Source: Acidobacteriota bacterium (lineage in GTDB: Bacteria; Acidobacteriota; Holophagae; Holophagales; Holophagaceae). From it: a stretch of 64,000 bases of DNA. Below the pieces are notes generated by a model. That model ran no database searches. It was not told the DNA's origin and worked only from the letters and a program-made list of their open reading frames with translations. Where the stretch lies: the NCBI GenBank assembly GCA_021794095.1, contig JAJYRN010000001.1, positions 248,001 through 312,000 of the forward strand. Reading direction: 5' to 3'. Below, piece after piece: positions 1-64,000 of this stretch. A program made the position numbers and the translations under genes. The number at the start of each line of letters is the position of its first letter. The first letter of the stretch is position 1.

Positions 1-434
1 GGCAGCGGCAGTAGGGCCTTGGAGAGGAACTGCACCTCCTTCACCCGCACGCTCAACTCGCCAGTCTTCGTGCGCATGAGGGGCCCGGTGATGCTGATGA
101 AGTCGCCGAGGTCCAGGAGCTTCAGGATGTCCCAGCCGGGCTCGGCCACGTCGTCCTTGCGGAAGAAGGCCTGCAGCTTCTCGCCGTTCTCGGTGAGGTG
201 CGCGAACACGCTCTTCCCCATCTCCCGGAGGGTGAGTAGGCGGCCCATGACGGACACGGTGCGACCCAGGCCCTCCAGCTTCTCGTTGGGCCAGGCCTCC
301 GCATCCGTATACTGCGCCACGAGGCTCGCGAGACCCTGGGTCCGCTTCGCTTTCCGGGGCCACACCTCCAGGCCCAGGGCCTTCAGCTTCCCGAGCTTCT
401 CGAGGCGCGCATCGCGGTACTGATTGGGCTGCAT
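1..434 (-). CDS. lysS: Lysyl-tRNA synthetase, N-terminal part (cut by window edge)
   Basis: Class II lysyl-tRNA synthetase, which charges tRNA-Lys in the cytoplasm. Only the first 144 codons are inside the window; the catalytic core lies beyond the left edge. The visible part starts MQPNQYRDARLEKL and contains the OB-fold anticodon-binding region, with the family-typical stretches VSVMGRLLTLREMGK, LQAFFRKDD and DLGDFISITGPL. The ATG at 434 is the start usual for the family. Identification rests on this N-terminal domain, so a close class IIb paralogue (AsnRS/AspRS type) is formally possible but less likely given the wording of the motifs. Confidence 0.87.
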   Translation of the reverse strand, partial: MQPNQYRDARLEKLGKLKALGLEVWPRKAKRTQGLASLVAQYTDAEAWPNEKLEGLGRTVSVMGRLLTLREMGKSVFAHLTENGEKLQAFFRKDDVAEPGWDILKLLDLGDFISITGPLMRTKTGELSVRVKEVQFLSKALLPL

Positions 435-479
435 GGGGACTCCGGCGGCGGCTGGGCCGCGAGCTTCCAGTCTAGCGGG

Positions 480-1508
480 TCACTCCCGCCCGAACCGATA
501 GGCCGTGAAGGCCGTGATGTCCGGCGCGGTATAGGTTCCCGCTTCCTCGCTGAACCCGAAGCGCCACCGCGGCAGCCGCGTGTGCCGGAAGGTCCAGTGC
601 TGCTGCCAGCCGGCCCGGTCAATGCGCTCGATGCCGGTGTGGTAGGGACTGCCGGCATAGGCCAGCGCGACCTCGATGCCGAGGCCGGACAGGAGGCCCT
701 GCCCATCGCCCCGCCACCCCAGGCTGGCCCAGGTCCGGCTGAAAGAAGTCTTGTCCATCACCAGGCGCAGGGGGCTGTGCGAAGGCAGCCCGAGGAAGAC
801 CCGCTCCGCCTGGCCGAACACGCGCCAATGCCCGTAGCGATGCCACAGCGCCCCACCCACCAGACCATCCGTGCCCCCATCCCCCGAAAAATCGTACTGC
901 TTGCCAGTCGGCAGCTGCACCGACGCCCCCACGCGTCCCCCGGCATCCAGCGTTCCGAAGGGCCGGACCCAGGCCAGGTCCACATCCATGAGCCGCAGAT
1001 TGGGATGGGACAGATCGCCGATCACGACCCCATCCCGCTCGAGGTGGTAGGCCAGACGGTTCTTCGGGACGTACTGGCGCCCGCCCTGATCCAGCCCCAG
1101 CAGGTTGTGCCAGTTCCAGATGGCCTGATCCGTGATGCCGCCGGAACGCTCCTCCAGGCGGATCCGCAGGTTCACCCGCGAGGCGCCCACGGCGTGGGCC
1201 AGGTCCGCCGTGATCTGCCAGGCGTCGCCATCCAGCTCCGCGAAGGTGCGGCCGTCGGCGCTGTGCTCCATATCGGGGCGCAGGAACTGGCTGGTCGCTT
1301 CCAGGGCCACCTCCGTCACCCCTTCCGGCAGGGGTTCCGGAAAGCCCTCGAACCAGGCCACCCGGTTCGGCCGGGGCGTCTCCTGGGCCTGGACGGACAG
1401 GGCTGCCAGCGTCAGAAGCGACGCGCGCAGAACCTGACCCGCGGTAGCCCGCGCACGTGGGTGGAAACAGCCGGATAGATTGACGCAGGTCACGGTGCGG
1501 GCCTCCAT
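480..1508 (-). CDS. DUF3187-like exported, probably outer-membrane protein
   Basis: A 342-residue protein with an N-terminal hydrophobic stretch (RASLLTLAALSVQAQ, about residues 30-44) that looks like a signal peptide ending in AQA/QE. The rest alternates short aromatic strands (for example TDGLVGGALWHRYGHWRVFG) and ends ITAFTAYRFGRE, a C-terminal aromatic strand typical of beta-barrels. The pattern fits the DUF3187 family, whose role is not established. The chosen ATG at 1508 leaves an unusually long 29-residue leader; no better in-frame start is visible. It is divergent from citrate synthase and its function is unknown. Confidence 0.65.
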   Translation of the reverse strand: MEARTVTCVNLSGCFHPRARATAGQVLRASLLTLAALSVQAQETPRPNRVAWFEGFPEPLPEGVTEVALEATSQFLRPDMEHSADGRTFAELDGDAWQITADLAHAVGASRVNLRIRLEERSGGITDQAIWNWHNLLGLDQGGRQYVPKNRLAYHLERDGVVIGDLSHPNLRLMDVDLAWVRPFGTLDAGGRVGASVQLPTGKQYDFSGDGGTDGLVGGALWHRYGHWRVFGQAERVFLGLPSHSPLRLVMDKTSFSRTWASLGWRGDGQGLLSGLGIEVALAYAGSPYHTGIERIDRAGWQQHWTFRHTRLPRWRFGFSEEAGTYTAPDITAFTAYRFGRE

Positions 1509-1676
1509 GGAAGGACTACGCTGCCCTTGCGGAAGAACTGTACTTTGATTGATTCCGCATTGGTCATTAAAGAATGTGGCGACCTCGATAGACGATGCTC
1601 TCATAATGATCAAGCAGCACCGCGCCTGTCTCGCGTCACGCTTCCTTCCACTCCCAACCTTCCGAGGAGACCTGCC

Positions 1677-2987
1677 ATGACCCGCCTGAAGACCCGGCTT
1701 CTGGAAAAGATCCAGGAACATCGCCCCCGCACCGCGGCCCTTGTGAAGGATCACGGAAAGGTGGTCATTGACGAAGTGACCATTGACCAGTGCATCGGCG
1801 GAGCGCGGGATGTCCGCTGTCTGGTCACCGATATCTCCTACCTGGATCCCCAGGAGGGCATCCGGTTCCGCGGGAAGAACATTCCCGAAACCTTCGCAGC
1901 CCTGCCCAAGGCCGCCGGAGGCGAATATCCCACCGTGGAATCCTTCTGGTACTTCCTGCTGACCGGCGAGATCCCCACCCAGGCCGAGGCCGATGAAGTC
2001 CTGGCGGACTTCCAGACCCGCGCCAAGGTGCCCGCCTATGTCTTCGACATCCTGAAGGCCATGCCCAAGGACAGCCACCCGATGGCGATGTTCTCCACGG
2101 CGGTGCTGGCCATGCAGAAGGAGAGCGTCTTCGCCAAGAAGTACCACGAGATGAAGAAGACCGAGTACTGGGACGCGATGTACGAGGATGCCAGCAACCT
2201 CGTGGCCCGCCTGCCCGAAGTCGCCGCCTTCATCTACCGCTGGAAGTACAAGAACGGCGACATCATCGCCCCGAAGGCCGGCCTCGACCTGGGCGCCAAC
2301 TTCGCGCACATGATGGGCATCGCCAAGCCCTATGACGATGTGGCCCGGATGTACTTCATCCTCCACAGCGACCACGAGAGCGGCAACGTCAGCGCCCACA
2401 CCACCCACCTCGTGGCTTCCGCCCTGTCCGATGCCTACTACAGCTTCAGCGCCGGCCTCGATGGCCTGGCGGGCCCCCTCCACGGCCTCGCCAACCAGGA
2501 GGTGCTGGACTGGATCATGGGCTTCCAGAAGCAGCTCAACGGCGCCGAGCCCACCGAGGAGAACGTCAAGAAGGCCCTCTGGGACACGTTGAACTCCGGC
2601 CATGTCATCCCCGGCTACGGCCACGCCGTGCTGCGCAAGACCGATCCGCGCTACACCGCGCAGATGGAGTTCTGCCTCAAGCACCTGCCCCACGACCCGC
2701 TCTTCAAGCTGGTCAACATGATCTACAAGGTCGCTCCCGGCGTGCTTACCGAGCAGGGCAAGACCAAGAACCCCTGGCCCAACGTGGATGCGCAGAGTGG
2801 CGTGATCCAGTGGTACTACGGCCTGAAGGAGTACGACTTCTACACCGTGCTCTTCGGCGTGGGCCGCGCCCTGGGGGTGCTGGCCAACATCACCTGGGAC
2901 CGCGCCCTCGGCTATGCCCTGGAGCGCCCCAAGTCCGTCACCACCGACATGCTCGAAGAGTGGGCGGCCAAGGGCGGACGGAAGTAG
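1677..2987 (+). CDS. gltA: Citrate synthase, eukaryote-like type
   Basis: Condenses acetyl-CoA and oxaloacetate to citrate, the entry step of the TCA cycle. The 436-residue protein is much closer in wording to mitochondrial citrate synthases than to the E. coli type: HSDHESGNVSAHTTHLV, LAGPLHGLANQEVL and GYGHAVLRKTDPRYTAQ carry the catalytic histidines and substrate-binding residues. Citrate synthases of this kind are known from Geobacter. The start is the ATG at 1677, preceded by GAGGAGA at a proper distance; an upstream in-frame ATG at 1527 has no such site. A strong bidirectional terminator separates it from pyrG. Confidence 0.95.
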   Translation: MTRLKTRLLEKIQEHRPRTAALVKDHGKVVIDEVTIDQCIGGARDVRCLVTDISYLDPQEGIRFRGKNIPETFAALPKAAGGEYPTVESFWYFLLTGEIPTQAEADEVLADFQTRAKVPAYVFDILKAMPKDSHPMAMFSTAVLAMQKESVFAKKYHEMKKTEYWDAMYEDASNLVARLPEVAAFIYRWKYKNGDIIAPKAGLDLGANFAHMMGIAKPYDDVARMYFILHSDHESGNVSAHTTHLVASALSDAYYSFSAGLDGLAGPLHGLANQEVLDWIMGFQKQLNGAEPTEENVKKALWDTLNSGHVIPGYGHAVLRKTDPRYTAQMEFCLKHLPHDPLFKLVNMIYKVAPGVLTEQGKTKNPWPNVDAQSGVIQWYYGLKEYDFYTVLFGVGRALGVLANITWDRALGYALERPKSVTTDMLEEWAAKGGRK

Positions 2988-3022
2988 GCCGGGAAGGTTC
3001 CACCTTCTTCCAGTCCTCACGC

Positions 3023-3058
3023 AGAAAAGGGGCGGGCCGCTGGGCCCGCCCCTTTTCT
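3023..3058. terminator. Bidirectional intrinsic terminator between gltA and pyrG
   Basis: A perfect 16-bp stem (3023-3038 with 3043-3058) and a 4-nt GCTG loop. The outer part of the stem is AGAAAAGG/CCTTTTCT, giving a U-rich tail on both strands after a GC core. It lies between two convergent genes and would end both. Confidence 0.92.
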
Positions 3059-3071
3059 GTGCCGCCGGAGA

Positions 3072-4682
3072 TCAGCCGCGCGCTTCGGCGCTGGCCTTCA
3101 CGAAGGCCGTGAACAGCGGGTGCGGGTTGAGGGGCCGGCTCTTGAACTCGGGGTGGAACTGGCAGGCCAGGAAGTACGGATGGTCCTCGAGCTCCACGAT
3201 CTCCACGAACACGCCATCCGGGCTCATGCCCGTAAAGCGCAGGCCGCGATCCTCCAGGGGCTTCCGGTACTCGTGGTTGAACTCGTACCGGTGGCGATGC
3301 CGCTCGCGGATCTCACCGGTGCCGTAGGCCCGTTCGGCCTGGCTGCCCGGGGTCAGGCGGCAGGGATAGGCACCGAGCCGCATGGTGCCGCCCAGTTCTT
3401 CCACATCCACCAGCTCCCGGAGCTTGAAGATGACCTTGTGCCTCGGCGCCTCGTCGAACTCGGTGGAATCGGCGCCCTCGAGCCCCACGACGTTCCGGGC
3501 GAACTCGACGGAGGCCATCTGCATCCCCAGGCAGATGCCGAAGAACGGGATCCGGTGCTCCCGAGCGTACTGGATGGACTTGATCATGCCGCGGGTACCC
3601 CGCACGCCAAAGCCGCCGGGCACCAGGATCCCATCGCAATCCTGGAGGAAAGGCGCTGGATCCTGGTTCTCCAGATCCTCCGCTTCGATCCACTTCAGGT
3701 CCACCTGGGTTTCCAGGCCGTAGCCGGCGTGGTGCAGGGCCTCGATGAGGCTCTTGTAGCTTTCCTTGAATTCCACGTACTTGCCCACCACGGCGATGCG
3801 CACGCTGCCCTTGGGATTGCGGATGCGGTGCAGCAGGTTCTGCCAGGCGCTGAGATCCGGCGCCCGGTCGCCCAGCCCGAGCAGGGCCGCCACCTTGGTG
3901 TCCAGGCCCTCATCATGGAGATTCAGGGGCACCTCGTAGATGGAGTGCGCGTCCCGGCCGCTGAACACGGCATCTGGCGTGACCGAGCAGAACAGGGCGA
4001 TCTTGTCCTTCAGCTCGCGGGGGATGTTCACGTCGGCACGGCACAGGAGCACATCCGGCTGGATGCCCAGCGCCCGCAGCTCCTTGACGCTGTGCTGGGT
4101 GGGCTTGGATTTCAACTCGCCCGCCACCTTGATGTAGGGCACATAGGTGAGGTGCATGTTGAGGGCGTTGGCCTTCATCTGGGCGTCCAGGCCCGCCTCG
4201 AGCTTGAACTGCCGGATGGCCTCCAGGAACGGCTGGCTCTCGATGTCGCCCACGGTGCCACCGATCTCGACGATCACCACGTCCATGTCCTTGGCGACCT
4301 TCTTCATCACGCTCTTGATCTCGTCCGTGATGTGGGGGATCACCTGCACTGTCTTGCCCAGGTAGTCGCCGCGCCGCTCCTTCTGGATCACCGTGTTGTA
4401 GATCTTGCCGGTGGTGATGGTGTGGTTGTGCGTGGTCGGCACGGAGGTGAACCGCTCGTAGTGGCCCAGGTCCAGATCTGTCTCAGCGCCATCGTCGGTG
4501 ACGAACACCTCGCCGTGCTGGAAGGGCGACATCGTGCCCGGATCCACGTTGAGGTAGGGGTCCATCTTCATGAGCGTGACCTTCAGCCCGCGGGCCTCCA
4601 GCAACGCCCCCAGGCTGGCCGCTGCAATGCCCTTGCCCAGGGAGCTCAGCACACCGCCGGTCACGAACACGTACTTAGTCAT
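3072..4682 (-). CDS. pyrG: CTP synthase
   Basis: Makes CTP from UTP, ATP and glutamine. The 536-residue protein has the usual length and two-domain layout: the N-terminal synthetase domain begins [19 protein letters not shown] with the P-loop-like [10 protein letters not shown] and has the GTVGDIES motif; the C-terminal class I glutamine amidotransferase domain has the nucleophile loop [11 protein letters not shown] and the histidine/glutamate pair in QFHPEF near the end. The start is the family-standard MTKY ATG. It is convergent with gltA and followed upstream by the GxxExxY element. Confidence 0.97.
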
Positions 4683-4704
4683 CGCTCACTCCGCAAAACG
4701 AATC

Positions 4705-4734
4705 ACCGCCAAGACACCAAGAACGCCAAGAAAA
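4705..4734. repeat. CGCCAAG-type repeat, left arm of inverted pair
   Basis: The sequence ACCGCCAAGACACCAAGAACGCCAAGAAAA (30 bases) is a degenerate three-unit CGCCAAGA repeat. The same sequence, with a few changes, occurs inverted at 5161-5189 on the other side of the GxxExxY gene, so the two copies flank that gene head to head. Confidence 0.85.
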
Positions 4735-5217
4735 TCAAACTGAGCACGAAGGGCCACTCGGAAAATCAGAGGCCGCTGCATGAAGAATCTTCCGCACGAT
4801 TCCCTCTTTCATGAGGGTGACGTTGAAGTTCAAGAGAAAACCCAGACGTAGGCTCGACAATTTCAGATATGTCAGAAGCTGGGCGTGATGCACCGGGAGG
4901 AGGCGTTCCACTGACTTCAATTCCTGGATGACCAAGTCATCCACCACCAAATCCAATCGAAGGCCAGCATCCAGTTTGAGCGTGCCGTAATGAATGGGTA
5001 GCGCCACCTGTCTCTTCACGTGATGCCCACGCTGCTCCAGTTCACAGGCCATGCATATTTCGTACACACTCTCCAGCAGGCCCGGCCCTAACGCCGCATG
5101 CACCTTGATGGCCGCATCCACGATTGAAGTCGCCAGACGCTCCTCGGCTTCATCCAAATCCTTTCTTGGCGTCTTGGCGTCTTGGCGGTGGTCATTTTCT
5201 TTCTTTTGAAAACTCAC
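4735..5217 (-). CDS. GxxExxY family protein
   Basis: A 160-residue protein with the family signature GLLESVYE (residues about 46-53), which matches GxxExxY, followed by LELKxxER-like QELKSVERL. The family resembles PD-(D/E)XK nucleases but has no proven role. The first codon is a GTG at 5217 that overlaps the argS stop by 4 nt. Residues about 7-20 (ENDHRQDAKTPRK) are encoded by a CGCCAAGAC repeat, so the native start may lie downstream, for instance the TTG at 5157. The gene plus its flanking inverted repeats looks like a unit inserted between argS and pyrG. Confidence 0.78.
   Translation of the reverse strand: MSFQKKENDHRQDAKTPRKDLDEAEERLATSIVDAAIKVHAALGPGLLESVYEICMACELEQRGHHVKRQVALPIHYGTLKLDAGLRLDLVVDDLVIQELKSVERLLPVHHAQLLTYLKLSSLRLGFLLNFNVTLMKEGIVRKILHAAASDFPSGPSCSV
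5161..5189. repeat. CGCCAAG-type repeat, right arm of inverted pair
   Basis: The reverse complement reads ACCGCCAAGACGCCAAGACGCCAAGAAAG (29 bases), a three-unit CGCCAAGAC repeat. It is inverted relative to 4705-4734 and lies inside the 5' end of the GxxExxY reading frame. Confidence 0.85.
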
Positions 5218-7094
5218 ATTTCCTCCGGGGCCTGGATGCCCATGAGGAAGAGGCCCTGGCGGAGGACACGGGCGGTGGCGACGCAGAGGGAGAGGCGCCA
5301 GCGGCGGATGTTCGGATCCTGCACCTCGTCCTTGAGGATCGGATCATTCGTGTAGAACCCGGAGAAGGCCCGGGCGATGGACACCAGTTGCCGGGCCAGC
5401 GGTGTGGCCATGCATCCCTCGCCGACGGCCTGCACGGCACCCGGGAATCCCGCCAGCTCGAACAGAAGCGCCTGGGCGTGGGGCGAATCCAGGCCAACCG
5501 GATCTTCTTGGGAACCCGGCCAGGCCCCCCTGCTCAGTTCGAGGGGCTTGAAGGCGATGCAGGGGCCTGCCGCGCCATCCGGCGTCGCCACCGGCTTGGC
5601 CCAATCCCCAAACCTGGAGTCCTCTGGGAAATTCGGGTGAGTGCCCCCCTTCCGCAGCACGCTCATGATGCGGGCATGGGCGTACTGCACGTAGGGGCCG
5701 GTGTCGCCGTCGAGGGCGATGACGCGGTCCCAGGTGAAGGTGATGGGCTTCACGCGGTCGTTCATGGCGTCGAAGAACACCACGGCGCCCATGCCCAGCA
5801 TCTCGGCCACCTCGGCCTTGTCCTTCAGGTCGGGGTTCTTCTCCGCGATGATGGCGGCCACGCGCTCGCGGGCCTCGTCCAGCACGTCCTCCAGGAAGAT
5901 GACGTTGCCCTTGCGGGTGCTCATCTTGCCTTCGGGCAGCTTGACCATGCCGAAGGGCGTGTGGACCATGCGGCCCTTGAACCAGGGATCCAGCTTGTCC
6001 AGCACGGCGAAGATCTGCTGGAAGTGCAGCACCTGGTCCGTGCCCACCACGTAGAGGCACTTCTCGAAGTCCGGGTAGGCCTCCTTCCGGTAGAGGGCCG
6101 CGGCCAGGTCGCGGGTGGCGTAGATGCTGGTGCCGTCGGCCTTCTGCACCAGGCAGGGCGTGGCGATGCCCACGTCCTCCAGGTTCACGATGCGGGCGCC
6201 GCGGTCGCCCTCCACCAGCAGGCCTTTCTTCTCAAGGAGATCCAGCGTGGATGCGAGCCGGTCCTCGTAGAAGGCCTCCCCCTGGTCCAGGGTGTCGAAG
6301 GCCACGCCCAGCCGGTCGTAGATGCGCTGGAACTCCGCCAGCGAGAGATTCCTGAATTTTTTCCATCGCTCTCTCGCGACCCCATCCCCGTTTTCCAAGC
6401 GCTTGAACCAGTCGCGGGCGACATCCCGCTTGGCGGGATTCTGTTCCTCTTCGGCGTGGAAGCGCACGTAGAGCTGGAAGAGGCGGAAGAGCGGCGTGCG
6501 GCGCTTTTCAGGGGCGGGCTCGGCCCAGTCGAAGTCCCATTCCAGGTCGGGATTCTGCTTTTCAGCCCATTCTTCATAGGCCGCCAACAGCGTTCCGAAC
6601 TGCGTGCCCCAGTCGCCCAGGTGGTTGAGGCGATGCACCTCGTAACCCAGAAACTGGTGTACCTGGGCCAGGGCGTGGCCGATCATCGTCGAGCGCAGGT
6701 GGCCGATGGTGAAGAGCTTGGCGATGTTCGGCGAGCTGTACTCGACGATCACCTTCTTGCCGTTCGCGGGGCGGGCGCCGAAGGGCTGGCCCGCGGGGGC
6801 CTCCAGGATGGCCCCCAGCACGGCCTGGGCCCGGGTTTCGGGCCGCAGTTTGAGGTTCAGGTAGGGGCCCGCGGCCACCACCTCCGCGCCCTCGATTCCG
6901 GGCAAACTCGAAACCAGCTCCTTGGCCAGCTGGACTGGGTTCGTCCCCCTCTGCTTGGCCGCACGGAAGCAGGGGAAGGCGAGATCCCCCATCTCCCCCG
7001 ATTTGGGGCGGTCCAGGACGATCTCCAGGCCTGAAAGCTTTTCCTCCAGCTGCTGCCGGAAGGTGTCTCGAAAGTCGTCCATCCGGTACGTCAT
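5214..7094 (-). CDS. argS: Arginyl-tRNA synthetase
   Basis: Class I synthetase that charges tRNA-Arg. The 626-residue protein has the HIGH-type motif in SSPNIAKLFTIGHLRST, the KMSK-type motif GKMSTRKGNV and the C-terminal all-alpha DALR anticodon-binding region. The ATG at 7094 overlaps the stop of the transketolase gene by 4 nt (ATGA), so the two are probably co-transcribed; a second ATG four codons on is possible. The C-terminal part carries a low-similarity loop (about residues 480-530) that is somewhat longer than usual. Confidence 0.96.
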   Translation of the reverse strand: MTYRMDDFRDTFRQQLEEKLSGLEIVLDRPKSGEMGDLAFPCFRAAKQRGTNPVQLAKELVSSLPGIEGAEVVAAGPYLNLKLRPETRAQAVLGAILEAPAGQPFGARPANGKKVIVEYSSPNIAKLFTIGHLRSTMIGHALAQVHQFLGYEVHRLNHLGDWGTQFGTLLAAYEEWAEKQNPDLEWDFDWAEPAPEKRRTPLFRLFQLYVRFHAEEEQNPAKRDVARDWFKRLENGDGVARERWKKFRNLSLAEFQRIYDRLGVAFDTLDQGEAFYEDRLASTLDLLEKKGLLVEGDRGARIVNLEDVGIATPCLVQKADGTSIYATRDLAAALYRKEAYPDFEKCLYVVGTDQVLHFQQIFAVLDKLDPWFKGRMVHTPFGMVKLPEGKMSTRKGNVIFLEDVLDEARERVAAIIAEKNPDLKDKAEVAEMLGMGAVVFFDAMNDRVKPITFTWDRVIALDGDTGPYVQYAHARIMSVLRKGGTHPNFPEDSRFGDWAKPVATPDGAAGPCIAFKPLELSRGAWPGSQEDPVGLDSPHAQALLFELAGFPGAVQAVGEGCMATPLARQLVSIARAFSGFYTNDPILKDEVQDPNIRRWRLSLCVATARVLRQGLFLMGIQAPEEM

Positions 7095-7924
7095 CAGTCC
7101 GCCAGCTCAGCCAGGGCCTTCTCGTAGTCCTCGGTCTTGGGGGCCACGCCGTGCCAGCCCGCCTGGTTCTCCATGAAGCTCACGCCCTTGCCCTTGACCG
7201 TGCGGGCGCAGATCATCGCGGGCTGGCCCTTCACGGTCCGGGCCCAGGCGAAGGCCTCGAGGATCTGCGTGAAGTCGTGGCCGTCAATCTCCTTCACGGC
7301 CCAGCCGAAGGCCCGCCACTTGTCCGCCACGGGGTTGATGTTCATGACCTTCTTCACCTCGCCGTCAATCTGCAGGCCGTTCAGGTCCTGGATGACGCAG
7401 AGGTTGTCCAGCTTGTGGTGGGGCGCGGCCATGGCCGCCTCCCAGATCACGCCCTCCTGGCTCTCCCCGTCGCCGATCACGCAGTACACGCGCTGGGGTT
7501 TCTTCTGGACCTTCAGGCCGATGGCGATGCCCACGGCCTGGGGCAGACCCTGGCCCAGGCTGCCGGTGGTGACCTCCACGCCCGGGGTGTAGTGGTTCTC
7601 GGCATGGCCCTGGAGCCGGGTCGGGTACTGGCGGAAAGTGGTCAGCCAAGCCTTGGGGAAGAAGCCCTGGTCGGCCAGCAGGGCGTACTGGGTGGGGCAG
7701 GCGTGACCCTTGGAAAGCACGAAGCGGTCCCGCTCGGGATCCGTGGGATCCTCCGGAAACACCGTCATCTCGTGGTAGTAGAGCGCCACCCCCAGATCCA
7801 GCCAGCTCAAGCTGCCGCCCGGGTGGCCGCTCTGGGCCGAGTACACCTGCAGCAGGACATCCCGGCGCAGGGCTTTCGCCTTGGCCGCAAGCTCCAGCAA
7901 GGTCTCCAATCGTTGTTGCGGCAT
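7094..7924 (-). CDS. Transketolase N-terminal subunit
   Basis: The 276-residue protein corresponds to the first half of transketolase, the thiamine diphosphate-binding part. It shows SAQSGHPGGSLSWLD near the N-terminus and the cofactor motif GDGESQEGVIWEAA. Many anaerobes split transketolase into two genes, the second encoding the pyrimidine-binding half; here argS follows instead and no C-terminal half is present in the window. The start at 7924 (MPQQRLETLL) has GGAAGG upstream and agrees with family N-termini; an in-frame ATG at 7960 would add 12 residues. Confidence 0.88.
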   Translation of the reverse strand: MPQQRLETLLELAAKAKALRRDVLLQVYSAQSGHPGGSLSWLDLGVALYYHEMTVFPEDPTDPERDRFVLSKGHACPTQYALLADQGFFPKAWLTTFRQYPTRLQGHAENHYTPGVEVTTGSLGQGLPQAVGIAIGLKVQKKPQRVYCVIGDGESQEGVIWEAAMAAPHHKLDNLCVIQDLNGLQIDGEVKKVMNINPVADKWRAFGWAVKEIDGHDFTQILEAFAWARTVKGQPAMICARTVKGKGVSFMENQAGWHGVAPKTEDYEKALAELAD

Positions 7925-8101
7925 CGCCCCCATCCTTCCCCGGAGGCCCAGCGCCTCCAACTAGGATCCCCCAGGGCGGCCCCGGCGGGAAGGGGCCGAA
8001 TGACCCCAAGGCCCCGCCTTTTCCCCTTGACCCACGGCCCTTTCGCGATAGCATGGTCATTCGCGCTTACCCTGCCGTCTGGGGAAGCAGGAGACGCCCT
8101 C

Positions 8102-8365
8102 ATGGCCAATCACAAGTCCGCCGCCAAAAAAGCCCGCCGCGATGCCGAGGCCCGCCTCCGTAACCGCAGCAACCGTTCGTCTCTGAAGACCGCCGTCAAG
8201 AAGTTCCTGACGGTGATCGCCGAGGGGAACAAGGCCGAGGCCGCGAAGCTCCTGCCCGAGACCCAGGGCCTCGTGGACAAGGCCTGCCGGAAGGGTGTCA
8301 TGCACAAGAACGCCGCCGACCGCACCAAGTCCCGCCTCGCCGCCAAAGTGAACCATCTGGCGTAA
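8102..8365 (+). CDS. rpsT: 30S ribosomal protein S20
   Basis: An 87-residue, very basic protein beginning MANHKSAAKKARR, which is diagnostic for S20, and ending AAKVNHLA. It binds 16S rRNA early in 30S assembly. It is monocistronic and divergent from the transketolase gene. The last codons of the gene are part of a 106-bp tandem repeat that also duplicates its terminator. Confidence 0.97.
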   Translation: MANHKSAAKKARRDAEARLRNRSNRSSLKTAVKKFLTVIAEGNKAEAAKLLPETQGLVDKACRKGVMHKNAADRTKSRLAAKVNHLA

Positions 8366-8387
8366 CGGATATTCAATGCATCACCGA

Positions 8388-8413
8388 GGACCCGGAGTGC
8401 CGGGTCCTTTTGT
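8388..8413 (+). terminator. rpsT terminator, copy 1
   Basis: An 8-bp stem GGACCCGG/CCGGGTCC with an AGTG loop, followed by TTTTGTTT. It is 22 nt after the rpsT stop. Confidence 0.93.
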
Positions 8414-8493
8414 TTCAGCGGTCTTGCGTATCCCCGCAGGGGATACCAAGAGAGTGAACCATCTGGCGTAACGGATATTCAATGCATCACCGA

Positions 8494-8519
8494 GCACCCG
8501 GAGTGCCGGGTCCTTTTGT
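8494..8519 (+). terminator. rpsT terminator, copy 2 (stem damaged)
   Basis: Same structure as copy 1, but a C at 8495 replaces G, giving a C-C mismatch in the second pair of the stem. It is probably a weaker terminator. Confidence 0.7.
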
Positions 8520-8599
8520 TTCAGCGGTCTTGCGTATCCCCGCAGGGGATACCAAGAGAGTGAACCACCTGGCGTAACGGATATTCAATGCATCGCCGA

Positions 8600-8624
8600 G
8601 GACCCGGAGTGCCGGGTCCTTTTG
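8600..8624 (+). terminator. rpsT terminator, copy 3
   Basis: An intact GGACCCGG/CCGGGTCC stem with AGTG loop followed by TTTTGTT. It lies 23 nt from the stop of the convergent antiporter gene. Confidence 0.85.
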
Positions 8625-8647
8625 TTATGTCGAGGCCGGCTACCGGT

Positions 8648-9892
8648 TCACCCACCCCGTGCCCGCCCCAGCACCCATCCCAGCCCCGGGGGGCCGGCAA
8701 GGGTGGTGAGGAGCAGGGCGCCGATGATGCCGGCCTGGAGTTCGGGGCTGAGCAGCGGGTGCCCTTCGAAGCGGATCTGGGCGCCGGTGGCGATGAAGAC
8801 GAAGCCCACCTCGCCGCGGGGAACCATGCCCCAGCCGACGACAGCGGCCCGGAAACCCCGCCCCGCGGCGTAGCCGGCCATCCATTTGCCGGCCACACCG
8901 AGGCCCGCGAGCACGCCCGCGAAGAGCAGGGTCCGGGGGGCGAACAGGGCCAGGGGATCCACCCGGGCGCCCATGACCACGAAGAAGATCGGGGCCAGGC
9001 TGGTGACCAGGGGATGCACCAGGGCCTCGAGGGTGTGGGATTCGCGTTCTTCCAGAACCTGGATGTGGGTGGGTTCGAGGATGAGGCCCGCAGCGTAGGC
9101 ACCGACGATGGGCGCCAGCCCGGCGCGGTTCCCCAGCCAGGCCAGGAGGAAGGCGAAGGCGAGCCCCAGGGGCAGGAGCAGCTGTTCACTGCGGAAGCGG
9201 CTGGCGAGATGGAACAGGTGGGGCGTGGTGCGCCGCCCGAGGGTGAGGGCCAGGGCCAGGAAGGTCAGGGCCAGGATCAGGGTCCGGGCGAGGCCGGCCC
9301 AGGGCATCCCTCCGGTGGTCGAGGACGCGGCGGCGAGTCCGCTCACGGTCACCAGCACCAGCAGGCCCAGCACATCGTCAATGACCGCCGCGCCCACGAT
9401 GACCCGCCCCTCGGGAGAGGCCGCGGCGCGCTTCTCGCGCAACACCTGGGCGCTGATGCCGATGGAGGTGGCGCAGAGGCAGGCCCCGATGAAGAGATCC
9501 ACCACCCAGGGCACACCCGCCGGAAGGAGCCAGTGGGCGCCCAGCAAGCCCGCGAGCATGGGCAGGAGCACCCCCACCGTGGCCACGCGCAGGGAGGGCC
9601 ACCCCACCCGCATCATCTGGGGAACGGTGGATTCCAGGCCCACGGCGAACATGAGGACGATGACGCCCAGGTTCGCGAGCACCCCCACGGGTTCCGAGGC
9701 GGCCAGGTCCGGGAACCGGGGGAGGGCCTGATGCAGCCCTGCCAAGGCAAGGCCTGCGCAGAGCTCACCGGCCACCGTGGGCAGCTTCAACCGGAGCGCA
9801 ACCTCCCCCCCCACCTTGGCCGCCAGCCAGGCCAGCGCCAGGAGCAGGAGGGTGCCTGCGAAGGGGTCGGAAACAAGCAGGGCGAGCAGCAT
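8648..9892 (-). CDS. Cation:proton antiporter, CPA2/Kef-NhaS type
   Basis: A 414-residue, almost entirely hydrophobic protein with about 12 predicted membrane segments. The motif GAAVIDDVLGLLVL matches the paired-aspartate helix of CPA2 antiporters, and GLALAGLHQALPRF, MFAVGLES and VPRGEVGF are also family-typical. It probably exchanges Na+ or K+ for protons at the inner membrane. It lacks the cytoplasmic TrkA-N (KTN) domain found in KefB/C, so gating by glutathione or NAD is not expected. The ATG at 9892 starts just before the first membrane helix. Confidence 0.88.
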   Translation of the reverse strand: MLLALLVSDPFAGTLLLLALAWLAAKVGGEVALRLKLPTVAGELCAGLALAGLHQALPRFPDLAASEPVGVLANLGVIVLMFAVGLESTVPQMMRVGWPSLRVATVGVLLPMLAGLLGAHWLLPAGVPWVVDLFIGACLCATSIGISAQVLREKRAAASPEGRVIVGAAVIDDVLGLLVLVTVSGLAAASSTTGGMPWAGLARTLILALTFLALALTLGRRTTPHLFHLASRFRSEQLLLPLGLAFAFLLAWLGNRAGLAPIVGAYAAGLILEPTHIQVLEERESHTLEALVHPLVTSLAPIFFVVMGARVDPLALFAPRTLLFAGVLAGLGVAGKWMAGYAAGRGFRAAVVGWGMVPRGEVGFVFIATGAQIRFEGHPLLSPELQAGIIGALLLTTLAGPPGLGWVLGRARGG

Positions 9893-9983
9893 GGGTTGTC
9901 CAGGATAACCCACCGCGCCGGGCCTCCAGGCTCCGCTAGTGGTGCCCGCACGAAATAGCTGGACCATCCGCCACACCCGTGGG

Positions 9984-9995
9984 CACCACGTGGTG
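9984..9995. promoter_or_regulatory. 12-bp palindrome CACCACGTGGTG
   Basis: A perfect palindrome in the divergent region between the antiporter and glycosyltransferase genes. Its position could suit an operator, but no known regulator motif is matched. Confidence 0.25.
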
Positions 9996-10085
9996 GGGGT
10001 CTGGGGGCATGCCAGCGCCCCCAGCGGGGTGACAGCCCTGGCGCGTCTGCGCGCAAGGGCGCCAGAGGGGCCATGCCCCGATGGA

Positions 10086-10137
10086 AGTGCACCTCGCCTT
10101 CGACCCATTCATCCAGGTATTTCAGGCGAGGTGCACT
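10086..10137 (+). promoter_or_regulatory. 14-bp inverted repeat ahead of the glycosyltransferase
   Basis: AGTGCACCTCGCCT (10086-10099) is repeated perfectly inverted at 10124-10137, with a 24-nt loop. It ends six bases before the GGAG ribosome-binding site and has no T-run, so it is more likely a leader hairpin or operator than a terminator. Confidence 0.5.
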
Positions 10138-10147
10138 AGCCTGGAGC

Positions 10148-11278
10148 ATGGTCTGGACCGATGCCGCCGCCTGGGGCTCCGCCGCCGTGGTGGGGGCGGG
10201 GCTGACCCTCCTGCGCCGGCACTGGTCGCGGCTGCCGGTACTGGAGGACAATCCCCCGCTGCCTGGGGAACCGCCCACCGTGTGCCTTTGCATCCCCATC
10301 CGGAACGAAGCCCGCGAACTGCCGGCGGCTCTGGATTCCTGGCTGGCCCAGGATTACCCGGAGCTGCGGGTCGTGGCCGTGGATGATGGCTCCACCGATG
10401 GCAGCACGGAAATCCTCCGGGCTCGAGAAGCCGCGCACCCCGGGCGCCTTCGGGTGCTTCGGAACGAGCAACTGCCGGCCGGATGGCTGGGCAAGAACTA
10501 CGCCTTGCACCTGGCCTCGGAGCAACCCGAGGCGCGGGATGCCGACTGGCTGCTCTTCGCGGATGGGGATGTGCAGGCAGACTCAGGACTGCTCCGCCGG
10601 GCGGTGGCCTTCGCCCTGGCCCAGCCCACGGACATCCTGGCCCTGATCCCGGCGGTGGATGTGGTGAGCCCCGGCGAACGGCTGGCCCTGCCCCTGGCGG
10701 CCTCGGCCTTCCTCACCCTGGTGCCGCCCCACCGGGTGCCGGATCCGCGCCATCCGGCCTTCTGCGGGGTGGGCGGATTCACCTTGGCGCGGCGCGGGGC
10801 CTATGACGCCGTGGGCGGCCATGCCGGGGCGCCGCTGGAGGCGGTGGACGACATGATGCTGGCCCGCCGCGTCAAGCAGGCTGGCTTCGTGAACCGCGTC
10901 GCCCTGGGCGGCCCGGATCTGCATCTGCGCATGTACCACGGCCTGTGGGATGTGGTCCGCGCCATGCGGAAGAACACGGCGGCCCTGCCCTTCTGGTGGA
11001 CGATGCCGGTGGCCCTGCCCCTCGCCATGGCGGTGGTCCTCTCGCCCCTCTGGATGCCTTTCGTCGGCCACGGCGGCCTGGCCTTACTGCTCTGGCTGCT
11101 GGTGCCCGCCCTGGCGGGCGATGTGCAGCAGCGCATCACCCGGCGTCCCATGGACCTGATCTGGGCCCTCTGGCCCCTCAACGCCCTGCCCCTGGCCTGG
11201 GGCGCCGCCTGGGCCTTCGCCGACCGCCTTCGGGGCGTGAACCACTGGCGGGGCCGTGAGGTGCGGCTGCGCGGATGA
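10148..11278 (+). CDS. Membrane glycosyltransferase, family 2
   Basis: A 376-residue GT-A glycosyltransferase. An N-terminal membrane segment is followed by the family 2 signature CIPIRNEARELPAALDSW and VVAVDDGSTDGS; the metal-binding acidic motif is FADGDVQAD, and the acceptor-side acid is in EAVDDMMLARR. The C-terminal 100 residues hold three hydrophobic segments. The general build is like hopanoid-associated (HpnB) and carotenoid-type transferases, but no neighbour supports either pathway. The start at 10148 has GGAG just upstream. Confidence 0.82.
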   Translation: MVWTDAAAWGSAAVVGAGLTLLRRHWSRLPVLEDNPPLPGEPPTVCLCIPIRNEARELPAALDSWLAQDYPELRVVAVDDGSTDGSTEILRAREAAHPGRLRVLRNEQLPAGWLGKNYALHLASEQPEARDADWLLFADGDVQADSGLLRRAVAFALAQPTDILALIPAVDVVSPGERLALPLAASAFLTLVPPHRVPDPRHPAFCGVGGFTLARRGAYDAVGGHAGAPLEAVDDMMLARRVKQAGFVNRVALGGPDLHLRMYHGLWDVVRAMRKNTAALPFWWTMPVALPLAMAVVLSPLWMPFVGHGGLALLLWLLVPALAGDVQQRITRRPMDLIWALWPLNALPLAWGAAWAFADRLRGVNHWRGREVRLRG

Positions 11279-11282
11279 AGCC

Positions 11283-12461
11283 TCAGACCCCCTCGAACAG
11301 CTTCAGCGTGTCATCCAGCTTGCGCAGGGTGGCCAGGATGCGGAAGGGCTCCACGGGCAGGTAGTCCACGGCCCCTGCGGCGGCGGCGTGGTGGCGCTTC
11401 TTCGCTTCGTCCTCTTCGGTCCCCAGCAGGAGCACCGGCAGCGCGCAGCCTTCCTTCTCGATGATCTGCCGGCAGATCTCCAGGGGGCTCGTCAGCCGCA
11501 GCTGATTGTGGATGAGCACCATGCGGATCCGCCCCCAGCCTGCCGCTCCGGCCACGGAGGCCACCTGGGAGACGACGGGGCCCTTGATGTAGTCGAGGAC
11601 GGCCAGGCCGAACTTGCGCCCCATGGCCTCGCCCATGCGCCGGGCGAAATCCTCCCGTTCCGTGAGCACCAGCAGCAGGGGATCACGGTCCACGAGCAGG
11701 CGCGCCACGGGCAGAGCCGCGCCGCGCACCGAGCGGGCGAGCACCTCCTGGAACCCCCGGGGACTGAAAGCTTCGTGGTCCTGCTGCACCTGGAGGCGCT
11801 GCTGGTCCTCGATCCAGGCCCGGTAACGCTCCAGCAGCTGGCCATCTGCCTGCTTGGTGAAGCGCAAGCCCACCAGGTTCTCGCCGAAATAGGCCACGGT
11901 CGTGGGCGCCCGCAGCCGGAGGTCGCCTTCGAGGGGCACGTCGAGCAGGGACTCCTCCCCCATGCGGAGCAGCTCACGGATGTTCTGCTTGCTGTTCCGG
12001 AGCACCAGTTCCAGGCCTTCTTCACCGAAACTCTGGACCCAGCCCTCCAGAAGGGCACTGCGGGCATTGGTGAAGGTGGCCGGATGCTCCTGGGCTGCGA
12101 GGTCGGGGATGAAGTCGGCGAGGCGATGCACGTCCGCGCGCCGCAGCACCCGGGGCATGCTGGCGAGGCAGACCTCCACGCCTTCCAGCACATCCTGCCC
12201 CACCTGGCTGACGACGCATTCGTACTCCAGGCCGCGGTCCTTGAACTTCAGGGAGAGGCTGTCGCCGGGCTTGAGGCCCCAGGCGGAGATGCTTTCGTGG
12301 GGCATACGGAAGGCCAGCCGCTCGCCATCCTCCGTCACGATGGCGAAGCTGCCCCGCTGGTCCTGGAAGGCCACCGCCAGCCGGGCCCCCTCCAGACAGA
12401 GGCGCTGCAGGGCCATGCGGATGGCGACATCCTCCTCGATGAGTGCGGGGGATTTGGCCAC
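11283..12461 (-). CDS. Pseudo-receiver protein with a beta-rich N-terminal part
   Basis: A 392-residue protein. The C-terminal ~120 residues fold-match a response-regulator receiver (LLLGTEEDE..., then AGAVDYLPVEPFRILATL) but lack the key residues: the phosphorylated Asp position reads VLIHNQLRL and the conserved Lys before Pro is Glu. The N-terminal ~220 residues are beta-rich and vaguely resemble YcgR/PilZ-type domains, without the RxxxR signature. A GTG start at 12461 lies one base after the stop of the hybrid kinase gene, so the two are almost certainly co-expressed and may act together. Function unknown. Confidence 0.7.
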   Translation of the reverse strand: MAKSPALIEEDVAIRMALQRLCLEGARLAVAFQDQRGSFAIVTEDGERLAFRMPHESISAWGLKPGDSLSLKFKDRGLEYECVVSQVGQDVLEGVEVCLASMPRVLRRADVHRLADFIPDLAAQEHPATFTNARSALLEGWVQSFGEEGLELVLRNSKQNIRELLRMGEESLLDVPLEGDLRLRAPTTVAYFGENLVGLRFTKQADGQLLERYRAWIEDQQRLQVQQDHEAFSPRGFQEVLARSVRGAALPVARLLVDRDPLLLVLTEREDFARRMGEAMGRKFGLAVLDYIKGPVVSQVASVAGAAGWGRIRMVLIHNQLRLTSPLEICRQIIEKEGCALPVLLLGTEEDEAKKRHHAAAAGAVDYLPVEPFRILATLRKLDDTLKLFEGV

Positions 12462-12462
12462 G

Positions 12463-14970
<2,508 letters not shown>

Positions 14971-15106
14971 GCCCCCTTCTCTTCGGCCGGAGGACGCGAG
15001 ACCTTTGATCGGCACCGGGAGGAATCTCCGGGAGCCGGGATTGAAGTTTTTTCTTGTTTTTTTCGCTTTTTGCCCCACACTTAAAGTCCACTCCCCTGGA
15101 GGAACC

Positions 15107-16165
15107 ATGGCCGCCGCCGAGCACGACGATCGCCTGAAAGCCTTGACCCGCGCCGTCGCCGACATCGAGCGGGCCTTCGGCAAGGGCTCCATCATGAAGC
15201 TCGGGGACCGAATGAGTGGCGTCGAGGGCATTGAGGTCATCAGCACCGGCTCCATCGCCCTGGACGCGGCCCTGGGCGTGGGGGGCGTACCCAAGGGACG
15301 GGTCGTCGAAATCTACGGCCCCGAGGCCAGCGGCAAGACCACCCTGGCCCTTCACATGGTGGCCCAGGCCCAGAAGAAGGGCGGCCTGGCCGCCTACATT
15401 GACGCCGAGCACGCCCTCGATCCCGAGTACGCTCAGAAGCTGGGCGTGGATGTGGCCAACCTCTTCATCAGCCAGCCGGACAGCGGCGAGCAGGCCCTGG
15501 AAATCTGCGACCAGCTTGTGCGCAGCGGCGCCCTGGACATCATCGTGGTGGACTCCGTGGCCGCCCTGGTGCCCAAGGCCGAGATTGACGGCGAGATGGG
15601 CGACAGCCACGTGGGCCTCCAGGCCCGCCTCATGAGCCAGGCCCTCCGGAAGATGACCGGCACCATCAGCAAGACCCAGACCTGCGTGGTCTTCATCAAC
15701 CAGATCCGCATGAAGATCGGCGTGATGTTTGGCAACCCCGAGACCACCACCGGCGGCAATGCCCTCAAGTTCTACGCCTCCGTGCGCCTGGATGTCCGCA
15801 GCATCCAGAGCATCAAGGGCAACACGGGCGATCCCCTGGTGGCCGCCAAGGACGAGGATTCCTCCGTCATCGGCAAGAAGACCAAGGTGAAGGTCGTGAA
15901 GAACAAGGTCGCCCCGCCCCTGAAGATCGCCACCTTCGACATCATGTACGGCGAGGGCATCAGCCGCACCAGCGAGCTGGTGGAGCTGGGCACCCAGCTG
16001 GAAATCATCCAGAAGAGCGGCTCCTGGTACAGCTACAAGGACAGCCGCCTGGGCCAGGGCGCCGAGAACGTGAAGAAACTCTTCCTGGACAACCCCGAAC
16101 TCGCCGACGAGATCGAAGGCCAGATCCGCGAGCGGCTCGGCCTCAGGGCCCTGGTCGGGGCCTGA
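15107..16165 (+). CDS. recA: Recombinase RecA
   Basis: The 352-residue strand-exchange ATPase shows the Walker A motif GPEASGKTT, the [11 protein letters not shown] region, the DNA-binding loop regions around [11 protein letters not shown] and [16 protein letters not shown], and the usual N-terminal [15 protein letters not shown]. The ATG at 15107 follows GGAGG. It lacks the long acidic C-terminal tail of E. coli RecA and ends [11 protein letters not shown]. It is a single gene, divergent from the sensor kinase. I see no recognisable LexA box upstream; the leader is notable for T-rich runs at 15046-15071. Confidence 0.97.
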
Positions 16166-16197
16166 TACCCACGCCTGCCTCTGGGAAGGGGAGGGCT

Positions 16198-16229
16198 GGC
16201 GGCGGCGGCCTGGGTGGGTCGCCGCCGCC
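16198..16229 (+). terminator. GC-rich hairpin after recA
   Basis: A 10-bp stem GGCGGCGGCG/CGCCGCCGCC with a 12-nt loop between two convergent genes. There is no T-run, so it is a weak terminator candidate or a stabilising 3' hairpin. Confidence 0.45.
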
Positions 16230-16263
16230 CTTGGGCCGTGCCGCGCAGGTGGCCGTGGGCGGT

Positions 16264-17583
16264 TCAGCGCCGATGCGCAGGGGTTTGCAGGGCCCGGGCC
16301 AACGACTCTGCCAGGGCTGCCGGCGCGTGGGCCCGCAGGCGCTGAAGGATCGCCTGTGCCTCCGCACGGTGCCCAAGCTTCACGTGCGCAAGCCCGAGTT
16401 CCAGCCAGCCATCCATATCCAGGGGGCGATAGCGGAGGGCGATCTCGAGCGCCGCCGCCTCGCCCGGCGCATCTCCGAGCGCCCGCAGGCACCGGGCCAG
16501 CCGCACCCACCCCTCGGCCTCGTCCGGGAGCAGCGCCAGCCCCCGGCGATAGGCTTCCGCCGCCTCCTTGAAAGCCTTCGCGTTGAACTGGGTGCTGCCC
16601 AGATTCAACCAGGCCAGCCCGTAGTCCGGCTGGAGCCGGATCGCCTCACGGAAGGCCTGCTCCGCCTCGTCAAACCGGTTCTGGGCATCCAGGGACACAC
16701 CGAGGTTGTTCCAGACCCGGGGATCCGGCCGCAGCCGGAGGGCCTGCCGGAACGCCTCTACCGCCTGCCCCACCAACTCCGGTGCGCCCTCCCGCTGGGC
16801 CCGCTGGTCCAGCGCCAGGCCCAGGGCGCACCAGGCATCAGGGTTGGTGGGAGCCACTTCGGTCCACTGGCGCGCGGAGGGCTCCCAGGCCGGCCAATTG
16901 CGGGGATCCTCCGCCGCCTCCCGGAGCACCTCGTCCGAACCGGGTGCCGCCCTCAGCGCCTGGCCCCCCGCCTGTTCCGGCTGGTGTTCCAGAGCCTTGA
17001 TGGACTCCGCATCGAGGGCAAAGGTCATCCGCGGACTCCCCCCCTCGGTGAAGGTCGTGAGTCCAATGAGACGTCCCTGCTGGTCGAACAATCCGCCCCC
17101 ACTGGAGCCAGGGTGGGTCTCCACATCCACCTGGAGCAGCAGACGGGTGCGGTAGTGCCAGACCGCCCGGATGCGCCCGAAAGACACCTTCGGCCCGTGT
17201 CCCCCGGGAAAACCCGCCGCGAAGATGGTCGCCCCCACGGAAGGCGGATCAGGGCACACGGGCACCGGCGGAAGCAGCAGTCCCGGCACCCGCAACAGGC
17301 AGAGATCCTGTTCCGGATCCACCTGGAGGCCGGTGACGGTCCAGCGTCCCGTCCCGGCGGAGACGGTGGCCCTCAAGGAAGATCCCGGCTCCCCGATGAC
17401 GTGGGCGTTGGTGGCCACGAGGCCCGGCGCCACCACCACACCGCTGCCCACGCGTTCCTCCAGGCCACCAGCCTGCGGAACCCGCACCTGCACTAAGGAG
17501 CTGGAACGGAATAATCGTTGCCATCGTTGACGCCCAGCCGCGATGCATCCGCAAGGAAGGGCCCGCAGGGCCATGTGGTTCAT
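16264..17583 (-). CDS. Trypsin-like serine protease with TPR repeats; 5' end inside a MITE-like element
   Basis: A 439-residue protein. Residues about 35-200 form a trypsin-like domain with His61 (VATNAHVIG), Asp93 (DPEQDLCLLR) and Ser161 (ETHPGSSGGGLFD). From about 240 onward there are four to five TPR repeats (for example NNLGVSLDAQNRFDEAEQAF). The first 29 codons lie exactly inside a 328-bp inverted-repeat element (17497-17824), so the present start at 17583 probably is not the ancestral one and any original signal peptide is lost. Whether the protein is exported or even translated from this start is uncertain. Confidence 0.75.
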   Translation of the reverse strand: MNHMALRALPCGCIAAGRQRWQRLFRSSSLVQVRVPQAGGLEERVGSGVVVAPGLVATNAHVIGEPGSSLRATVSAGTGRWTVTGLQVDPEQDLCLLRVPGLLLPPVPVCPDPPSVGATIFAAGFPGGHGPKVSFGRIRAVWHYRTRLLLQVDVETHPGSSGGGLFDQQGRLIGLTTFTEGGSPRMTFALDAESIKALEHQPEQAGGQALRAAPGSDEVLREAAEDPRNWPAWEPSARQWTEVAPTNPDAWCALGLALDQRAQREGAPELVGQAVEAFRQALRLRPDPRVWNNLGVSLDAQNRFDEAEQAFREAIRLQPDYGLAWLNLGSTQFNAKAFKEAAEAYRRGLALLPDEAEGWVRLARCLRALGDAPGEAAALEIALRYRPLDMDGWLELGLAHVKLGHRAEAQAILQRLRAHAPAALAESLARALQTPAHRR

Positions 17584-17824
17584 GGTTCAAGGGCCCTGAC
17601 GCCGCGGGGCGCGCGGATGGGCGTCAACCCTCCGGGCGCGGGGTGGCGGGGAGGCTCCGACTCCGCGAGCTTGCGAGCGGGAGCCCCGCACAGCGGGGCG
17701 TCAGGCGGAGGGCGATCCTGCGTCGGCTTCGGTTCACGGAGTCCCGCTCCGCTGGAACCTCAGCCTCCTTGACTCGCTTGCCCGGCACCCCGCGCGATGG
17801 CATTGCTTATTCCGTTCCAGCTCC
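17497..17824. mobile_element. MITE-like element with 18-bp perfect terminal inverted repeats
   Basis: GGAGCTGGAACGGAATAA at 17497-17514 is repeated perfectly inverted at 17807-17824; after a 4-nt mismatch the match resumes for 8 bp (TGCCATCG, 17519-17526 with 17795-17802). The element is bordered by TAA on both sides (17494-17496 and 17825-17827), as expected for a 3-bp target duplication. The 328-bp interior has no convincing gene of its own and several GC-rich hairpins, for example around 17650-17705. The left end supplies the start codon and first 29 codons of the protease frame. Between that start and the next gene (17584-17898) I see no other gene. Confidence 0.65.
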
Positions 17825-17898
17825 TAAGCTGGCCAGAACCCGGCTCACGACGGGTGCGGGGGTGGGCAGCGTGGGCGGAGGTGGCGGAAGGGCCATGC

Positions 17899-19146
17899 CT
17901 AGTCCGAATCCTGCACTCCGAGACCGGCGCCGCGCAGGTGTTGCGGCAGGGGCGCCGACGCCCCAGAACCGCCGCCCATGGACTGGGAGGCTCCGGCGGC
18001 CGGCGGCCGGGGCGCGGAGGGGCGGCCCTGCCCCTGCGCCTGGCCCTGCATGGCCTTCACCTGTTCGGCGGTGGCCAGGCACTCCAGGCGGGCCAGTTGT
18101 TCCGCGGTCGGGAAGCCCTGGATGCGCACCAGGCGCGGGCCCCAGAGTTCCACGGGCTCCGGGCGCAGTTCGTTGATGCGGGGCAGCGTCTGGCGCCAGA
18201 AGATGCCCAGGGGCGCCCCGCCTTCGGTCTGGAACGCGATGAGATCCGAATCCGGCAGCAGGACCGGCGCACCGGCCTTCCAGGTCGCCACCACCAGGGA
18301 CTTGCCCTGCTGGGTCTTCAGGAGCCCGACCGCCCCCATGCGGCCCAGGGCCGGATCCAGCGCCTGCTCCTGGGCCCGGAGGGCCTCCAGCAGATCGAGC
18401 TGCTTGAACTCTTTCTGGGGGCCCGACATGGGGTGGGGCTCCTGGATCCGCGCCGTCATGAGCTTCAGGTCCACTTGTTCCAGCACGGCGGCCTGGAGCA
18501 GGGGCGCGCCCTCTGCGAGCGTCTGGTTCACGGCGTCCATCAGCTTGGGCAGCAGGATCTGGGGCGCCGCCAGCAGGGCCCCGGCGGTCGGGATGGCCAT
18601 GAAGGGATGCTGGTCCCGGAAGAGCCCTTCCCATACCTGGGGCAGCAGCAGGCGGGCCGCATCGTGCCCATCGCGCCAGGGACTGCGGTAGATGCCGGAG
18701 GGCAGGCGCTCGAAGGCACCCTCCGAACGCCGCCGCAGGTTATCCAGGGCCACCTCCACCACACCGTTCTCGGGCAGATCCCAGAGGCGGATCCACGCCG
18801 CGGGCACGGTCTCCTCGCCCACACGCAGCCGCTGGCAAAGGCCTTCGATGAACAGCCGCTGCCAGCGTCCCTCGCGGTCCGCACGCCAGAGCGGAACCAG
18901 CTCGGGCAGCAGGTGTTCCTGGGCCTCCTCCCAGGGGGGCGGCAGGGGCAGCCCGCGCTGGTGCAGCTCCGCCAGCGCGTCGGCCCAGGTGCCGCGCTCC
19001 GCGGCCTGCCGGTGCGCCTCGAAGATGGGCACCAGCGGTTCCAGGCCCGGCAGATCCGCCGGAACGCCCCGCGCCTCAAGCAGCTCCGCCAACGCAGGCA
19101 AGGGGGCCTGCGGGGCGCGGTTCAGGAATCGGTCGAGAAAGCCCAT
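17899..19146 (-). CDS. DUF1444-like protein
   Basis: A 415-residue soluble protein. The middle part (about 115-235) resembles the DUF1444/YtpQ family: ALDNLRRRSEG, then GHDAARLLLPQVWEGLF and MAIPTAGALLAA. The last 60 residues are rich in Q, G, P and S and look disordered (GQAQGQGRPSAP). No catalytic motif can be named. It is divergent from moaA, with MGFLDRFLNRAP as a plausible N-terminus. Confidence 0.55.
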   Translation of the reverse strand: MGFLDRFLNRAPQAPLPALAELLEARGVPADLPGLEPLVPIFEAHRQAAERGTWADALAELHQRGLPLPPPWEEAQEHLLPELVPLWRADREGRWQRLFIEGLCQRLRVGEETVPAAWIRLWDLPENGVVEVALDNLRRRSEGAFERLPSGIYRSPWRDGHDAARLLLPQVWEGLFRDQHPFMAIPTAGALLAAPQILLPKLMDAVNQTLAEGAPLLQAAVLEQVDLKLMTARIQEPHPMSGPQKEFKQLDLLEALRAQEQALDPALGRMGAVGLLKTQQGKSLVVATWKAGAPVLLPDSDLIAFQTEGGAPLGIFWRQTLPRINELRPEPVELWGPRLVRIQGFPTAEQLARLECLATAEQVKAMQGQAQGQGRPSAPRPPAAGASQSMGGGSGASAPLPQHLRGAGLGVQDSD

Positions 19147-19195
19147 GGCGATGCATCCGGGTCAAACCGTCCATTCTGACCGATCGAAGCGCTTT

Positions 19196-20212
19196 ATGCT
19201 TGAAGGAATGGAAGCGCGGGATATCCTCGGCCGCCCCCTCCGGGCGCTGCGCGTGTCGGTCACCGACCGGTGCAATTTTCGTTGTACCTACTGCATGCCC
19301 CGGGAAGCCTTCGGCCTCGACCACCCGTTCCTGCCCCGGGCCGCCCTGCTCACCTTCGAGGAAATCACCCGTCTGGCGCGGATCTTCATCGGCCTGGGCG
19401 TCGGGAAACTCCGCCTCACGGGCGGCGAGCCCCTCCTGCGCCAGGAGCTTCCGGAACTGGTGCGGATGCTGGCCGCCCTCCCGGGCCTGGAGGACCTGGC
19501 CCTGACCACCAACGGCGCCCTTCTTGGGGCGCTGGCCGGGCCTCTCCGGGCCGCCGGCCTGAAGCGTCTGACCGTCAGCCTGGACACCCTGCAACCCGCG
19601 CGCTTCCAGCGCCTCAGCGACACCCCCATTCCGCTGGCGCAGGTGCTGGCCGGGATCGAGGCCGCCCGGGCCGCAGGCTTCGGCCCCGTGAAGCTCAACT
19701 GTGTGGTCCAGCGCGGTGTGAACGACGACGAGATCCTCGATCTGGCAGCCTTCGCCCGGGAGGGCGGCCACAGCCTCCGCTTCATCGAGTTCATGGACGT
19801 GGGCACCACCAACGGCTGGCGCCTGGATTCGGTGGTGGGCGCCGACGACATCCGCCGCCGCCTCGAGACCCGGTGGCCACTGGAACCCGTGGATGAGCCC
19901 GAGGGCGCCGTGGCCCGCACCTGGCGCTACCGCGACGGGCGCGGAGCCGTGGGCCTCATCGCTTCCGTCACGGCGCCCTTCTGCAGCGGCTGCGACCGGG
20001 CCCGCCTGAGCGCCGAAGGCCGCCTCTACGATTGCCTCTTCGCCGCGGAGGGCCTGGATCTCAAGGCCTTCCTGCGCGGCGGCCACAGCGATGCGGATCT
20101 CGCCGCCCTGCTCACCGCCCGCTGGGCCCGCCGGGATGCCCGCTACTCCGAACACCGCCGCGACACCACCCCCGGCCTGCCCCGAGTGGAGATGTCCCAC
20201 ATCGGCGGGTGA
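19196..20212 (+). CDS. moaA: GTP 3',8-cyclase MoaA
   Basis: Radical-SAM enzyme for the first step of molybdenum cofactor synthesis. The 338-residue protein carries the SAM cluster motif CNFRCTYC (Cys26, 30, 33), the GGEPLLR motif, the C-terminal cluster ligands in FCSGCDRARLSAEG and LYDC, and the family's C-terminal GG (SHIGG). Two ATG starts are possible, 19196 and 19208; the second has GAAGGA directly against it, too close, so the first is preferred. Its product would serve the molybdoenzyme encoded at 46.6 kb; moeA lies at 52.1 kb. Confidence 0.95.
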   Translation: MLEGMEARDILGRPLRALRVSVTDRCNFRCTYCMPREAFGLDHPFLPRAALLTFEEITRLARIFIGLGVGKLRLTGGEPLLRQELPELVRMLAALPGLEDLALTTNGALLGALAGPLRAAGLKRLTVSLDTLQPARFQRLSDTPIPLAQVLAGIEAARAAGFGPVKLNCVVQRGVNDDEILDLAAFAREGGHSLRFIEFMDVGTTNGWRLDSVVGADDIRRRLETRWPLEPVDEPEGAVARTWRYRDGRGAVGLIASVTAPFCSGCDRARLSAEGRLYDCLFAAEGLDLKAFLRGGHSDADLAALLTARWARRDARYSEHRRDTTPGLPRVEMSHIGG

Positions 20213-20233
20213 GGCGGGCCCCGCCTTGCCGCC

Positions 20234-20527
20234 TCAGCGGCCGCTGGCCTCGGGCGGCGCGGAATGGGCACCGTCCTGCGAAGGCGACGGACGAGGACGC
20301 AACCCCCGGCGCAGCGCTTCCCGCGTATCGGGGCTGATGGGACCAATCACTCGCACCCGCGGGGCGGCTTCCGGGGGCCGGGGTTCCTCCTGGAACAGCG
20401 TGGGGGGCTTGGCCTGGATGGGCTTGTTCTCCCCCACCCACCGGGCCTGGGTGGCAAGGGCCCAGGCCAGCCCCGCAAGCAGCAGCCCCCAGAAGGCGAC
20501 AAGGGCCAGAAGATCCCTCCGACGCAT
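20234..20527 (-). CDS. Small membrane-anchored protein
   Basis: A 97-residue protein with one N-terminal membrane segment (LLALVAFWGLLLAGLAWAL, residues 6-24) and a proline-rich tail. It contains PRVRVIGPISPDTREALRRGL, which may pack as a short helical motif. No family is recognised. It is convergent with moaA and lies just downstream of the 20563-21246 gene on the same strand. Confidence 0.55.
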   Translation of the reverse strand: MRRRDLLALVAFWGLLLAGLAWALATQARWVGENKPIQAKPPTLFQEEPRPPEAAPRVRVIGPISPDTREALRRGLRPRPSPSQDGAHSAPPEASGR

Positions 20528-20562
20528 GGGCGTTCAGCCCGCCGCAGGCCGGAGAAGAGACA

Positions 20563-21246
20563 TCAGAACTGGACCCCTGCGTACACCGCGCCCGACCAGG
20601 TGGGCGCCATGGCCCGGGCCGTATTCTGGTCGAGCAGCGGCATGGGCACGATGGTCTTCTGGTCCGTCTTCAGGGGGGTGGCGGCCACCTCCGCGCCCAG
20701 GAGCGTCTTCACCGCGCCGGTCCGGAAGGCCACATCCAGGCTGAGCCGGAACCACGGTCGCCAGTACACCTTGTGGGCATCCACGAAACCGGCCCCGCCC
20801 AGGGTGGTGGTGTAGGTGCCCTTGGGATTGATGGTCTCGGCCCGGCTCTCCAGGTGAAGGCCCAGATTGACGGCGGAACCGAGGGGCACCTCGTAGCCCG
20901 CGCCCACGCTCCAGTAGCTGTAGTAGACCTTCACGCCCCGGGCATCGAGGATGTTGGGCGAGGTTGGAACCATGATGTCGCGGTCCGTGGCCATGCGGGC
21001 CGAACTCGGGAACCGGCCGGACAGTTCCCAGACCCAGGGGGAATCCGCGACGAACTGCCCCAGCAACCGGATACCCGTGCCGGCCTGGCGATCCGCCTGG
21101 TCCGAGACGCCCTGGGCCAGCAGTACGCTGCGGGTCTGGATGGATTCCTCGAAGACCATGGCCTGGACCATGGGGGCATCGGAGGGCTGCTGGGCGGCCA
21201 GGCCACCAGCAACAAGGAAGGCGATCAGGATGCTGCGGGGTTTCAC
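20563..21246 (-). CDS. Exported protein, probable outer-membrane beta-barrel
   Basis: A 227-residue protein with a clear signal peptide (KPRSILIAFLVAGGLAAQQ). The mature part alternates short strands such as VYYSYWSVGAGYEVPLG and VNLGLHLESRAETI and ends VYAGVQF, with a terminal aromatic residue typical of outer-membrane barrels. The start is a GTG at 21246 preceded by GGAGG. It follows the PKD protein gene by 73 nt on the same strand and may be co-transcribed with it. Specific function unknown. Confidence 0.7.
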   Translation of the reverse strand: MKPRSILIAFLVAGGLAAQQPSDAPMVQAMVFEESIQTRSVLLAQGVSDQADRQAGTGIRLLGQFVADSPWVWELSGRFPSSARMATDRDIMVPTSPNILDARGVKVYYSYWSVGAGYEVPLGSAVNLGLHLESRAETINPKGTYTTTLGGAGFVDAHKVYWRPWFRLSLDVAFRTGAVKTLLGAEVAATPLKTDQKTIVPMPLLDQNTARAMAPTWSGAVYAGVQF

Positions 21247-21319
21247 GGAACCTCCAGGAACGTGGATGGGAAAGCGGCGCCGGAGGCCCGGCGCCGCGCA
21301 TGGATTCAGATCAAGGGCT

Positions 21320-24300
21320 TCAGGGCGCCACCGGGGTCTGGGGACCATTGGTGATGACGATGTCCCAGGCATAGTTGAAGGGGATCCTGTAGATGGGGCT
21401 CAGATCACCGCCTCCCGCATCCACGCTGACCCGGGCCGTGGCCGTCTTGATGGCCTCGATCCACTCGGTGCGGTTGAGGGGGCGTCCCACGGCCGTGCGG
21501 GGAACGGCCTTGAGGGCGAACACCGTCAGGGTGGCGGTGGTTCCAGGGGCCGGGCGTAATTCGGGGGGCACGTCGAACCAGCAGTACCCGGGGGCCACGA
21601 CCTCCACGCCATTGGCCGCCGTCCTGTCCGAGAGGCGCATCATGGTGGTGGTCGCATCCGTGAGGATGGGCATGGCTTCAGGATCCGGGTACTTGGTTCC
21701 GTTATACGTATAGGTCGGATAGTTCGTCGGATCCGGGAAACTACCCGGCAGGAGGAACTGCGAAGTCCCCGCAGTCGTCACCAACTGGACCACCCAGAAA
21801 TCGGGGTCCACGACCTTGGGAGTGATGTCCTGGGTGGGATTGAACCAAGTCACGCGGTAGCCACCGGTGGTGGGGCCCGTCAGCTTGCCGTTGGCATCGC
21901 GCGCCCGCTTATCCACCACCGTGTCCTGGGGTGGCACGAAGCCCAGGGAAGCCGTGGCCAATACCTGGTTATAGGTCGTGGACACCAGCGGAGTTGAAGT
22001 CGTGGGAGGCTGCATCGGCAGGGTGGTACCTGAGGCGGGTTGGGCCAGCCAGGTGCGGGCGATGTTGGCACCCGGATTCGCGTTGTACTGCGGGGTGTAA
22101 TCGGTCCAGTAGAAGCGGCCGACCCCCGTGGTGACAATGGTGGTTCCCTGGGTGCCCACGGGCGGGTTGGACGGATTGAAATCAGTCCCGCCACTGGGCG
22201 TCAGATCGAAGGTGCTCTTGTCCGGGGTGATGCCGACGGTGTCCTGGGGCCATCCCGTGGTGACATTGGAATAGAAGTAACTGAAAGGCAAGTCCAGTGG
22301 GGTGATCGAGGCAAGGGCCGAGGCGTTCAGCACCAGGGGGTGCGCCCAGACCGACGTCCAGAGGTAGTCCGCGAAGCTGAAGGCCGCCGGAGCGCCCGTG
22401 AAGGAGCGAAGCGTGGGGGCCTTGACCACGCGGTCCGGATCATTGGGATCGTAGGGAATGCTCAGATTCTGCAGGCCTCCGCTGCTGACATCGTTGGTGA
22501 CCATCGCCTTGTAGAAGGCCGCGACGGTGGGATCCACATTGGTGGGATTCAGGGCGGTATTGCAGGAGGCCGAGGACCAGCCCGCCGCATCCATATCGTA
22601 GGGGTCGGTCGAGCCCGCCGGAACCCGGAAGGCCCGAAGGGCACTCGGGGCCACGGTCTTGGTCACGGCCCCCGATACAGTCTGCGAGGACTCGCTCAGC
22701 GCGAACTGATCCAGGCTGGCTTGCCCAGCCGCCGGGGTCTCCAAGGCGGCCACCCATTCGGCAAACAGCTGGTAGGCGGGGACGGCACTGATGGGGAAGG
22801 GATTGGTGGTGAAGGCTCCCTTGTCGAGCAAGGCGCTGGAGGCAGGCTCAGCCAGCTTGTCCAGCCAGAGATCCGTCGAGGTCCCAGTGGCGAAGGGGGA
22901 CGGGGACGTGGCGCTGATCGTCCCCTGGAGCATCCGACTCAACGGTTTGGTTGTCTCGGCGGCATAGCCCTGGGCGGTGACCAGATTCAGTGTGGGGTTC
23001 CAAGGCCCGGAACTGGCCGCGGGGAATTCAAATCCGAACATGGACACCTGGGCGTTCGGGTCCGCTGTGTTCACCAGGAAGGGGAACGGCCATTTCCCGG
23101 AAATATTCTTCGGCAAGGGGTCCCCATTTTCCAGGGTCCTATCCCCATTGGGATCCCCGGTCGCAGCAGGTGCATTGGGGATGCGCATGTAGTAGGCGTT
23201 CCCATCGCTGCCAAACTTGGGAACATCCAGCCAGAAGGGCATGTTGGAACGCACGGGCACCAAGATTGCCGCATTGATTCCCTGGGCGTCCTGGACGTTG
23301 TACCCATAGGTGACACCATCCTGGAAGATCTGGATGGGCGCGCCCAGACCGTTCGCAGCTGTGGTCACGTAGGCCAGCGTGGAACCACCGGTGCTGTCCT
23401 GAATCTGCCGGTAGAGGAGATTCAGGTTGAAGTTCTCGGTGTTGATGCCATCCACGATGACCCACTTTTCCGTACTGGTCGGAACCACGGCGCTGGTGCG
23501 GCCCACGGTGGTGCAGGTGCTGTCCTGGGCATCCGTGGCATCGGTCACGGCGAGATCCACCTTGTAGGCGACGATCTGCCCAGGCACACCATCGTACTTC
23601 ACGACACCCGGGTTCTGGGTGGTGGCGTTCGCGGGCACCCCTTGCGGGAACGTCCAGGCATAGGTCAAGCTCCCTCCTGAACTCGGGGCGGTGCCAGTAC
23701 CACTGAACATCAGCTTCCCACCGGCAGGGATGACCACGACGCCTGGTCCATTAGGATCCGCCACCCAGGCCCCAGTCGTTGGATCCTGGGTGATCACCGG
23801 CACGCCCTGGCCGGTACTCTGGATGGTGGCTGGATCCATCAGAGTACCCGACGCCTGAGGTGAGGTGATGCTGGCCGTCGGGGGAGTGTTCAGAGCAACC
23901 TGGATGGTCCTGGATTGGGCAACGGCATTGGCGTTGGTACTGCGGTTATCCGTCGCATTGACGGTGACCGTGGCGGTGCCGGAGAAACTATCCGGATAGA
24001 TGTGGGTCAAGGTGACCGAGACCCCAGCCTGCGTGGGTTGCGTGGATGTTCCCGTGACGCTCACAGGCTGGCATGGGGGCGCATCGGGCCCGCCCCAATT
24101 CACGGTGTAGGAGACAGGATCGTTGTCCTGGTCCGTCAGCGTGAAGGTGAGGGTCACCATCTTGGATGTGTAGGCTGACGTGGTCGTAGCCGCAGGCGCC
24201 GTGATCGTGATCGTCGGGGCGTGGTTCGCGCCCTTGGTGGTGATGGTCATCAGGGGGCCGGTACCGGGCAGGCCCTGGATGCCCACGGTGTCGGTGGCAT

Positions 24301-27300
24301 AGGCCGTGGGCGTGGAGGTGCGGGTGCCCGCAGTCGCCGCGCCGGTGTAGGTGACCGTGAAACTGTAGGATCCGCCGCCAGTGCTGACGGCATTCGTGAC
24401 CGCGGCATTGGCATCATTGGGATTGAAGGTGATGTCGCCCACGGGAATGGGATCCGTCACCCCGGGCTGGCCCGCGCGGGGATTGGTGGCCGTCAGGGTG
24501 AACACCTGGGTCACGGTCCCGTTGAGTTCCGCGTTCAAGGTCGTGGCTGCCGGGCTGGTGAAGGCCACCACCGGCAGGGGGGTCGCCACCACTGTGAATG
24601 GCACCGCCGGGGCCCAGTCGCCCGTGCTCCCGTGGCTGTCCACCGCCTGCACCGTCACGTTCGCCGTTCCCGCGAATGTCGAGGCATAGGTGTGCGTCAC
24701 ACTCGTCGTCGCACCGCCCGCCGAGGTCTGCACCGCCGTGTTGTCCCCGAAGTTCCACACGTAGTGGTCAATCGTGTCCCCGGCGTTCGGATCTGTGGCG
24801 CTGCCCGTGAACGTGTACGACTTGTTCTGATACAGACTGCCCGTCGCAGTGGTCACCTTCGCCACCGGCGGAAGGTTCGCCTGGAGGGTGTAGGTCTGCG
24901 TGGCTGTCGTCACGCCACCCTTCCCATCGTCCGCCGTCAGCTTCACCACGGTCGTTCCCGCCGCCGCGAAGCTGTGCGTCACGGGGTTGGTCCCCGTGAC
25001 CTTGGCCGTCCCATCCCCGAAGTCCCAGGTGATTGTCGTCGGATCCCCGTTGGCATCCGTCACCGTCCCCGTGAACGTGATCGGCACGTTCGCATAGGGG
25101 CTCGTCCCCGTCGGTGTGTTCGTGAAGCTCACCACCGGCGCCGCATTGGCCAGGATGTTCATGTTCAGCGTGATCGTCTTCGTGCCGTTCGTGCGGCCAT
25201 CGCTCACCGTCAACTTCGCTGTGTAGATCCCCGCCGCCGCATAGGTATGCGTCGCGCTGATCGCACCACTGGCCGGCACCGGCGTCGTGGCGATGTCCCC
25301 CGCGCCTCCCGTGTCCCCGAAGGTGATCGTGTAGGTCATCGGATCCTTGTTCGCGTCCGTGGCCGTCCCATTGAAGGTGAACGGGACTCCCTGCCAACTT
25401 GAGTTCGTTCCGGCCGAGGGCGTCGAAGTGGAGGTGAAGCTGATGACAGGCGGGATGTTCGCCGCCTGCGTGTTGATCGTCACCGGGCCGCCGCTGGCTA
25501 CCAAACCCGTGATGCCCTGCGCATCGGTCGCCACCACCGTCGGCGTCACCGTCCGCGTGCCCACCACCGTGGCGGGCTTGTAGAGCACCACGTAGGTGTA
25601 GGTTCCATCTCCATTCGCTGTCGCGCTCTGCACCACAGCCGTCGCGTCTCCGGTCGTGAACGTCAAGGCCGAGATCGGCAGGTAGCCGGTCCCGTTCGGA
25701 TTCGTCATGGACACGATGTAGGGCAGGCTCACGCCCGTGGCCCCTAGCTCCGTGTTGTAGGTCGCGGCGCCCGCAGGATTCAGGAAGGCACCCTTCGGAA
25801 GCTGGGTCGCCAGCACCGTGAACGGCACCGCCGGGGCCCAGTCGCCCGTGCTCCCGTGGCTGTCCACCGCCTGCACCGTCACGTTCGCCGTTCCCGCGAA
25901 TGTCGAGGCATAGGTGTGCGTCACACTCGTCGTCGCACCGCCCGCCGAGGTCTGCACCGCCGTGTTGTCCCCGAAATTCCACGCGTAGTGGTCAATCGTG
26001 TCCCCGGTGTCGGGATCCGTGGCGCTGGCGGTGAAGGTGTACGACTTGTTCTGGTAGAGATTCACTGCGGCCGAAGTCACCTTCGCCACCGGGGGCCGGT
26101 TGGTGAGGATGTCCAGAGTGGCGGTCCAGGTGGTGACACCACCTTTGCCATCATCCGCGGTGACGGTAACCACGTCCGAGCCGGCCGCAGCAAAGCTATG
26201 GGTCACCGGGTTCGTTCCAGTCACCTTCGCGCTGCCATCGCCGAAATCCCAAGTGAGGGCCACGGTATCACCGTTGGCATCGCTGGTAGAGGCGGTGAAG
26301 GTGAGGGGAACATTGGCGTACAGGCTGCTCGATGGATAGGCCACGGCGAGGGTCGGCGCGGCATTAGCCTGGATGTTCAGGTTCAGGGTAATGGTCTTGA
26401 CGCTGACATTGGGCACGCCACGGCCGTCATCGGCGGTGAAGACCACGGTGTAGATGCCAGGGGCATTGTAGGTATGGGACTGATGGAGGACGGCGGCGTC
26501 CTGGGTGGGCGCGATATCGCCGGCGTTGCCCGTATCGCCGAAGGTCCAGGTGTACGTCAGGGGATCCTGGTCGGGATCCGTGGCGGTGGCGACGAAATCA
26601 ATGGGCACGCCCTGCCAGGTGGCATTGGGGCCTGCGGGGATCTTCGGCGTAGCCGTCATGGTGATGACAGGGGCGTTATCCACAGAGGACACGGTTCGGA
26701 TGGTGATGACCGGGCCGGTGACGGGGGCGCTGCTGACCCCATTCGAATCCGTCACGGTGAGCGTGGGTGTGGCGGTTCGCTGGCCAATGGCGGTATCGGC
26801 CTGGTAGGCGACTGGAATGCTCCAGTTCCCACTGCCCAGATCCGTGGGGGCGCCCACCGTGGCCTTGGGATCCCCGGGATCCATCTGGAAGCCGCTGGCC
26901 GCGAGGGCACCTGTCCCAGCATTAGCCACGTTCACGGTGAACGTGACGGTGGCGCTGCTGCCGATGGCGGGGCTGATGGTAATGGCTGCCGCGGGAGCAG
27001 TGAAGGTGGCCGTGAGGGGCGAAGCTGCGGCGTTGACCGTCAGGGAGCGGGTGACGGCGGCGGAGGTAACCTTGGCGACATTGGTGGCGGTCACGCTCAG
27101 GGTGGGTGTCCCGGCGGCCGTAAAGGCATGGACACAGGTGCCGGTGGCGACGCCATTGATCACGCTGCTGGGCGTGGTCTTCGTGGTGCCATCCCCGAAG
27201 TTCCATGAGAACGAGGCAATGGACCCGCCGATGTTGGGATCGGTGGCCGTGGCCGTGAAGGTATAGGAGGTGTACTGGGAGAGCTGGGCGTCATTAGGGG

Positions 27301-27454
27301 TCCAGCCCGCGAGGGCGGCCACCGGCGGCAAGCTGCTCTGGGGAAGAGAGGCGCCTGAGGAAGAGGACGAGCCGCCCCCGCCGCAGGCCATTGAAAGTCC
27401 CAAACCCGCTACGATCAACAGGCCACGGCTGATGCCAAGTATTCCAGGACGCAT
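21320..27454 (-). CDS. Giant PKD-repeat lipoprotein-like surface protein
   Basis: A 2,044-residue exported protein. The N-terminus (MRPGILGISRGLL...GLSMACGGGGSSSSSG) is a lipoprotein-type signal with Cys24 and a serine/glycine linker, though the lipobox is imperfect. At least seven PKD domains follow, marked by WNFGDGT, WTFGDTG, WDFGDGS, WNFGDNT and ITFGDTG, plus diverged copies. They are arranged as a super-repeat of about 408 residues. The C-terminal ~750 residues are of unknown type. The start at 27454 has GGGGG upstream. It is probably a cell-surface adhesin or binding protein; no peptidase or glycosidase motif is visible. Confidence 0.85.
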   Translation of the reverse strand: MRPGILGISRGLLIVAGLGLSMACGGGGSSSSSGASLPQSSLPPVAALAGWTPNDAQLSQYTSYTFTATATDPNIGGSIASFSWNFGDGTTKTTPSSVINGVATGTCVHAFTAAGTPTLSVTATNVAKVTSAAVTRSLTVNAAASPLTATFTAPAAAITISPAIGSSATVTFTVNVANAGTGALAASGFQMDPGDPKATVGAPTDLGSGNWSIPVAYQADTAIGQRTATPTLTVTDSNGVSSAPVTGPVITIRTVSSVDNAPVITMTATPKIPAGPNATWQGVPIDFVATATDPDQDPLTYTWTFGDTGNAGDIAPTQDAAVLHQSHTYNAPGIYTVVFTADDGRGVPNVSVKTITLNLNIQANAAPTLAVAYPSSSLYANVPLTFTASTSDANGDTVALTWDFGDGSAKVTGTNPVTHSFAAAGSDVVTVTADDGKGGVTTWTATLDILTNRPPVAKVTSAAVNLYQNKSYTFTASATDPDTGDTIDHYAWNFGDNTAVQTSAGGATTSVTHTYASTFAGTANVTVQAVDSHGSTGDWAPAVPFTVLATQLPKGAFLNPAGAATYNTELGATGVSLPYIVSMTNPNGTGYLPISALTFTTGDATAVVQSATANGDGTYTYVVLYKPATVVGTRTVTPTVVATDAQGITGLVASGGPVTINTQAANIPPVISFTSTSTPSAGTNSSWQGVPFTFNGTATDANKDPMTYTITFGDTGGAGDIATTPVPASGAISATHTYAAAGIYTAKLTVSDGRTNGTKTITLNMNILANAAPVVSFTNTPTGTSPYANVPITFTGTVTDANGDPTTITWDFGDGTAKVTGTNPVTHSFAAAGTTVVKLTADDGKGGVTTATQTYTLQANLPPVAKVTTATGSLYQNKSYTFTGSATDPNAGDTIDHYVWNFGDNTAVQTSAGGATTSVTHTYASTFAGTANVTVQAVDSHGSTGDWAPAVPFTVVATPLPVVAFTSPAATTLNAELNGTVTQVFTLTATNPRAGQPGVTDPIPVGDITFNPNDANAAVTNAVSTGGGSYSFTVTYTGAATAGTRTSTPTAYATDTVGIQGLPGTGPLMTITTKGANHAPTITITAPAATTTSAYTSKMVTLTFTLTDQDNDPVSYTVNWGGPDAPPCQPVSVTGTSTQPTQAGVSVTLTHIYPDSFSGTATVTVNATDNRSTNANAVAQSRTIQVALNTPPTASITSPQASGTLMDPATIQSTGQGVPVITQDPTTGAWVADPNGPGVVVIPAGGKLMFSGTGTAPSSGGSLTYAWTFPQGVPANATTQNPGVVKYDGVPGQIVAYKVDLAVTDATDAQDSTCTTVGRTSAVVPTSTEKWVIVDGINTENFNLNLLYRQIQDSTGGSTLAYVTTAANGLGAPIQIFQDGVTYGYNVQDAQGINAAILVPVRSNMPFWLDVPKFGSDGNAYYMRIPNAPAATGDPNGDRTLENGDPLPKNISGKWPFPFLVNTADPNAQVSMFGFEFPAASSGPWNPTLNLVTAQGYAAETTKPLSRMLQGTISATSPSPFATGTSTDLWLDKLAEPASSALLDKGAFTTNPFPISAVPAYQLFAEWVAALETPAAGQASLDQFALSESSQTVSGAVTKTVAPSALRAFRVPAGSTDPYDMDAAGWSSASCNTALNPTNVDPTVAAFYKAMVTNDVSSGGLQNLSIPYDPNDPDRVVKAPTLRSFTGAPAAFSFADYLWTSVWAHPLVLNASALASITPLDLPFSYFYSNVTTGWPQDTVGITPDKSTFDLTPSGGTDFNPSNPPVGTQGTTIVTTGVGRFYWTDYTPQYNANPGANIARTWLAQPASGTTLPMQPPTTSTPLVSTTYNQVLATASLGFVPPQDTVVDKRARDANGKLTGPTTGGYRVTWFNPTQDITPKVVDPDFWVVQLVTTAGTSQFLLPGSFPDPTNYPTYTYNGTKYPDPEAMPILTDATTTMMRLSDRTAANGVEVVAPGYCWFDVPPELRPAPGTTATLTVFALKAVPRTAVGRPLNRTEWIEAIKTATARVSVDAGGGDLSPIYRIPFNYAWDIVITNGPQTPVAP
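24600..24783. repeat. Internal 184-bp repeat of the PKD gene, copy 1
   Basis: Nearly identical (about two differences) to 25824-26007, at a spacing of 1,224 bp, which is exactly 408 codons. It encodes the end of one PKD module (VTHTYASTFAGTANVTVQ and following residues). Confidence 0.9.
25824..26007. repeat. Internal 184-bp repeat of the PKD gene, copy 2
   Basis: Second copy of the 24600-24783 repeat, in the same orientation and reading frame. Surrounding modules are far less similar at the DNA level, which suggests recent duplication or gene conversion limited to this module. Confidence 0.9.
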
Positions 27455-27595
27455 ACGCTGCCCCCACATGAGGTGATGTATCGCCTGCCAGTAAAGCAGA
27501 TTTGCAACCCATAGGGGAGGAATAAATCCGCTCACATAAATGGCAGATGCCCATCAGATCCCGGTGGATACTTGTCGAATATCGCGTATCACCCC

Positions 27596-28066
27596 TTACT
27601 TTCCCAGGCAGGCCAGGGCTTCCTCCAGGCAGGTCTGCCAGGTCTCGTCGGGGGTCTCCTCCAGGAAGAACTCGACGGCGTGGCCGGCGGGGCGGGCTTC
27701 GGGGTGCTGGGACCAGGCCTCGAAGAGGGCATCCAGGGTGGTGGGATTCAGGGGGTTGTGGCGGAGCTTGTGGGCCTTGCGGGTGCGGTCGGGATCGGGG
27801 CCGCGGAGGCAGACGCCCTCGCGCCTCGTGGCCACGAAGGTGAAGGCCTGGACCCAGGTGCCCTCCATGAGCTGATTGAAGTGCAGGAAGGCCCCGTGGA
27901 GGCTGAGGCTCAGGTCGAAGGTCCGCTGTTTCCCCTGCCAGGCGGCGGTCCAGCGGCCGAGGATGGCCGCCAGGCGGGCCCGCTCGGAGGGGTGGTGAAG
28001 GCAGCGGTGGGCGCTCTGCAGGAAGGTGTCGAGGGATTCCAAGGGGGCGGTTCTCCAGATCTCCAC
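27596..28066 (-). CDS. Hypothetical protein
   Basis: A 156-residue soluble protein that matches no family I recognise. It contains LHHPSERARLAAILGRW, FDLSLSLHGAFLHFNQLMEG and an acidic C-terminus (FFLEETPDETWQTCLEEAL). Even residue composition and good coding character support a real gene. The start is uncertain: a GTG at 28066 is chosen because further upstream ATGs would overlap the divergent kinase gene beginning at 28140. Confidence 0.55.
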   Translation of the reverse strand: MEIWRTAPLESLDTFLQSAHRCLHHPSERARLAAILGRWTAAWQGKQRTFDLSLSLHGAFLHFNQLMEGTWVQAFTFVATRREGVCLRGPDPDRTRKAHKLRHNPLNPTTLDALFEAWSQHPEARPAGHAVEFFLEETPDETWQTCLEEALACLGK

Positions 28067-28139
28067 CCTACCGCGGAGCCGGTTCCGGTGCGGGGGCCCC
28101 CTGGAAGCCTGGGGGGCGGAGTAGCATGGAACCTTCCTC

Positions 28140-29930
28140 ATGAACCCACCTGATCCCGCCCCCGCGCCCACCCGCCTGCCTCCCCGCAGCCTGGCGGCGG
28201 GCGTTCTGCTGGTGGGCCTGGCCTGTACCCTCGGCGCCTACCTCTGGGCCCGCCACCGCGCCCCGCCGCCCCCGGAATGGCTCCTGCTGGCGGGCCTGGT
28301 GATGTCGCTGTCCCTGGCCGCGGGCATGGCTTCCCTCGCGGACACCCGCGCCCGGACGGCGGCGCAGGCCCTTGAGATGACGGCCGCCCTCCGCCAGGCC
28401 CTGGATCGGAACCGCAGCCATCTGGAAAACTCCCCGCTGGCGATCATCGAAACGGACGCGTCATTCCGGATCCAGGAATGGAACCCCGCCGCGGAGCGGA
28501 TCTTTGGCTATAGCCGAGCTGACATGCTGGGCAGGGATCCCCGCCTGCTGGTGCCCGAGGCGGGGCAGACCAGCCTGACGCGCCGGCGCCAGGCCTTTGC
28601 AGAAGGCGAAGATGGGGCCATCCGCCTCGCGGTGGAGTCTCTGACCCGGTCGGGCGACCTTCGCCTCTGCGATTGGACGATCACCGCCCTCCGCGACGAA
28701 GCGGGCGGATTCGCCGGCGCCATGTTCCAGGCGGATGACATCACCGACCAGAAAAAGGCTGAGCAGGCCCTGCGCCAGGCCCAGAAACTGGAGAGCCTGG
28801 GCATCCTGGCCGGAGGCATCGCGCATGACTTCAATAACCTGCTCACGGCGGTGCTGGGCCACACCGAGGTCGCCCTCGGCATGGCCCCCGAAGGCACCCC
28901 GCTGCGCGCGGCCCTGGAACACATTGACGCGGCCGCCCACCGGGGCGCGGATCTGGCCCGGCAGCTCCTCGCCTACGCCGGCAAGGGACGCATCGCCGTC
29001 CTGCCCCAGGATCTGAACCGCGTCATCCGGGAGATGGGGGATCTGCTCCAGGTCTCCATCTCCAAGAAGGTGGCCCTGGCCTACGACCTGGAGCCCGGCC
29101 TGCCCGCCGTGGAGGCCGACAGCGCCCAGTTCCAGCAGGTGCTGATGAACCTGGTGATCAACGCCTCCGAGGCCATCGGCGACCAGCCGGGCACCATCAC
29201 CCTCCGCACCCGGGCGGCCGCGTACAGCCGGTCTGAGCTCGTCGCCGCCTTCCCGGGGCAGGTGCTGGATCCCGGGCCCTATGTGCGCCTGGAGGTGGCC
29301 GATGATGGCTGCGGCATGGACGCGCAAACCATCGGCCGGATCTTCGATCCCTTCTTCTCCACCAAGTTCACGGGACGGGGCCTGGGCCTCTCCGCCATGC
29401 TGGGCATCGTGCGGGGCCACCAGGCCGGGCTGCGGGTGGAAAGCCATCCCGGCCAAGGCACCACCTTCACGTTGCTCTTCCCCGCCAGCGCCCGCCTGCC
29501 CCAGACCGAGCCCCCGCACCCCGCGCCATCCGCGCCCCTGGCGGGCCGGGTACTGGTGGCCGATGACGAGGCCACCCTCCGCGATCTGGCCCGCAGCGCC
29601 CTGGAACGGGCGGGACTGGACGTGGTCGAGGCGCAGGACGGGCAGGAGGCCGTGGACCGCTTCCGGGCGGAAGCCGGGCGCATCCAGGTGGTCTTCCTGG
29701 ATATGACCATGCCCCGGATGGGCGGCGCGGAAGCCTTTCGCCAGATCCGCCAGCTCGATCCATCGGCCCGGGTGCTCCTGACCAGCGGCTACACCGAACA
29801 GGAGGCCCTGGACTCCCTCGCCAGTCTGGTTCCGGACGGTTTTCTCCAGAAGCCGTTCCGGGTCAGGGATCTGGTGGCCAAGGTACGGGAACTGATGGCG
29901 ACCGATCCCAGGCCGGATATGCCTGCATAA
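28140..29930 (+). CDS. Membrane hybrid sensor histidine kinase (PAS-HisKA-HATPase-REC)
   Basis: A 596-residue kinase with two N-terminal membrane segments (about residues 18-37 and 46-64) and almost no periplasmic loop. Then come a PAS domain (LENSPLAIIETDASFRI), an H-box of the SLGILAGGIAHDFNNLL type, ATPase boxes (LVINASEAIGD, VADDGCGMD, GRGLGLSAM) and a C-terminal receiver with the phosphoacceptor in VFLDMTMPRMGG and Lys in LQKPFRV. There is no output domain. It lies directly upstream of the Nfn-type gene on the same strand but ends 140 bp before it, with its own regulatory gap. Confidence 0.92.
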   Translation: MNPPDPAPAPTRLPPRSLAAGVLLVGLACTLGAYLWARHRAPPPPEWLLLAGLVMSLSLAAGMASLADTRARTAAQALEMTAALRQALDRNRSHLENSPLAIIETDASFRIQEWNPAAERIFGYSRADMLGRDPRLLVPEAGQTSLTRRRQAFAEGEDGAIRLAVESLTRSGDLRLCDWTITALRDEAGGFAGAMFQADDITDQKKAEQALRQAQKLESLGILAGGIAHDFNNLLTAVLGHTEVALGMAPEGTPLRAALEHIDAAAHRGADLARQLLAYAGKGRIAVLPQDLNRVIREMGDLLQVSISKKVALAYDLEPGLPAVEADSAQFQQVLMNLVINASEAIGDQPGTITLRTRAAAYSRSELVAAFPGQVLDPGPYVRLEVADDGCGMDAQTIGRIFDPFFSTKFTGRGLGLSAMLGIVRGHQAGLRVESHPGQGTTFTLLFPASARLPQTEPPHPAPSAPLAGRVLVADDEATLRDLARSALERAGLDVVEAQDGQEAVDRFRAEAGRIQVVFLDMTMPRMGGAEAFRQIRQLDPSARVLLTSGYTEQEALDSLASLVPDGFLQKPFRVRDLVAKVRELMATDPRPDMPA

Positions 29931-29979
29931 ACAATCACGCTTCCTTAATGGCTTCTTAACTCATGTCCTTTCAAGCGCC

Positions 29980-29995
29980 TGTGTCATGAGTCACA
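29980..29995. promoter_or_regulatory. Crp/Fnr-type operator upstream of the Nfn fusion
   Basis: TGTGTCATGAGTCACA fits TGTGT-N6-TCACA, close to the Crp consensus TGTGA-N6-TCACA. It is 75 bp before the start codon. The same motif lies upstream of the Rrf2 gene at 37661 and of iorA. Confidence 0.6.
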
Positions 29996-30070
29996 ACTGG
30001 ACCGCATTGAATTTTTAAACACAGATTTTGGCGTCTGGAGCATTCATCCTGGAAGGATCTGGAGGCGTCC

Positions 30071-32851
30071 ATGTCCGGCCCGGCCACCCCCCTGCTCACC
30101 CCTGAGAACCTGCCCGCAGAGGGCTGGCATGTGACCCATGCGGAAGCCCAGGCCCGGCTCGCCCGCATGGCCCAGGCCCTCGGCGCCTCCGACTGGAAGG
30201 GCGTGGATGAAGGCGCCCGCTGGGTCTACGAGGTACTGCGTCCCCACAACGAGGCCGAGGAACGCGAGCTGTTTCCCCTGCTGGAGGAGATCGGCGCCGA
30301 TTCCTTGTATCAGCGCCTTTATGACGATCACCGCCAGATGTGGGAGCTGACCCTCCAGCTCCTGTCGGAGATTTCCGAAGGCCAGGTGCGCGCGCCGCGC
30401 TCCATCACGCTGCTGGGCCAGCGCCTGGTGGATCTGGTCCGGGATCACATCGAGGCCGAGGAGGAGCTGATGCTGCCCCTCCTCAAGGGCAAGTCCCTGT
30501 ACGCCTCGGACGCCGAGACCCAGGACGGCTACCTCATCCTGGAGAAGAAGCTCATCGCCCCCGAGACCTGGTCCTTTATCGTCCAGGCCCCCCAGGTGGC
30601 CCGGGGCCGGAAGCCTGGCCAGTTCTTCATGGTCGCCCCGTTCCCCGAGAGCGAGCGCATCCCCCTCACCCTGGCGGGCGGCGACGCGCGGAAGGGCTAC
30701 ATCCACTTCATCATGCAGGAAGTGGGCGCCACCACGAAGGCCATGGGCCGCCTCAGCGCCGGCGACCGCCTCTACGCCGTGGCCGGCCCCATGGGCAGCC
30801 CCACGGAGATCGTGGAGGAGGGCACCATCGTTCTCATGGCCGGTGGCTACGGCTCCGCCGCCATCCTCCCCGCCGCCGAGCTGCTGCACAGCCAGGGCCG
30901 CCGCGTGATCACCATCCTGGGCGGCCGGAGCAAGGAGCGCGTGCTGCTGGCGGACGAACTGGGCGCGGCTTCGGCCGAACTGATCGTCACCACGGATGAC
31001 GGCACCCTGGGCCGCAAGGGCCTGGTCACCGACGCCCTCAAGGACATCATCGCCCGCGAGCCCATCGCCGAAGTGGTGGCCGTGGGCCCCCTGCCCATGA
31101 TGCGGGCCGTCTCCGACCTGACGAAGCCCCACGGCATTTTCACCCTGGTGAGCCTGAACGCCCTCATGGTGGACGGCACGGGCATGTGCGGCGGCTGCCG
31201 CGTCAGCGTGGGTGGCGAGACCAAGTTCGCCTGCTTCGACGGCCCGGATTTCGATGGTCACAAGGTGGACTTCAACATGCTGCGCATGCGCCAGGACTGG
31301 TACAAGGAGTCCGAGCGTGACGCAGAGGATCCCCACGAGTGCAAGATCGGCCGGATTGCGGCCTCGGGCCCCGTGGACTACTCCAAGTACCTGAACGAGC
31401 CTGTCACGGAGCTGGACTGGCAGAACCTCGATCTGAAGACCCTCAAGCCCAGCCAGAAGATGAAGATCCCCCGCCAGGAGATGGCCTGCCAGCCCCCCGA
31501 GCTGCGAGTGTGCAACTTCGACGAGGTAAGCCTGGGCCTCAGCCCCGAACAGGCGAAGCTGGAGGCCGCCCGCTGCATCATGTGCAAGCATCCCGCCTGC
31601 ATCGAAGGCTGCCCGGTGAGCATCAACATTCCGGCCTTCCTCCAGGAGATCGTGAACGAGGATCCCAAGGCCGCTGCCCGCGTCATCAAGGAGAGCTCCT
31701 CGCTGGGTTCCGTCTGCGGCCGCGTCTGCCCGCAGGAGAAGCAGTGCGAGATCAAGTGCGTGGTGGGCATCAAGGGCCTGCCGGTCTCCATCGGCCGCCT
31801 GGAGCGCTACGCCAGCGACAGCATGCTGGGTTCGGATGAGCTGCCCCCCGTCGCGCCCGCCACGGGCAAGAAGGTGGCGGTCGTCGGCGCGGGCCCCGCG
31901 GGCCTAACCGTGGCTGGTGAGCTCATCAAGAAGGGCCACCAGGTCACCGTCTACGATGCCTTCCACAAGCCCGGCGGCGTGATGCTCTATGGCATCCCGG
32001 AGTTCCGCCTGCCCAACAAGATCGTGGATCAGGAAGTCAGCACCCTGCGCCGCCTGGGCGTCACCTTCGTGATGAACACCCTGGTGGGCCGCAGCATGAC
32101 GCTGGAGGATCTGCGCCAGGAGAACGATGCCATCTTCATGGGCACCGGCGCCGGCCTGCCCAAGATGATGGGTATCCCCGGCGAGGAGTACAAGGGCATC
32201 TACACCGCCAACGAGTTCCTCACCCGCATCAACCTGATGCGCGCGGACCTCTTCCCCGAGTACACCACCCCGGTGACCGTGGGCAAGCACGTCATCATCG
32301 TGGGCGCGGGCAATACCGCCATGGACGCGGCGCGCGCCGCCCGCCGCATGGGCGCCGAGAAGGTCACGGTGGTCTACCGCCGCACCATCAAGGAGTCCAC
32401 CGCCCGCAAGGAGGAACTGGAGCACGCCATGGAAGAGGGCGTGGAGTTCAAGTTCCTCACCACCCCCGTGCAGCTCCTCGGCAACGAGAAGGGCTGGATG
32501 ACCCACGCGGAATGCGCGGTGATGGAGCTGGGCGAGCCCGGCCCCGACGGCCGCCGCAGCCCGCGCATGACCGACGAGCGCATTACGATGCCCTGTGAAA
32601 CGTTGGTGGTGGCCCTGGGCTTCGATGTGAATCCCCTCATCGCCCAGACCGAGAAGGGCCGCCTCAAGACCCTCAAGGGCGGCGTGGTCGTGGTGAACGA
32701 GGAGACCGGCGAAACCTCCCTGCCCGGCGTCTTCGCCGGCGGCGATGTCATCACCGGCGGCGCCACGGTGATCCTGGCCATGGGCCAGGGCCGCCGCGCC
32801 GCAGCCGCCATGCACCAGCGTCTGACGGGCGAGCCCGTCACCGCGAGCTAG
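30071..32851 (+). CDS. Hemerythrin-NfnA-NfnB fusion (NADH-dependent ferredoxin:NADP oxidoreductase)
   Basis: A 926-residue fusion. Residues 1-140 form a hemerythrin-like helical bundle with the ligand pattern His20/23, His59-x3-Glu63, His87 and His126-x3-Glu130. Residues about 148-420 match NfnA (FAD/NAD-binding reductase fold) with a [2Fe-2S] motif in GMCGGCRVSVGG and FACFDGP. Residues about 450-926 match NfnB: two cluster motifs (CIMCKHPACIEGCP and VCGRVCPQEKQCEIKC), the FAD motif VVGAGPAGLTVAGEL and the NADP motif VGAGNTAMDAARAA. Nfn couples NADH, ferredoxin and NADP by electron bifurcation. The iron domain may sense or remove O2 or NO. GGAGG precedes the ATG; nifJ follows 101 bp on. Confidence 0.9.
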   Translation: MSGPATPLLTPENLPAEGWHVTHAEAQARLARMAQALGASDWKGVDEGARWVYEVLRPHNEAEERELFPLLEEIGADSLYQRLYDDHRQMWELTLQLLSEISEGQVRAPRSITLLGQRLVDLVRDHIEAEEELMLPLLKGKSLYASDAETQDGYLILEKKLIAPETWSFIVQAPQVARGRKPGQFFMVAPFPESERIPLTLAGGDARKGYIHFIMQEVGATTKAMGRLSAGDRLYAVAGPMGSPTEIVEEGTIVLMAGGYGSAAILPAAELLHSQGRRVITILGGRSKERVLLADELGAASAELIVTTDDGTLGRKGLVTDALKDIIAREPIAEVVAVGPLPMMRAVSDLTKPHGIFTLVSLNALMVDGTGMCGGCRVSVGGETKFACFDGPDFDGHKVDFNMLRMRQDWYKESERDAEDPHECKIGRIAASGPVDYSKYLNEPVTELDWQNLDLKTLKPSQKMKIPRQEMACQPPELRVCNFDEVSLGLSPEQAKLEAARCIMCKHPACIEGCPVSINIPAFLQEIVNEDPKAAARVIKESSSLGSVCGRVCPQEKQCEIKCVVGIKGLPVSIGRLERYASDSMLGSDELPPVAPATGKKVAVVGAGPAGLTVAGELIKKGHQVTVYDAFHKPGGVMLYGIPEFRLPNKIVDQEVSTLRRLGVTFVMNTLVGRSMTLEDLRQENDAIFMGTGAGLPKMMGIPGEEYKGIYTANEFLTRINLMRADLFPEYTTPVTVGKHVIIVGAGNTAMDAARAARRMGAEKVTVVYRRTIKESTARKEELEHAMEEGVEFKFLTTPVQLLGNEKGWMTHAECAVMELGEPGPDGRRSPRMTDERITMPCETLVVALGFDVNPLIAQTEKGRLKTLKGGVVVVNEETGETSLPGVFAGGDVITGGATVILAMGQGRRAAAAMHQRLTGEPVTAS

Positions 32852-32894
32852 TCCGGTTGTGACGTAAGACGACTCAATCATCTCGTATCATCCC

Positions 32895-32934
32895 CTGGGC
32901 CTTCTCCGCGCGTGGCAACGACGGGAAGGCCCAG
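32895..32934 (+). promoter_or_regulatory. 10-bp inverted repeat before nifJ
   Basis: CTGGGCCTTC is inverted at 32925-32934 as GAAGGCCCAG, with a 20-nt loop, directly before the nifJ ribosome-binding site. No T-run follows. It could be a leader hairpin setting the nfn:nifJ expression ratio. Confidence 0.4.
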
Positions 32935-32952
32935 ACCCCGGAAGGAGCGACC

Positions 32953-35900
32953 ATGAGCCCGCGCGTGATGAAGACCTTGGATGGGAACGAGGCCACGGCC
33001 TCGGTGGCCCATCGCCTCAGCGAAGTCATCGCCATCTACCCCATCACGCCCTCCTCGAACATGGGCGAGTGGGCGGACGAGTGGAGTTCCCAGGGCAAGG
33101 TCAACATCTGGAAGACCATTCCCTCCGTCATCGAGATGCAGTCCGAGGGCGGCGCCGCCGGCGCGGTCCACGGGGCGATCCAGGCCGGCAGCCTGACGAC
33201 GACCTTCACGGCGTCCCAGGGCCTGCTGCTCATGATCCCCAACATGTTCAAGATCGCCGGTGAGCTGACGCCCTTCGTCATGCATGTCAGCGCCCGCACC
33301 CTGGCCACCCACGCCCTGAGCATCTTCGGCGACCACTCGGATGTGATGGCCTGCCGCATGACCGGCTTCGCCATGCTCTCCTCCGAAAGCGTGCAGCAGG
33401 CCCATGATTTCGCCGCCATCGCCCACGCCGCGACGCTGCGCGCCCGGGTGCCCTTCCTGCATTTCTTCGACGGCTTCCGCACCAGCCACGAGGTGGCCAA
33501 GATCGAGATGCTCAATGACGCGGATCTCCACCAGATGGTGCCGGATGATCTGCTGGCCCATGTGCGCAGGATGGCCCTGACGCCGGATCATCCCGTCATC
33601 CGCGGCACCGCCCAGAACCCCGACACCTTCTTCCAGGCCCGCGAGGCCTGCACGCCCTACTACGCCGCCTGCCCTGCGCTCGTGCAGCAGGAGATGGACC
33701 GCTTCGCCAAGCTTACGGGCCGCCAGTACCGCCTCTACGAGTACTTCGGCCACCCCGAGGCGGAGCGCGTGGTCGTCATCATGGGTTCCGGCTGCGACGT
33801 CACGCACGAGTACGTCGAGCACGCCATGAAGCAGGGCGAGAAGGTGGGCGTCCTGAAGGTGCGCCTCTTCAGGCCCTTCGCCATCCCCGAGTTCGTGCGC
33901 GCCCTGCCCGCCTCCGTGAAGAAGCTGGCCGTCCTCGATCGCTGCAAGGAGCCCGGCGCGCCCGCCGATCCCATGCACCTGGATGTGCTCGCCGCCCTGC
34001 GCGAGGGCCGCGAGGAAGGCCACACCCAGCTGGATCCCATCGTCGTGGGCGGCCGCTACGGACTCTCCTCCAAGGAATTCACCCCGGCCATGGTCAAGGG
34101 GGTTTTCGACAACCTGGCCCAGGCCACGCCGAAGAACCACTTCACCGTGGGCATCGTGGACGATATCAGCCACAGCTCGCTGCCCTACGATCCCGCCTTC
34201 GACGTGGAACCGGCCGATGTGACCCGCGCCCTGTTCTATGGCCTGGGCGCCGATGGCACCGTGGGCGCCAACAAGAACTCCATCAAGATCATCGCCGAGG
34301 AAACCCCGAACTACGGCCAGGGCTACTTCGTCTACGACTCCAAGAAGTCCGGCGCGATCACCATCAGCCACCTGCGCTTCGGGCCGCGCCCCATCAAGAG
34401 CGCCTATCTGGTGACCAAGGCCAACTTCATCGCCTGCCACCAGACGAGCTTCCTCGACAAGTACGAGATGCTCGAGGCCGCCGTGCCCGGCGCCACCTTC
34501 CTGCTGAACACGCCGCACGGCCCCGAGACGGTATGGGACACGCTGCCCCTGGAAGTCCAGGCGGCCATCGTGGACAAGCAGCTCAAGCTCTACGTGATTG
34601 ACGCCTACGAGGTGGCGAAGGCCACGGGCATGGGCGTGCGCATCAACACCATCATGCAGACCTGCTTCTTCGCCATTTCCGGCGTGCTCCCCCGCGAGGA
34701 GGCCATCACCCAGATCAAGAAGGCCATCCAGAAGACCTACGGCAAGAAGGGCGATGCCATCGTCCAGAAGAACTACGTGGCCGTGGACGAGACCTTGGCC
34801 CACCTGCACGAAGTGAAGGTTCCCGCTGCGGCGAACTCCGCACGCAAGCGCCCGCCCATGGTCGCCGCGGAAGCGCCGGACTTCGTCCAGCGCGTGACCG
34901 CCGTGATGATGGAGGGCAAGGGCGACCTGCTGCCCGTCAGCGCCTTCCCCGTGGACGGCACCTGGCCCCTGGGCACCACCCAGTGGGAGAAGCGCAACAT
35001 CGCCCTGGAGATCCCCGAGTGGGACGCCGGGATCTGCATCCAGTGCAACAAGTGCGCGCTGGCCTGCCCCCACGCCGCCATCCGCGCCAAGGTTTACGAT
35101 CCCGCCGGGCTGGAAGGCGCCCCCGCCACCTTCAAGGCCGTGGACTACAAGGGCCCCGAATACAAGGGCCAGAAGTACACCCTCCAGGTGGCGCCCGAGG
35201 ACTGCACGGGCTGCTCCCTCTGTGTGGCCGTCTGCCCCGTCAAGGACAAGAGCAATCCCAAGCACAAGGCCATTGACATGGTGCCCCAGGCACCGCTCCG
35301 GGAGCCCGAGGCCGCCAACTACGCGTTCTTCCTCGACCTGCCCGAGGCCGACCGCACCACCGTCAAGCTGGATGTGAAGGGCACGCAGTTCCTGGAACCG
35401 CTCTTCGAGTACAGCGGCGCCTGCTCCGGCTGCGGCGAGACGCCCTACATCAAGCTGCTCACCCAGCTCTTCGGCGACCGCACCCTCATCGCCAACGCCA
35501 CGGGCTGCTCCAGCATCTACGGCGGCAACCTGCCCACCACGCCCTACACCACCAACCGCGATGGCCGCGGCCCCGCCTGGGCCAACAGCCTCTTCGAGGA
35601 CAACGCGGAGTTCGGCCTCGGCATGCGCCTGGCCGTGGACAAGCACCGGGAATTCGCCCTGGAACTGCTCCATCGCCTGGCCCCCAGCCTCGGGGACGAC
35701 CTCGTCGCCGGCCTCGCCACCGCGGACCAGTCCACCGAAGCGGGCCTCAAGGCCCAGCGCGAACGCGTGGTGGCCCTCCAGCAGCAGCTCGCGGGGCTGA
35801 CCCAGCCGGAAGCCCGCCTGCTGGCGGATCTGGGCGACTACCTGGTGGACAAGAGCGTCTGGGTGGTCGGCGGCGATGGCTGGGCCTACGACATTGGCTA

Positions 35901-36513
35901 CGGCGGCCTGGACCACGTCCTCGCCTCCGGCCGGAACGTGAATGTGCTCGTGCTCGACACCGAGGTGTACTCCAACACCGGCGGCCAGGCTTCCAAGGCC
36001 ACACCCATGGGCGCCGGCGCCAAGTTCGCCATGGCGGGCAAGACCATGCCCAAGAAGGATCTGGGCATGATCGCCATGACCTACGGCAGCATCTACGTGG
36101 CCAAGGTGGCCTTTGGCGCCCGGGACAACCAGACCCTCAAGGCCTTCCTCGAAGCCGAGTCCTATCAGGGCCCCAGCCTCATCATCGCCTACAGCCACTG
36201 CATCGCCCACGGCTACGACCTGGCCCTGGGCGCCGAGCAGCAGAAGCTGGCGGTGGATTCCGGCCACTGGCCCCTGTTCCGCTTTGATCCCCGCCGCCTG
36301 GCCAACGGTGAGAACCCGCTCCAGCTCGACTCCGCGACCCCCAAGGTGCCGCTGGGCCAGTACGTCCGCAACGAGACCCGCTACCGCATGATCGAGCAGG
36401 CCCACCCGGAGGCCTTCAAGCGCCTGCTGGAGACTTCCCAGCATGAGATCTCCGGCCGTTTCAGCGTCTATGAGCAGCTGGCCAAGCTCACGGTGCCCGG
36501 CAAGGGCGAGTGA
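32953..36513 (+). CDS. nifJ: Pyruvate:ferredoxin (flavodoxin) oxidoreductase
   Basis: The 1,186-residue homodimer-type enzyme oxidises pyruvate and CoA to acetyl-CoA, CO2 and reduced ferredoxin. Domain order is the usual one: pyrimidine-binding domain with YPITPSSNMGEWADEW, gamma domain around residues 410-640, a two-cluster ferredoxin domain (CIQCNKCALACPH and CTGCSLCVAVCPV, about 695-770), and the thiamine-binding domain with the proximal cluster (CSGCGETPY), GDGWAYDIGYGG and SNTGGQASKATP. GGAAGGAG precedes the ATG. Its reduced ferredoxin would be the partner of the Nfn fusion upstream. PFOR is oxygen-sensitive, which gives the neighbouring hemerythrin domain a plausible role. Confidence 0.97.
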   Translation: MSPRVMKTLDGNEATASVAHRLSEVIAIYPITPSSNMGEWADEWSSQGKVNIWKTIPSVIEMQSEGGAAGAVHGAIQAGSLTTTFTASQGLLLMIPNMFKIAGELTPFVMHVSARTLATHALSIFGDHSDVMACRMTGFAMLSSESVQQAHDFAAIAHAATLRARVPFLHFFDGFRTSHEVAKIEMLNDADLHQMVPDDLLAHVRRMALTPDHPVIRGTAQNPDTFFQAREACTPYYAACPALVQQEMDRFAKLTGRQYRLYEYFGHPEAERVVVIMGSGCDVTHEYVEHAMKQGEKVGVLKVRLFRPFAIPEFVRALPASVKKLAVLDRCKEPGAPADPMHLDVLAALREGREEGHTQLDPIVVGGRYGLSSKEFTPAMVKGVFDNLAQATPKNHFTVGIVDDISHSSLPYDPAFDVEPADVTRALFYGLGADGTVGANKNSIKIIAEETPNYGQGYFVYDSKKSGAITISHLRFGPRPIKSAYLVTKANFIACHQTSFLDKYEMLEAAVPGATFLLNTPHGPETVWDTLPLEVQAAIVDKQLKLYVIDAYEVAKATGMGVRINTIMQTCFFAISGVLPREEAITQIKKAIQKTYGKKGDAIVQKNYVAVDETLAHLHEVKVPAAANSARKRPPMVAAEAPDFVQRVTAVMMEGKGDLLPVSAFPVDGTWPLGTTQWEKRNIALEIPEWDAGICIQCNKCALACPHAAIRAKVYDPAGLEGAPATFKAVDYKGPEYKGQKYTLQVAPEDCTGCSLCVAVCPVKDKSNPKHKAIDMVPQAPLREPEAANYAFFLDLPEADRTTVKLDVKGTQFLEPLFEYSGACSGCGETPYIKLLTQLFGDRTLIANATGCSSIYGGNLPTTPYTTNRDGRGPAWANSLFEDNAEFGLGMRLAVDKHREFALELLHRLAPSLGDDLVAGLATADQSTEAGLKAQRERVVALQQQLAGLTQPEARLLADLGDYLVDKSVWVVGGDGWAYDIGYGGLDHVLASGRNVNVLVLDTEVYSNTGGQASKATPMGAGAKFAMAGKTMPKKDLGMIAMTYGSIYVAKVAFGARDNQTLKAFLEAESYQGPSLIIAYSHCIAHGYDLALGAEQQKLAVDSGHWPLFRFDPRRLANGENPLQLDSATPKVPLGQYVRNETRYRMIEQAHPEAFKRLLETSQHEISGRFSVYEQLAKLTVPGKGE

Positions 36514-36524
36514 AAGGGAACGCC

Positions 36525-37517
36525 ATGGATCTCTCCACCACCTACCTCGGCCTGAACCTCGCCCATCCGCTGATGGTGGGCGCGTCCCCCCTGGTGGACG
36601 ACCTGGACACGGTCAAGCGCCTGGAGGATGCGGGCGCATCGGCCCTCGTGATGCACTCCCTCTTCGAGGAGCAGATCACCCGCGAGCAGGAAGGCACCCT
36701 GCTGGACATGGAGCTGCACGCGGAATCCAACGCGGAGGCCCTGTCCTACTTCCCCAACCCCGAGGACTTCCGTCTCGGCCCGGAGCAGTACCTGGAACAG
36801 CTCCTGCGGATCAAACAGGCCGTGGGGGTGCCCGTCATCGGCTCCCTCAACGGCATCACGTCCGCGGGCTGGCTGCACTACGGAAAGCTCATGGAGCAGG
36901 CCGGGGCCGACGCCCTGGAGCTGAATGTCTACTACTTGGCCACGGATCCCGCGGAATCCTCGGCCGCCGTGGAAAAGCGCACCCTCGACCTGGTGCGCGC
37001 CCTCAAGGCCGAAGTGAAGATCCCCCTGGCCGTGAAGCTGTCGCCCTTCTTCTCCTCCCTCGCCCACTTCGCCGTGGAGTTGGAGGCGGCGGGCGCCAAT
37101 GGGCTGGTGCTCTTCAACCGGTTCTTCCAGCCGGACATTGATCCCGAGGCCCTGGAGGCCGTGCCCAGCCTTCAGCTCTCCAGTTCCCAGGATCTGCTGC
37201 TCCGCCTGCGCTGGCTGGCCATCCTCCACGGCCACCTCAAGGGCAGCCTCGCCGTCACCGGCGGCGTGCACACGGGCCAGGATGCCCTCAAGGCGGTCAT
37301 GGCCGGCGCGAGCGCCGTGCAGATGGTCTCGGCCCTCCTGCTTCACGGCCCTGCCCGCCTGGCCCAGGTGCGCGCGGAGCTGGCCGAGTGGCTGGAGGAG
37401 CATGAGTACGAGTCCCTCCAGCAGGCCCTCGGCAGCATGGGCCTCCAGAAGTGCCCCAACCCCCAGGCCTTCACCCGGGCGAACTATATGCGGATCCTGA
37501 ACGGCTGGCGGGGCTGA
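36525..37517 (+). CDS. Dihydroorotate dehydrogenase-like flavoprotein
   Basis: A 330-residue TIM-barrel protein of the dihydroorotate/dihydropyrimidine dehydrogenase fold: VIGSLNGITSAGW, ALELNVYYLATDP, IPLAVKLSPFF and a phosphate-binding end with VTGGVHTGQDALKAVMAGA. Genes of this type often follow PFOR in anaerobes; the true substrate is not established, and pyrimidine synthesis is not implied. It starts 11 nt after the nifJ stop with AAGGGAA as ribosome-binding site, so the two are one operon. Confidence 0.82.
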   Translation: MDLSTTYLGLNLAHPLMVGASPLVDDLDTVKRLEDAGASALVMHSLFEEQITREQEGTLLDMELHAESNAEALSYFPNPEDFRLGPEQYLEQLLRIKQAVGVPVIGSLNGITSAGWLHYGKLMEQAGADALELNVYYLATDPAESSAAVEKRTLDLVRALKAEVKIPLAVKLSPFFSSLAHFAVELEAAGANGLVLFNRFFQPDIDPEALEAVPSLQLSSSQDLLLRLRWLAILHGHLKGSLAVTGGVHTGQDALKAVMAGASAVQMVSALLLHGPARLAQVRAELAEWLEEHEYESLQQALGSMGLQKCPNPQAFTRANYMRILNGWRG

Positions 37518-37574
37518 CCGGGCGGGCTGGCCCAGCCCTCCCCACCACCCGTTTCCGTCCGATGGAGGGTTCAT

Positions 37575-37590
37575 TGTGTCTTTGGTCACA
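37575..37590. promoter_or_regulatory. Crp/Fnr-type operator upstream of the first Rrf2 gene
   Basis: TGTGTCTTTGGTCACA, an exact TGTGT-N6-TCACA match, 71 bp before the start codon of the Rrf2 gene. Confidence 0.6.
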
Positions 37591-37660
37591 CCCTCATATG
37601 TAGATTGACCTCAAGATCATCTATTCTGATCCGTCGTCTATCCTTCTCGCGCAGGTGACC

Positions 37661-38206
37661 ATGCTGCCTTTGTCCCAGTCTTCCGGATACGCCGTCCTCG
37701 CCATGAGCTGCCTGGAGGATCCGGGCGGCAAGCCCACACTGGTGGTGGACGTGGCCGCCCGCACCGGGTTTCCCAGGCCCTACCTTTCCAAGATGATCCA
37801 CAAGCTGGCCCGGGTCGGGTTGGTGATGGCCAAGCGGGGCAACAAGGGCGGGGTGGTGTTGGCCCTGCCCGCCAAGGAGATCACCCTCGACCTCATCGCC
37901 GAAGCGGTGGATGGCGCCGAATGGCGAAACAAGTGCCTGCTCGGCTTCGCGGAGTGCTCCGACGACCGTGCCTGCCCGGCCCACACCTTCTGGACCACGG
38001 AACGGGACCAGATCCATCACCGCCTGAGGGGCATCAACCTCGAAGAGATCCGCACCTTCGAGCAGCAGAGCCGCACCTGGCGGTTGGCCGATGCCCTGCC
38101 CGAGCGGAAGGCCAAGCCGAAGCCGAAGGCCAAAAAGGCGGCCACCAAGCCCGCCGCCCGGAAGCCCGCTGCGGGCGCGGCCCGGCGGCCCGCCAAGAAG
38201 GCCTAG
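37661..38206 (+). CDS. Rrf2-family Fe-S regulator with basic tail
   Basis: A 181-residue transcription regulator. The winged-helix DNA-binding domain (RPYLSKMIHKLARVGLV, KRGNKGGVVLA) is followed by three cysteines (CLLGFAECSDDRACPAH) that bind an Fe-S cluster in this family. Residues about 150-181 form a Lys/Ala/Pro-rich tail (KPKPKAKKAATKPAA), unusual for Rrf2 and similar to nonspecific DNA-binding tails. The ATG at 37661 is preferred to the GTG at 37655 because the paralogue at 38548-39012 starts with the same MLPLSQ. A Crp/Fnr-type site lies upstream. Confidence 0.9.
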   Translation: MLPLSQSSGYAVLAMSCLEDPGGKPTLVVDVAARTGFPRPYLSKMIHKLARVGLVMAKRGNKGGVVLALPAKEITLDLIAEAVDGAEWRNKCLLGFAECSDDRACPAHTFWTTERDQIHHRLRGINLEEIRTFEQQSRTWRLADALPERKAKPKPKAKKAATKPAARKPAAGAARRPAKKA

Positions 38207-38523
38207 CCCTTCTCCGTGACGTCCTGGATCCACCGGTAGGCTGCCACGGCCGCCGGCATGCCCAGGGTGCCCGCCGCCAGGGCCACGACCTGTTCCATTT
38301 CGGCCGCCGTGATGCCCATGGCCTGCGCCTTGCGGGCACTGGCATGCACGGCGCCCTCCCGGCCCGCGCCGATGGCGATGGCCAGCTTCAGCAGGCGCGC
38401 CGTACGGGCATCCAGGGGGCCTTCCTGGCCGGCCTCACCCAGCAGATCCCAAGCCTGGCCCAGCTTGGGAAAACGGGACACAAAGGTCCGATAGGCCTTG
38501 GGCGGTTCAGGATGCTGGGACAT
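38203..38523 (-). CDS. Carboxymuconolactone decarboxylase (AhpD-fold) family protein
   Basis: A 106-residue all-helical protein. LDARTARLLKLAIAIGAGREGAVHASARKAQAMGITAAEM matches the CMD/AhpD fold, but the CxxC redox pair of AhpD is missing (the segment reads GREGAVH), so it is unlikely to be a thiol peroxidase partner. Its stop overlaps that of the first Rrf2 gene by 4 nt on the opposite strand, and it lies 24 bp downstream of the second Rrf2 gene, likely in one transcript with it. Confidence 0.82.
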   Translation of the reverse strand: MSQHPEPPKAYRTFVSRFPKLGQAWDLLGEAGQEGPLDARTARLLKLAIAIGAGREGAVHASARKAQAMGITAAEMEQVVALAAGTLGMPAAVAAYRWIQDVTEKG

Positions 38524-38547
38524 GGTCCACCTCGAAACAGGAGGCCA

Positions 38548-39012
38548 TCATCCCACGGCACTGGCCTCGGCCACCCTCCGCCGGGCGCGGCACCGTTCTA
38601 CGCCTGGATCCTGATACTGGGCCATATCCGCCAAGGTGACCTGGGACAGATGGGCCAGGATGTCCGCGCGCATGGCACCCCAGTAGGCGTGAAGGGCGCA
38701 GGGGGTCTCCTCCGTGCAGCCCAGCAGGCCCAGCAGGCACCGGCTCCGCCAGGCGGTGCCGTCAATGGCCTCGGAGAGTGTTTCCAGGGTGATGTCCTGG
38801 GCGGGCCGGGCCAGCACCACCCCGCCATGGTGGCCGCGCCGGGCCACCACCAGACCGCGCTTGGCCAGGCGATGGATCAGCTTGGACAGGTAGGAACGGG
38901 GGATGCCCGTGTCCTCCGCGATGGCCTCGACGAGGATCGGCTCCCCCCCGGGTTCATCGAGGCAACGAAGGGCGCGCAGCGCATAACCAGTGGTCTGGGA
39001 GAGCGGCAGCAC
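38548..39012 (-). CDS. Rrf2-family Fe-S regulator
   Basis: A 154-residue paralogue of the 37661 product, with the same start (MLPLSQTTGYALRAL), recognition helix (RSYLSKLIHRLAKRGLV), wing (RRGHHGGVVLARPA) and three cysteines (CLLGLLGCTEETPCALH), but no basic tail. The start is a GTG at 39012 with GGAGGAGG five bases upstream. It is divergent from iorA across 343 bp and probably regulates iorAB, itself or both. Confidence 0.9.
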   Translation of the reverse strand: MLPLSQTTGYALRALRCLDEPGGEPILVEAIAEDTGIPRSYLSKLIHRLAKRGLVVARRGHHGGVVLARPAQDITLETLSEAIDGTAWRSRCLLGLLGCTEETPCALHAYWGAMRADILAHLSQVTLADMAQYQDPGVERCRARRRVAEASAVG

Positions 39013-39025
39013 AGGAACCTCCTCC

Positions 39026-39044
39026 GGACCGGTTCAGCCGGTCC
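39026..39044. promoter_or_regulatory. Inverted repeat in the Rrf2 leader
   Basis: GGACCGG-TTCAG-CCGGTCC, a 7-bp inverted repeat with a 5-nt loop, overlapping the region of the Rrf2 Shine-Dalgarno. It could be an autoregulatory operator or a leader hairpin. The rest of the 343-bp divergent region (39013-39355) holds two Crp/Fnr-type sites and no gene. Confidence 0.4.
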
Positions 39045-39258
39045 TTCAGTAAAACGATCAACCGGTGAATTATGCATTGAATCCCGTTGATGCGCCAGGC
39101 CAGTCTCAAACATGAGCCTGAACGGCAAACTCAAAGGCAGGACCGGTTCCGTTCTCCAAAATTGCCACCCACAAGGATGCATAAGAACGTTTTAGTTGTT
39201 TCTACAGTCTCGAATGGACCGCCTAGCCTCTGTCGCATCGCAGTCAGCCGCCACCCCC

Positions 39259-39274
39259 TGTGATGCCAGACACA
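39259..39274. promoter_or_regulatory. Crp/Fnr-type operator 1 upstream of iorA
   Basis: TGTGATGCCAGACACA; on the minus strand this reads TGTGT-CTGGCA-TCACA, an exact match to the motif found upstream of the Nfn fusion and the Rrf2 gene. It lies 82 bp before the iorA start. Confidence 0.6.
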
Positions 39275-39295
39275 GCGCGCCTCGGGAACGCTCCG

Positions 39296-39311
39296 TGTGA
39301 CCCCTGACACG
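39296..39311. promoter_or_regulatory. Crp/Fnr-type operator 2 upstream of iorA
   Basis: TGTGACCCCTGACACG matches the inverted motif at nine of ten positions. It is centred 37 bp from operator 1 and ends 45 bp before the iorA start. Confidence 0.5.
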
Positions 39312-39355
39312 GGGCCAGCCCTCCATACTTCGGCCCTGGAAATGGTGGAGGTTTC

Positions 39356-41017
39356 ATGAATCAAAGCACCCTGGCCCTGGGCGTGGAAGCGGTGGGCTGC
39401 GCCGCCTTCGACGCCGGCATCAAGGGCGCCTTCGGCTATCCGGGCACGCCGTCCACGGAAGGCTTCGAGCACGTGGAGGCGATGATCCACGCGGCCGGGC
39501 CGGACCGCGTGGCCCAGTGGGCCTCCAACGAGAAAGTGGCCTTCGACCTGGCCCTGGGCACGAGCTACACCGGCCACCGGGCCCTGGTGACCATGAAGCA
39601 CGTGGGCCTGAACGTGGCCATGGACGCCTACGCCAACGCCGCCCTCACCGGCGTCCAGGGCGGCCTGGTGGTGCTGGTGGCGGACGATCCGGGCATGCAC
39701 AGCAGCCAGAACGAGCAGGACAGCCGCAAGCTGGCCGAATTCGCCTGGCTGCCCTGCCTGGAGCCCAGCACGGTCCAGGAGGCCTACGATTTCACCATCC
39801 GCGCCTTCGCGCTCTCCGAGGCCCTGCAGGTGCCCGTCATGGTGCGCCTGGTGACGCGCCTGGCCCACTGCCGCGCGCCCTTCCAGCGTCAGGAGACCCT
39901 GCCGCCCACCGGCGTGGGTCAGGTGCCCGGAGACCGGGTCCAGGACTGGGTGCTGATCCCCTCCAACGCCCGCCGGCGCTATGTGGATCTGCTGGCCAAG
40001 CAGCCCCGGATGCGCGCGGCCGCCGCCGAGTTCAACCGGCTGGTGCCCGGAACGGCGCGGCGCGGCGTGGCCGCGGCGGGGCTGGGCCGGGCCTACTTCA
40101 CCCAGCTCATCCTGGAATACCCCGAACTCGCGGCCCTGCCCCGTCTGGAGGTGGCGGCCTACCCCCTGGATCCCGCCACCGAGGAGGCCTTCCTCGCCCA
40201 GGTGGACGAGGTGCTGGTCTTCGAGGAGGACTACCCCGTGCTGGAGGAGCGCCTCGGCGTCCGTGGCCGGGCCCGCGTGCGCGGGCGGCTGGATGGCGCC
40301 GTGCCCCGCACGGGCGAGCTGTCCCCGCGCGTGCTGAAGGATGCCCTCGGCCTCGCCGCCCTCGATCACCGGACTGCGCCCGCCCTTGATCTCCCCGTGC
40401 GCGCCCCCCGGTTCTGCGAAGGCTGCGGACACGTGGACGCCTACGAGGCGGTGCAGGAAGCCCTGCGCGCCATCGGCGCCCCCGGGGCCCGGGTGTTCGG
40501 GGATATCGGCTGCTACACCCTGGCGGCCCAGGAGCCCCTGTCCGCCATCCACGGCGTGGTGGAGATGGGCGCCAGCATCAGCCTGGCCGTGGGGGCCGCC
40601 CTGGCGGGTCAGAAGCCCGCGGTGGCCGTCATCGGCGATTCCACCTTCGCCCACAGCGGCCTGCCGGCCCTGCTCACGGCCGTGGAATCCGGCGCGGATG
40701 TCACCGTGGTCATCCTGGATAACCGGGTGGTCGGCATGACCGGCCAGCAGCCCAGCCAGGCCCTGGACCAGGTGGAGCGCCTGGTGCTGGGGCTGGGCGT
40801 CCCCGCCTCCCAGGTGCAGGTGCTCACGCCCCTGCCCAGCAAGCATGCGGAGAATGTCGCCGCCACCGAGGCGGCCCTGCGCGCGAGCGGCACCTCGGTC
40901 CTGGTGTTCCGCCGCGAATGCATCCAGTCCCTGCGCCGGGGCGTGCTGAAGGAGCACGATCGCGAGCTGCGGGAGCGCCAGGCCTGCCCCACCTGCGCCC
41001 CGGAGGTGCAGCCATGA
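39356..41017 (+). CDS. iorA: Indolepyruvate:ferredoxin oxidoreductase alpha subunit lacking the ferredoxin domain
   Basis: The catalytic subunit that oxidatively decarboxylates aryl-pyruvates (from aromatic amino acids) to aryl-acetyl-CoA. The 553-residue protein has the pyrimidine-binding part (GYPGTPSTEGFEHVEA, ASNEKVAFDLALG) and the thiamine-binding part (FCEGCGHVDAYEAV, GDIGCYTLAA, GDSTFAHSGLPALL, VILDNRVVGMTG). Typical IorA ends in an eight-cysteine, two-[4Fe-4S] domain; here the protein stops after a short tail with only CPTC and one earlier Cys. Electrons must therefore leave by another route, or the tail holds a reduced site. Overlaps iorB by ATGA. Confidence 0.87.
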   Translation: MNQSTLALGVEAVGCAAFDAGIKGAFGYPGTPSTEGFEHVEAMIHAAGPDRVAQWASNEKVAFDLALGTSYTGHRALVTMKHVGLNVAMDAYANAALTGVQGGLVVLVADDPGMHSSQNEQDSRKLAEFAWLPCLEPSTVQEAYDFTIRAFALSEALQVPVMVRLVTRLAHCRAPFQRQETLPPTGVGQVPGDRVQDWVLIPSNARRRYVDLLAKQPRMRAAAAEFNRLVPGTARRGVAAAGLGRAYFTQLILEYPELAALPRLEVAAYPLDPATEEAFLAQVDEVLVFEEDYPVLEERLGVRGRARVRGRLDGAVPRTGELSPRVLKDALGLAALDHRTAPALDLPVRAPRFCEGCGHVDAYEAVQEALRAIGAPGARVFGDIGCYTLAAQEPLSAIHGVVEMGASISLAVGAALAGQKPAVAVIGDSTFAHSGLPALLTAVESGADVTVVILDNRVVGMTGQQPSQALDQVERLVLGLGVPASQVQVLTPLPSKHAENVAATEAALRASGTSVLVFRRECIQSLRRGVLKEHDRELRERQACPTCAPEVQP

Positions 41018-41613
41018 GCGCCACCCGCATCCACGGCATCGTCCTCGCCGGCGTCGGCGGCCAGGGGATCCTCTCCATGGCGCAGATCCTCCTGGAAGCC
41101 CTGCGCCGCAGCGGCCTCCACGCCCTCCAGTCCGAGATCCACGGCATGAGCCAGCGGGGCGGCAGCGTGCAGGCCCAGGTCTGCTACGCGGACACGCCCC
41201 TCACCTCGCCCCTCATCGAAGAGGGCGGCGCGGATCTGCTCATCGCCCTGGAGCCCCTCGAAGCCCTGCGCTACGTCTCGATGCTGCGCATCAGCGGGCA
41301 CCTGGTCACCGCCGAGGATCCCGTCGCGGACATGGAGGGCTACCCGCCCCTCGAGGACGTGCACCGGGCCCTGAGGGCCGTGCGGGGCGCCCACCTGCTG
41401 GACACGGAAAGCCTGGCGCGCAAGCTGGCCCACAAGCAGGCCGGCGGCATGGCCATCCTCGGCCTGGCTTCCCGCTTCCTGTCCGTGCCGGAAGCCATCT
41501 GGCGCGAGGTGATCGCCCAGCGCTTCGAGCCCAAGGGCGCGCGGATCGTCGAGAAGAACCTGGAGGCCTTCTCCGCGGGCCGCCAGTTGCTCCCGGACGG
41601 CGTGGAGGCCTGA
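41014..41613 (+). CDS. iorB: Indolepyruvate:ferredoxin oxidoreductase beta subunit
   Basis: The 199-residue gamma-type subunit of 2-oxoacid:ferredoxin oxidoreductases, which binds CoA. It shows VLAGVGGQGILSMAQIL, HGMSQRGGSVQAQVCY and DLLIALEPLEALRY. The start overlaps iorA (ATGA) and the stop is one base before the acyl-CoA synthetase, so the three genes are translationally coupled. Confidence 0.93.
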   Translation: MSATRIHGIVLAGVGGQGILSMAQILLEALRRSGLHALQSEIHGMSQRGGSVQAQVCYADTPLTSPLIEEGGADLLIALEPLEALRYVSMLRISGHLVTAEDPVADMEGYPPLEDVHRALRAVRGAHLLDTESLARKLAHKQAGGMAILGLASRFLSVPEAIWREVIAQRFEPKGARIVEKNLEAFSAGRQLLPDGVEA

Positions 41614-41614
41614 G

Positions 41615-43750
41615 ATGACCGCGAGCCGCTTCCTCCACGAGGGCCGGGCCTACGCCCTGCTGGCCGCCGCCGGCCTGCGGGTGCCCCGCCACGGCTTTCT
41701 GGAATCCGGGGCCCTGCCCTTCGCGCCGGGGGAACCGATCGTCCTGAAGGGCATCGCCGACGAGCTGTGGCACAAGTCCGACAAGGGCGCCGTCGCCTTC
41801 GCGCCCTTCGAGACGGAAGCCCTCCGGGCCCGCGCCGCGGAGATGCGGGCCGCCCTGGGGCCGGAGCATCCCTGGATCGGCGGCCTGGTGTGCGAGAAGG
41901 TGGCCTTCCAGCGCCTGGCCGGCCTGCCCACGGAGGCGCTGGTCTCCCTCAAGCGCGATCCCGATGCGGGCTGGATGGTGGTCTGCGGCATCGGTGGCCT
42001 CCAGGCGGATGCCTGGGCCGCCCTGGCTCCGCCGCTGCTGTGGCCCGTGGCCCTCGCCACGCCGGAACAGGCGCTCACCGAGCTGAAGGCCCACTGGCTG
42101 GGCCGCACGTGGCTGGGCCTCCAGCGGGGCACCTCGGCCCTCACGGACGAGGCCAAGCTGCGGACGTTCCTCCAGGGCCTGTGGCGCGCCGTGGACGGCT
42201 TGGCCCGGGAAGGCGTCACCCTCCTCGAATTGAATCCCGTGGTGCTGGATGCCGAGGGCCTGCCCACGGCCCTGGATGGCGTCGGCACCCTTGCGCCGGA
42301 AGGCGACGGCGCGCCCGCGGCGCCCGATCCCGCCTGGTACCGCGCCCTGGTGGCGCCCCGCGATCTGGTGATCGCGGGCGTCTCCAGCCGCGAAGGCACC
42401 GTGGGCCGCATCATCCTGGAGAACGTCCAGCGGTCCAGCCTCAAGGGTGCCCTCCGCCTCATAAAGCCGGGCGCACAGGCGTTTCTCGGCCTGCCCTGCC
42501 TGGCCTCCGTGGCCGATCTGGCCACGGCGCCCACGGACCAGCTCATCGTCTCCCTGCCCGCCGCTCAGACCCTTGAGCTGGTCGAGCAGCTCTGTCACCA
42601 AGGCGGCGGCGCCACCGTGGTTTACATCGTGGCCGGCGGCCTGGGCGATGGCGCCGACACCGAGGGCCTCGGGAAGCGCCTGGTGGCCTGCCTGGAGACC
42701 CACCGCCGCGCCGGGAAGTGGACGCCCGCCCTGCTGGGCCCCAACGGGCTGGGCCTCTACAGTCCCGACCTGGACCTGAACACCCTCTTCATCCCCGATG
42801 AGAAGCTGCCCCTGCGGCCGCAACCCGGCCACGCGGCCCTGGTGAGCCAGAGCGGCGCCTTCCTCATCACCCGCCTGAGCCGCCGCCCCGAGCTGGGCCT
42901 GCGGGCCGCCATCGCCATCGGCAACCAGATGGACCTGCGCTGCTCGGACTTCCTGCGGGGCTTCGGTGAGGATCCGGCCGTGAAGGTGGTCGGTGCCTAC
43001 CTGGAAGGCTTCGCCCCGGGGGATCTCCAGGCCACCGCCGAAGCCGCCGCACAGCTGCGCGCCTCCGGGCGCCGCGTGCTGCTCTACAAGGGCGGCCGCA
43101 GCCAGGAGGGCATGGCCGCCGCCAGCAGCCACACCGGCGCCCTGGCGGGGGATGCCGCCTTGCAGGCCAGCGTCCTCCGCCGTTCCGGCGCCATGCTCGC
43201 GGAGCGCATCGAGGCCTTCGATGCCGCCCTCTCCTGGCTGGGAGCCTATGCCGAGGGCACGCCCCGCCGCGTGGCCATCGTCACCAACGCGGGCTTCGAA
43301 TCCGTGGCCTCCGCCGACCTGCTCACGGGCCCCTTCCGGGGGGCGAAGCTCACCGAGGCCGAAACGCCCCGGCTGGCGGCCCTTATCGAGGCCCACGGCC
43401 TGGCAGGCCTGGTGAGTCCCCGGCTGCCCCTGGACCTCACGCCCATGGCCGACGAGGCCGCCTACCTGGCCAGCACCCAATTCCTGCTGGAGACCGAGGC
43501 GGATGCGGTGGTGGTGGGCCTGGTGCCCCTCACCCGCCGCCTCGCCACGGCCGATCCGGCGGCCTTCGGCCCCTTCGCCCGCGCCCTGAAGGAGCTGGCC
43601 ACCGCCAGCGGCAAGTGGGTGGGCGTGGCCGTGGAAGGGGGCGCGATCTACGACGCCTACCGCCAGGGCCTGCGGGAGGCCGGCCTGCCCGTCTTCCTCA
43701 CCATGGAGGAGGCCCTGGAAGGCCTGCGCGTCATCGCCAGCGAGGCCTGA
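41615..43750 (+). CDS. Acyl-CoA synthetase (ADP-forming), fused beta-alpha subunits
   Basis: A 711-residue enzyme that turns an acyl-CoA, ADP and phosphate into the free acid, CoA and ATP. The ATP-grasp (beta) part comes first (residues about 1-225: VLKGIADELWHKSDKGAV, LLELNPVVLD); the CoA-binding domain (VIAGVSSREGTVGRIIL) and ligase domains follow, with LVSQSGAF and the phospho-histidine motif SSHTGALAGD. Most fused bacterial forms have alpha first. Its place right after iorAB implies aryl-acetyl-CoA as substrate, giving substrate-level ATP from aromatic amino acids. Confidence 0.85.
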   Translation: MTASRFLHEGRAYALLAAAGLRVPRHGFLESGALPFAPGEPIVLKGIADELWHKSDKGAVAFAPFETEALRARAAEMRAALGPEHPWIGGLVCEKVAFQRLAGLPTEALVSLKRDPDAGWMVVCGIGGLQADAWAALAPPLLWPVALATPEQALTELKAHWLGRTWLGLQRGTSALTDEAKLRTFLQGLWRAVDGLAREGVTLLELNPVVLDAEGLPTALDGVGTLAPEGDGAPAAPDPAWYRALVAPRDLVIAGVSSREGTVGRIILENVQRSSLKGALRLIKPGAQAFLGLPCLASVADLATAPTDQLIVSLPAAQTLELVEQLCHQGGGATVVYIVAGGLGDGADTEGLGKRLVACLETHRRAGKWTPALLGPNGLGLYSPDLDLNTLFIPDEKLPLRPQPGHAALVSQSGAFLITRLSRRPELGLRAAIAIGNQMDLRCSDFLRGFGEDPAVKVVGAYLEGFAPGDLQATAEAAAQLRASGRRVLLYKGGRSQEGMAAASSHTGALAGDAALQASVLRRSGAMLAERIEAFDAALSWLGAYAEGTPRRVAIVTNAGFESVASADLLTGPFRGAKLTEAETPRLAALIEAHGLAGLVSPRLPLDLTPMADEAAYLASTQFLLETEADAVVVGLVPLTRRLATADPAAFGPFARALKELATASGKWVGVAVEGGAIYDAYRQGLREAGLPVFLTMEEALEGLRVIASEA

Positions 43751-43822
43751 AGCCCCGCGCAAGGGCCCAAGTTTCGGACTCAAGATTCCGAATCATCCGC
43801 ATGGGGATTCCCCTTTTGCGTA

Positions 43823-43841
43823 CTTTGTGTCCTTTGTGGCT
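43823..43841. repeat. CACAAAG-type repeat, inverted arm
   Basis: CTTTGTGTCCTTTGTGGCT is the inverse of 43958-43976 with one mismatch in 19. With the following CTCATCC-A/G-TTTTT it also recurs in direct orientation at about 44016-44045. Confidence 0.75.
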
Positions 43842-43957
43842 CTCATCCATTTTTTAGCCGCAGCCGCAAGGATGGACGATTCTCCCTCCTTGGCCTATCG
43901 CCCCTAGGATCTGGGGACACCCAGCGGAGTCCGGCTCCGGACGAACAATTCCGGATC

Positions 43958-43995
43958 AGCCACAAAGGGCACAAAGGGCACAAAGGGCACAAAGG
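43958..43995. repeat. Tandem CACAAAGGG repeat (3.9 copies of 9 bp)
   Basis: Four adjoining 9-mers start at 43961, 43970, 43979 and 43988 (the last one base short). This is the tandem arm of an inverted pair with 43823-43841. The whole 354-bp gap 43751-44104 holds these repeats, an inverted TTCGGA/TCCGAA pair (43773-43792) and no gene that I can see. Confidence 0.85.
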
Positions 43996-44104
43996 AGAAT
44001 CTTCCCATGGGCGCGTTGTGCCTTTTGGGGCTCTCATCCGTTTTTGTGGTTGGCGTTGGGCGTGCCAAGGGCGCAGACTCTATTTCGGACTAAAGAGGCC
44101 TTAA

Positions 44105-44872
44105 ATGTCCCGAGCCTTTCCTCCCCTGCGCTCCCTCCTGCCCGCTGAGCATGGCACCTGGTTCATGCTGGCTTTCCCGGTGCTGCTGGGCCTGCTGCTG
44201 CGGCCATCGGTGGCGGGGGCCTGGCTGGGCCTGGCGGCTCTGGCCGTGTTCCTGGCCCGGCCCCCGCTCCGCCGGGTGGCCACGGGCCAGCGGGATCCGG
44301 CCCAGCGCCGGGCTCTGGCCCTCCTGACCCTCCTTGCCCTGGGCCTGGGTGCCGCGGCGCTGGCCCTCGCGGGGCCCCGTTTCCTGCTGCCCCTGGCCCT
44401 GTCGGCCCCGCTGCTCCTGATCGCCCTGCGCGCGGATTTCGGCCGCGCCGCCCGCTCCCTGCCGGTGGAACTCACGGCCCAAGCGGCCTTCGGGGCCCTG
44501 GCCCCCGCCCTGATCCTGGCGGGGGGCGGCACGCTCGCCCAGGGCGCCGGGGCCTGGCTGCTGGCCGCCCTGGTGGGCGGGGCGAACCTGGCCCATGTCC
44601 GGCGCTTCCTCGGCCACGCCCACGGGCTGCCGGTGGAGGAACTCCGCCGCCGCGCCTGGCCGGTCCACCTGCTGCACCTGGCCCTGATCCTGGCTTCCGC
44701 CCTCCTCACCGCCCGGCGGGGCCTGGCTGGAGCGATCTGGACCGGCTGGACCGCGCTCCTCTACCTCCGCGCCGTCCTGCCCTACCGGCCCACCCCGGCC
44801 CGGATCCTCGGCTGGCGGGAGGGCATCCTCAGCCTGGGAGGACTGCTGGTGCTCTGGCGCGCCCTCCTATGA
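44105..44872 (+). CDS. YwiC-like membrane protein
   Basis: A 255-residue integral membrane protein with about seven hydrophobic segments. The N-terminal LLPAEHGTWFMLAFPVLLG is the YwiC-family signature (EHGxW), and HVRRFLGHAHG in a cytoplasmic loop also fits. YwiC in Bacillus is encoded near anaerobic nitrate-respiration genes, and here too a nitrate-reductase-type operon follows. Biochemical role unknown. Confidence 0.8.
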   Translation: MSRAFPPLRSLLPAEHGTWFMLAFPVLLGLLLRPSVAGAWLGLAALAVFLARPPLRRVATGQRDPAQRRALALLTLLALGLGAAALALAGPRFLLPLALSAPLLLIALRADFGRAARSLPVELTAQAAFGALAPALILAGGGTLAQGAGAWLLAALVGGANLAHVRRFLGHAHGLPVEELRRRAWPVHLLHLALILASALLTARRGLAGAIWTGWTALLYLRAVLPYRPTPARILGWREGILSLGGLLVLWRALL

Positions 44873-44943
44873 CGGCCATCACATGGGGGCTGGACTCCGA
44901 AACCCCACGCCTGCATGCTCTAAATCAGAGACAGGATTCTTGA

Positions 44944-45387
44944 ATGCTTTTCACCACCGCCACCGGCTATGCCCTCCGCGCCCTCGCGGCCCTGCCCGAG
45001 GACGGGAGCTACTGCCTGGCGAAGGATCTCTCCGCCCGCCTCGACATCCCCGGCCCCTACCTGGCGAAGATCCTCCAGGGCCTCGTCCAGGCCAGTATTC
45101 TGGAATCCGTCCGGGGGCCCAAAGGCGGTTTCCGCCTGACCCGCCCCGCCCACCGCATCACCGTGGGCGAAGTGGTGGCGGCCCTCGAGGGGCCCGAGGC
45201 CCTGGAGGGTTGCGTGATGGGCTTCCCGACCTGCAGCGGCGACCATCCCTGCCCCCTCCATGACGCCTGGGGCGCCGTGAAGGCACAGGTGACCAGCTCC
45301 ATGACCCAGGCCACCATCAGGGATCTGCAATTGATGGATCTGAGGCACCTGAAGGAGGCCAAGGCCCGCGCCGGAGGCAGGTCTTGA
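44944..45387 (+). CDS. Rrf2-family Fe-S regulator (NsrR/IscR-like)
   Basis: A 147-residue regulator with the DNA-binding motif GPYLAKILQGLVQASIL, wing RGPKGGFRLTRPA, and cluster cysteines in CVMGFPTCSGDHPCPLH. It is not a close paralogue of the two at 37.7-39.0 kb. It lies 76 bp upstream of the nitrate-reductase-type operon on the same strand; a perfect 14-bp palindrome sits in between. It is the obvious candidate regulator of that operon, with NO, O2 or nitrate/nitrite as possible cues (inference). Confidence 0.9.
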   Translation: MLFTTATGYALRALAALPEDGSYCLAKDLSARLDIPGPYLAKILQGLVQASILESVRGPKGGFRLTRPAHRITVGEVVAALEGPEALEGCVMGFPTCSGDHPCPLHDAWGAVKAQVTSSMTQATIRDLQLMDLRHLKEAKARAGGRS

Positions 45388-45435
45388 TTTTCCTTTTTTT
45401 TGATTCATTTTAGGATTGGTTTATCTTTTTATTAG

Positions 45436-45449
45436 GGACCTCGAGGTCC
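45436..45449. promoter_or_regulatory. 14-bp palindrome before the nitrate-type operon
   Basis: GGACCTCGAGGTCC is perfectly self-complementary and lies 14 bp before the start of the NarI-like gene, after an AT-rich stretch (45388-45434) that may hold the promoter. It is a good candidate operator for the Rrf2 regulator encoded just upstream, though it matches no published Rrf2 site that I know. Confidence 0.45.
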
Positions 45450-45463
45450 TTTCGGAGCCAGCC

Positions 45464-46576
45464 ATGCCCCTCCTCGGCCGCCTCGATCTCGATGCCCGCC
45501 CGCTGGTCCGGGCCGCCTTGACCACGGTGGGCCTGGGCGTACTGGTGGCCCTGGGCAACCGCGGGGGCCGCGGGCTGGATCCGGCCCTGCTCGGCTACCT
45601 GGTGGCCTGCCTCTTCGCCTGCTTCGGCGTGGCCTACCGCTACTGGGCCTGGGTGGAACGCCCCGCCACCCACATGTACTTCCGCCACACCCTGCGCACC
45701 CTGCGCTCCCGCAAGGCCCTGGCGGCCCTGCTCCGGATGGCCCTCCTGGGGCTGGATCAGCTGCTGCTTCAGCGGTTCATCGGAAAGCGCTCCCTGAAAC
45801 GCTGGGGGGCCCATGCCCTGATCGCCTGGGGCTGCCTGCTGGCCTTCGCGGTGACGGTCCCGCTGGTGTTCGGCTGGGTGCGATTCACGTCCGCCGGCAC
45901 GGATGCCAGCCGCTACCAGGCCTGGTTCTTCGGCTTCCCGGCGGGCAGCTTCCCCCTGGATTCCGCCGCCGCCTTCATCACCTTCCACATGCTGGACTGG
46001 GCGGCCCTGATGGTGGTGGCGGGTTGCACCCTGGCCTTCCTCCGGCGCCGCCAGGACGAGGGCGATTCCGCCACCCAGCGCTTTGATATGGATCTGGCGC
46101 CCCTGCTGCTGCTCATCGCCGTGAGCGTGACGGGCCTGCTGCTCACGGTTTCCGTCTCCTTCATGCAGGGCCGCAACTACGGCACCCTGGCCTTTCTTCA
46201 CGAGCTGACGGTGATCCTGCTCCTGCTGAGCCTGCCCTTCGGCAAGCTCTTCCACATCGTGCAGCGGCCCGCCCAGTTGGGCGTGGCCCTATACAAGGCG
46301 GAAGGCGAGGCGGAGGGCCGCGTGCCCTGCCGGAGCTGCGGCGAGCCCTTCATCCGCGCCAACCAGCTGCGGGATCTCAAGGCCCTCTACACCGCGCTCG
46401 ACCTCGGCGCGGCCACCCACGGGCCGCGCACCCACCACCTGGAACTCTGCCCCCGCTGCAAGCGCCGCCTGCTGGCCAAGGCCCAGTGGCAGCGCATGGG
46501 CGGCGCCTTCGACCCCTTCGCGGACCTGCCCGAGTGGGCGGAACCCATCGCCGATCCCCAGACCCTCCGGAGCTGA
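45464..46576 (+). CDS. NarI-like cytochrome b membrane subunit with zinc-ribbon tail
   Basis: A 370-residue protein with five to seven membrane segments and a cytoplasmic tail. The pair [12 protein letters not shown] and LFHIVQRP places two histidines exactly 18 residues apart, the spacing of two heme ligands in NarI; a further His is in [13 protein letters not shown]. The C-terminal ~80 residues carry CRSC and CPRC, a zinc-ribbon or rubredoxin-like site absent from NarI. It probably oxidises quinol and feeds electrons inward. GGAG precedes the ATG at 45464; the next gene begins 5 nt after its stop. Confidence 0.72.
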
Positions 46577-46581
46577 ACGCC

Positions 46582-48842
<2,261 letters not shown>

Positions 48843-48843
<1 letters not shown>

Positions 48844-49466
48844 TGGCCGAGGTGATCGCCTTCGCTCCTCCGTCTCCGGTTCTCACGAACTTCGACGAAT
48901 GGGGCTTTTTTATTGATCCCAACCGCTGCATCGGCTGCCGGAGCTGCGTGGCCGCCTGCGCGGAGTGCGGCACCCACAAGGGCCGGCCCATGATCCACCT
49001 GGACGAGATGGATCGCCTGTACTCGCCCCAGACCGCGCCCACCGTGTGCATGCACTGCGAGGATCCCATCTGCGCCCAGGTCTGCCCCGCCGACGCCATC
49101 AAGCGCAGCGAGGACGGCGTGGTCCATTCCAGCCAGAAGCCCCGCTGCATCGGCTGCCAGAACTGCGAGCTGAGCTGCCCCTTCGGCGTTCCCATCGTCT
49201 TCAGCGGCCTGGAGCAGATGCTCAAGTGCGACCTCTGCTACGACCGCACCTCGGAGGGCCTGAAGCCCATGTGCGCCACCGTCTGCCCCAGCCAAGCCCT
49301 GCTCTACGCGCCGAAGGCCGAGATCAGCCGGATGCGGGGCGCCCAGCCCGTGCGCGAGTTCCTCGTCGGCGGCCTCACCGTGAAGACAAAGAACGCCCTC
49401 ATGGTGCCGGATCCCGAGGCGCCGCTCTTCCTGGATGCGGCGCTGCTCATCGAAGGAGAGCTGTGA
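48843..49466 (+). CDS. Four-cluster ferredoxin-like electron-transfer subunit
   Basis: A 207-residue protein of the NrfC/DmsB/HycB type with four [4Fe-4S] cysteine groups: CIGCRSCVAACAEC, CMHCEDPICAQVCP, CIGCQNCELSCP, and CDLC with CATVCP. It has no signal peptide and so sits in the cytoplasm, probably carrying electrons from the membrane subunit to the molybdoenzyme. It is translationally coupled on both sides (TGATG, GTGATG). Confidence 0.9.
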
Positions 49467-50017
49467 TGGCCTGGAAACGCGCCTTCCCCGTGGACCTGGC
49501 TGAGGAGGGCCGCTTCTCCCGGCGCGAGTTCGCCCGTTTCCTGGCCCTGGTCTCCGCGGGCTTCACCGCGGGTCTCGGCTGGCTGTGGCTGCGGAAGACG
49601 CCCCTGGAGGGGCCGCCCTCCACCGCAGGTTCCGGCCCCATTTCCCTGGGCCTCGCGGCGGACCTCAAGCCCGGACAGAGCCGCCTGTTCACGTTCCGGG
49701 GCCCCCAGGACCGCTGCATCCTCCTCCGCACGCCCCTGGGCGAGCTGCGGGCCTACCGCCAGGCCTGCACCCACCTGGGCTGCGCCGTGCGCTTTCGGAA
49801 CGACGAACTGCAGTGCCCCTGCCACGAAGGCGTCTTCGAAGTGGAGCACGGCTTCCCCATCCAGGGGCCGCCCACGCGCCCCTTGTCCCGCGTCGCCCTG
49901 GAGGTGCGCGCCGACGGCACCCTCTGGGCGGTGGGTGATCTGCCCGCCCCCGCGGGGTTTGCGTCCCGCGCCCGTGCCGCCTGCCCCCGGCAGGCCCGCC
50001 GCGAGGAGGTGGCATGA
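49466..50017 (+). CDS. Rieske [2Fe-2S] protein with Tat-type signal
   Basis: A 183-residue protein. The N-terminus RFSRREFARFLALVSAGFTAGLGW is a twin-arginine signal or signal anchor. The Rieske ligands are in CTHLGC and CPCHEG, the standard pair of Cys-His boxes. The soluble domain should face the periplasm. A Rieske protein inside a nitrate-reductase-type operon suggests that quinol oxidation here is bc1-like or that it feeds a periplasmic acceptor. Overlaps the next gene by 4 nt. Confidence 0.9.
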   Translation: MAWKRAFPVDLAEEGRFSRREFARFLALVSAGFTAGLGWLWLRKTPLEGPPSTAGSGPISLGLAADLKPGQSRLFTFRGPQDRCILLRTPLGELRAYRQACTHLGCAVRFRNDELQCPCHEGVFEVEHGFPIQGPPTRPLSRVALEVRADGTLWAVGDLPAPAGFASRARAACPRQARREEVA

Positions 50018-50244
50018 GCCGTCCACCCAACGCCCGCAGGGCCCTCTTCTCGGATGCCGCCCTCGTCGTCGCCCTGCTGATCCTCGGCATCCAGGTCTAC
50101 CTCTTCGAGACGGTGCTGCAGGCCGTGCTGGAAGGGCAGCGAGCGCTGCTGCCGGGCGCCTTCATCGCCTCCCTGGCCCTCACCCTCGTGGCCCTCGCCG
50201 TCGCCTTCAAGGCCCCGCGCCTGGATGACGGCCCCCGGCATTGA
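50014..50244 (+). CDS. Small two-helix membrane protein
   Basis: A 76-residue protein with two membrane segments (ALVVALLILGIQVYLFETVL and FIASLALTLVALAVAF). It overlaps the Rieske gene by ATGA, so it belongs to the operon. Its size and position suggest an accessory subunit that helps hold the membrane complex together; no family is recognised with certainty. Confidence 0.75.
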   Translation: MSRPPNARRALFSDAALVVALLILGIQVYLFETVLQAVLEGQRALLPGAFIASLALTLVALAVAFKAPRLDDGPRH

Positions 50245-50266
50245 TCCCACCCGCCCCGGAGCACCC

Positions 50267-50890
50267 ATGACGCCCCCCGACCGCAAGCCGGATCTCGAAC
50301 TGCTGGAGCCGCAGGTCACCCGCGGCCTGCTGGCGCGCTTCCGCATGACCGCCCTGCTGGGCCGGTTCCCGGAACGCCAGCTCTGGGCCGCCTTCATGTT
50401 CATCAACGGCCTCCTCAGCATTGGCCTCCTGGCGGGCCTGGCGATGCTGACGAAGACCCCCTTCGTCTTCCCATCCCTGGGGCCCACGGCCTTCCTGTTC
50501 TTCTTCACGCCCACCCTGCCCACGGCCAGTCCGCGGCACACGATCTACGGGCACATCATCGGCATCGTCTGCGGCTATGGCGCCCTCTGGCTCATGGGCC
50601 TCCAGCACGCGCCGCCGGCCATGGTCATGGGCGTGACGCCCGCGCGCATCGGCGCCGCCGCCCTCTCTCTGGCCGCGACCGGCGCCCTGATGATCCTCTT
50701 CAAGGCCGCCCATCCCCCGGCAGGCGCGACCACGCTCATCATCTCCCTGGGCATCATCACCAAGCCCCTGAGCCTCGTCATCATGCTGCTGGCCGTGGTC
50801 CTGCTCACCCTCCAGGCCATCGTCATCAACCGCCTCGCAGGCATTGACTACCCGCTCTGGGCCAAGCGGGTGCCCCCGGGCAAGGGCTGA
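50267..50890 (+). CDS. HPP-family membrane protein, possible nitrite transporter
   Basis: A 207-residue protein with four to five membrane segments and the HPP-family motifs FPSLGPTAFLFF, RHTIYGHIIGIVCGYGAL and FKAAHPPAGATTLI. HPP proteins in cyanobacteria and chloroplasts take up nitrite; next to a nitrate reductase this protein may move nitrite. GGAG precedes the ATG at 50267; an in-frame ATG at 50225 would overlap the previous gene. Confidence 0.82.
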   Translation: MTPPDRKPDLELLEPQVTRGLLARFRMTALLGRFPERQLWAAFMFINGLLSIGLLAGLAMLTKTPFVFPSLGPTAFLFFFTPTLPTASPRHTIYGHIIGIVCGYGALWLMGLQHAPPAMVMGVTPARIGAAALSLAATGALMILFKAAHPPAGATTLIISLGIITKPLSLVIMLLAVVLLTLQAIVINRLAGIDYPLWAKRVPPGKG

Positions 50891-50914
50891 CGCGAACGTC
50901 TGACACAATCGGGC

Positions 50915-52114
50915 ATGGCCCGATCCGGCACCGATCCTTCCCCGCCCCTGCCCGTGCTGATCCTCGGTGGGGGCGTGGCCGGACTGCTGGCGGCGTGGCA
51001 CCTGCGGCGGCGCGGTGTGGCCGCCCAGGTCTGGGAGGCTGGGGATGCACCCGGCGGCTGGGTGCGGACCCTGCCCTGGGCGGGCGGCGGGGCCGAACTC
51101 GGCCCCCAGAGCCTGGCTTGGCGCCCCGGCGATGCGGCCGACCGCCTGCTCCGCGCCCTGGACCTGCCCTTCGACGAGGTGCCCCGCCGTCCCCGCTGGG
51201 CGGCCCTGGACGGACGACTGGTGCCTGTGCCGGCCCACGGCGGGGCCTTCCTGGCCTCGCCCCTCCTGAGCCCCGCCGGACGCCTGCGGATGCTCGCGGG
51301 GCTGCTCTGGCCCCGGTCGCCCCGCGAGGGCGAGAACCTCGCCGCCTGGACGCGCCGGCGCTTCGGTGCCGAAGCTGCCGAGCGCCTGCTGCCCCTGGCG
51401 GCCCGGGGCCTCTTCGCCACCGACGCCCAGCGCCTGGATGCCGAGGCCCTCCGGCGCCCCCGCGCGCAGCAGGTGCGGCCCCCGGACGGCATGGGCGCCC
51501 TGGCCGCCGCCCTGGCACAGAGCGCGGATCTGCGCCTGGGCCTGCGGGCCCGCCGGATCGAGCCCGTGACCGGCGGCTGGCGCGTCTCGGGCGACGGCCA
51601 CGAGGCCACGGCGGAGCGGGTGATCCTGGCCCTGCCTGCCTTCGAGGCGGCCGGGCTGCTGGCTGACCTGGCACCCAGCGCCTCGGCCACCCTGGGTGAG
51701 ATCCCCTACGCCTCGGTCGAGACGTGGCACTCACGGCACGCGCCGGGCACGGCCGTGGACGGCGGCCACGGGTTCCTCGTCCACCCCCGGGAGGGCAGCG
51801 ATCTCCTGGGCTGCACGGTGCTCCACGACGGCATCCCCGGCCTGCGCCTCCGCAGCTTCCTGCCCCTGGGGACGCGGCCCTGGTCCGCCGTGGACGCGGC
51901 CCTCCGGCGCTGGATCCCGGATCTGGGAGACGCCTCGGCCTCCCTCCGCCTGGAGGCCCCGCAAGCCCTCGCCGCGCCTCCGCCGGGCCAGGCGGCCCGC
52001 CTCGCCCGGATCCTCGGCGCCCTGCCCCCGGGCCTCGACTGGGTGGCCGCCGCGCGGTTCGGCCAGGGGCTCGGATCGCTCATGGCCGGGCTGGAGACGT
52101 GGTCCGAGGGGTAG
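50915..52114 (+). CDS. Protoporphyrinogen oxidase-like FAD protein
   Basis: A 399-residue flavoprotein. LILGGGVAGLLAAWHLRRRG is the N-terminal FAD-binding site and WEAGDAPGGWVRT the following ribose-binding turn. ELGPQSLAWRPGDAADRLLRAL, DLLGCTVLHDG and a closing FGQGLGSLMAGL agree with HemG/HemY-type protoporphyrinogen oxidase, which makes protoporphyrin IX for heme. It is about 60 residues shorter than the usual enzyme. Co-orientation with the cytochrome-b operon fits a heme supply role. A different amine-oxidase-fold dehydrogenase is possible. Confidence 0.75.
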   Translation: MARSGTDPSPPLPVLILGGGVAGLLAAWHLRRRGVAAQVWEAGDAPGGWVRTLPWAGGGAELGPQSLAWRPGDAADRLLRALDLPFDEVPRRPRWAALDGRLVPVPAHGGAFLASPLLSPAGRLRMLAGLLWPRSPREGENLAAWTRRRFGAEAAERLLPLAARGLFATDAQRLDAEALRRPRAQQVRPPDGMGALAAALAQSADLRLGLRARRIEPVTGGWRVSGDGHEATAERVILALPAFEAAGLLADLAPSASATLGEIPYASVETWHSRHAPGTAVDGGHGFLVHPREGSDLLGCTVLHDGIPGLRLRSFLPLGTRPWSAVDAALRRWIPDLGDASASLRLEAPQALAAPPPGQAARLARILGALPPGLDWVAAARFGQGLGSLMAGLETWSEG

Positions 52115-52123
52115 GATCAGGAC

Positions 52124-53263
52124 ATGGCCATGAGCTGCGACCACCCCGAACTGCTGCCCCTGGAGGAAGCGCTTCGAAGGCTCTGGGAGGCCCTGCCCGC
52201 CCCGGCCGCCGGGGAGGTCCGCGCCGACCGCGATGACCCAGCGGCGGACCGCGCCGCCATGGATGGCGTGGCCCTGCGGGCCGCGGACGGGCGCCGCCCC
52301 CGGCGGCTCCTGGGCACCCTCTTCGCCGGCGACGATCCGGCGGCCTTCCGCGTGGAGTCCGGCACCGGCGTGCGCATCATGACCGGCGCCGCCCTGCCGC
52401 CGGGGGCCGACGCCATCGTGCCCGTGGAGCAGATCACCGATGCGGATGGGCTTGTCCACGTGCAGGTGGATCCCGACCCCGGCGACCACATCCGCGTCCG
52501 CGGGGAACAGGCCCGGGCCGGCGACCTCCTGCAGCCCGCGGGCGCGCCCCTCACGGTCGCAGCCCTGGGCCTGCGCGCCCAGGTGGGCCTGCCCGTGCCC
52601 GCCCCGGCGCGCCTGCGGGTGGACGTGGCCTCCACGGGCGACGAACTGGTGCCGGATCCAGAGCCCTGGCAGATCCGCGATTCCAACGGGCCCATGCTGG
52701 CTGCGCTTGCTCACACGCTGGGCGCCGAGGTCCACCGCCGCCCCGCCCTGCCCGATGATCCCGAGGCCCTGGCGGCGGCCTTGACGGCCCCGGACGGAGC
52801 CCCCATTCTCCTCACCTCCGGCGGCGTGAGCATGGGCGAACACGACCACCTGCCTTCGGTGCTGGCGGGCCTCGGCGCGCGCATCCTGTTCCACCGCATC
52901 CGGCTGAAGCCCGGAAAGCCCATGCTGGCGGCCCTTCTGGGCGACCGGCTGGTGCTGGGCCTGCCGGGCAACCCCGTCTCCGCCTACCTCAACGCCCTGC
53001 TCTTCCTGCCCGTGGCCCTGGCGCGCCTCCAGGGCCAGCCCCCGCCGGACCCTTGGCGGTCCGGGCGCCTCGCGGCGCGGGTGAAGAACAAGGGCGACCG
53101 GCCCCTCCTCCACCCCTGCCGCCGGGAGGACGGCCTCCTGCATCCGCTGCCCTCCAAGGGGTCCGGCGACCTGGTGACCCTGGCCCGGGCCGAGGCCTGC
53201 GCCTGGATCGAGCCCGGGGGCCTGGAGGCCGGGGCCGAAACCCGCTGGCTGCCGGTCCTGTAA
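52124..53263 (+). CDS. moeA: Molybdopterin molybdenumtransferase MoeA
   Basis: The 379-residue enzyme inserts molybdate into adenylylated molybdopterin. It has the four-domain MoeA layout: ADRAAMDGVALRA near the N-terminus, GTGVRIMTGAALPPGADAIVP, VASTGDELVPDPE, the MoCF domain motif LLTSGGVSMGEHDHL, and LKPGKPMLAALL with VLGLPGNPVSAYLN. It begins 9 nt after the preceding gene. With moaA at 19.2 kb it supports the molybdoenzyme operon. Confidence 0.95.
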   Translation: MAMSCDHPELLPLEEALRRLWEALPAPAAGEVRADRDDPAADRAAMDGVALRAADGRRPRRLLGTLFAGDDPAAFRVESGTGVRIMTGAALPPGADAIVPVEQITDADGLVHVQVDPDPGDHIRVRGEQARAGDLLQPAGAPLTVAALGLRAQVGLPVPAPARLRVDVASTGDELVPDPEPWQIRDSNGPMLAALAHTLGAEVHRRPALPDDPEALAAALTAPDGAPILLTSGGVSMGEHDHLPSVLAGLGARILFHRIRLKPGKPMLAALLGDRLVLGLPGNPVSAYLNALLFLPVALARLQGQPPPDPWRSGRLAARVKNKGDRPLLHPCRREDGLLHPLPSKGSGDLVTLARAEACAWIEPGGLEAGAETRWLPVL

Positions 53264-53266
53264 CCG

Positions 53267-53815
53267 TCACCGCTCCGCCCACTCCGAGGCCAGCAGGCCA
53301 TAGACGGCGTGGTCCACGAAGCGGCCATCCACCCATTCAGCCTGGCGCAGGGTGCCCTCGTGGCGGAAACCCAGGCGCCGGGGGATGGCCCGGCTGCGAC
53401 GGTTGCGCACCCCGGCGCGGATCTCGATGCGGTGCAGCCCCAGCTCGCGGAAACCGTGCCGCAGCAGGGCGGACACGGCGGCGGTCATGTGGCCGCGCCC
53501 TTCGGCATCCTGAGCCATCCAGTAGCCGATGGCGGCACCGCGATGGGCCTGGGCGATCCAGGTGAAGCCCGCCACGCCGATCAGACGCTCCTTCCACCAG
53601 AGCCCGAACGTGAGGCCCACGCCCGCTTTGGCCTGGGCCTGCATCCGCAGGATGTAGGCGCGGGAATCATCCACGGTCCGGGTGTCCTCTACCCAGGGCA
53701 GCCAGCGGCGCAGCCGGCCGCGGTTGGCCGCCACCAGTGCGAACAGGGGCTCGGCCTCCGCCAGGCGCAGGGAACGGAGTTCCAGGCCCCGCCCAGCCTT
53801 CAGGCAGACCTTCAT
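53267..53815 (-). CDS. GNAT acetyltransferase, RimJ/RimL type
   Basis: A 182-residue N-acetyltransferase: [18 protein letters not shown] at the start, [21 protein letters not shown] as the acetyl-CoA-binding strand and loop, and [24 protein letters not shown] near the end. RimJ/RimL-type enzymes acetylate protein N-termini or small amines; the substrate here is unknown. Its ATG overlaps the kdsA stop (ATGA). Confidence 0.87.
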
Positions 53816-54645
53816 CCGCGGCCCGCGGGATCGGTCTGCGCCGCAGCCCGCCCCGCGCGCCAGATCCCCTGGAGCTCGTCCAGGAGGGCGCCGAAGCGGT
53901 CGAGGTGCATGGCGTTGGGCCCATCGCTGAAGGCCTTCTCCGGGCAGTCGTGCACCTCGAAGAAGAAGCCGTCCACCGCCGTCGCCGCGGCGCGGGCCAG
54001 GGTGGGGATCATCTCCCGGGCGCCGCCGGTGCGGTCGCCCAGCGCCCCCGGCTTCTGCACACTGTGGGTGGCGTCGAACACCACCGGACAGCCTGTCTTC
54101 CGCAGGTGAGGGAAGGACTGGAAGTCCACCACCAGGTTGCCGTAGCCGAAGCTGGAGCCGCGCTCGGTCACCCAGACGGGACCGTGCTCCGGCACGGAGC
54201 GCAGCTTGTCCACGCCGTGTTTCAGATCCCAGGGGGCCAGGAACTGGCCCTTCTTGAGGTTCACCGTGCGGCCCGTGGCGGCGGCGGCCAGCAGCAGGTC
54301 GGTCTGGCGGCACAGGAAGGCCGGGATCTGCAGCACGTCCACCGCCAGCGCGGCCAGGGCGCATTGGCTGCTTTCATGGACATCCGTGAGGACGGGGACG
54401 CCCCAGCGGCTGCGGACTTCCGCGAGGATGTCCAGGCCCTCGGCCATGCCCGGCCCCCGGTGGCTGGCGCCGCTCGTGCGGTTGGCCTTGTCGAAGCTGG
54501 ATTTGTAGATGAAGGGGATGCCGCGGGCTTCGGCCAGATCCCGCAGCGCGGCGGCCATGGCGTGGGCGTGCTCCCGGCTTTCGATGACGCAGGGGCCCGC
54601 GATCAGGAAGAAGCTCTGGTCGGTGTGGGGGCGGACGAAGTCCAT
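53812..54645 (-). CDS. kdsA: 3-deoxy-8-phosphooctulonate synthase, metal-dependent class
   Basis: Condenses arabinose 5-phosphate and phosphoenolpyruvate to KDO 8-phosphate for lipopolysaccharide. The 277-residue protein is very close to the Aquifex-type enzyme: [10 protein letters not shown] carries the metal-binding Cys of the metal-dependent class; [38 protein letters not shown] and [11 protein letters not shown] follow. The ATG at 54645 has GAGGTG upstream. It shows that the host has a KDO-containing outer membrane. Confidence 0.95.
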
Positions 54646-54761
54646 GGACACCTCGGGGCCCCATGGTACCCGGTCCCCGGCGCAGGAACCCCCTTAACGA
54701 AGTGTCCGGTCCGGGGGATTATCTTCTCTCACACTGTTGATCCGCATCCCGGGAGGCAGCC

Positions 54762-55265
54762 ATGGTCAAGGCCCTGATGGACGACGACCTCAACCGGCGC
54801 CTGGTGGCGCTGCTCCAGGAGGACGGGCGCATGAGCCACGCAGAGCTGGCCGAGCGCCTGGGCGTGAGCCGGCCCACGGTCATTGACCGGGTGAAGCGCC
54901 TGGAGGCCGAGGGGGTGCTGTCGGGCTACGCGGCCCGGGTGAGCCCCGCGTCAGTGAACAAGCCCACGGTGGCCTTCGTGGCCGTGCGCTACAAGGACAA
55001 CAACGAGGCCATCGAGCAGCGGTTCATCAAGGCGCTGGAACAGGAGCCGGACATTCTGGAGGCCCACACCATCGCCGGCGAGGATGCGCTGCTGCTCAAG
55101 GTCGTCGCCGACACCCCCGCGGGCATCGCGGAGCGGCTGCGACGCATCCGGGTGCTGGGGCCCCTGGTGAGCACCCGCACGACCATGGTGCTGGAGACCC
55201 ACTGGGAGAAGTCCGGGCCGAGCCCCTTCCCCGCGGACAATCCCGCCAAGAAACTTCGGAAATAG
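54762..55265 (+). CDS. Lrp/AsnC-family transcription regulator
   Basis: A 167-residue regulator: the helix-turn-helix is in MSHAELAERLGVSRPTVIDRVKRLEAEGVL, followed by a RAM-type ligand domain (VAVRYKDNNEA...GEDALLLKVVAD, VSTRTTMVLETHWE). Lrp proteins usually respond to amino acids. Divergent from kdsA and 13 bp ahead of the isochorismatase-like gene. Confidence 0.92.
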   Translation: MVKALMDDDLNRRLVALLQEDGRMSHAELAERLGVSRPTVIDRVKRLEAEGVLSGYAARVSPASVNKPTVAFVAVRYKDNNEAIEQRFIKALEQEPDILEAHTIAGEDALLLKVVADTPAGIAERLRRIRVLGPLVSTRTTMVLETHWEKSGPSPFPADNPAKKLRK

Positions 55266-55278
55266 GCGAGGAGGTTCC

Positions 55279-55836
55279 ATGACCCTGCCCGCCACCACCG
55301 CGCTGCTGCTCATTGACCTCCAGCGGGCCTGGGATGATCCCGTCTGGGGCGTCCGCAGCACCCCCGGGGCCGAGGCCAACGTGGCCCGTCTGCTGGCCGC
55401 CTTCCGCGCCGCGGGCCGGCCCGTGCTCCATGTCCGCCACGCCTCGGGGAACCCGGCCTCGCCCCTCCACCCCGACCAGCCCGGCCATGCCTTCAAGGCC
55501 GAGGCCCAGCCCCTGCCGGGGGAGCCGGTCTTCACCAAATCCGTCCACGCCGCCTTCCTGGGCACCGGCCTGGAGGATCACCTCCGCGCCCACGGCATCA
55601 CCGGCCTCGTCATCGCCGGCATCACCACCCACCTCTGCGTGTCCAGCACGGCCCGGCTGGGCTCCAATCTAGGCTTCGCCGTCACGGTGGTATCCGATGC
55701 CTCCTCCGCCCTGTCCCTGGACGACGGCGAGGGCGGCCTCATCCCGGCCGAAACGGCGCACCGCGTGGCCCTGGCGGAGCTGCGCGGCCAGTTCGCCGAG
55801 GTGCGCACCACGGACGCGGTGCTGGGCGACCTCTAA
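55279..55836 (+). CDS. Isochorismatase-family cysteine hydrolase
   Basis: A 185-residue hydrolase with the family triad: Asp in ALLLIDLQRAW, Lys in PVFTKSVHAAFLGT and the nucleophile Cys in GITTHLCVSSTARLG. Related enzymes hydrolyse nicotinamide, ureidoacrylate or other amides; the substrate is not apparent. Its stop overlaps the convergent DUF2339 gene by 4 nt. Confidence 0.9.
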   Translation: MTLPATTALLLIDLQRAWDDPVWGVRSTPGAEANVARLLAAFRAAGRPVLHVRHASGNPASPLHPDQPGHAFKAEAQPLPGEPVFTKSVHAAFLGTGLEDHLRAHGITGLVIAGITTHLCVSSTARLGSNLGFAVTVVSDASSALSLDDGEGGLIPAETAHRVALAELRGQFAEVRTTDAVLGDL

Positions 55837-57539
55837 GCCTGGACCCTCCGCGCCAGCAGGGCCGCGCCCATGCCGATGGCGCCCACGCCCAGGAAGGCCA
55901 GGGCCCGGAGCGGCGTGTCCGCGGTGGCGAGATCCACCAGCAGGAGCTTGGCGGCGGCGAGGCCCATCCAGGTGTAGCCGGCGATCCGCAGGGCGTTCCC
56001 TTCCTCTCCCCCGCGCCGGAGTCCCTGCATCCACTGCCCGGCCCCGGACAGGGCCCAGATCAGCGTGAGGGCGATGGACGGGCCGCGGCTCCAGTCATGG
56101 GGGGCCTGCAGCCAGCGCACCAGGCGGGCCGCCTCCAGAGCCAGGGTGAGGTTCGCGGTCACCTGGAGGGCCAGGAAGGACATCAGGCGAAGCCGGCGGT
56201 CGCGCAGGGTCGCCAGCAGGGCCCAGGCCCCGGCCGCCAGCAGCCCCTCCACAAACAGGGATCGGATGAAGGGCGCGCCCGGTCCCCAGGGATCGAAGGC
56301 GCCATTGAGGCCATGGATCGCCCAGCGCAGCGTGGCCAGCAGGGCCAGACCCAGCGCGAGCCAGCGGAGGCCGCCGGCCGCCTCTCCGGGCGTGCCCGCC
56401 ACCTCAGCGCGGCGAGCGGCCCAGGCCAGGGTCAGCGCGAACACGCCCCAGAACGGCCCGGCCCAGTGCCAGGCCAGGGCGATCGGCCCGGCCAGCGCGA
56501 AAGAGCCGGCGGCCAGGGCCCACAGGCCCAGATCGGCCTGGGGCCCACCCAGGCGGATCCGGGCCGGCCGTACCAGCGCCAGATTCCAGGCTCCCGCCAC
56601 GAGCACCGGCAGCGCATAGGTTTCCGGTGTCCAGCCCAGGTGCCGCCAGAGCACCCAGCCGTCCAGGGGGGCGAGGATCGAGACCGTGAGCCAGAGCAGA
56701 ACCGGCGTGCCCGGCCGCTCGGGGGCTCCCGGCAGCCAGGCCAGCGCCCCCGCCAGGACAAGGTGGAGCAGCAGGAGCAGGCCGAGCAGCGGGGCATCCG
56801 CCGGGTCCACCCGGGCGCAGGCCAGCGTGAGCAGGAACCAGGTGCCGAGCAGGACGGTCCACCGCGCCCCGTGCCAGGCGGCGCCCGCCGGGGCGCGGTA
56901 AGGCACCGCAAGCGTCGCGCCCATGAGCGCTGCCAGATAGATGGCCAGCGCCACCTCGTGGTGTCCGCCCTGGCTGAACACCAGGGGGGCCACCAGGGCC
57001 GACATCAGGGCCACGGTCAGGGAGCCCCCGCCTCGGGCCCGGGCGGCCAGGGCGCCGGCTGCCAGGGTGATCGCGGCGACAGCGGCCAGTCCGACTGCGG
57101 GATCGAAGAGATGGAACGCGAAGGCGCCCGCCCGGAAGCTGAACTGCAGGGTGCCCAGCCCCGCCAGCAGCAGGGCCACACCCAGGCGCCGGGACGGGCC
57201 CAGCACCAGCCGGACCGCGAGGCCCGTCAGCGCACTGCCGGCCAGCAACCCCAGCGCGAACCGGAAGCCTGGGCCCATCCAGCCCTGCTGGATCGCCCAG
57301 CGGAAAAAGAACACAGCCCCGGCGAGGAACAGCACAGCCCCAGCCCCTGCGATCCAGACCACCGGAGAGATCGTCCGGGGACGGGCTGCGGGACGGGGCG
57401 CCCGGGCCGCCGTCGGAGCCGCGGGCCGGACGCCCTGAACCTGACGCTCCAGCAGCCAGGCCACCTGGGCTTCCAGGCGGGCCACGCGCTCACCCAGATC
57501 ATCGGGGACCGGAGCGCGCGGGCGGTCCCCTTCGTCCAT
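55833..57539 (-). CDS. DUF2339 polytopic membrane protein
   Basis: A 568-residue membrane protein. The N-terminal 55 residues are cytoplasmic, with a short coiled coil (LGERVARLEAQVAWLLERQV) and a Pro/Ala/Arg-rich linker. About 16-18 hydrophobic segments follow, starting VVWIAGAGAVLFLAGAVFFF. The arrangement (coiled coil, linker, many helices with FRFALGLLAGSALTG) is that of DUF2339; role unknown. It follows the diguanylate cyclase gene by one base on the same strand. Confidence 0.78.
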   Translation of the reverse strand: MDEGDRPRAPVPDDLGERVARLEAQVAWLLERQVQGVRPAAPTAARAPRPAARPRTISPVVWIAGAGAVLFLAGAVFFFRWAIQQGWMGPGFRFALGLLAGSALTGLAVRLVLGPSRRLGVALLLAGLGTLQFSFRAGAFAFHLFDPAVGLAAVAAITLAAGALAARARGGGSLTVALMSALVAPLVFSQGGHHEVALAIYLAALMGATLAVPYRAPAGAAWHGARWTVLLGTWFLLTLACARVDPADAPLLGLLLLLHLVLAGALAWLPGAPERPGTPVLLWLTVSILAPLDGWVLWRHLGWTPETYALPVLVAGAWNLALVRPARIRLGGPQADLGLWALAAGSFALAGPIALAWHWAGPFWGVFALTLAWAARRAEVAGTPGEAAGGLRWLALGLALLATLRWAIHGLNGAFDPWGPGAPFIRSLFVEGLLAAGAWALLATLRDRRLRLMSFLALQVTANLTLALEAARLVRWLQAPHDWSRGPSIALTLIWALSGAGQWMQGLRRGGEEGNALRIAGYTWMGLAAAKLLLVDLATADTPLRALAFLGVGAIGMGAALLARRVQA

Positions 57540-57540
57540 G

Positions 57541-58998
57541 TCAGGCCTCGACCCGGTTCCGTCCCGCAGCCTTGGCCTTGTAGAGGCTCTGATCCGCCCG
57601 GGCCAGCATGCCCTCGGCCGTGTCCTCGGTCCCGCTCCAGGACGCGAGGCCGATGCTCAAGGTGACGCGGCTGGAATCCGGAAGACCGGGAATGGTTTCG
57701 GCCGACACCACCTCGCGCAGGCGCTCGGCCAGGGCCCGGGCGCCTTCCAGCTCCGTCTGGGGGCAGTAGGCCAGGAACTCCTCGCCGCCGATGCGCCCCA
57801 GCTGATCCACCTTGCGCAGCCCGAAGGCCATGCGCTGGGCCACCACGCTGAGCACCTGGTCCCCGGTGGCATGGCCGAAGCGGTCGTTCACGGACTTGAA
57901 GTGGTCCAGGTCAACCACCATGATGGACAATGGCTGTCCAAATCGTCCGCACTGGTCCAGTTCGACGGTGAGCATGTCCAGGATGTGCCGTCGGTTGTAG
58001 AGCCCCGTGAGCGGATCGCGGATGGCCTGGTGGTAGAGACGGAGACGCGAGTCCTCCAGGCTCAGCAGGCGGCCCAATTCTTCCGCCGCGATCTCGAACA
58101 GCCGCTCGTATTCCTCGGCGGCGCGCCGTTCCGCCAGGATGCCGACCGCGCCCGCCACGGGATAGCCCGGCGTGGCCGTGGCCAGCACGAGGCTGACCGG
58201 ATCCCTCAGGCCCCGGCGGCGCTCCTCGGGATCGCTGGCCGGACGCCAGTGGCACTCCGGCGGATCCTCCATGGCCAGGTGTTTGGCCAGGCCCTCCGTG
58301 AGGGCGGCGCGGTCCTGGGGACCGACGGACAGGCCATGGACCCCGGAGCACCAGACCCCTTCCTCGCCGAGATAGCCCACGGCCATGGCCCCGGGCAGCA
58401 CCAGTTCCTGGAGGATCTCGATGAAGCCCTGGATGAGCTTGGCGGTGTCGTGCTCCACGGTGTAGAGGCGGCCGATGGAATCCCGCATGGCGGTTTCGAT
58501 GAGGCGCTGCTCAAGGGCCTGGGCCAGCTGGCGCTGGATGGCGTCCACCCCGAAATTCTCCTGGGCCAGCCGGGGAACCTGATGCCCCCGGCGGAGGCTC
58601 GCGGGTTGCTGGGCCAGCGCCTCGGCCACCTCGACCACATGATCCAAGTCCCGGCCCTTGACCAGGAAGCGGTCGGCCCCGCAGGTCTTGGCCCAGAAGC
58701 GGGCCAGCCCGCCGCCCTGGGCCGTGAGCAGCAGCACCGGCAGGTGGCGGGTGGCGCGATCATCCTTCAGCAGGCGGCAGAGCTGGTAGCCGTCGAGCAG
58801 GGGCATGACGCAGTCGCTCACCACCACATCCGGGAACTCCGTAGCCAGCACCAGCAGCGCCTCGGCGCCGTTCCGGGCCTCGAGGGTGAGGTGGCCGTGG
58901 CGCTGGAACAGGTGGCGGAGCAGGCTCAGCTGGATGGGATTGTCGTCCACCAGGAGCACCTGGAGGGGACGCGGACGCGGGGCGGGAGGCGCATTCAT
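57541..58998 (-). CDS. Response regulator diguanylate cyclase (REC-GAF-GGDEF)
   Basis: A 485-residue protein. The receiver domain (LLVDDNPIQLS, phosphoacceptor in VVVSDCVMPLLDG, Lys in FLVKG) is followed by a GAF-like sensory domain and a GGDEF domain with the active site GRIGGEEFLAYC. An inhibitory-site RxxD (RKVD) stands five residues before the active site, so product inhibition by c-di-GMP is expected. It should make c-di-GMP after phosphorylation by an unlinked kinase. Confidence 0.94.
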   Translation of the reverse strand: MNAPPAPRPRPLQVLLVDDNPIQLSLLRHLFQRHGHLTLEARNGAEALLVLATEFPDVVVSDCVMPLLDGYQLCRLLKDDRATRHLPVLLLTAQGGGLARFWAKTCGADRFLVKGRDLDHVVEVAEALAQQPASLRRGHQVPRLAQENFGVDAIQRQLAQALEQRLIETAMRDSIGRLYTVEHDTAKLIQGFIEILQELVLPGAMAVGYLGEEGVWCSGVHGLSVGPQDRAALTEGLAKHLAMEDPPECHWRPASDPEERRRGLRDPVSLVLATATPGYPVAGAVGILAERRAAEEYERLFEIAAEELGRLLSLEDSRLRLYHQAIRDPLTGLYNRRHILDMLTVELDQCGRFGQPLSIMVVDLDHFKSVNDRFGHATGDQVLSVVAQRMAFGLRKVDQLGRIGGEEFLAYCPQTELEGARALAERLREVVSAETIPGLPDSSRVTLSIGLASWSGTEDTAEGMLARADQSLYKAKAAGRNRVEA

Positions 58999-59049
58999 AG
59001 GCGAGTCTTATCGTATCTATCGCGCGGCGGCATGAGTTTCCGAACATGA

Positions 59050-59098
59050 ACGAGGGGGGACCGCCTACTCACCTTCGTTTCGCGACGTCCCCCCTCGT
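59050..59098. promoter_or_regulatory. Long hairpin in the divergent region before the NFACT gene
   Basis: ACGAGGGGGGAC (59050-59061) pairs perfectly with 59087-59098, 12 bp, with a 25-nt loop. It belongs to the 220-bp divergent region 58999-59218, which also holds the hairpin at 59107-59139. Function not recognised. Confidence 0.5.
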
Positions 59099-59106
59099 GC
59101 ACCCCC

Positions 59107-59139
59107 ACGTGGTGTTCCGGCCAAGCCGGAACGCCACGT
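59107..59139. promoter_or_regulatory. 15-bp tight hairpin before the NFACT gene
   Basis: ACGTGGTGTTCCGGC pairs with GCCGGAACGCCACGT through a 3-nt CAA loop; the single non-Watson-Crick pair is T-G, that is a wobble when read as plus-strand RNA. No T-run follows, so it does not look like an ordinary terminator. Confidence 0.55.
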
Positions 59140-59218
59140 CTGACTTCCCCGTGGGATGCTGGAGGCGGGAGGCACCGGCTCCATGATGACCTGGATTCCG
59201 CAAGGAGGGCGCTGACCC

Positions 59219-60658
59219 ATGGAAGGCCCGCTGCTTCAGGCCCTGGCCCGCGCCCGGTGCGGGGCTGGCGCGGATGCCCCGCCTGTGGAATCCGTCTGGG
59301 CTTCGGGCCGGGCCCTAGGCCTGCGGTGGGCGGAGCGCGCCCACGGCTCGGGCTGGGTCTTCCTGCTCCAGCCCCAGCCCGAGCTGTGGCTCCTGCCCGT
59401 GGACCATCCGGCCTGGGCGCGCCTTCAGGCCGAAGCCGGCCGCGACAGCGCCCGGCTCTGGGGCCCCTGGTTCACCGGCGCCCGCCTCAAGGAAGTGGAA
59501 GGCGATCCCCGCGAGCGCTGGCTGGGCCTCATCTTCCAGCGGCGCGCCATCACCGGGCGCTTCGAGACGCTGCGCCTGTCCTTCCAGGCCATTCCCGGCC
59601 GGGCGGGCCTGCGGGTGGATGGCCTGGACACCCAGATTCCGCGCCTGGGCCTGGGCACCCCCTTCCCGGCGGCGCCCCCGGAACCCGTGGAGGATCCGCC
59701 GCCCCTCCGCCGCTGGCGGGAACGCTGGGGAGAAGGGCTGGAGGCCGCCCTGGCCGGGGCGATCCCGGAGGTGCTGGAGGGCGAGGGCAGCCTCCTGGAC
59801 CGCCACCGCGCCTGGTCCATGGTCCGGGCCGAACAGCTGGTGCTGGCGCCCGCCCAGGCCGCGGCCGAACGGAAGCTCCAGGCCGAGGCGGCGCGACTCG
59901 AGCGCCTGGCTTCGGCCCTGGCCCGGGATCGCGCCCGGCACCTGGAGACCCTGCCCCTCAAGGTCCAGGCTGCGCAGATCTCCGCGGAACTCTATCGCCT
60001 GAAGGGTGCCACCCGGGCCGTCGTCCTGCTGGACGGCACCCGGCTCGACCTGCCCATCGGCTTGAGCGCCGAAGCGGCCGCCCAGGCCTGGTTCAGCGCC
60101 GCCAAGAAAGCGGAACGCGGCCTGGCGCGGGTGGCGGAGCTGGAGGCCGAACTGGCCCGGGAACGCGCCGCCTGGGCCCGGCGCCGGGAAACGGAAGCGC
60201 TTGCGCCGGAGGCCCCGCCCGCGCGACAACCGAAGGCGGCGCGAACCGCGAAGGAGTCCCGGCGCATGGACCAGCAGGCCTCGAAACGCAAGGATGGCAA
60301 GGGGGCGGCCTTCCGCAGCGTCCAGGTGGATGGCTTCGAAGTGCTCATCGGCAAGGGCGATGCCGAGAACGATCAGCTCACCTTCAAGGTGGCGGACAAC
60401 CTGGATCTCTGGCTCCACGTGGCGAACCTGCCAGGCAGCCATGTCGTCATCCGCAATCCCGACAAGCTGAGCGAACTCCCGCGCCACGTCCTCGAGCGGG
60501 CCGCCGAACTGGCCGCCTACCACAGCAAGGCGCGTGACGGTGGCAAGGTGGAGGTCCACCTCGCCCGCATTGCCGACATCAGCAAGCCCCGCGGCTTCGC
60601 CCCCGGCAAGGTGATCCTGAAAAAGTGGACAGCGATTCGGGTCTATCCCAAGCCGTAG
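59219..60658 (+). CDS. NFACT-type RNA-binding protein (RqcH/FbpA-like)
   Basis: A 479-residue protein. The C-terminal NFACT-R domain is clear: FRSVQVDGFEVLIGKGDAENDQLTF, DLWLHVANLPGSHVVIR and KPRGFAPGKVIL. A coiled-coil middle (about 210-310) precedes a basic linker. Bacterial RqcH binds stalled 50S subunits and adds alanine tails; at 479 residues this copy is shorter than the usual ~560 and its N-terminal domain is diverged, so tail synthesis is not certain. Confidence 0.85.
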   Translation: MEGPLLQALARARCGAGADAPPVESVWASGRALGLRWAERAHGSGWVFLLQPQPELWLLPVDHPAWARLQAEAGRDSARLWGPWFTGARLKEVEGDPRERWLGLIFQRRAITGRFETLRLSFQAIPGRAGLRVDGLDTQIPRLGLGTPFPAAPPEPVEDPPPLRRWRERWGEGLEAALAGAIPEVLEGEGSLLDRHRAWSMVRAEQLVLAPAQAAAERKLQAEAARLERLASALARDRARHLETLPLKVQAAQISAELYRLKGATRAVVLLDGTRLDLPIGLSAEAAAQAWFSAAKKAERGLARVAELEAELARERAAWARRRETEALAPEAPPARQPKAARTAKESRRMDQQASKRKDGKGAAFRSVQVDGFEVLIGKGDAENDQLTFKVADNLDLWLHVANLPGSHVVIRNPDKLSELPRHVLERAAELAAYHSKARDGGKVEVHLARIADISKPRGFAPGKVILKKWTAIRVYPKP

Positions 60659-60677
60659 CGGAGGACGGCGGCCTAGC

Positions 60678-61196
60678 CTACTCGACCTTCACCGCGAAGG
60701 GCTTGAAACCGGCCTGCTTCAGGCGCGCGGCGGTCTTGTCCATGGCGGCCCGGTCGCCGGCCCTCGCGAGCCGCACCTTCACTTGCCCCTTTTCCTTCAC
60801 GGTGGTGGTCGCGAACCCTGCGGCCTTGGCCCGGTCGGCCACGCGTTTGGCCTCGGCGGCATCGGGCGTGGCCACCAGCTGCAATGTCCAGGCGCCAGCC
60901 GCCGCCACGGGTGGCGCTGCGGGCGCGGGGGCCGCGGGAGCGGGTACAGGTGCCGGGGCGGGGACCGGCGCACCGGCCCTGGCGGTGCCTTCGAACACCT
61001 TCAACTGGTCCACCAGGGGTTCCGGCAGATCCTGCAGATCCTCCTCGGGACCGTGGCTCGCCGGCCGGTGCAGGGCCGCGCTCTGCTTGCCCACCTGCAC
61101 GCCCAGCACGAAGGCCAGGGTCAGCAGGCCCACGCCCACGCCCGCCACCCAAAGGATGGACTGGCTGCCGATGCTGATCTGATCGCGGGCGTTCAT
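60678..61196 (-). CDS. SPOR-domain membrane protein
   Basis: A 172-residue protein with one N-terminal membrane segment (ILWVAGVGVGLLTLAFVLGV), a Pro/Ala-rich periplasmic linker (VPAPAPVPAPAAPAP) and a C-terminal SPOR domain (WTLQLVATPDAAEAKRVADRAKAAGF, KVRLARAGDRAAMDKTAARLK). SPOR domains bind denuded peptidoglycan at division sites. Adjacent to, and in the same direction as, the ketosynthase genes, but probably unrelated to them. Confidence 0.88.
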   Translation of the reverse strand: MNARDQISIGSQSILWVAGVGVGLLTLAFVLGVQVGKQSAALHRPASHGPEEDLQDLPEPLVDQLKVFEGTARAGAPVPAPAPVPAPAAPAPAAPPVAAAGAWTLQLVATPDAAEAKRVADRAKAAGFATTTVKEKGQVKVRLARAGDRAAMDKTAARLKQAGFKPFAVKVE

Positions 61197-61200
61197 GGCG

Positions 61201-62274
61201 CTACAGCCTAACGCGATCGAAACGCGCGGCCCACTGGGGACCGGAACTGCCCGGCGCCGTCACCAGCACGCGCGCTCCCGGCTCCAGCAGGGCCGCGGCC
61301 AGGAGAGGCCCGCCGGACCCCGCCAGTTCGCCCCAGAGGAGCTTCGGATGACGGGGCTCCGGCCACTCCGGGTGGGCGCGCTGGAGGGCGGCCTCGGTGG
61401 GATCGAGGCGGGGCGAACCGCTGCTCCCGCCGATCCACCCATCTGGAACCGCGCCCGCCAGGACATCCTCGGCCGCCCCAGCCAGGGCCTCCGCCCGGCC
61501 CGAGGCGGTCGGCGTCCGGCTGCAACGGGAACCGAGCGCGGCCAGGAGGGCGCGCGGACGGGCGCCGCGCGCCTCGGCGGCCACCTGGGTCTCCAGGAGA
61601 AAGGCCTGGGCGCCTTCGCCGGGCAGGAAGCCCTCGCCGGAACCAGCCTCGGGGTTGCCGTGCCGGGCCAGCAACCGGGCCCCCCGGCAGGCCTCCAGGA
61701 GCATGGGGAAGAGGCCATCGGTGCCGACCACGAGGGCAGCCTCGGCCATGCCCAGGCGCAGCCAGCGCACCGCCTGCTCCAGGGCCACGAAGGTGCCGCA
61801 TTCCCGTTCGAGACAGGTGGCGCTGGGCCCCTTGAGGCCGAAGGCCAAGGCCAGATGGCCGCTGGCGGCGTTGGCCACGGTGTTGGGAAAGAGCAGAGGC
61901 GAGGCGCCCTCGGCCCCCGGGGCGAGGCAGGGCCGCAGGAAGGCTTCCGTGGCCTCGCTGCCGCCCGTGATGGTGCCCACCGCCACGGCCGTGCGATCCC
62001 CCAGGGAGCGGGGATCCAGCCCCGCGTCCGCGAAGGCCTGGTGGGCCGCCACCCAGGCGAAGCGGGAGGGACGGTCCAGACGTCGCAGCTGCATGGGCGG
62101 AATGATGCCGGCTGGGTTGAAATCCGCGCAGGCGGCGGCCCGCCCCCGTCCCAGCGCCTCTGGAAGCTCCGCAAAAAAGGGGGTTCCCGAGCGCAGACTG
62201 GCCCGGGCCGCGGCGATGCCATCCCCGCAGGGCAGCACCAGGCCCAGGCCCGTGACCGCGATGGCCCCGCTCAT
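61201..62274 (-). CDS. Ketosynthase-like protein lacking catalytic histidines (chain-length-factor-like)
   Basis: A 357-residue thiolase-fold protein, shorter than FabF (~410). It keeps a Cys at the nucleophile position (RECGTF, Cys159), but the HGT and KxxxGH regions of active ketosynthases are replaced (WIGGSSGSPRLD and WGELAGSGG). Such degraded partners form heterodimers with an active ketosynthase in type II polyketide and aryl polyene systems. Its ATG overlaps the stop of the active ketosynthase (ATGA), as expected for a heterodimer pair. Confidence 0.8.
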   Translation of the reverse strand: MSGAIAVTGLGLVLPCGDGIAAARASLRSGTPFFAELPEALGRGRAAACADFNPAGIIPPMQLRRLDRPSRFAWVAAHQAFADAGLDPRSLGDRTAVAVGTITGGSEATEAFLRPCLAPGAEGASPLLFPNTVANAASGHLALAFGLKGPSATCLERECGTFVALEQAVRWLRLGMAEAALVVGTDGLFPMLLEACRGARLLARHGNPEAGSGEGFLPGEGAQAFLLETQVAAEARGARPRALLAALGSRCSRTPTASGRAEALAGAAEDVLAGAVPDGWIGGSSGSPRLDPTEAALQRAHPEWPEPRHPKLLWGELAGSGGPLLAAALLEPGARVLVTAPGSSGPQWAARFDRVRL

Positions 62275-63467
62275 GCGCCGCTCCAGCGCCGCAGGGCCAG
62301 GCAGACGTTGTTGCCGCCGAAGGCGAAGGCATTGACCAGGGCCGCGCGGAGGGCCCGTTCCCGAGCTACCCGGGGCGTGCAATCCAGGTCGCAGAGCGGA
62401 TCCGGCTCTTCGAGACGCAGGGTGGGGCTCACCACCTGGTCCCGCAGGGCCAATACCGCCAGGGCCGTGCCGAAGGCCCCGGCGGCGCCCAGGGTATGGC
62501 CGAACTGGCTCTTGGAGCTGGTGACGGACACCCGGGCCGCGGCAGGGCCGAGGGCCCGGCGGATGGCCCGGCACTCGGCGCCATCGTTGGCCGGGGTGGC
62601 GGTGCCATGGGCGCTGACCAGATCCACGTCGGCGGCCTCCAGCCGGCTGATCCGCAGGGCCATGGCCATGGCCCGGGCGGCGCCCTCGCCTTCCGGATGC
62701 GGCGCCGTGGCGTGGTGGGCATCCATGCTGGCGCCATAGCCCAGCACCTCTGCGAAGATGACGGCGCCGCGGGCCCGAGCCTGGTCCAGGGGTTCCAGCA
62801 GGAACTGGGCGGCACCCTCGCCCAGGTTCAGGCCCGCCCGGTCCCGGCTGAAGGGGCGGCACTTGGCGGCATCCACGGCCTTCAGGCTGGCGAAGCCCGC
62901 CCAGGTGGTGAGGCAGAGGCTTTCCGCCCCGCCGGCCAGGGCCAGGTCCAGTTCGCCGGTGGCGAGGCGCTCCCAGGCCTGGCCCAGCGCCAGCAGGCTG
63001 GAGGAGCAGGCGTTCATCACCGTGGCCCGCGGGCCGAGGGCCCCAAGCCGGGCCGCCAGGGCATCTGTCACCGTGCAGGGACTCTGGTAGGCCACTTCGG
63101 CCGGGGGCCAGCGGCGGCCCGGGAAGCGGCCGGCCAGGTAGGCCTCGGCCACCGGCAGCCCGGAGGTGCCTGCCCCCTGGAACACGCCGATGCGACGGGG
63201 ATCTCCCGCGGGCCCCGAAGTGCGCAGGGCCTCCTCCAGGGCCGCCAGGGCCATGGCCTCGCCCTGGGTCTGGTGCCGCCCGGATGCCTTCGGAACCTCG
63301 GCCGCCATGCAGCTGGGTTCCCGGGGCAGCTCCGGCCGCGTCAGCGGGCGCAGCCCATCCCGGCCCTCCAGCACCGCGGCCCAGGTGGCTTCCCGGTCCG
63401 GTTCCAGGGAAGAGACCAGTCCCAGGCCCGTGATGGCCACCCGGCGCGGGAGCCCCAGGCCGCTCAC
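62271..63467 (-). CDS. Beta-ketoacyl-ACP synthase, FabF-like
   Basis: A 398-residue condensing enzyme with a complete active site: Cys154 in VMNACSSSLLALG, His287 in SAHGTATPAND, Lys319 and His324 in SSKSQFGHTLGAAG. It extends acyl chains on ACP. The start is a GTG at 63467 in a GTGA overlap with the upstream dehydratase gene, with GAAGGG in front. A second GTG at 63497 is in frame but less well placed. Presence beside an inactive partner argues for a specialised pathway, not housekeeping fatty-acid synthesis. Confidence 0.9.
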   Translation of the reverse strand: MSGLGLPRRVAITGLGLVSSLEPDREATWAAVLEGRDGLRPLTRPELPREPSCMAAEVPKASGRHQTQGEAMALAALEEALRTSGPAGDPRRIGVFQGAGTSGLPVAEAYLAGRFPGRRWPPAEVAYQSPCTVTDALAARLGALGPRATVMNACSSSLLALGQAWERLATGELDLALAGGAESLCLTTWAGFASLKAVDAAKCRPFSRDRAGLNLGEGAAQFLLEPLDQARARGAVIFAEVLGYGASMDAHHATAPHPEGEGAARAMAMALRISRLEAADVDLVSAHGTATPANDGAECRAIRRALGPAAARVSVTSSKSQFGHTLGAAGAFGTALAVLALRDQVVSPTLRLEEPDPLCDLDCTPRVARERALRAALVNAFAFGGNNVCLALRRWSGA

Positions 63468-63838
63468 AGGCCCTTCACCAGGAGCGAGGCGGTGCACAGG
63501 ACCACGGCCTCCCGGAAAACAGCCCCCTCCACCTTCATGAACCCAGCGAAGGCCCCCACGGGCGCCACCTCCAGGCGCAGCCGATCGCCGACCCGGGCGG
63601 GGGCCTCGAAGCGCGCTTCTGGAACCCCCGCCAGGAAGAGTTGGCGGCCCTCCAGCGCATCTGCCTCCAGGAAGCCGGCGGCCTGGGCCAGCATCTCGAT
63701 CAGGAGGAAGCCGGAGGGCGGCGTGCGGCCCGTCACCAGCGTTTCGGCCACCACCCGCACGCCGGGATCCCGCACCAGCACCCGATCCACCAACAGGAAG
63801 GGGGGGCGGTGGGGCAGGTGACCGGCAGGGTCTGGCAT
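63464..63838 (-). CDS. Hot-dog-fold 3-hydroxyacyl-ACP dehydratase-like protein
   Basis: A 124-residue single hot-dog domain. HLPHRPPFLLVDRVL carries the catalytic-type His of FabZ/ApeP dehydratases, and LLIEMLAQAAGFLEADAL matches the central helix. Fused by overlap (GTGA) to the ketosynthase gene and 8 bp downstream of an acyl carrier protein gene. Confidence 0.85.
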   Translation of the reverse strand: MPDPAGHLPHRPPFLLVDRVLVRDPGVRVVAETLVTGRTPPSGFLLIEMLAQAAGFLEADALEGRQLFLAGVPEARFEAPARVGDRLRLEVAPVGAFAGFMKVEGAVFREAVVLCTASLLVKGL

Positions 63839-63846
63839 GGCAGGCG

Positions 63847-64000
63847 TCAGGGCTTGCGGTGCTCGGCGATGAAGGCCGTGAGGGCCTCGACCGAACGAAA
63901 GGCCTTCAGACCGGCGGCCTCATCCTCGATCTTCACGCCGAAGGTCTGCTCGATCCCCAGCACCAGCTCCAGGGCATCTATGGAATCCAGACCCAGCCCG
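63847..64000 (-). CDS. Acyl carrier protein, C-terminal part (cut by window edge)
   Basis: The last 50 residues of a phosphopantetheine-carrying protein. GLDSIDALELVLGIEQTF holds the attachment Ser in DSI. It ends FIAEHRKP. The N-terminal part lies beyond the right edge. It heads the visible ACP-dehydratase-ketosynthase-ketosynthase-like run. Confidence 0.9.
   Translation of the reverse strand, partial: GLGLDSIDALELVLGIEQTFGVKIEDEAAGLKAFRSVEALTAFIAEHRKP

Follow-up and report, generated by a model that had tools for sequence, protein, structure and literature searches.

Bifurcating enzymes are regarded as a means by which anaerobes conserve energy. Nfn takes up electrons from NADPH at the bifurcating flavin of NfnB, from which one electron travels via the [2Fe-2S] cluster and the a-FAD of NfnA to NAD+ and the other via [4Fe-4S] clusters to ferredoxin. 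A first-pass annotation of the DNA described here held that Nfn is normally encoded by two separate genes; this is only partly right, since fused NfnAB is already published as 'Pattern B' of PMC6405883, in which the word hemerythrin is absent. The NCBIfam family NF009414 (PRK12778) describes such proteins, with NfnA followed by NfnB on one polypeptide, and NF009413 (PRK12775) describes NfnAB-ferritin, in which complete NfnAB is joined to a C-terminal ferritin/rubrerythrin-like diiron domain of four helices. Among hemerythrin (HHE) domains, the H-HxxxE-H-HxxxE motif (PMC12022348) is the pattern of YtfE/RIC, with ligands His84, His129/Glu133, His160 and His204/Glu208 (PMC9052748), and of BRUTUS/FBXL5-type proteins; the partner is ScdA_N in YtfE and an E3 ligase in BRUTUS/FBXL5, and none of these proteins is known to carry a fusion to Nfn. 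In bacteriohemerythrins, sensor fusions included, the pattern is H-HxxxE-HxxxH-HxxxxD, with five histidines (PMC9388753). A low-potential oxidoreductase is joined or linked to a diiron peroxidase in the hydrogenase-rubrerythrin chimera CperHydR and in Rub-Bfu; the [FeFe]-hydrogenase-rubrerythrin was shown to be an H2-dependent H2O2 reductase (PMC11926857), whereas Rub-Bfu is a prediction of its authors (PMC9304861).

The 64,000-nucleotide stretch analysed here (the window) is part of contig 16 in a genome of 2.99 Mb that is 99% complete and has its near relatives among Geothrix/Holophagaceae, and carries HHE, NfnA and NfnB on one polypeptide (Table 1). The first-pass annotation had read full-length NfnA and NfnB behind an HHE-type domain with no intervening stop, and this holds: the frame is open over 926 codons, and each domain is matched above its cut-off, namely PF01814 Hemerythrin (E 1e-12, 49.1 bits versus 25.3), NF004862/PRK06222 for NfnA (338 bits versus 220) and TIGR01316 gltA for NfnB (562.6 bits versus 471.75). 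The fused-NfnAB model PRK12778 spans residues 155-919 with 941 bits, under its curated cut-off of 1103, and lacks the N-terminal HHE domain that the present protein adds. Both Nfn halves align with the solved Nfn subunits of P. furiosus and T. maritima; the fold search gives the NfnB part 46-50% identity to the large subunits of solved Nfn/Xfn structures, and the residues that we take to be the [2Fe-2S] ligands of NfnA and the cluster ligands of NfnB are invariant among relatives. The fusion is the one strong Nfn of the genome; the single further match (E 2.5e-6) is an old-yellow-enzyme-type protein. Frames of 515 aa and 325 aa opposite the fusion are taken to be GC-rich artefacts rather than antisense genes, and no promoter or repeat signal above chance came out of scans of the surrounding sequence. 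Elsewhere in the window, 21320-27535 (-) encodes a 2071-aa protein with repeats that are PKD-like by eye; there too, long frames are open on other strands, and some frames look like GC-rich artefacts.

Table 1. Coordinates of the fusion gene, its parts, its downstream neighbours and related loci (window positions unless a locus is named)
Feature	Position	Strand	Basis or remark
Shine-Dalgarno-like GGAGG	30061..30065	+	precedes ATG, read from printed sequence
HHE-NfnA-NfnB fusion gene, 926 aa	30071..32851	+	ORF listing and translation; Pfam and NCBIfam profile matches
Hemerythrin HHE domain, residues 19-138	30125..30484	+	Pfam; AlphaFold model
H23, helix-1 candidate iron ligand	30137..30139	+	47/47
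H59-x3-E63, helix-2 candidate ligands	30245..30259	+	47/47
H87, helix-3 candidate ligand	30329..30331	+	47/47
H126-x3-E130, helix-4 candidate ligands	30446..30460	+	47/47
Short linker, residues 139-153	30485..30529	+	gap between Pfam and NCBIfam ranges
NfnA (a-FAD, NAD, [2Fe-2S]) domain, residues 154-425	30530..31345	+	NF004862; 5jca_S/4ylf_A
NfnA presumed [2Fe-2S] site residues D368, C373, C376, C388	31172..31234	+	invariant in relatives' alignment
NfnB (bifurcating FAD, two [4Fe-4S], NADPH) domain, residues 475-916	31493..32818	+	TIGR01316; 4ylf_B/5jca_L
NfnB presumed cluster residues C502, C505, C510, C514, C549, C553, E556, C559, E560, C563	31574..31759	+	invariant in relatives' alignment
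Pyruvate:ferredoxin oxidoreductase (PFOR)	32953..36513	+	TIGR02176, 1783 bits; 101 bases downstream of fusion
Dihydroorotate dehydrogenase-like (DHOD-like) protein	36510..37517	+	PRK07565
G435, locus L146: NfnA, NfnB, HHE	5313-6158, 6162-7577, 7629-8132		HHE is a 167-aa protein
~270-aa proteins with C-terminal HHE	L113:3396-4232, L114:2855-3700		N-terminal half without assigned domain

The HHE domain has a candidate set of six iron ligands in the H-HxxxE-H-HxxxE pattern. Five of them (H59, E63, H87, H126 and E130) had been named correctly in the first-pass annotation, which overlooked the helix-1 ligand H23. None of the six varies among the 47 distinct HHE sequences compared, in which 21 of the 126 positions from 15 to 140 are invariant (hypergeometric p 1e-5, a statistic that ignores the relatedness of the sequences). 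This set consists of 38 distinct full-length relatives, fragments below 900 aa being excluded, to which sequences from further genera, one paralogue and one standalone HHE were added, one locus (L061) having been dropped as a duplicate of L107. The nearby H20 is not invariant (R in 2/47). The O2-carrier pattern of bacteriohemerythrins, with which the domain shares PF01814, is absent: W91 (W in 45/47, R or G in the other two) stands for the second histidine of HxxxH, and HxxxE for HxxxxD. Four helices (19-38, 42-73, 77-100 and 109-137) are predicted in the second of two AlphaFold models, with mean pLDDT 73.8 and pTM 0.47, which gives the domains without their mutual placement; the six candidate ligands sit on these helices, in a block with pLDDT mostly 72-92. 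The first model (mean pLDDT 46.4) was rejected as too poor. Fold searches with the whole protein were uninformative for this domain, the lists being filled by Nfn relatives and single flavin domains with no hemerythrin row, and the closest solved HHE match, YtfE, is insignificant (E 0.025), the equation with YtfE being one of ligand pattern alone. Residues 1-140 contain no cysteine, and ScdA_N (DUF542) with its cysteine pair has no Pfam match in the protein. By its motifs, the domain is thus a predicted diiron HHE of the H-HxxxE-H-HxxxE type rather than of the O2-carrier type.

The domain is under purifying selection and drifts faster than Nfn. In seven Geothrix pairs pS over the HHE region is 0.41-0.47 and pN 0.06-0.17, pN being 2.6 to 7.2 times lower than pS; across the 38 full-length relatives 31% of HHE positions are invariant, versus 67% and 66% of those in the two Nfn halves. 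Genome G436 has two copies of the fusion (L144 and L145) that are 96.1% identical in Nfn (737/767) and 52.1% in HHE (62/119); conversion within the Nfn part, or else fast divergence of the HHE, would account for this, and both copies retain all six candidate ligands. That the HHE is a fixed accidental fusion of no special role, its metal site serving folding only or holding another metal, is very improbable in the face of this selection and of six ligands that stay invariant in 47/47 while the domain drifts, although the existence of a genus (g21) with the same fused NfnAB and no HHE speaks for it.

Across the class, the HHE profile matches 58 of 93 genomes, 47 of which, by hand count, have the domain in frames of 880 aa or more. 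All 58 belong to the family of the window (Holophagaceae/Geothrix; 58/77 genomes, as against 0/16 in two other families). The remaining 11 have shorter frames, among them a standalone HHE of 184 aa in G435 and a 677-aa HHE-NfnA in G432, where NfnB occupies a separate frame; the other short frames are presumed to stem from contig ends or frameshifts. Of 396 sampled genomes of the phylum, 37 have an HHE match at E 0.001; 33 of these fall within the family, and the four outside it are weak, in short frames of 115-185 aa. Within the sampled genomes, the fusion is confined to one family of soil and sediment bacteria, where it is conserved over seven genera. Searches for the HHE in plasmids and scans of viral contigs returned no matches and no relatives, respectively, and tblastn of four HHE queries against 19 Nfn loci without fused HHE gave one chance-level match (E 0.99). 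Six loci outside Acidobacteriota (L070, L073-L077) have Nfn without HHE, the scan there resting on six exact peptide patterns, one of them from the HHE, with thin coverage.

Within the class, three g21 genomes encode fused NfnAB of 793-807 aa without HHE, the fourth (G441) having only a different match that is 38% identical; in family f2, nfnA and nfnB occupy a frame each and likewise lack the HHE, and a close Nfn was not found in genera g19 (small genomes) and g23 or in G372 of g22. HHE-bearing sequences fall on one side of the NfnAB tree (support 50/89, with a long-branch warning), a topology that would fit either gain of the HHE after the g21 split or its loss in g21. The nearest HHE paralogues are C-terminal in proteins of ~270 aa in G192 and G152 (40% and 35% identity), which are a possible source of the fused domain. 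A candidate additional domain in the G152 protein (open frame 1251) was discounted: the first ~335 residues look like out-of-gene GC-rich sequence, and the match starts at residue 340.

The standalone HHE of G435 begins 51 bases after a split nfnA-nfnB pair. It resembles the HHE of genus g16, the adjoining nfnAB lies on a different tree branch (xenologous), and the tail of the HHE reads like a remnant of an HHE-NfnA junction; this genome is a metagenome-assembled one with ~8% contamination, and the split locus lies on an 11 kb contig. The arrangement suggests that the HHE kept its place beside Nfn through an exchange of the Nfn part itself. It also bears on whether the diiron site could act as a sensor, reading O2 or redox state and switching the activity or direction of Nfn by a conformational change without turnover, since a standalone HHE that follows a non-orthologous Nfn makes gating in cis impossible there. 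In the bacterial hemerythrin fusions DcrH, Bhr-DGC and Bhr-HD-GYP, the hemerythrin senses redox state and controls the domain joined to it (PMC9388753), the present HHE is placed at the N-terminus of the NfnA flavin domain, and its much faster evolution is what an add-on might display; yet DcrH-type sensors have the O2-carrier ligand pattern that is absent here, and we consider such gating somewhat unlikely.

A diiron domain appears to be joined to Nfn a second time in the same phylum. The present protein matches NF009413 over profile positions 2-753 of 1006, the C-terminal ferritin domain being unmatched, and its own diiron domain is N-terminal, unlike that of NfnAB-ferritin, with which it shares the joining of complete NfnAB to a diiron four-helix domain. 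A search of 297 genomes of the phylum with this profile, in which no match reached the curated cut-off, found an Acidobacteriota protein (G217, L158:1492-4497) that covers positions 1-1003 with 1628.6 bits, under the cut-off of 1895; its Pfam Rubrerythrin score is 22.3 bits, 0.5 below the 22.8 cut-off, and ExxH motifs are visible. Other matching open frames cover positions 71-1003 (G103) and 1-356 plus 399-1005 in one 1070-aa frame (G266). Within one phylum, NfnAB thus seems to have been fused with two non-homologous diiron folds.

Downstream of the fusion, Geothrix loci of sufficient length have PFOR, the DHOD-like gene and Rrf2, in that order, and a histidine kinase often lies upstream; in L061/L107 the order is PFOR, DHOD-like gene, fusion. 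PFOR adjoins the fusion in Geothrix and in the sister genus g18. In the fetched flanks of L109-L112 and L068, where some contigs are short, neither PFOR nor the DHOD-like gene was found, and the same holds for PFOR in the flanks of L142-L152, again with some short contigs; the fusion loci without nearby PFOR belong to genera g16, g17, g20 and g22. The proposal of the first-pass annotation that the diiron domain protects the PFOR encoded next door is weakened as a PFOR-specific purpose, because the adjacency is absent in these other genera. In five out-group loci compared for synteny (L070, L073, L074, L075 and L077; L076 was left out), from Bacteroidota, Methylomirabilota and Riflebacteria, the DHOD-like gene (PRK07565) directly follows nfnB, and it lies two genes after the Geothrix fusion; since NfnA resembles the electron-transfer subunit of DHOD B, the DHOD-like protein may be a real Nfn partner. 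Farther along in the window are two Rrf2-family regulators, 37655-38206 (+) and 38548-39012 (-), ~50% alike by cross-match, with a carboxymuconolactone-decarboxylase-family gene (38203-38523) between them; redox or Fe-S control of the cluster by the Rrf2 pair is possible.

The proximity of PFOR in Geothrix would suit an HHE that scavenges O2 or NO, or holds labile iron, so as to protect or restore the Fe-S clusters of Nfn (and PFOR) without drawing electrons from Nfn. HerA-type proteins have the O2-carrier pattern, which counts against this role, as do the loss of PFOR adjacency in four genera, the absence of ScdA_N and the presence in the same genome of a separate protein (L099) whose sequence reads as YtfE-like in layout. 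C. jejuni HerA and HerB do shield Por and Oor from O2, preventing damage rather than repairing it (PMC4257069), and YtfE, which has the same ligands and is the closest, very weak, solved match, has been proposed as an iron donor, but gave iron only with a damaged centre (PMC9052748). Such a caretaker function is, on balance, unlikely.

The reading that we tentatively prefer, with less than even confidence, is that the protein is a working Nfn-type ferredoxin/NAD/NADP oxidoreductase whose predicted diiron HHE, an extra outlet for electrons, reacts with O2, H2O2 or NO(x) and is reduced through the Nfn flavins. The first-pass annotation's proposal that the domain could sense or consume O2 or NO at the cost of reduced pyridine nucleotide is reasonable as a prediction. 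NAD(P)H, or else reduced ferredoxin, would deliver electrons to the NfnA flavin, which would pass them to the diiron site; the simplest route would be from a-FAD/NADH, because 15 residues separate the HHE from the a-FAD domain. The diiron couples of YtfE lie at +110 and +260 mV (PMC9052748). The site would then reduce O2, H2O2 or a nitrogen oxide, yielding water or reduced nitrogen oxides, which would make the protein a self-sufficient diiron reductase, driven by NAD(P)H, that guards itself and other Fe-S enzymes, PFOR among them in Geothrix. Arguing for such a reductase are the constancy of the six ligands even where the rest of the HHE diverges, the apparent persistence of the HHE beside Nfn in the other layouts (G432 and G435), the predicted ferritin-like fusion to NfnAB in the same phylum and, by analogy, CperHydR and the proposed Rub-Bfu, both of which differ from HHE-NfnAB in electron donor module and diiron fold. 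The genome also encodes an aa3-type oxidase subunit I and has two rubrerythrin matches of nearly full length; together with a second COX1-family protein (L157), to which NCBIfam gave no name at E 1e-40, these suggest that the lineage meets oxidants. Against the reductase stand the lack of the O2-carrier pattern (W91, HxxxE), the fact that g21 manages without the HHE, the absence of a visible rubredoxin or other electron-relay motif between HHE and NfnA, and the orientation of the HHE to the flavin, which the model (pTM 0.47) leaves unfixed.

A bolder version, which we hold to be quite improbable, makes the diiron site a third, very-high-potential bifurcation branch, with reduction of H2O2, O2 or NO(x) replacing NAD+ as the exergonic acceptor. 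If true, detoxification would power the uphill transfer of electrons from NADPH to ferredoxin, the oxidant would meet the cost of the low-potential reductant needed by ferredoxin-based metabolism, and HHE-NfnAB and NfnAB-ferritin would be two independent inventions. A degraded NAD site in NfnA was considered as a sign that the HHE replaces NAD+: the motif GGYGSAAILP differs from that of most out-groups. The idea was dropped because P. furiosus and T. maritima deviate as well and the HHE-less g21 also has GG[YF]GSAAILP.

In the open-licence PMC literature we found no description of an HHE-Nfn fusion, nor of NfnAB-ferritin, and a survey of long O2-binding hemerythrins of the O2-carrier type, covering 56 architectures, has no Pyr_redox, FAD or NAD in the available part of its text (PMC4919030). 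The suggestion that the three-part architecture is undescribed stands within that literature, with the qualification that fused NfnAB is known and NfnAB-ferritin is already an NCBI model; HHE-NfnAB looks like an undescribed variant of a recognisable theme. A family-wide HHE fusion and an unrelated diiron fusion in the same phylum suggest that Nfn has been coupled repeatedly to the handling of O2, peroxide or NO. Bifurcation-driven detoxification, so far the Rub-Bfu prediction, becomes testable on one soluble polypeptide, for which the NfnAB of genus g21 is a natural HHE-less control. For the organism, the fusion may let the cell spend reduced cofactors directly on oxygen, peroxide or nitric oxide.
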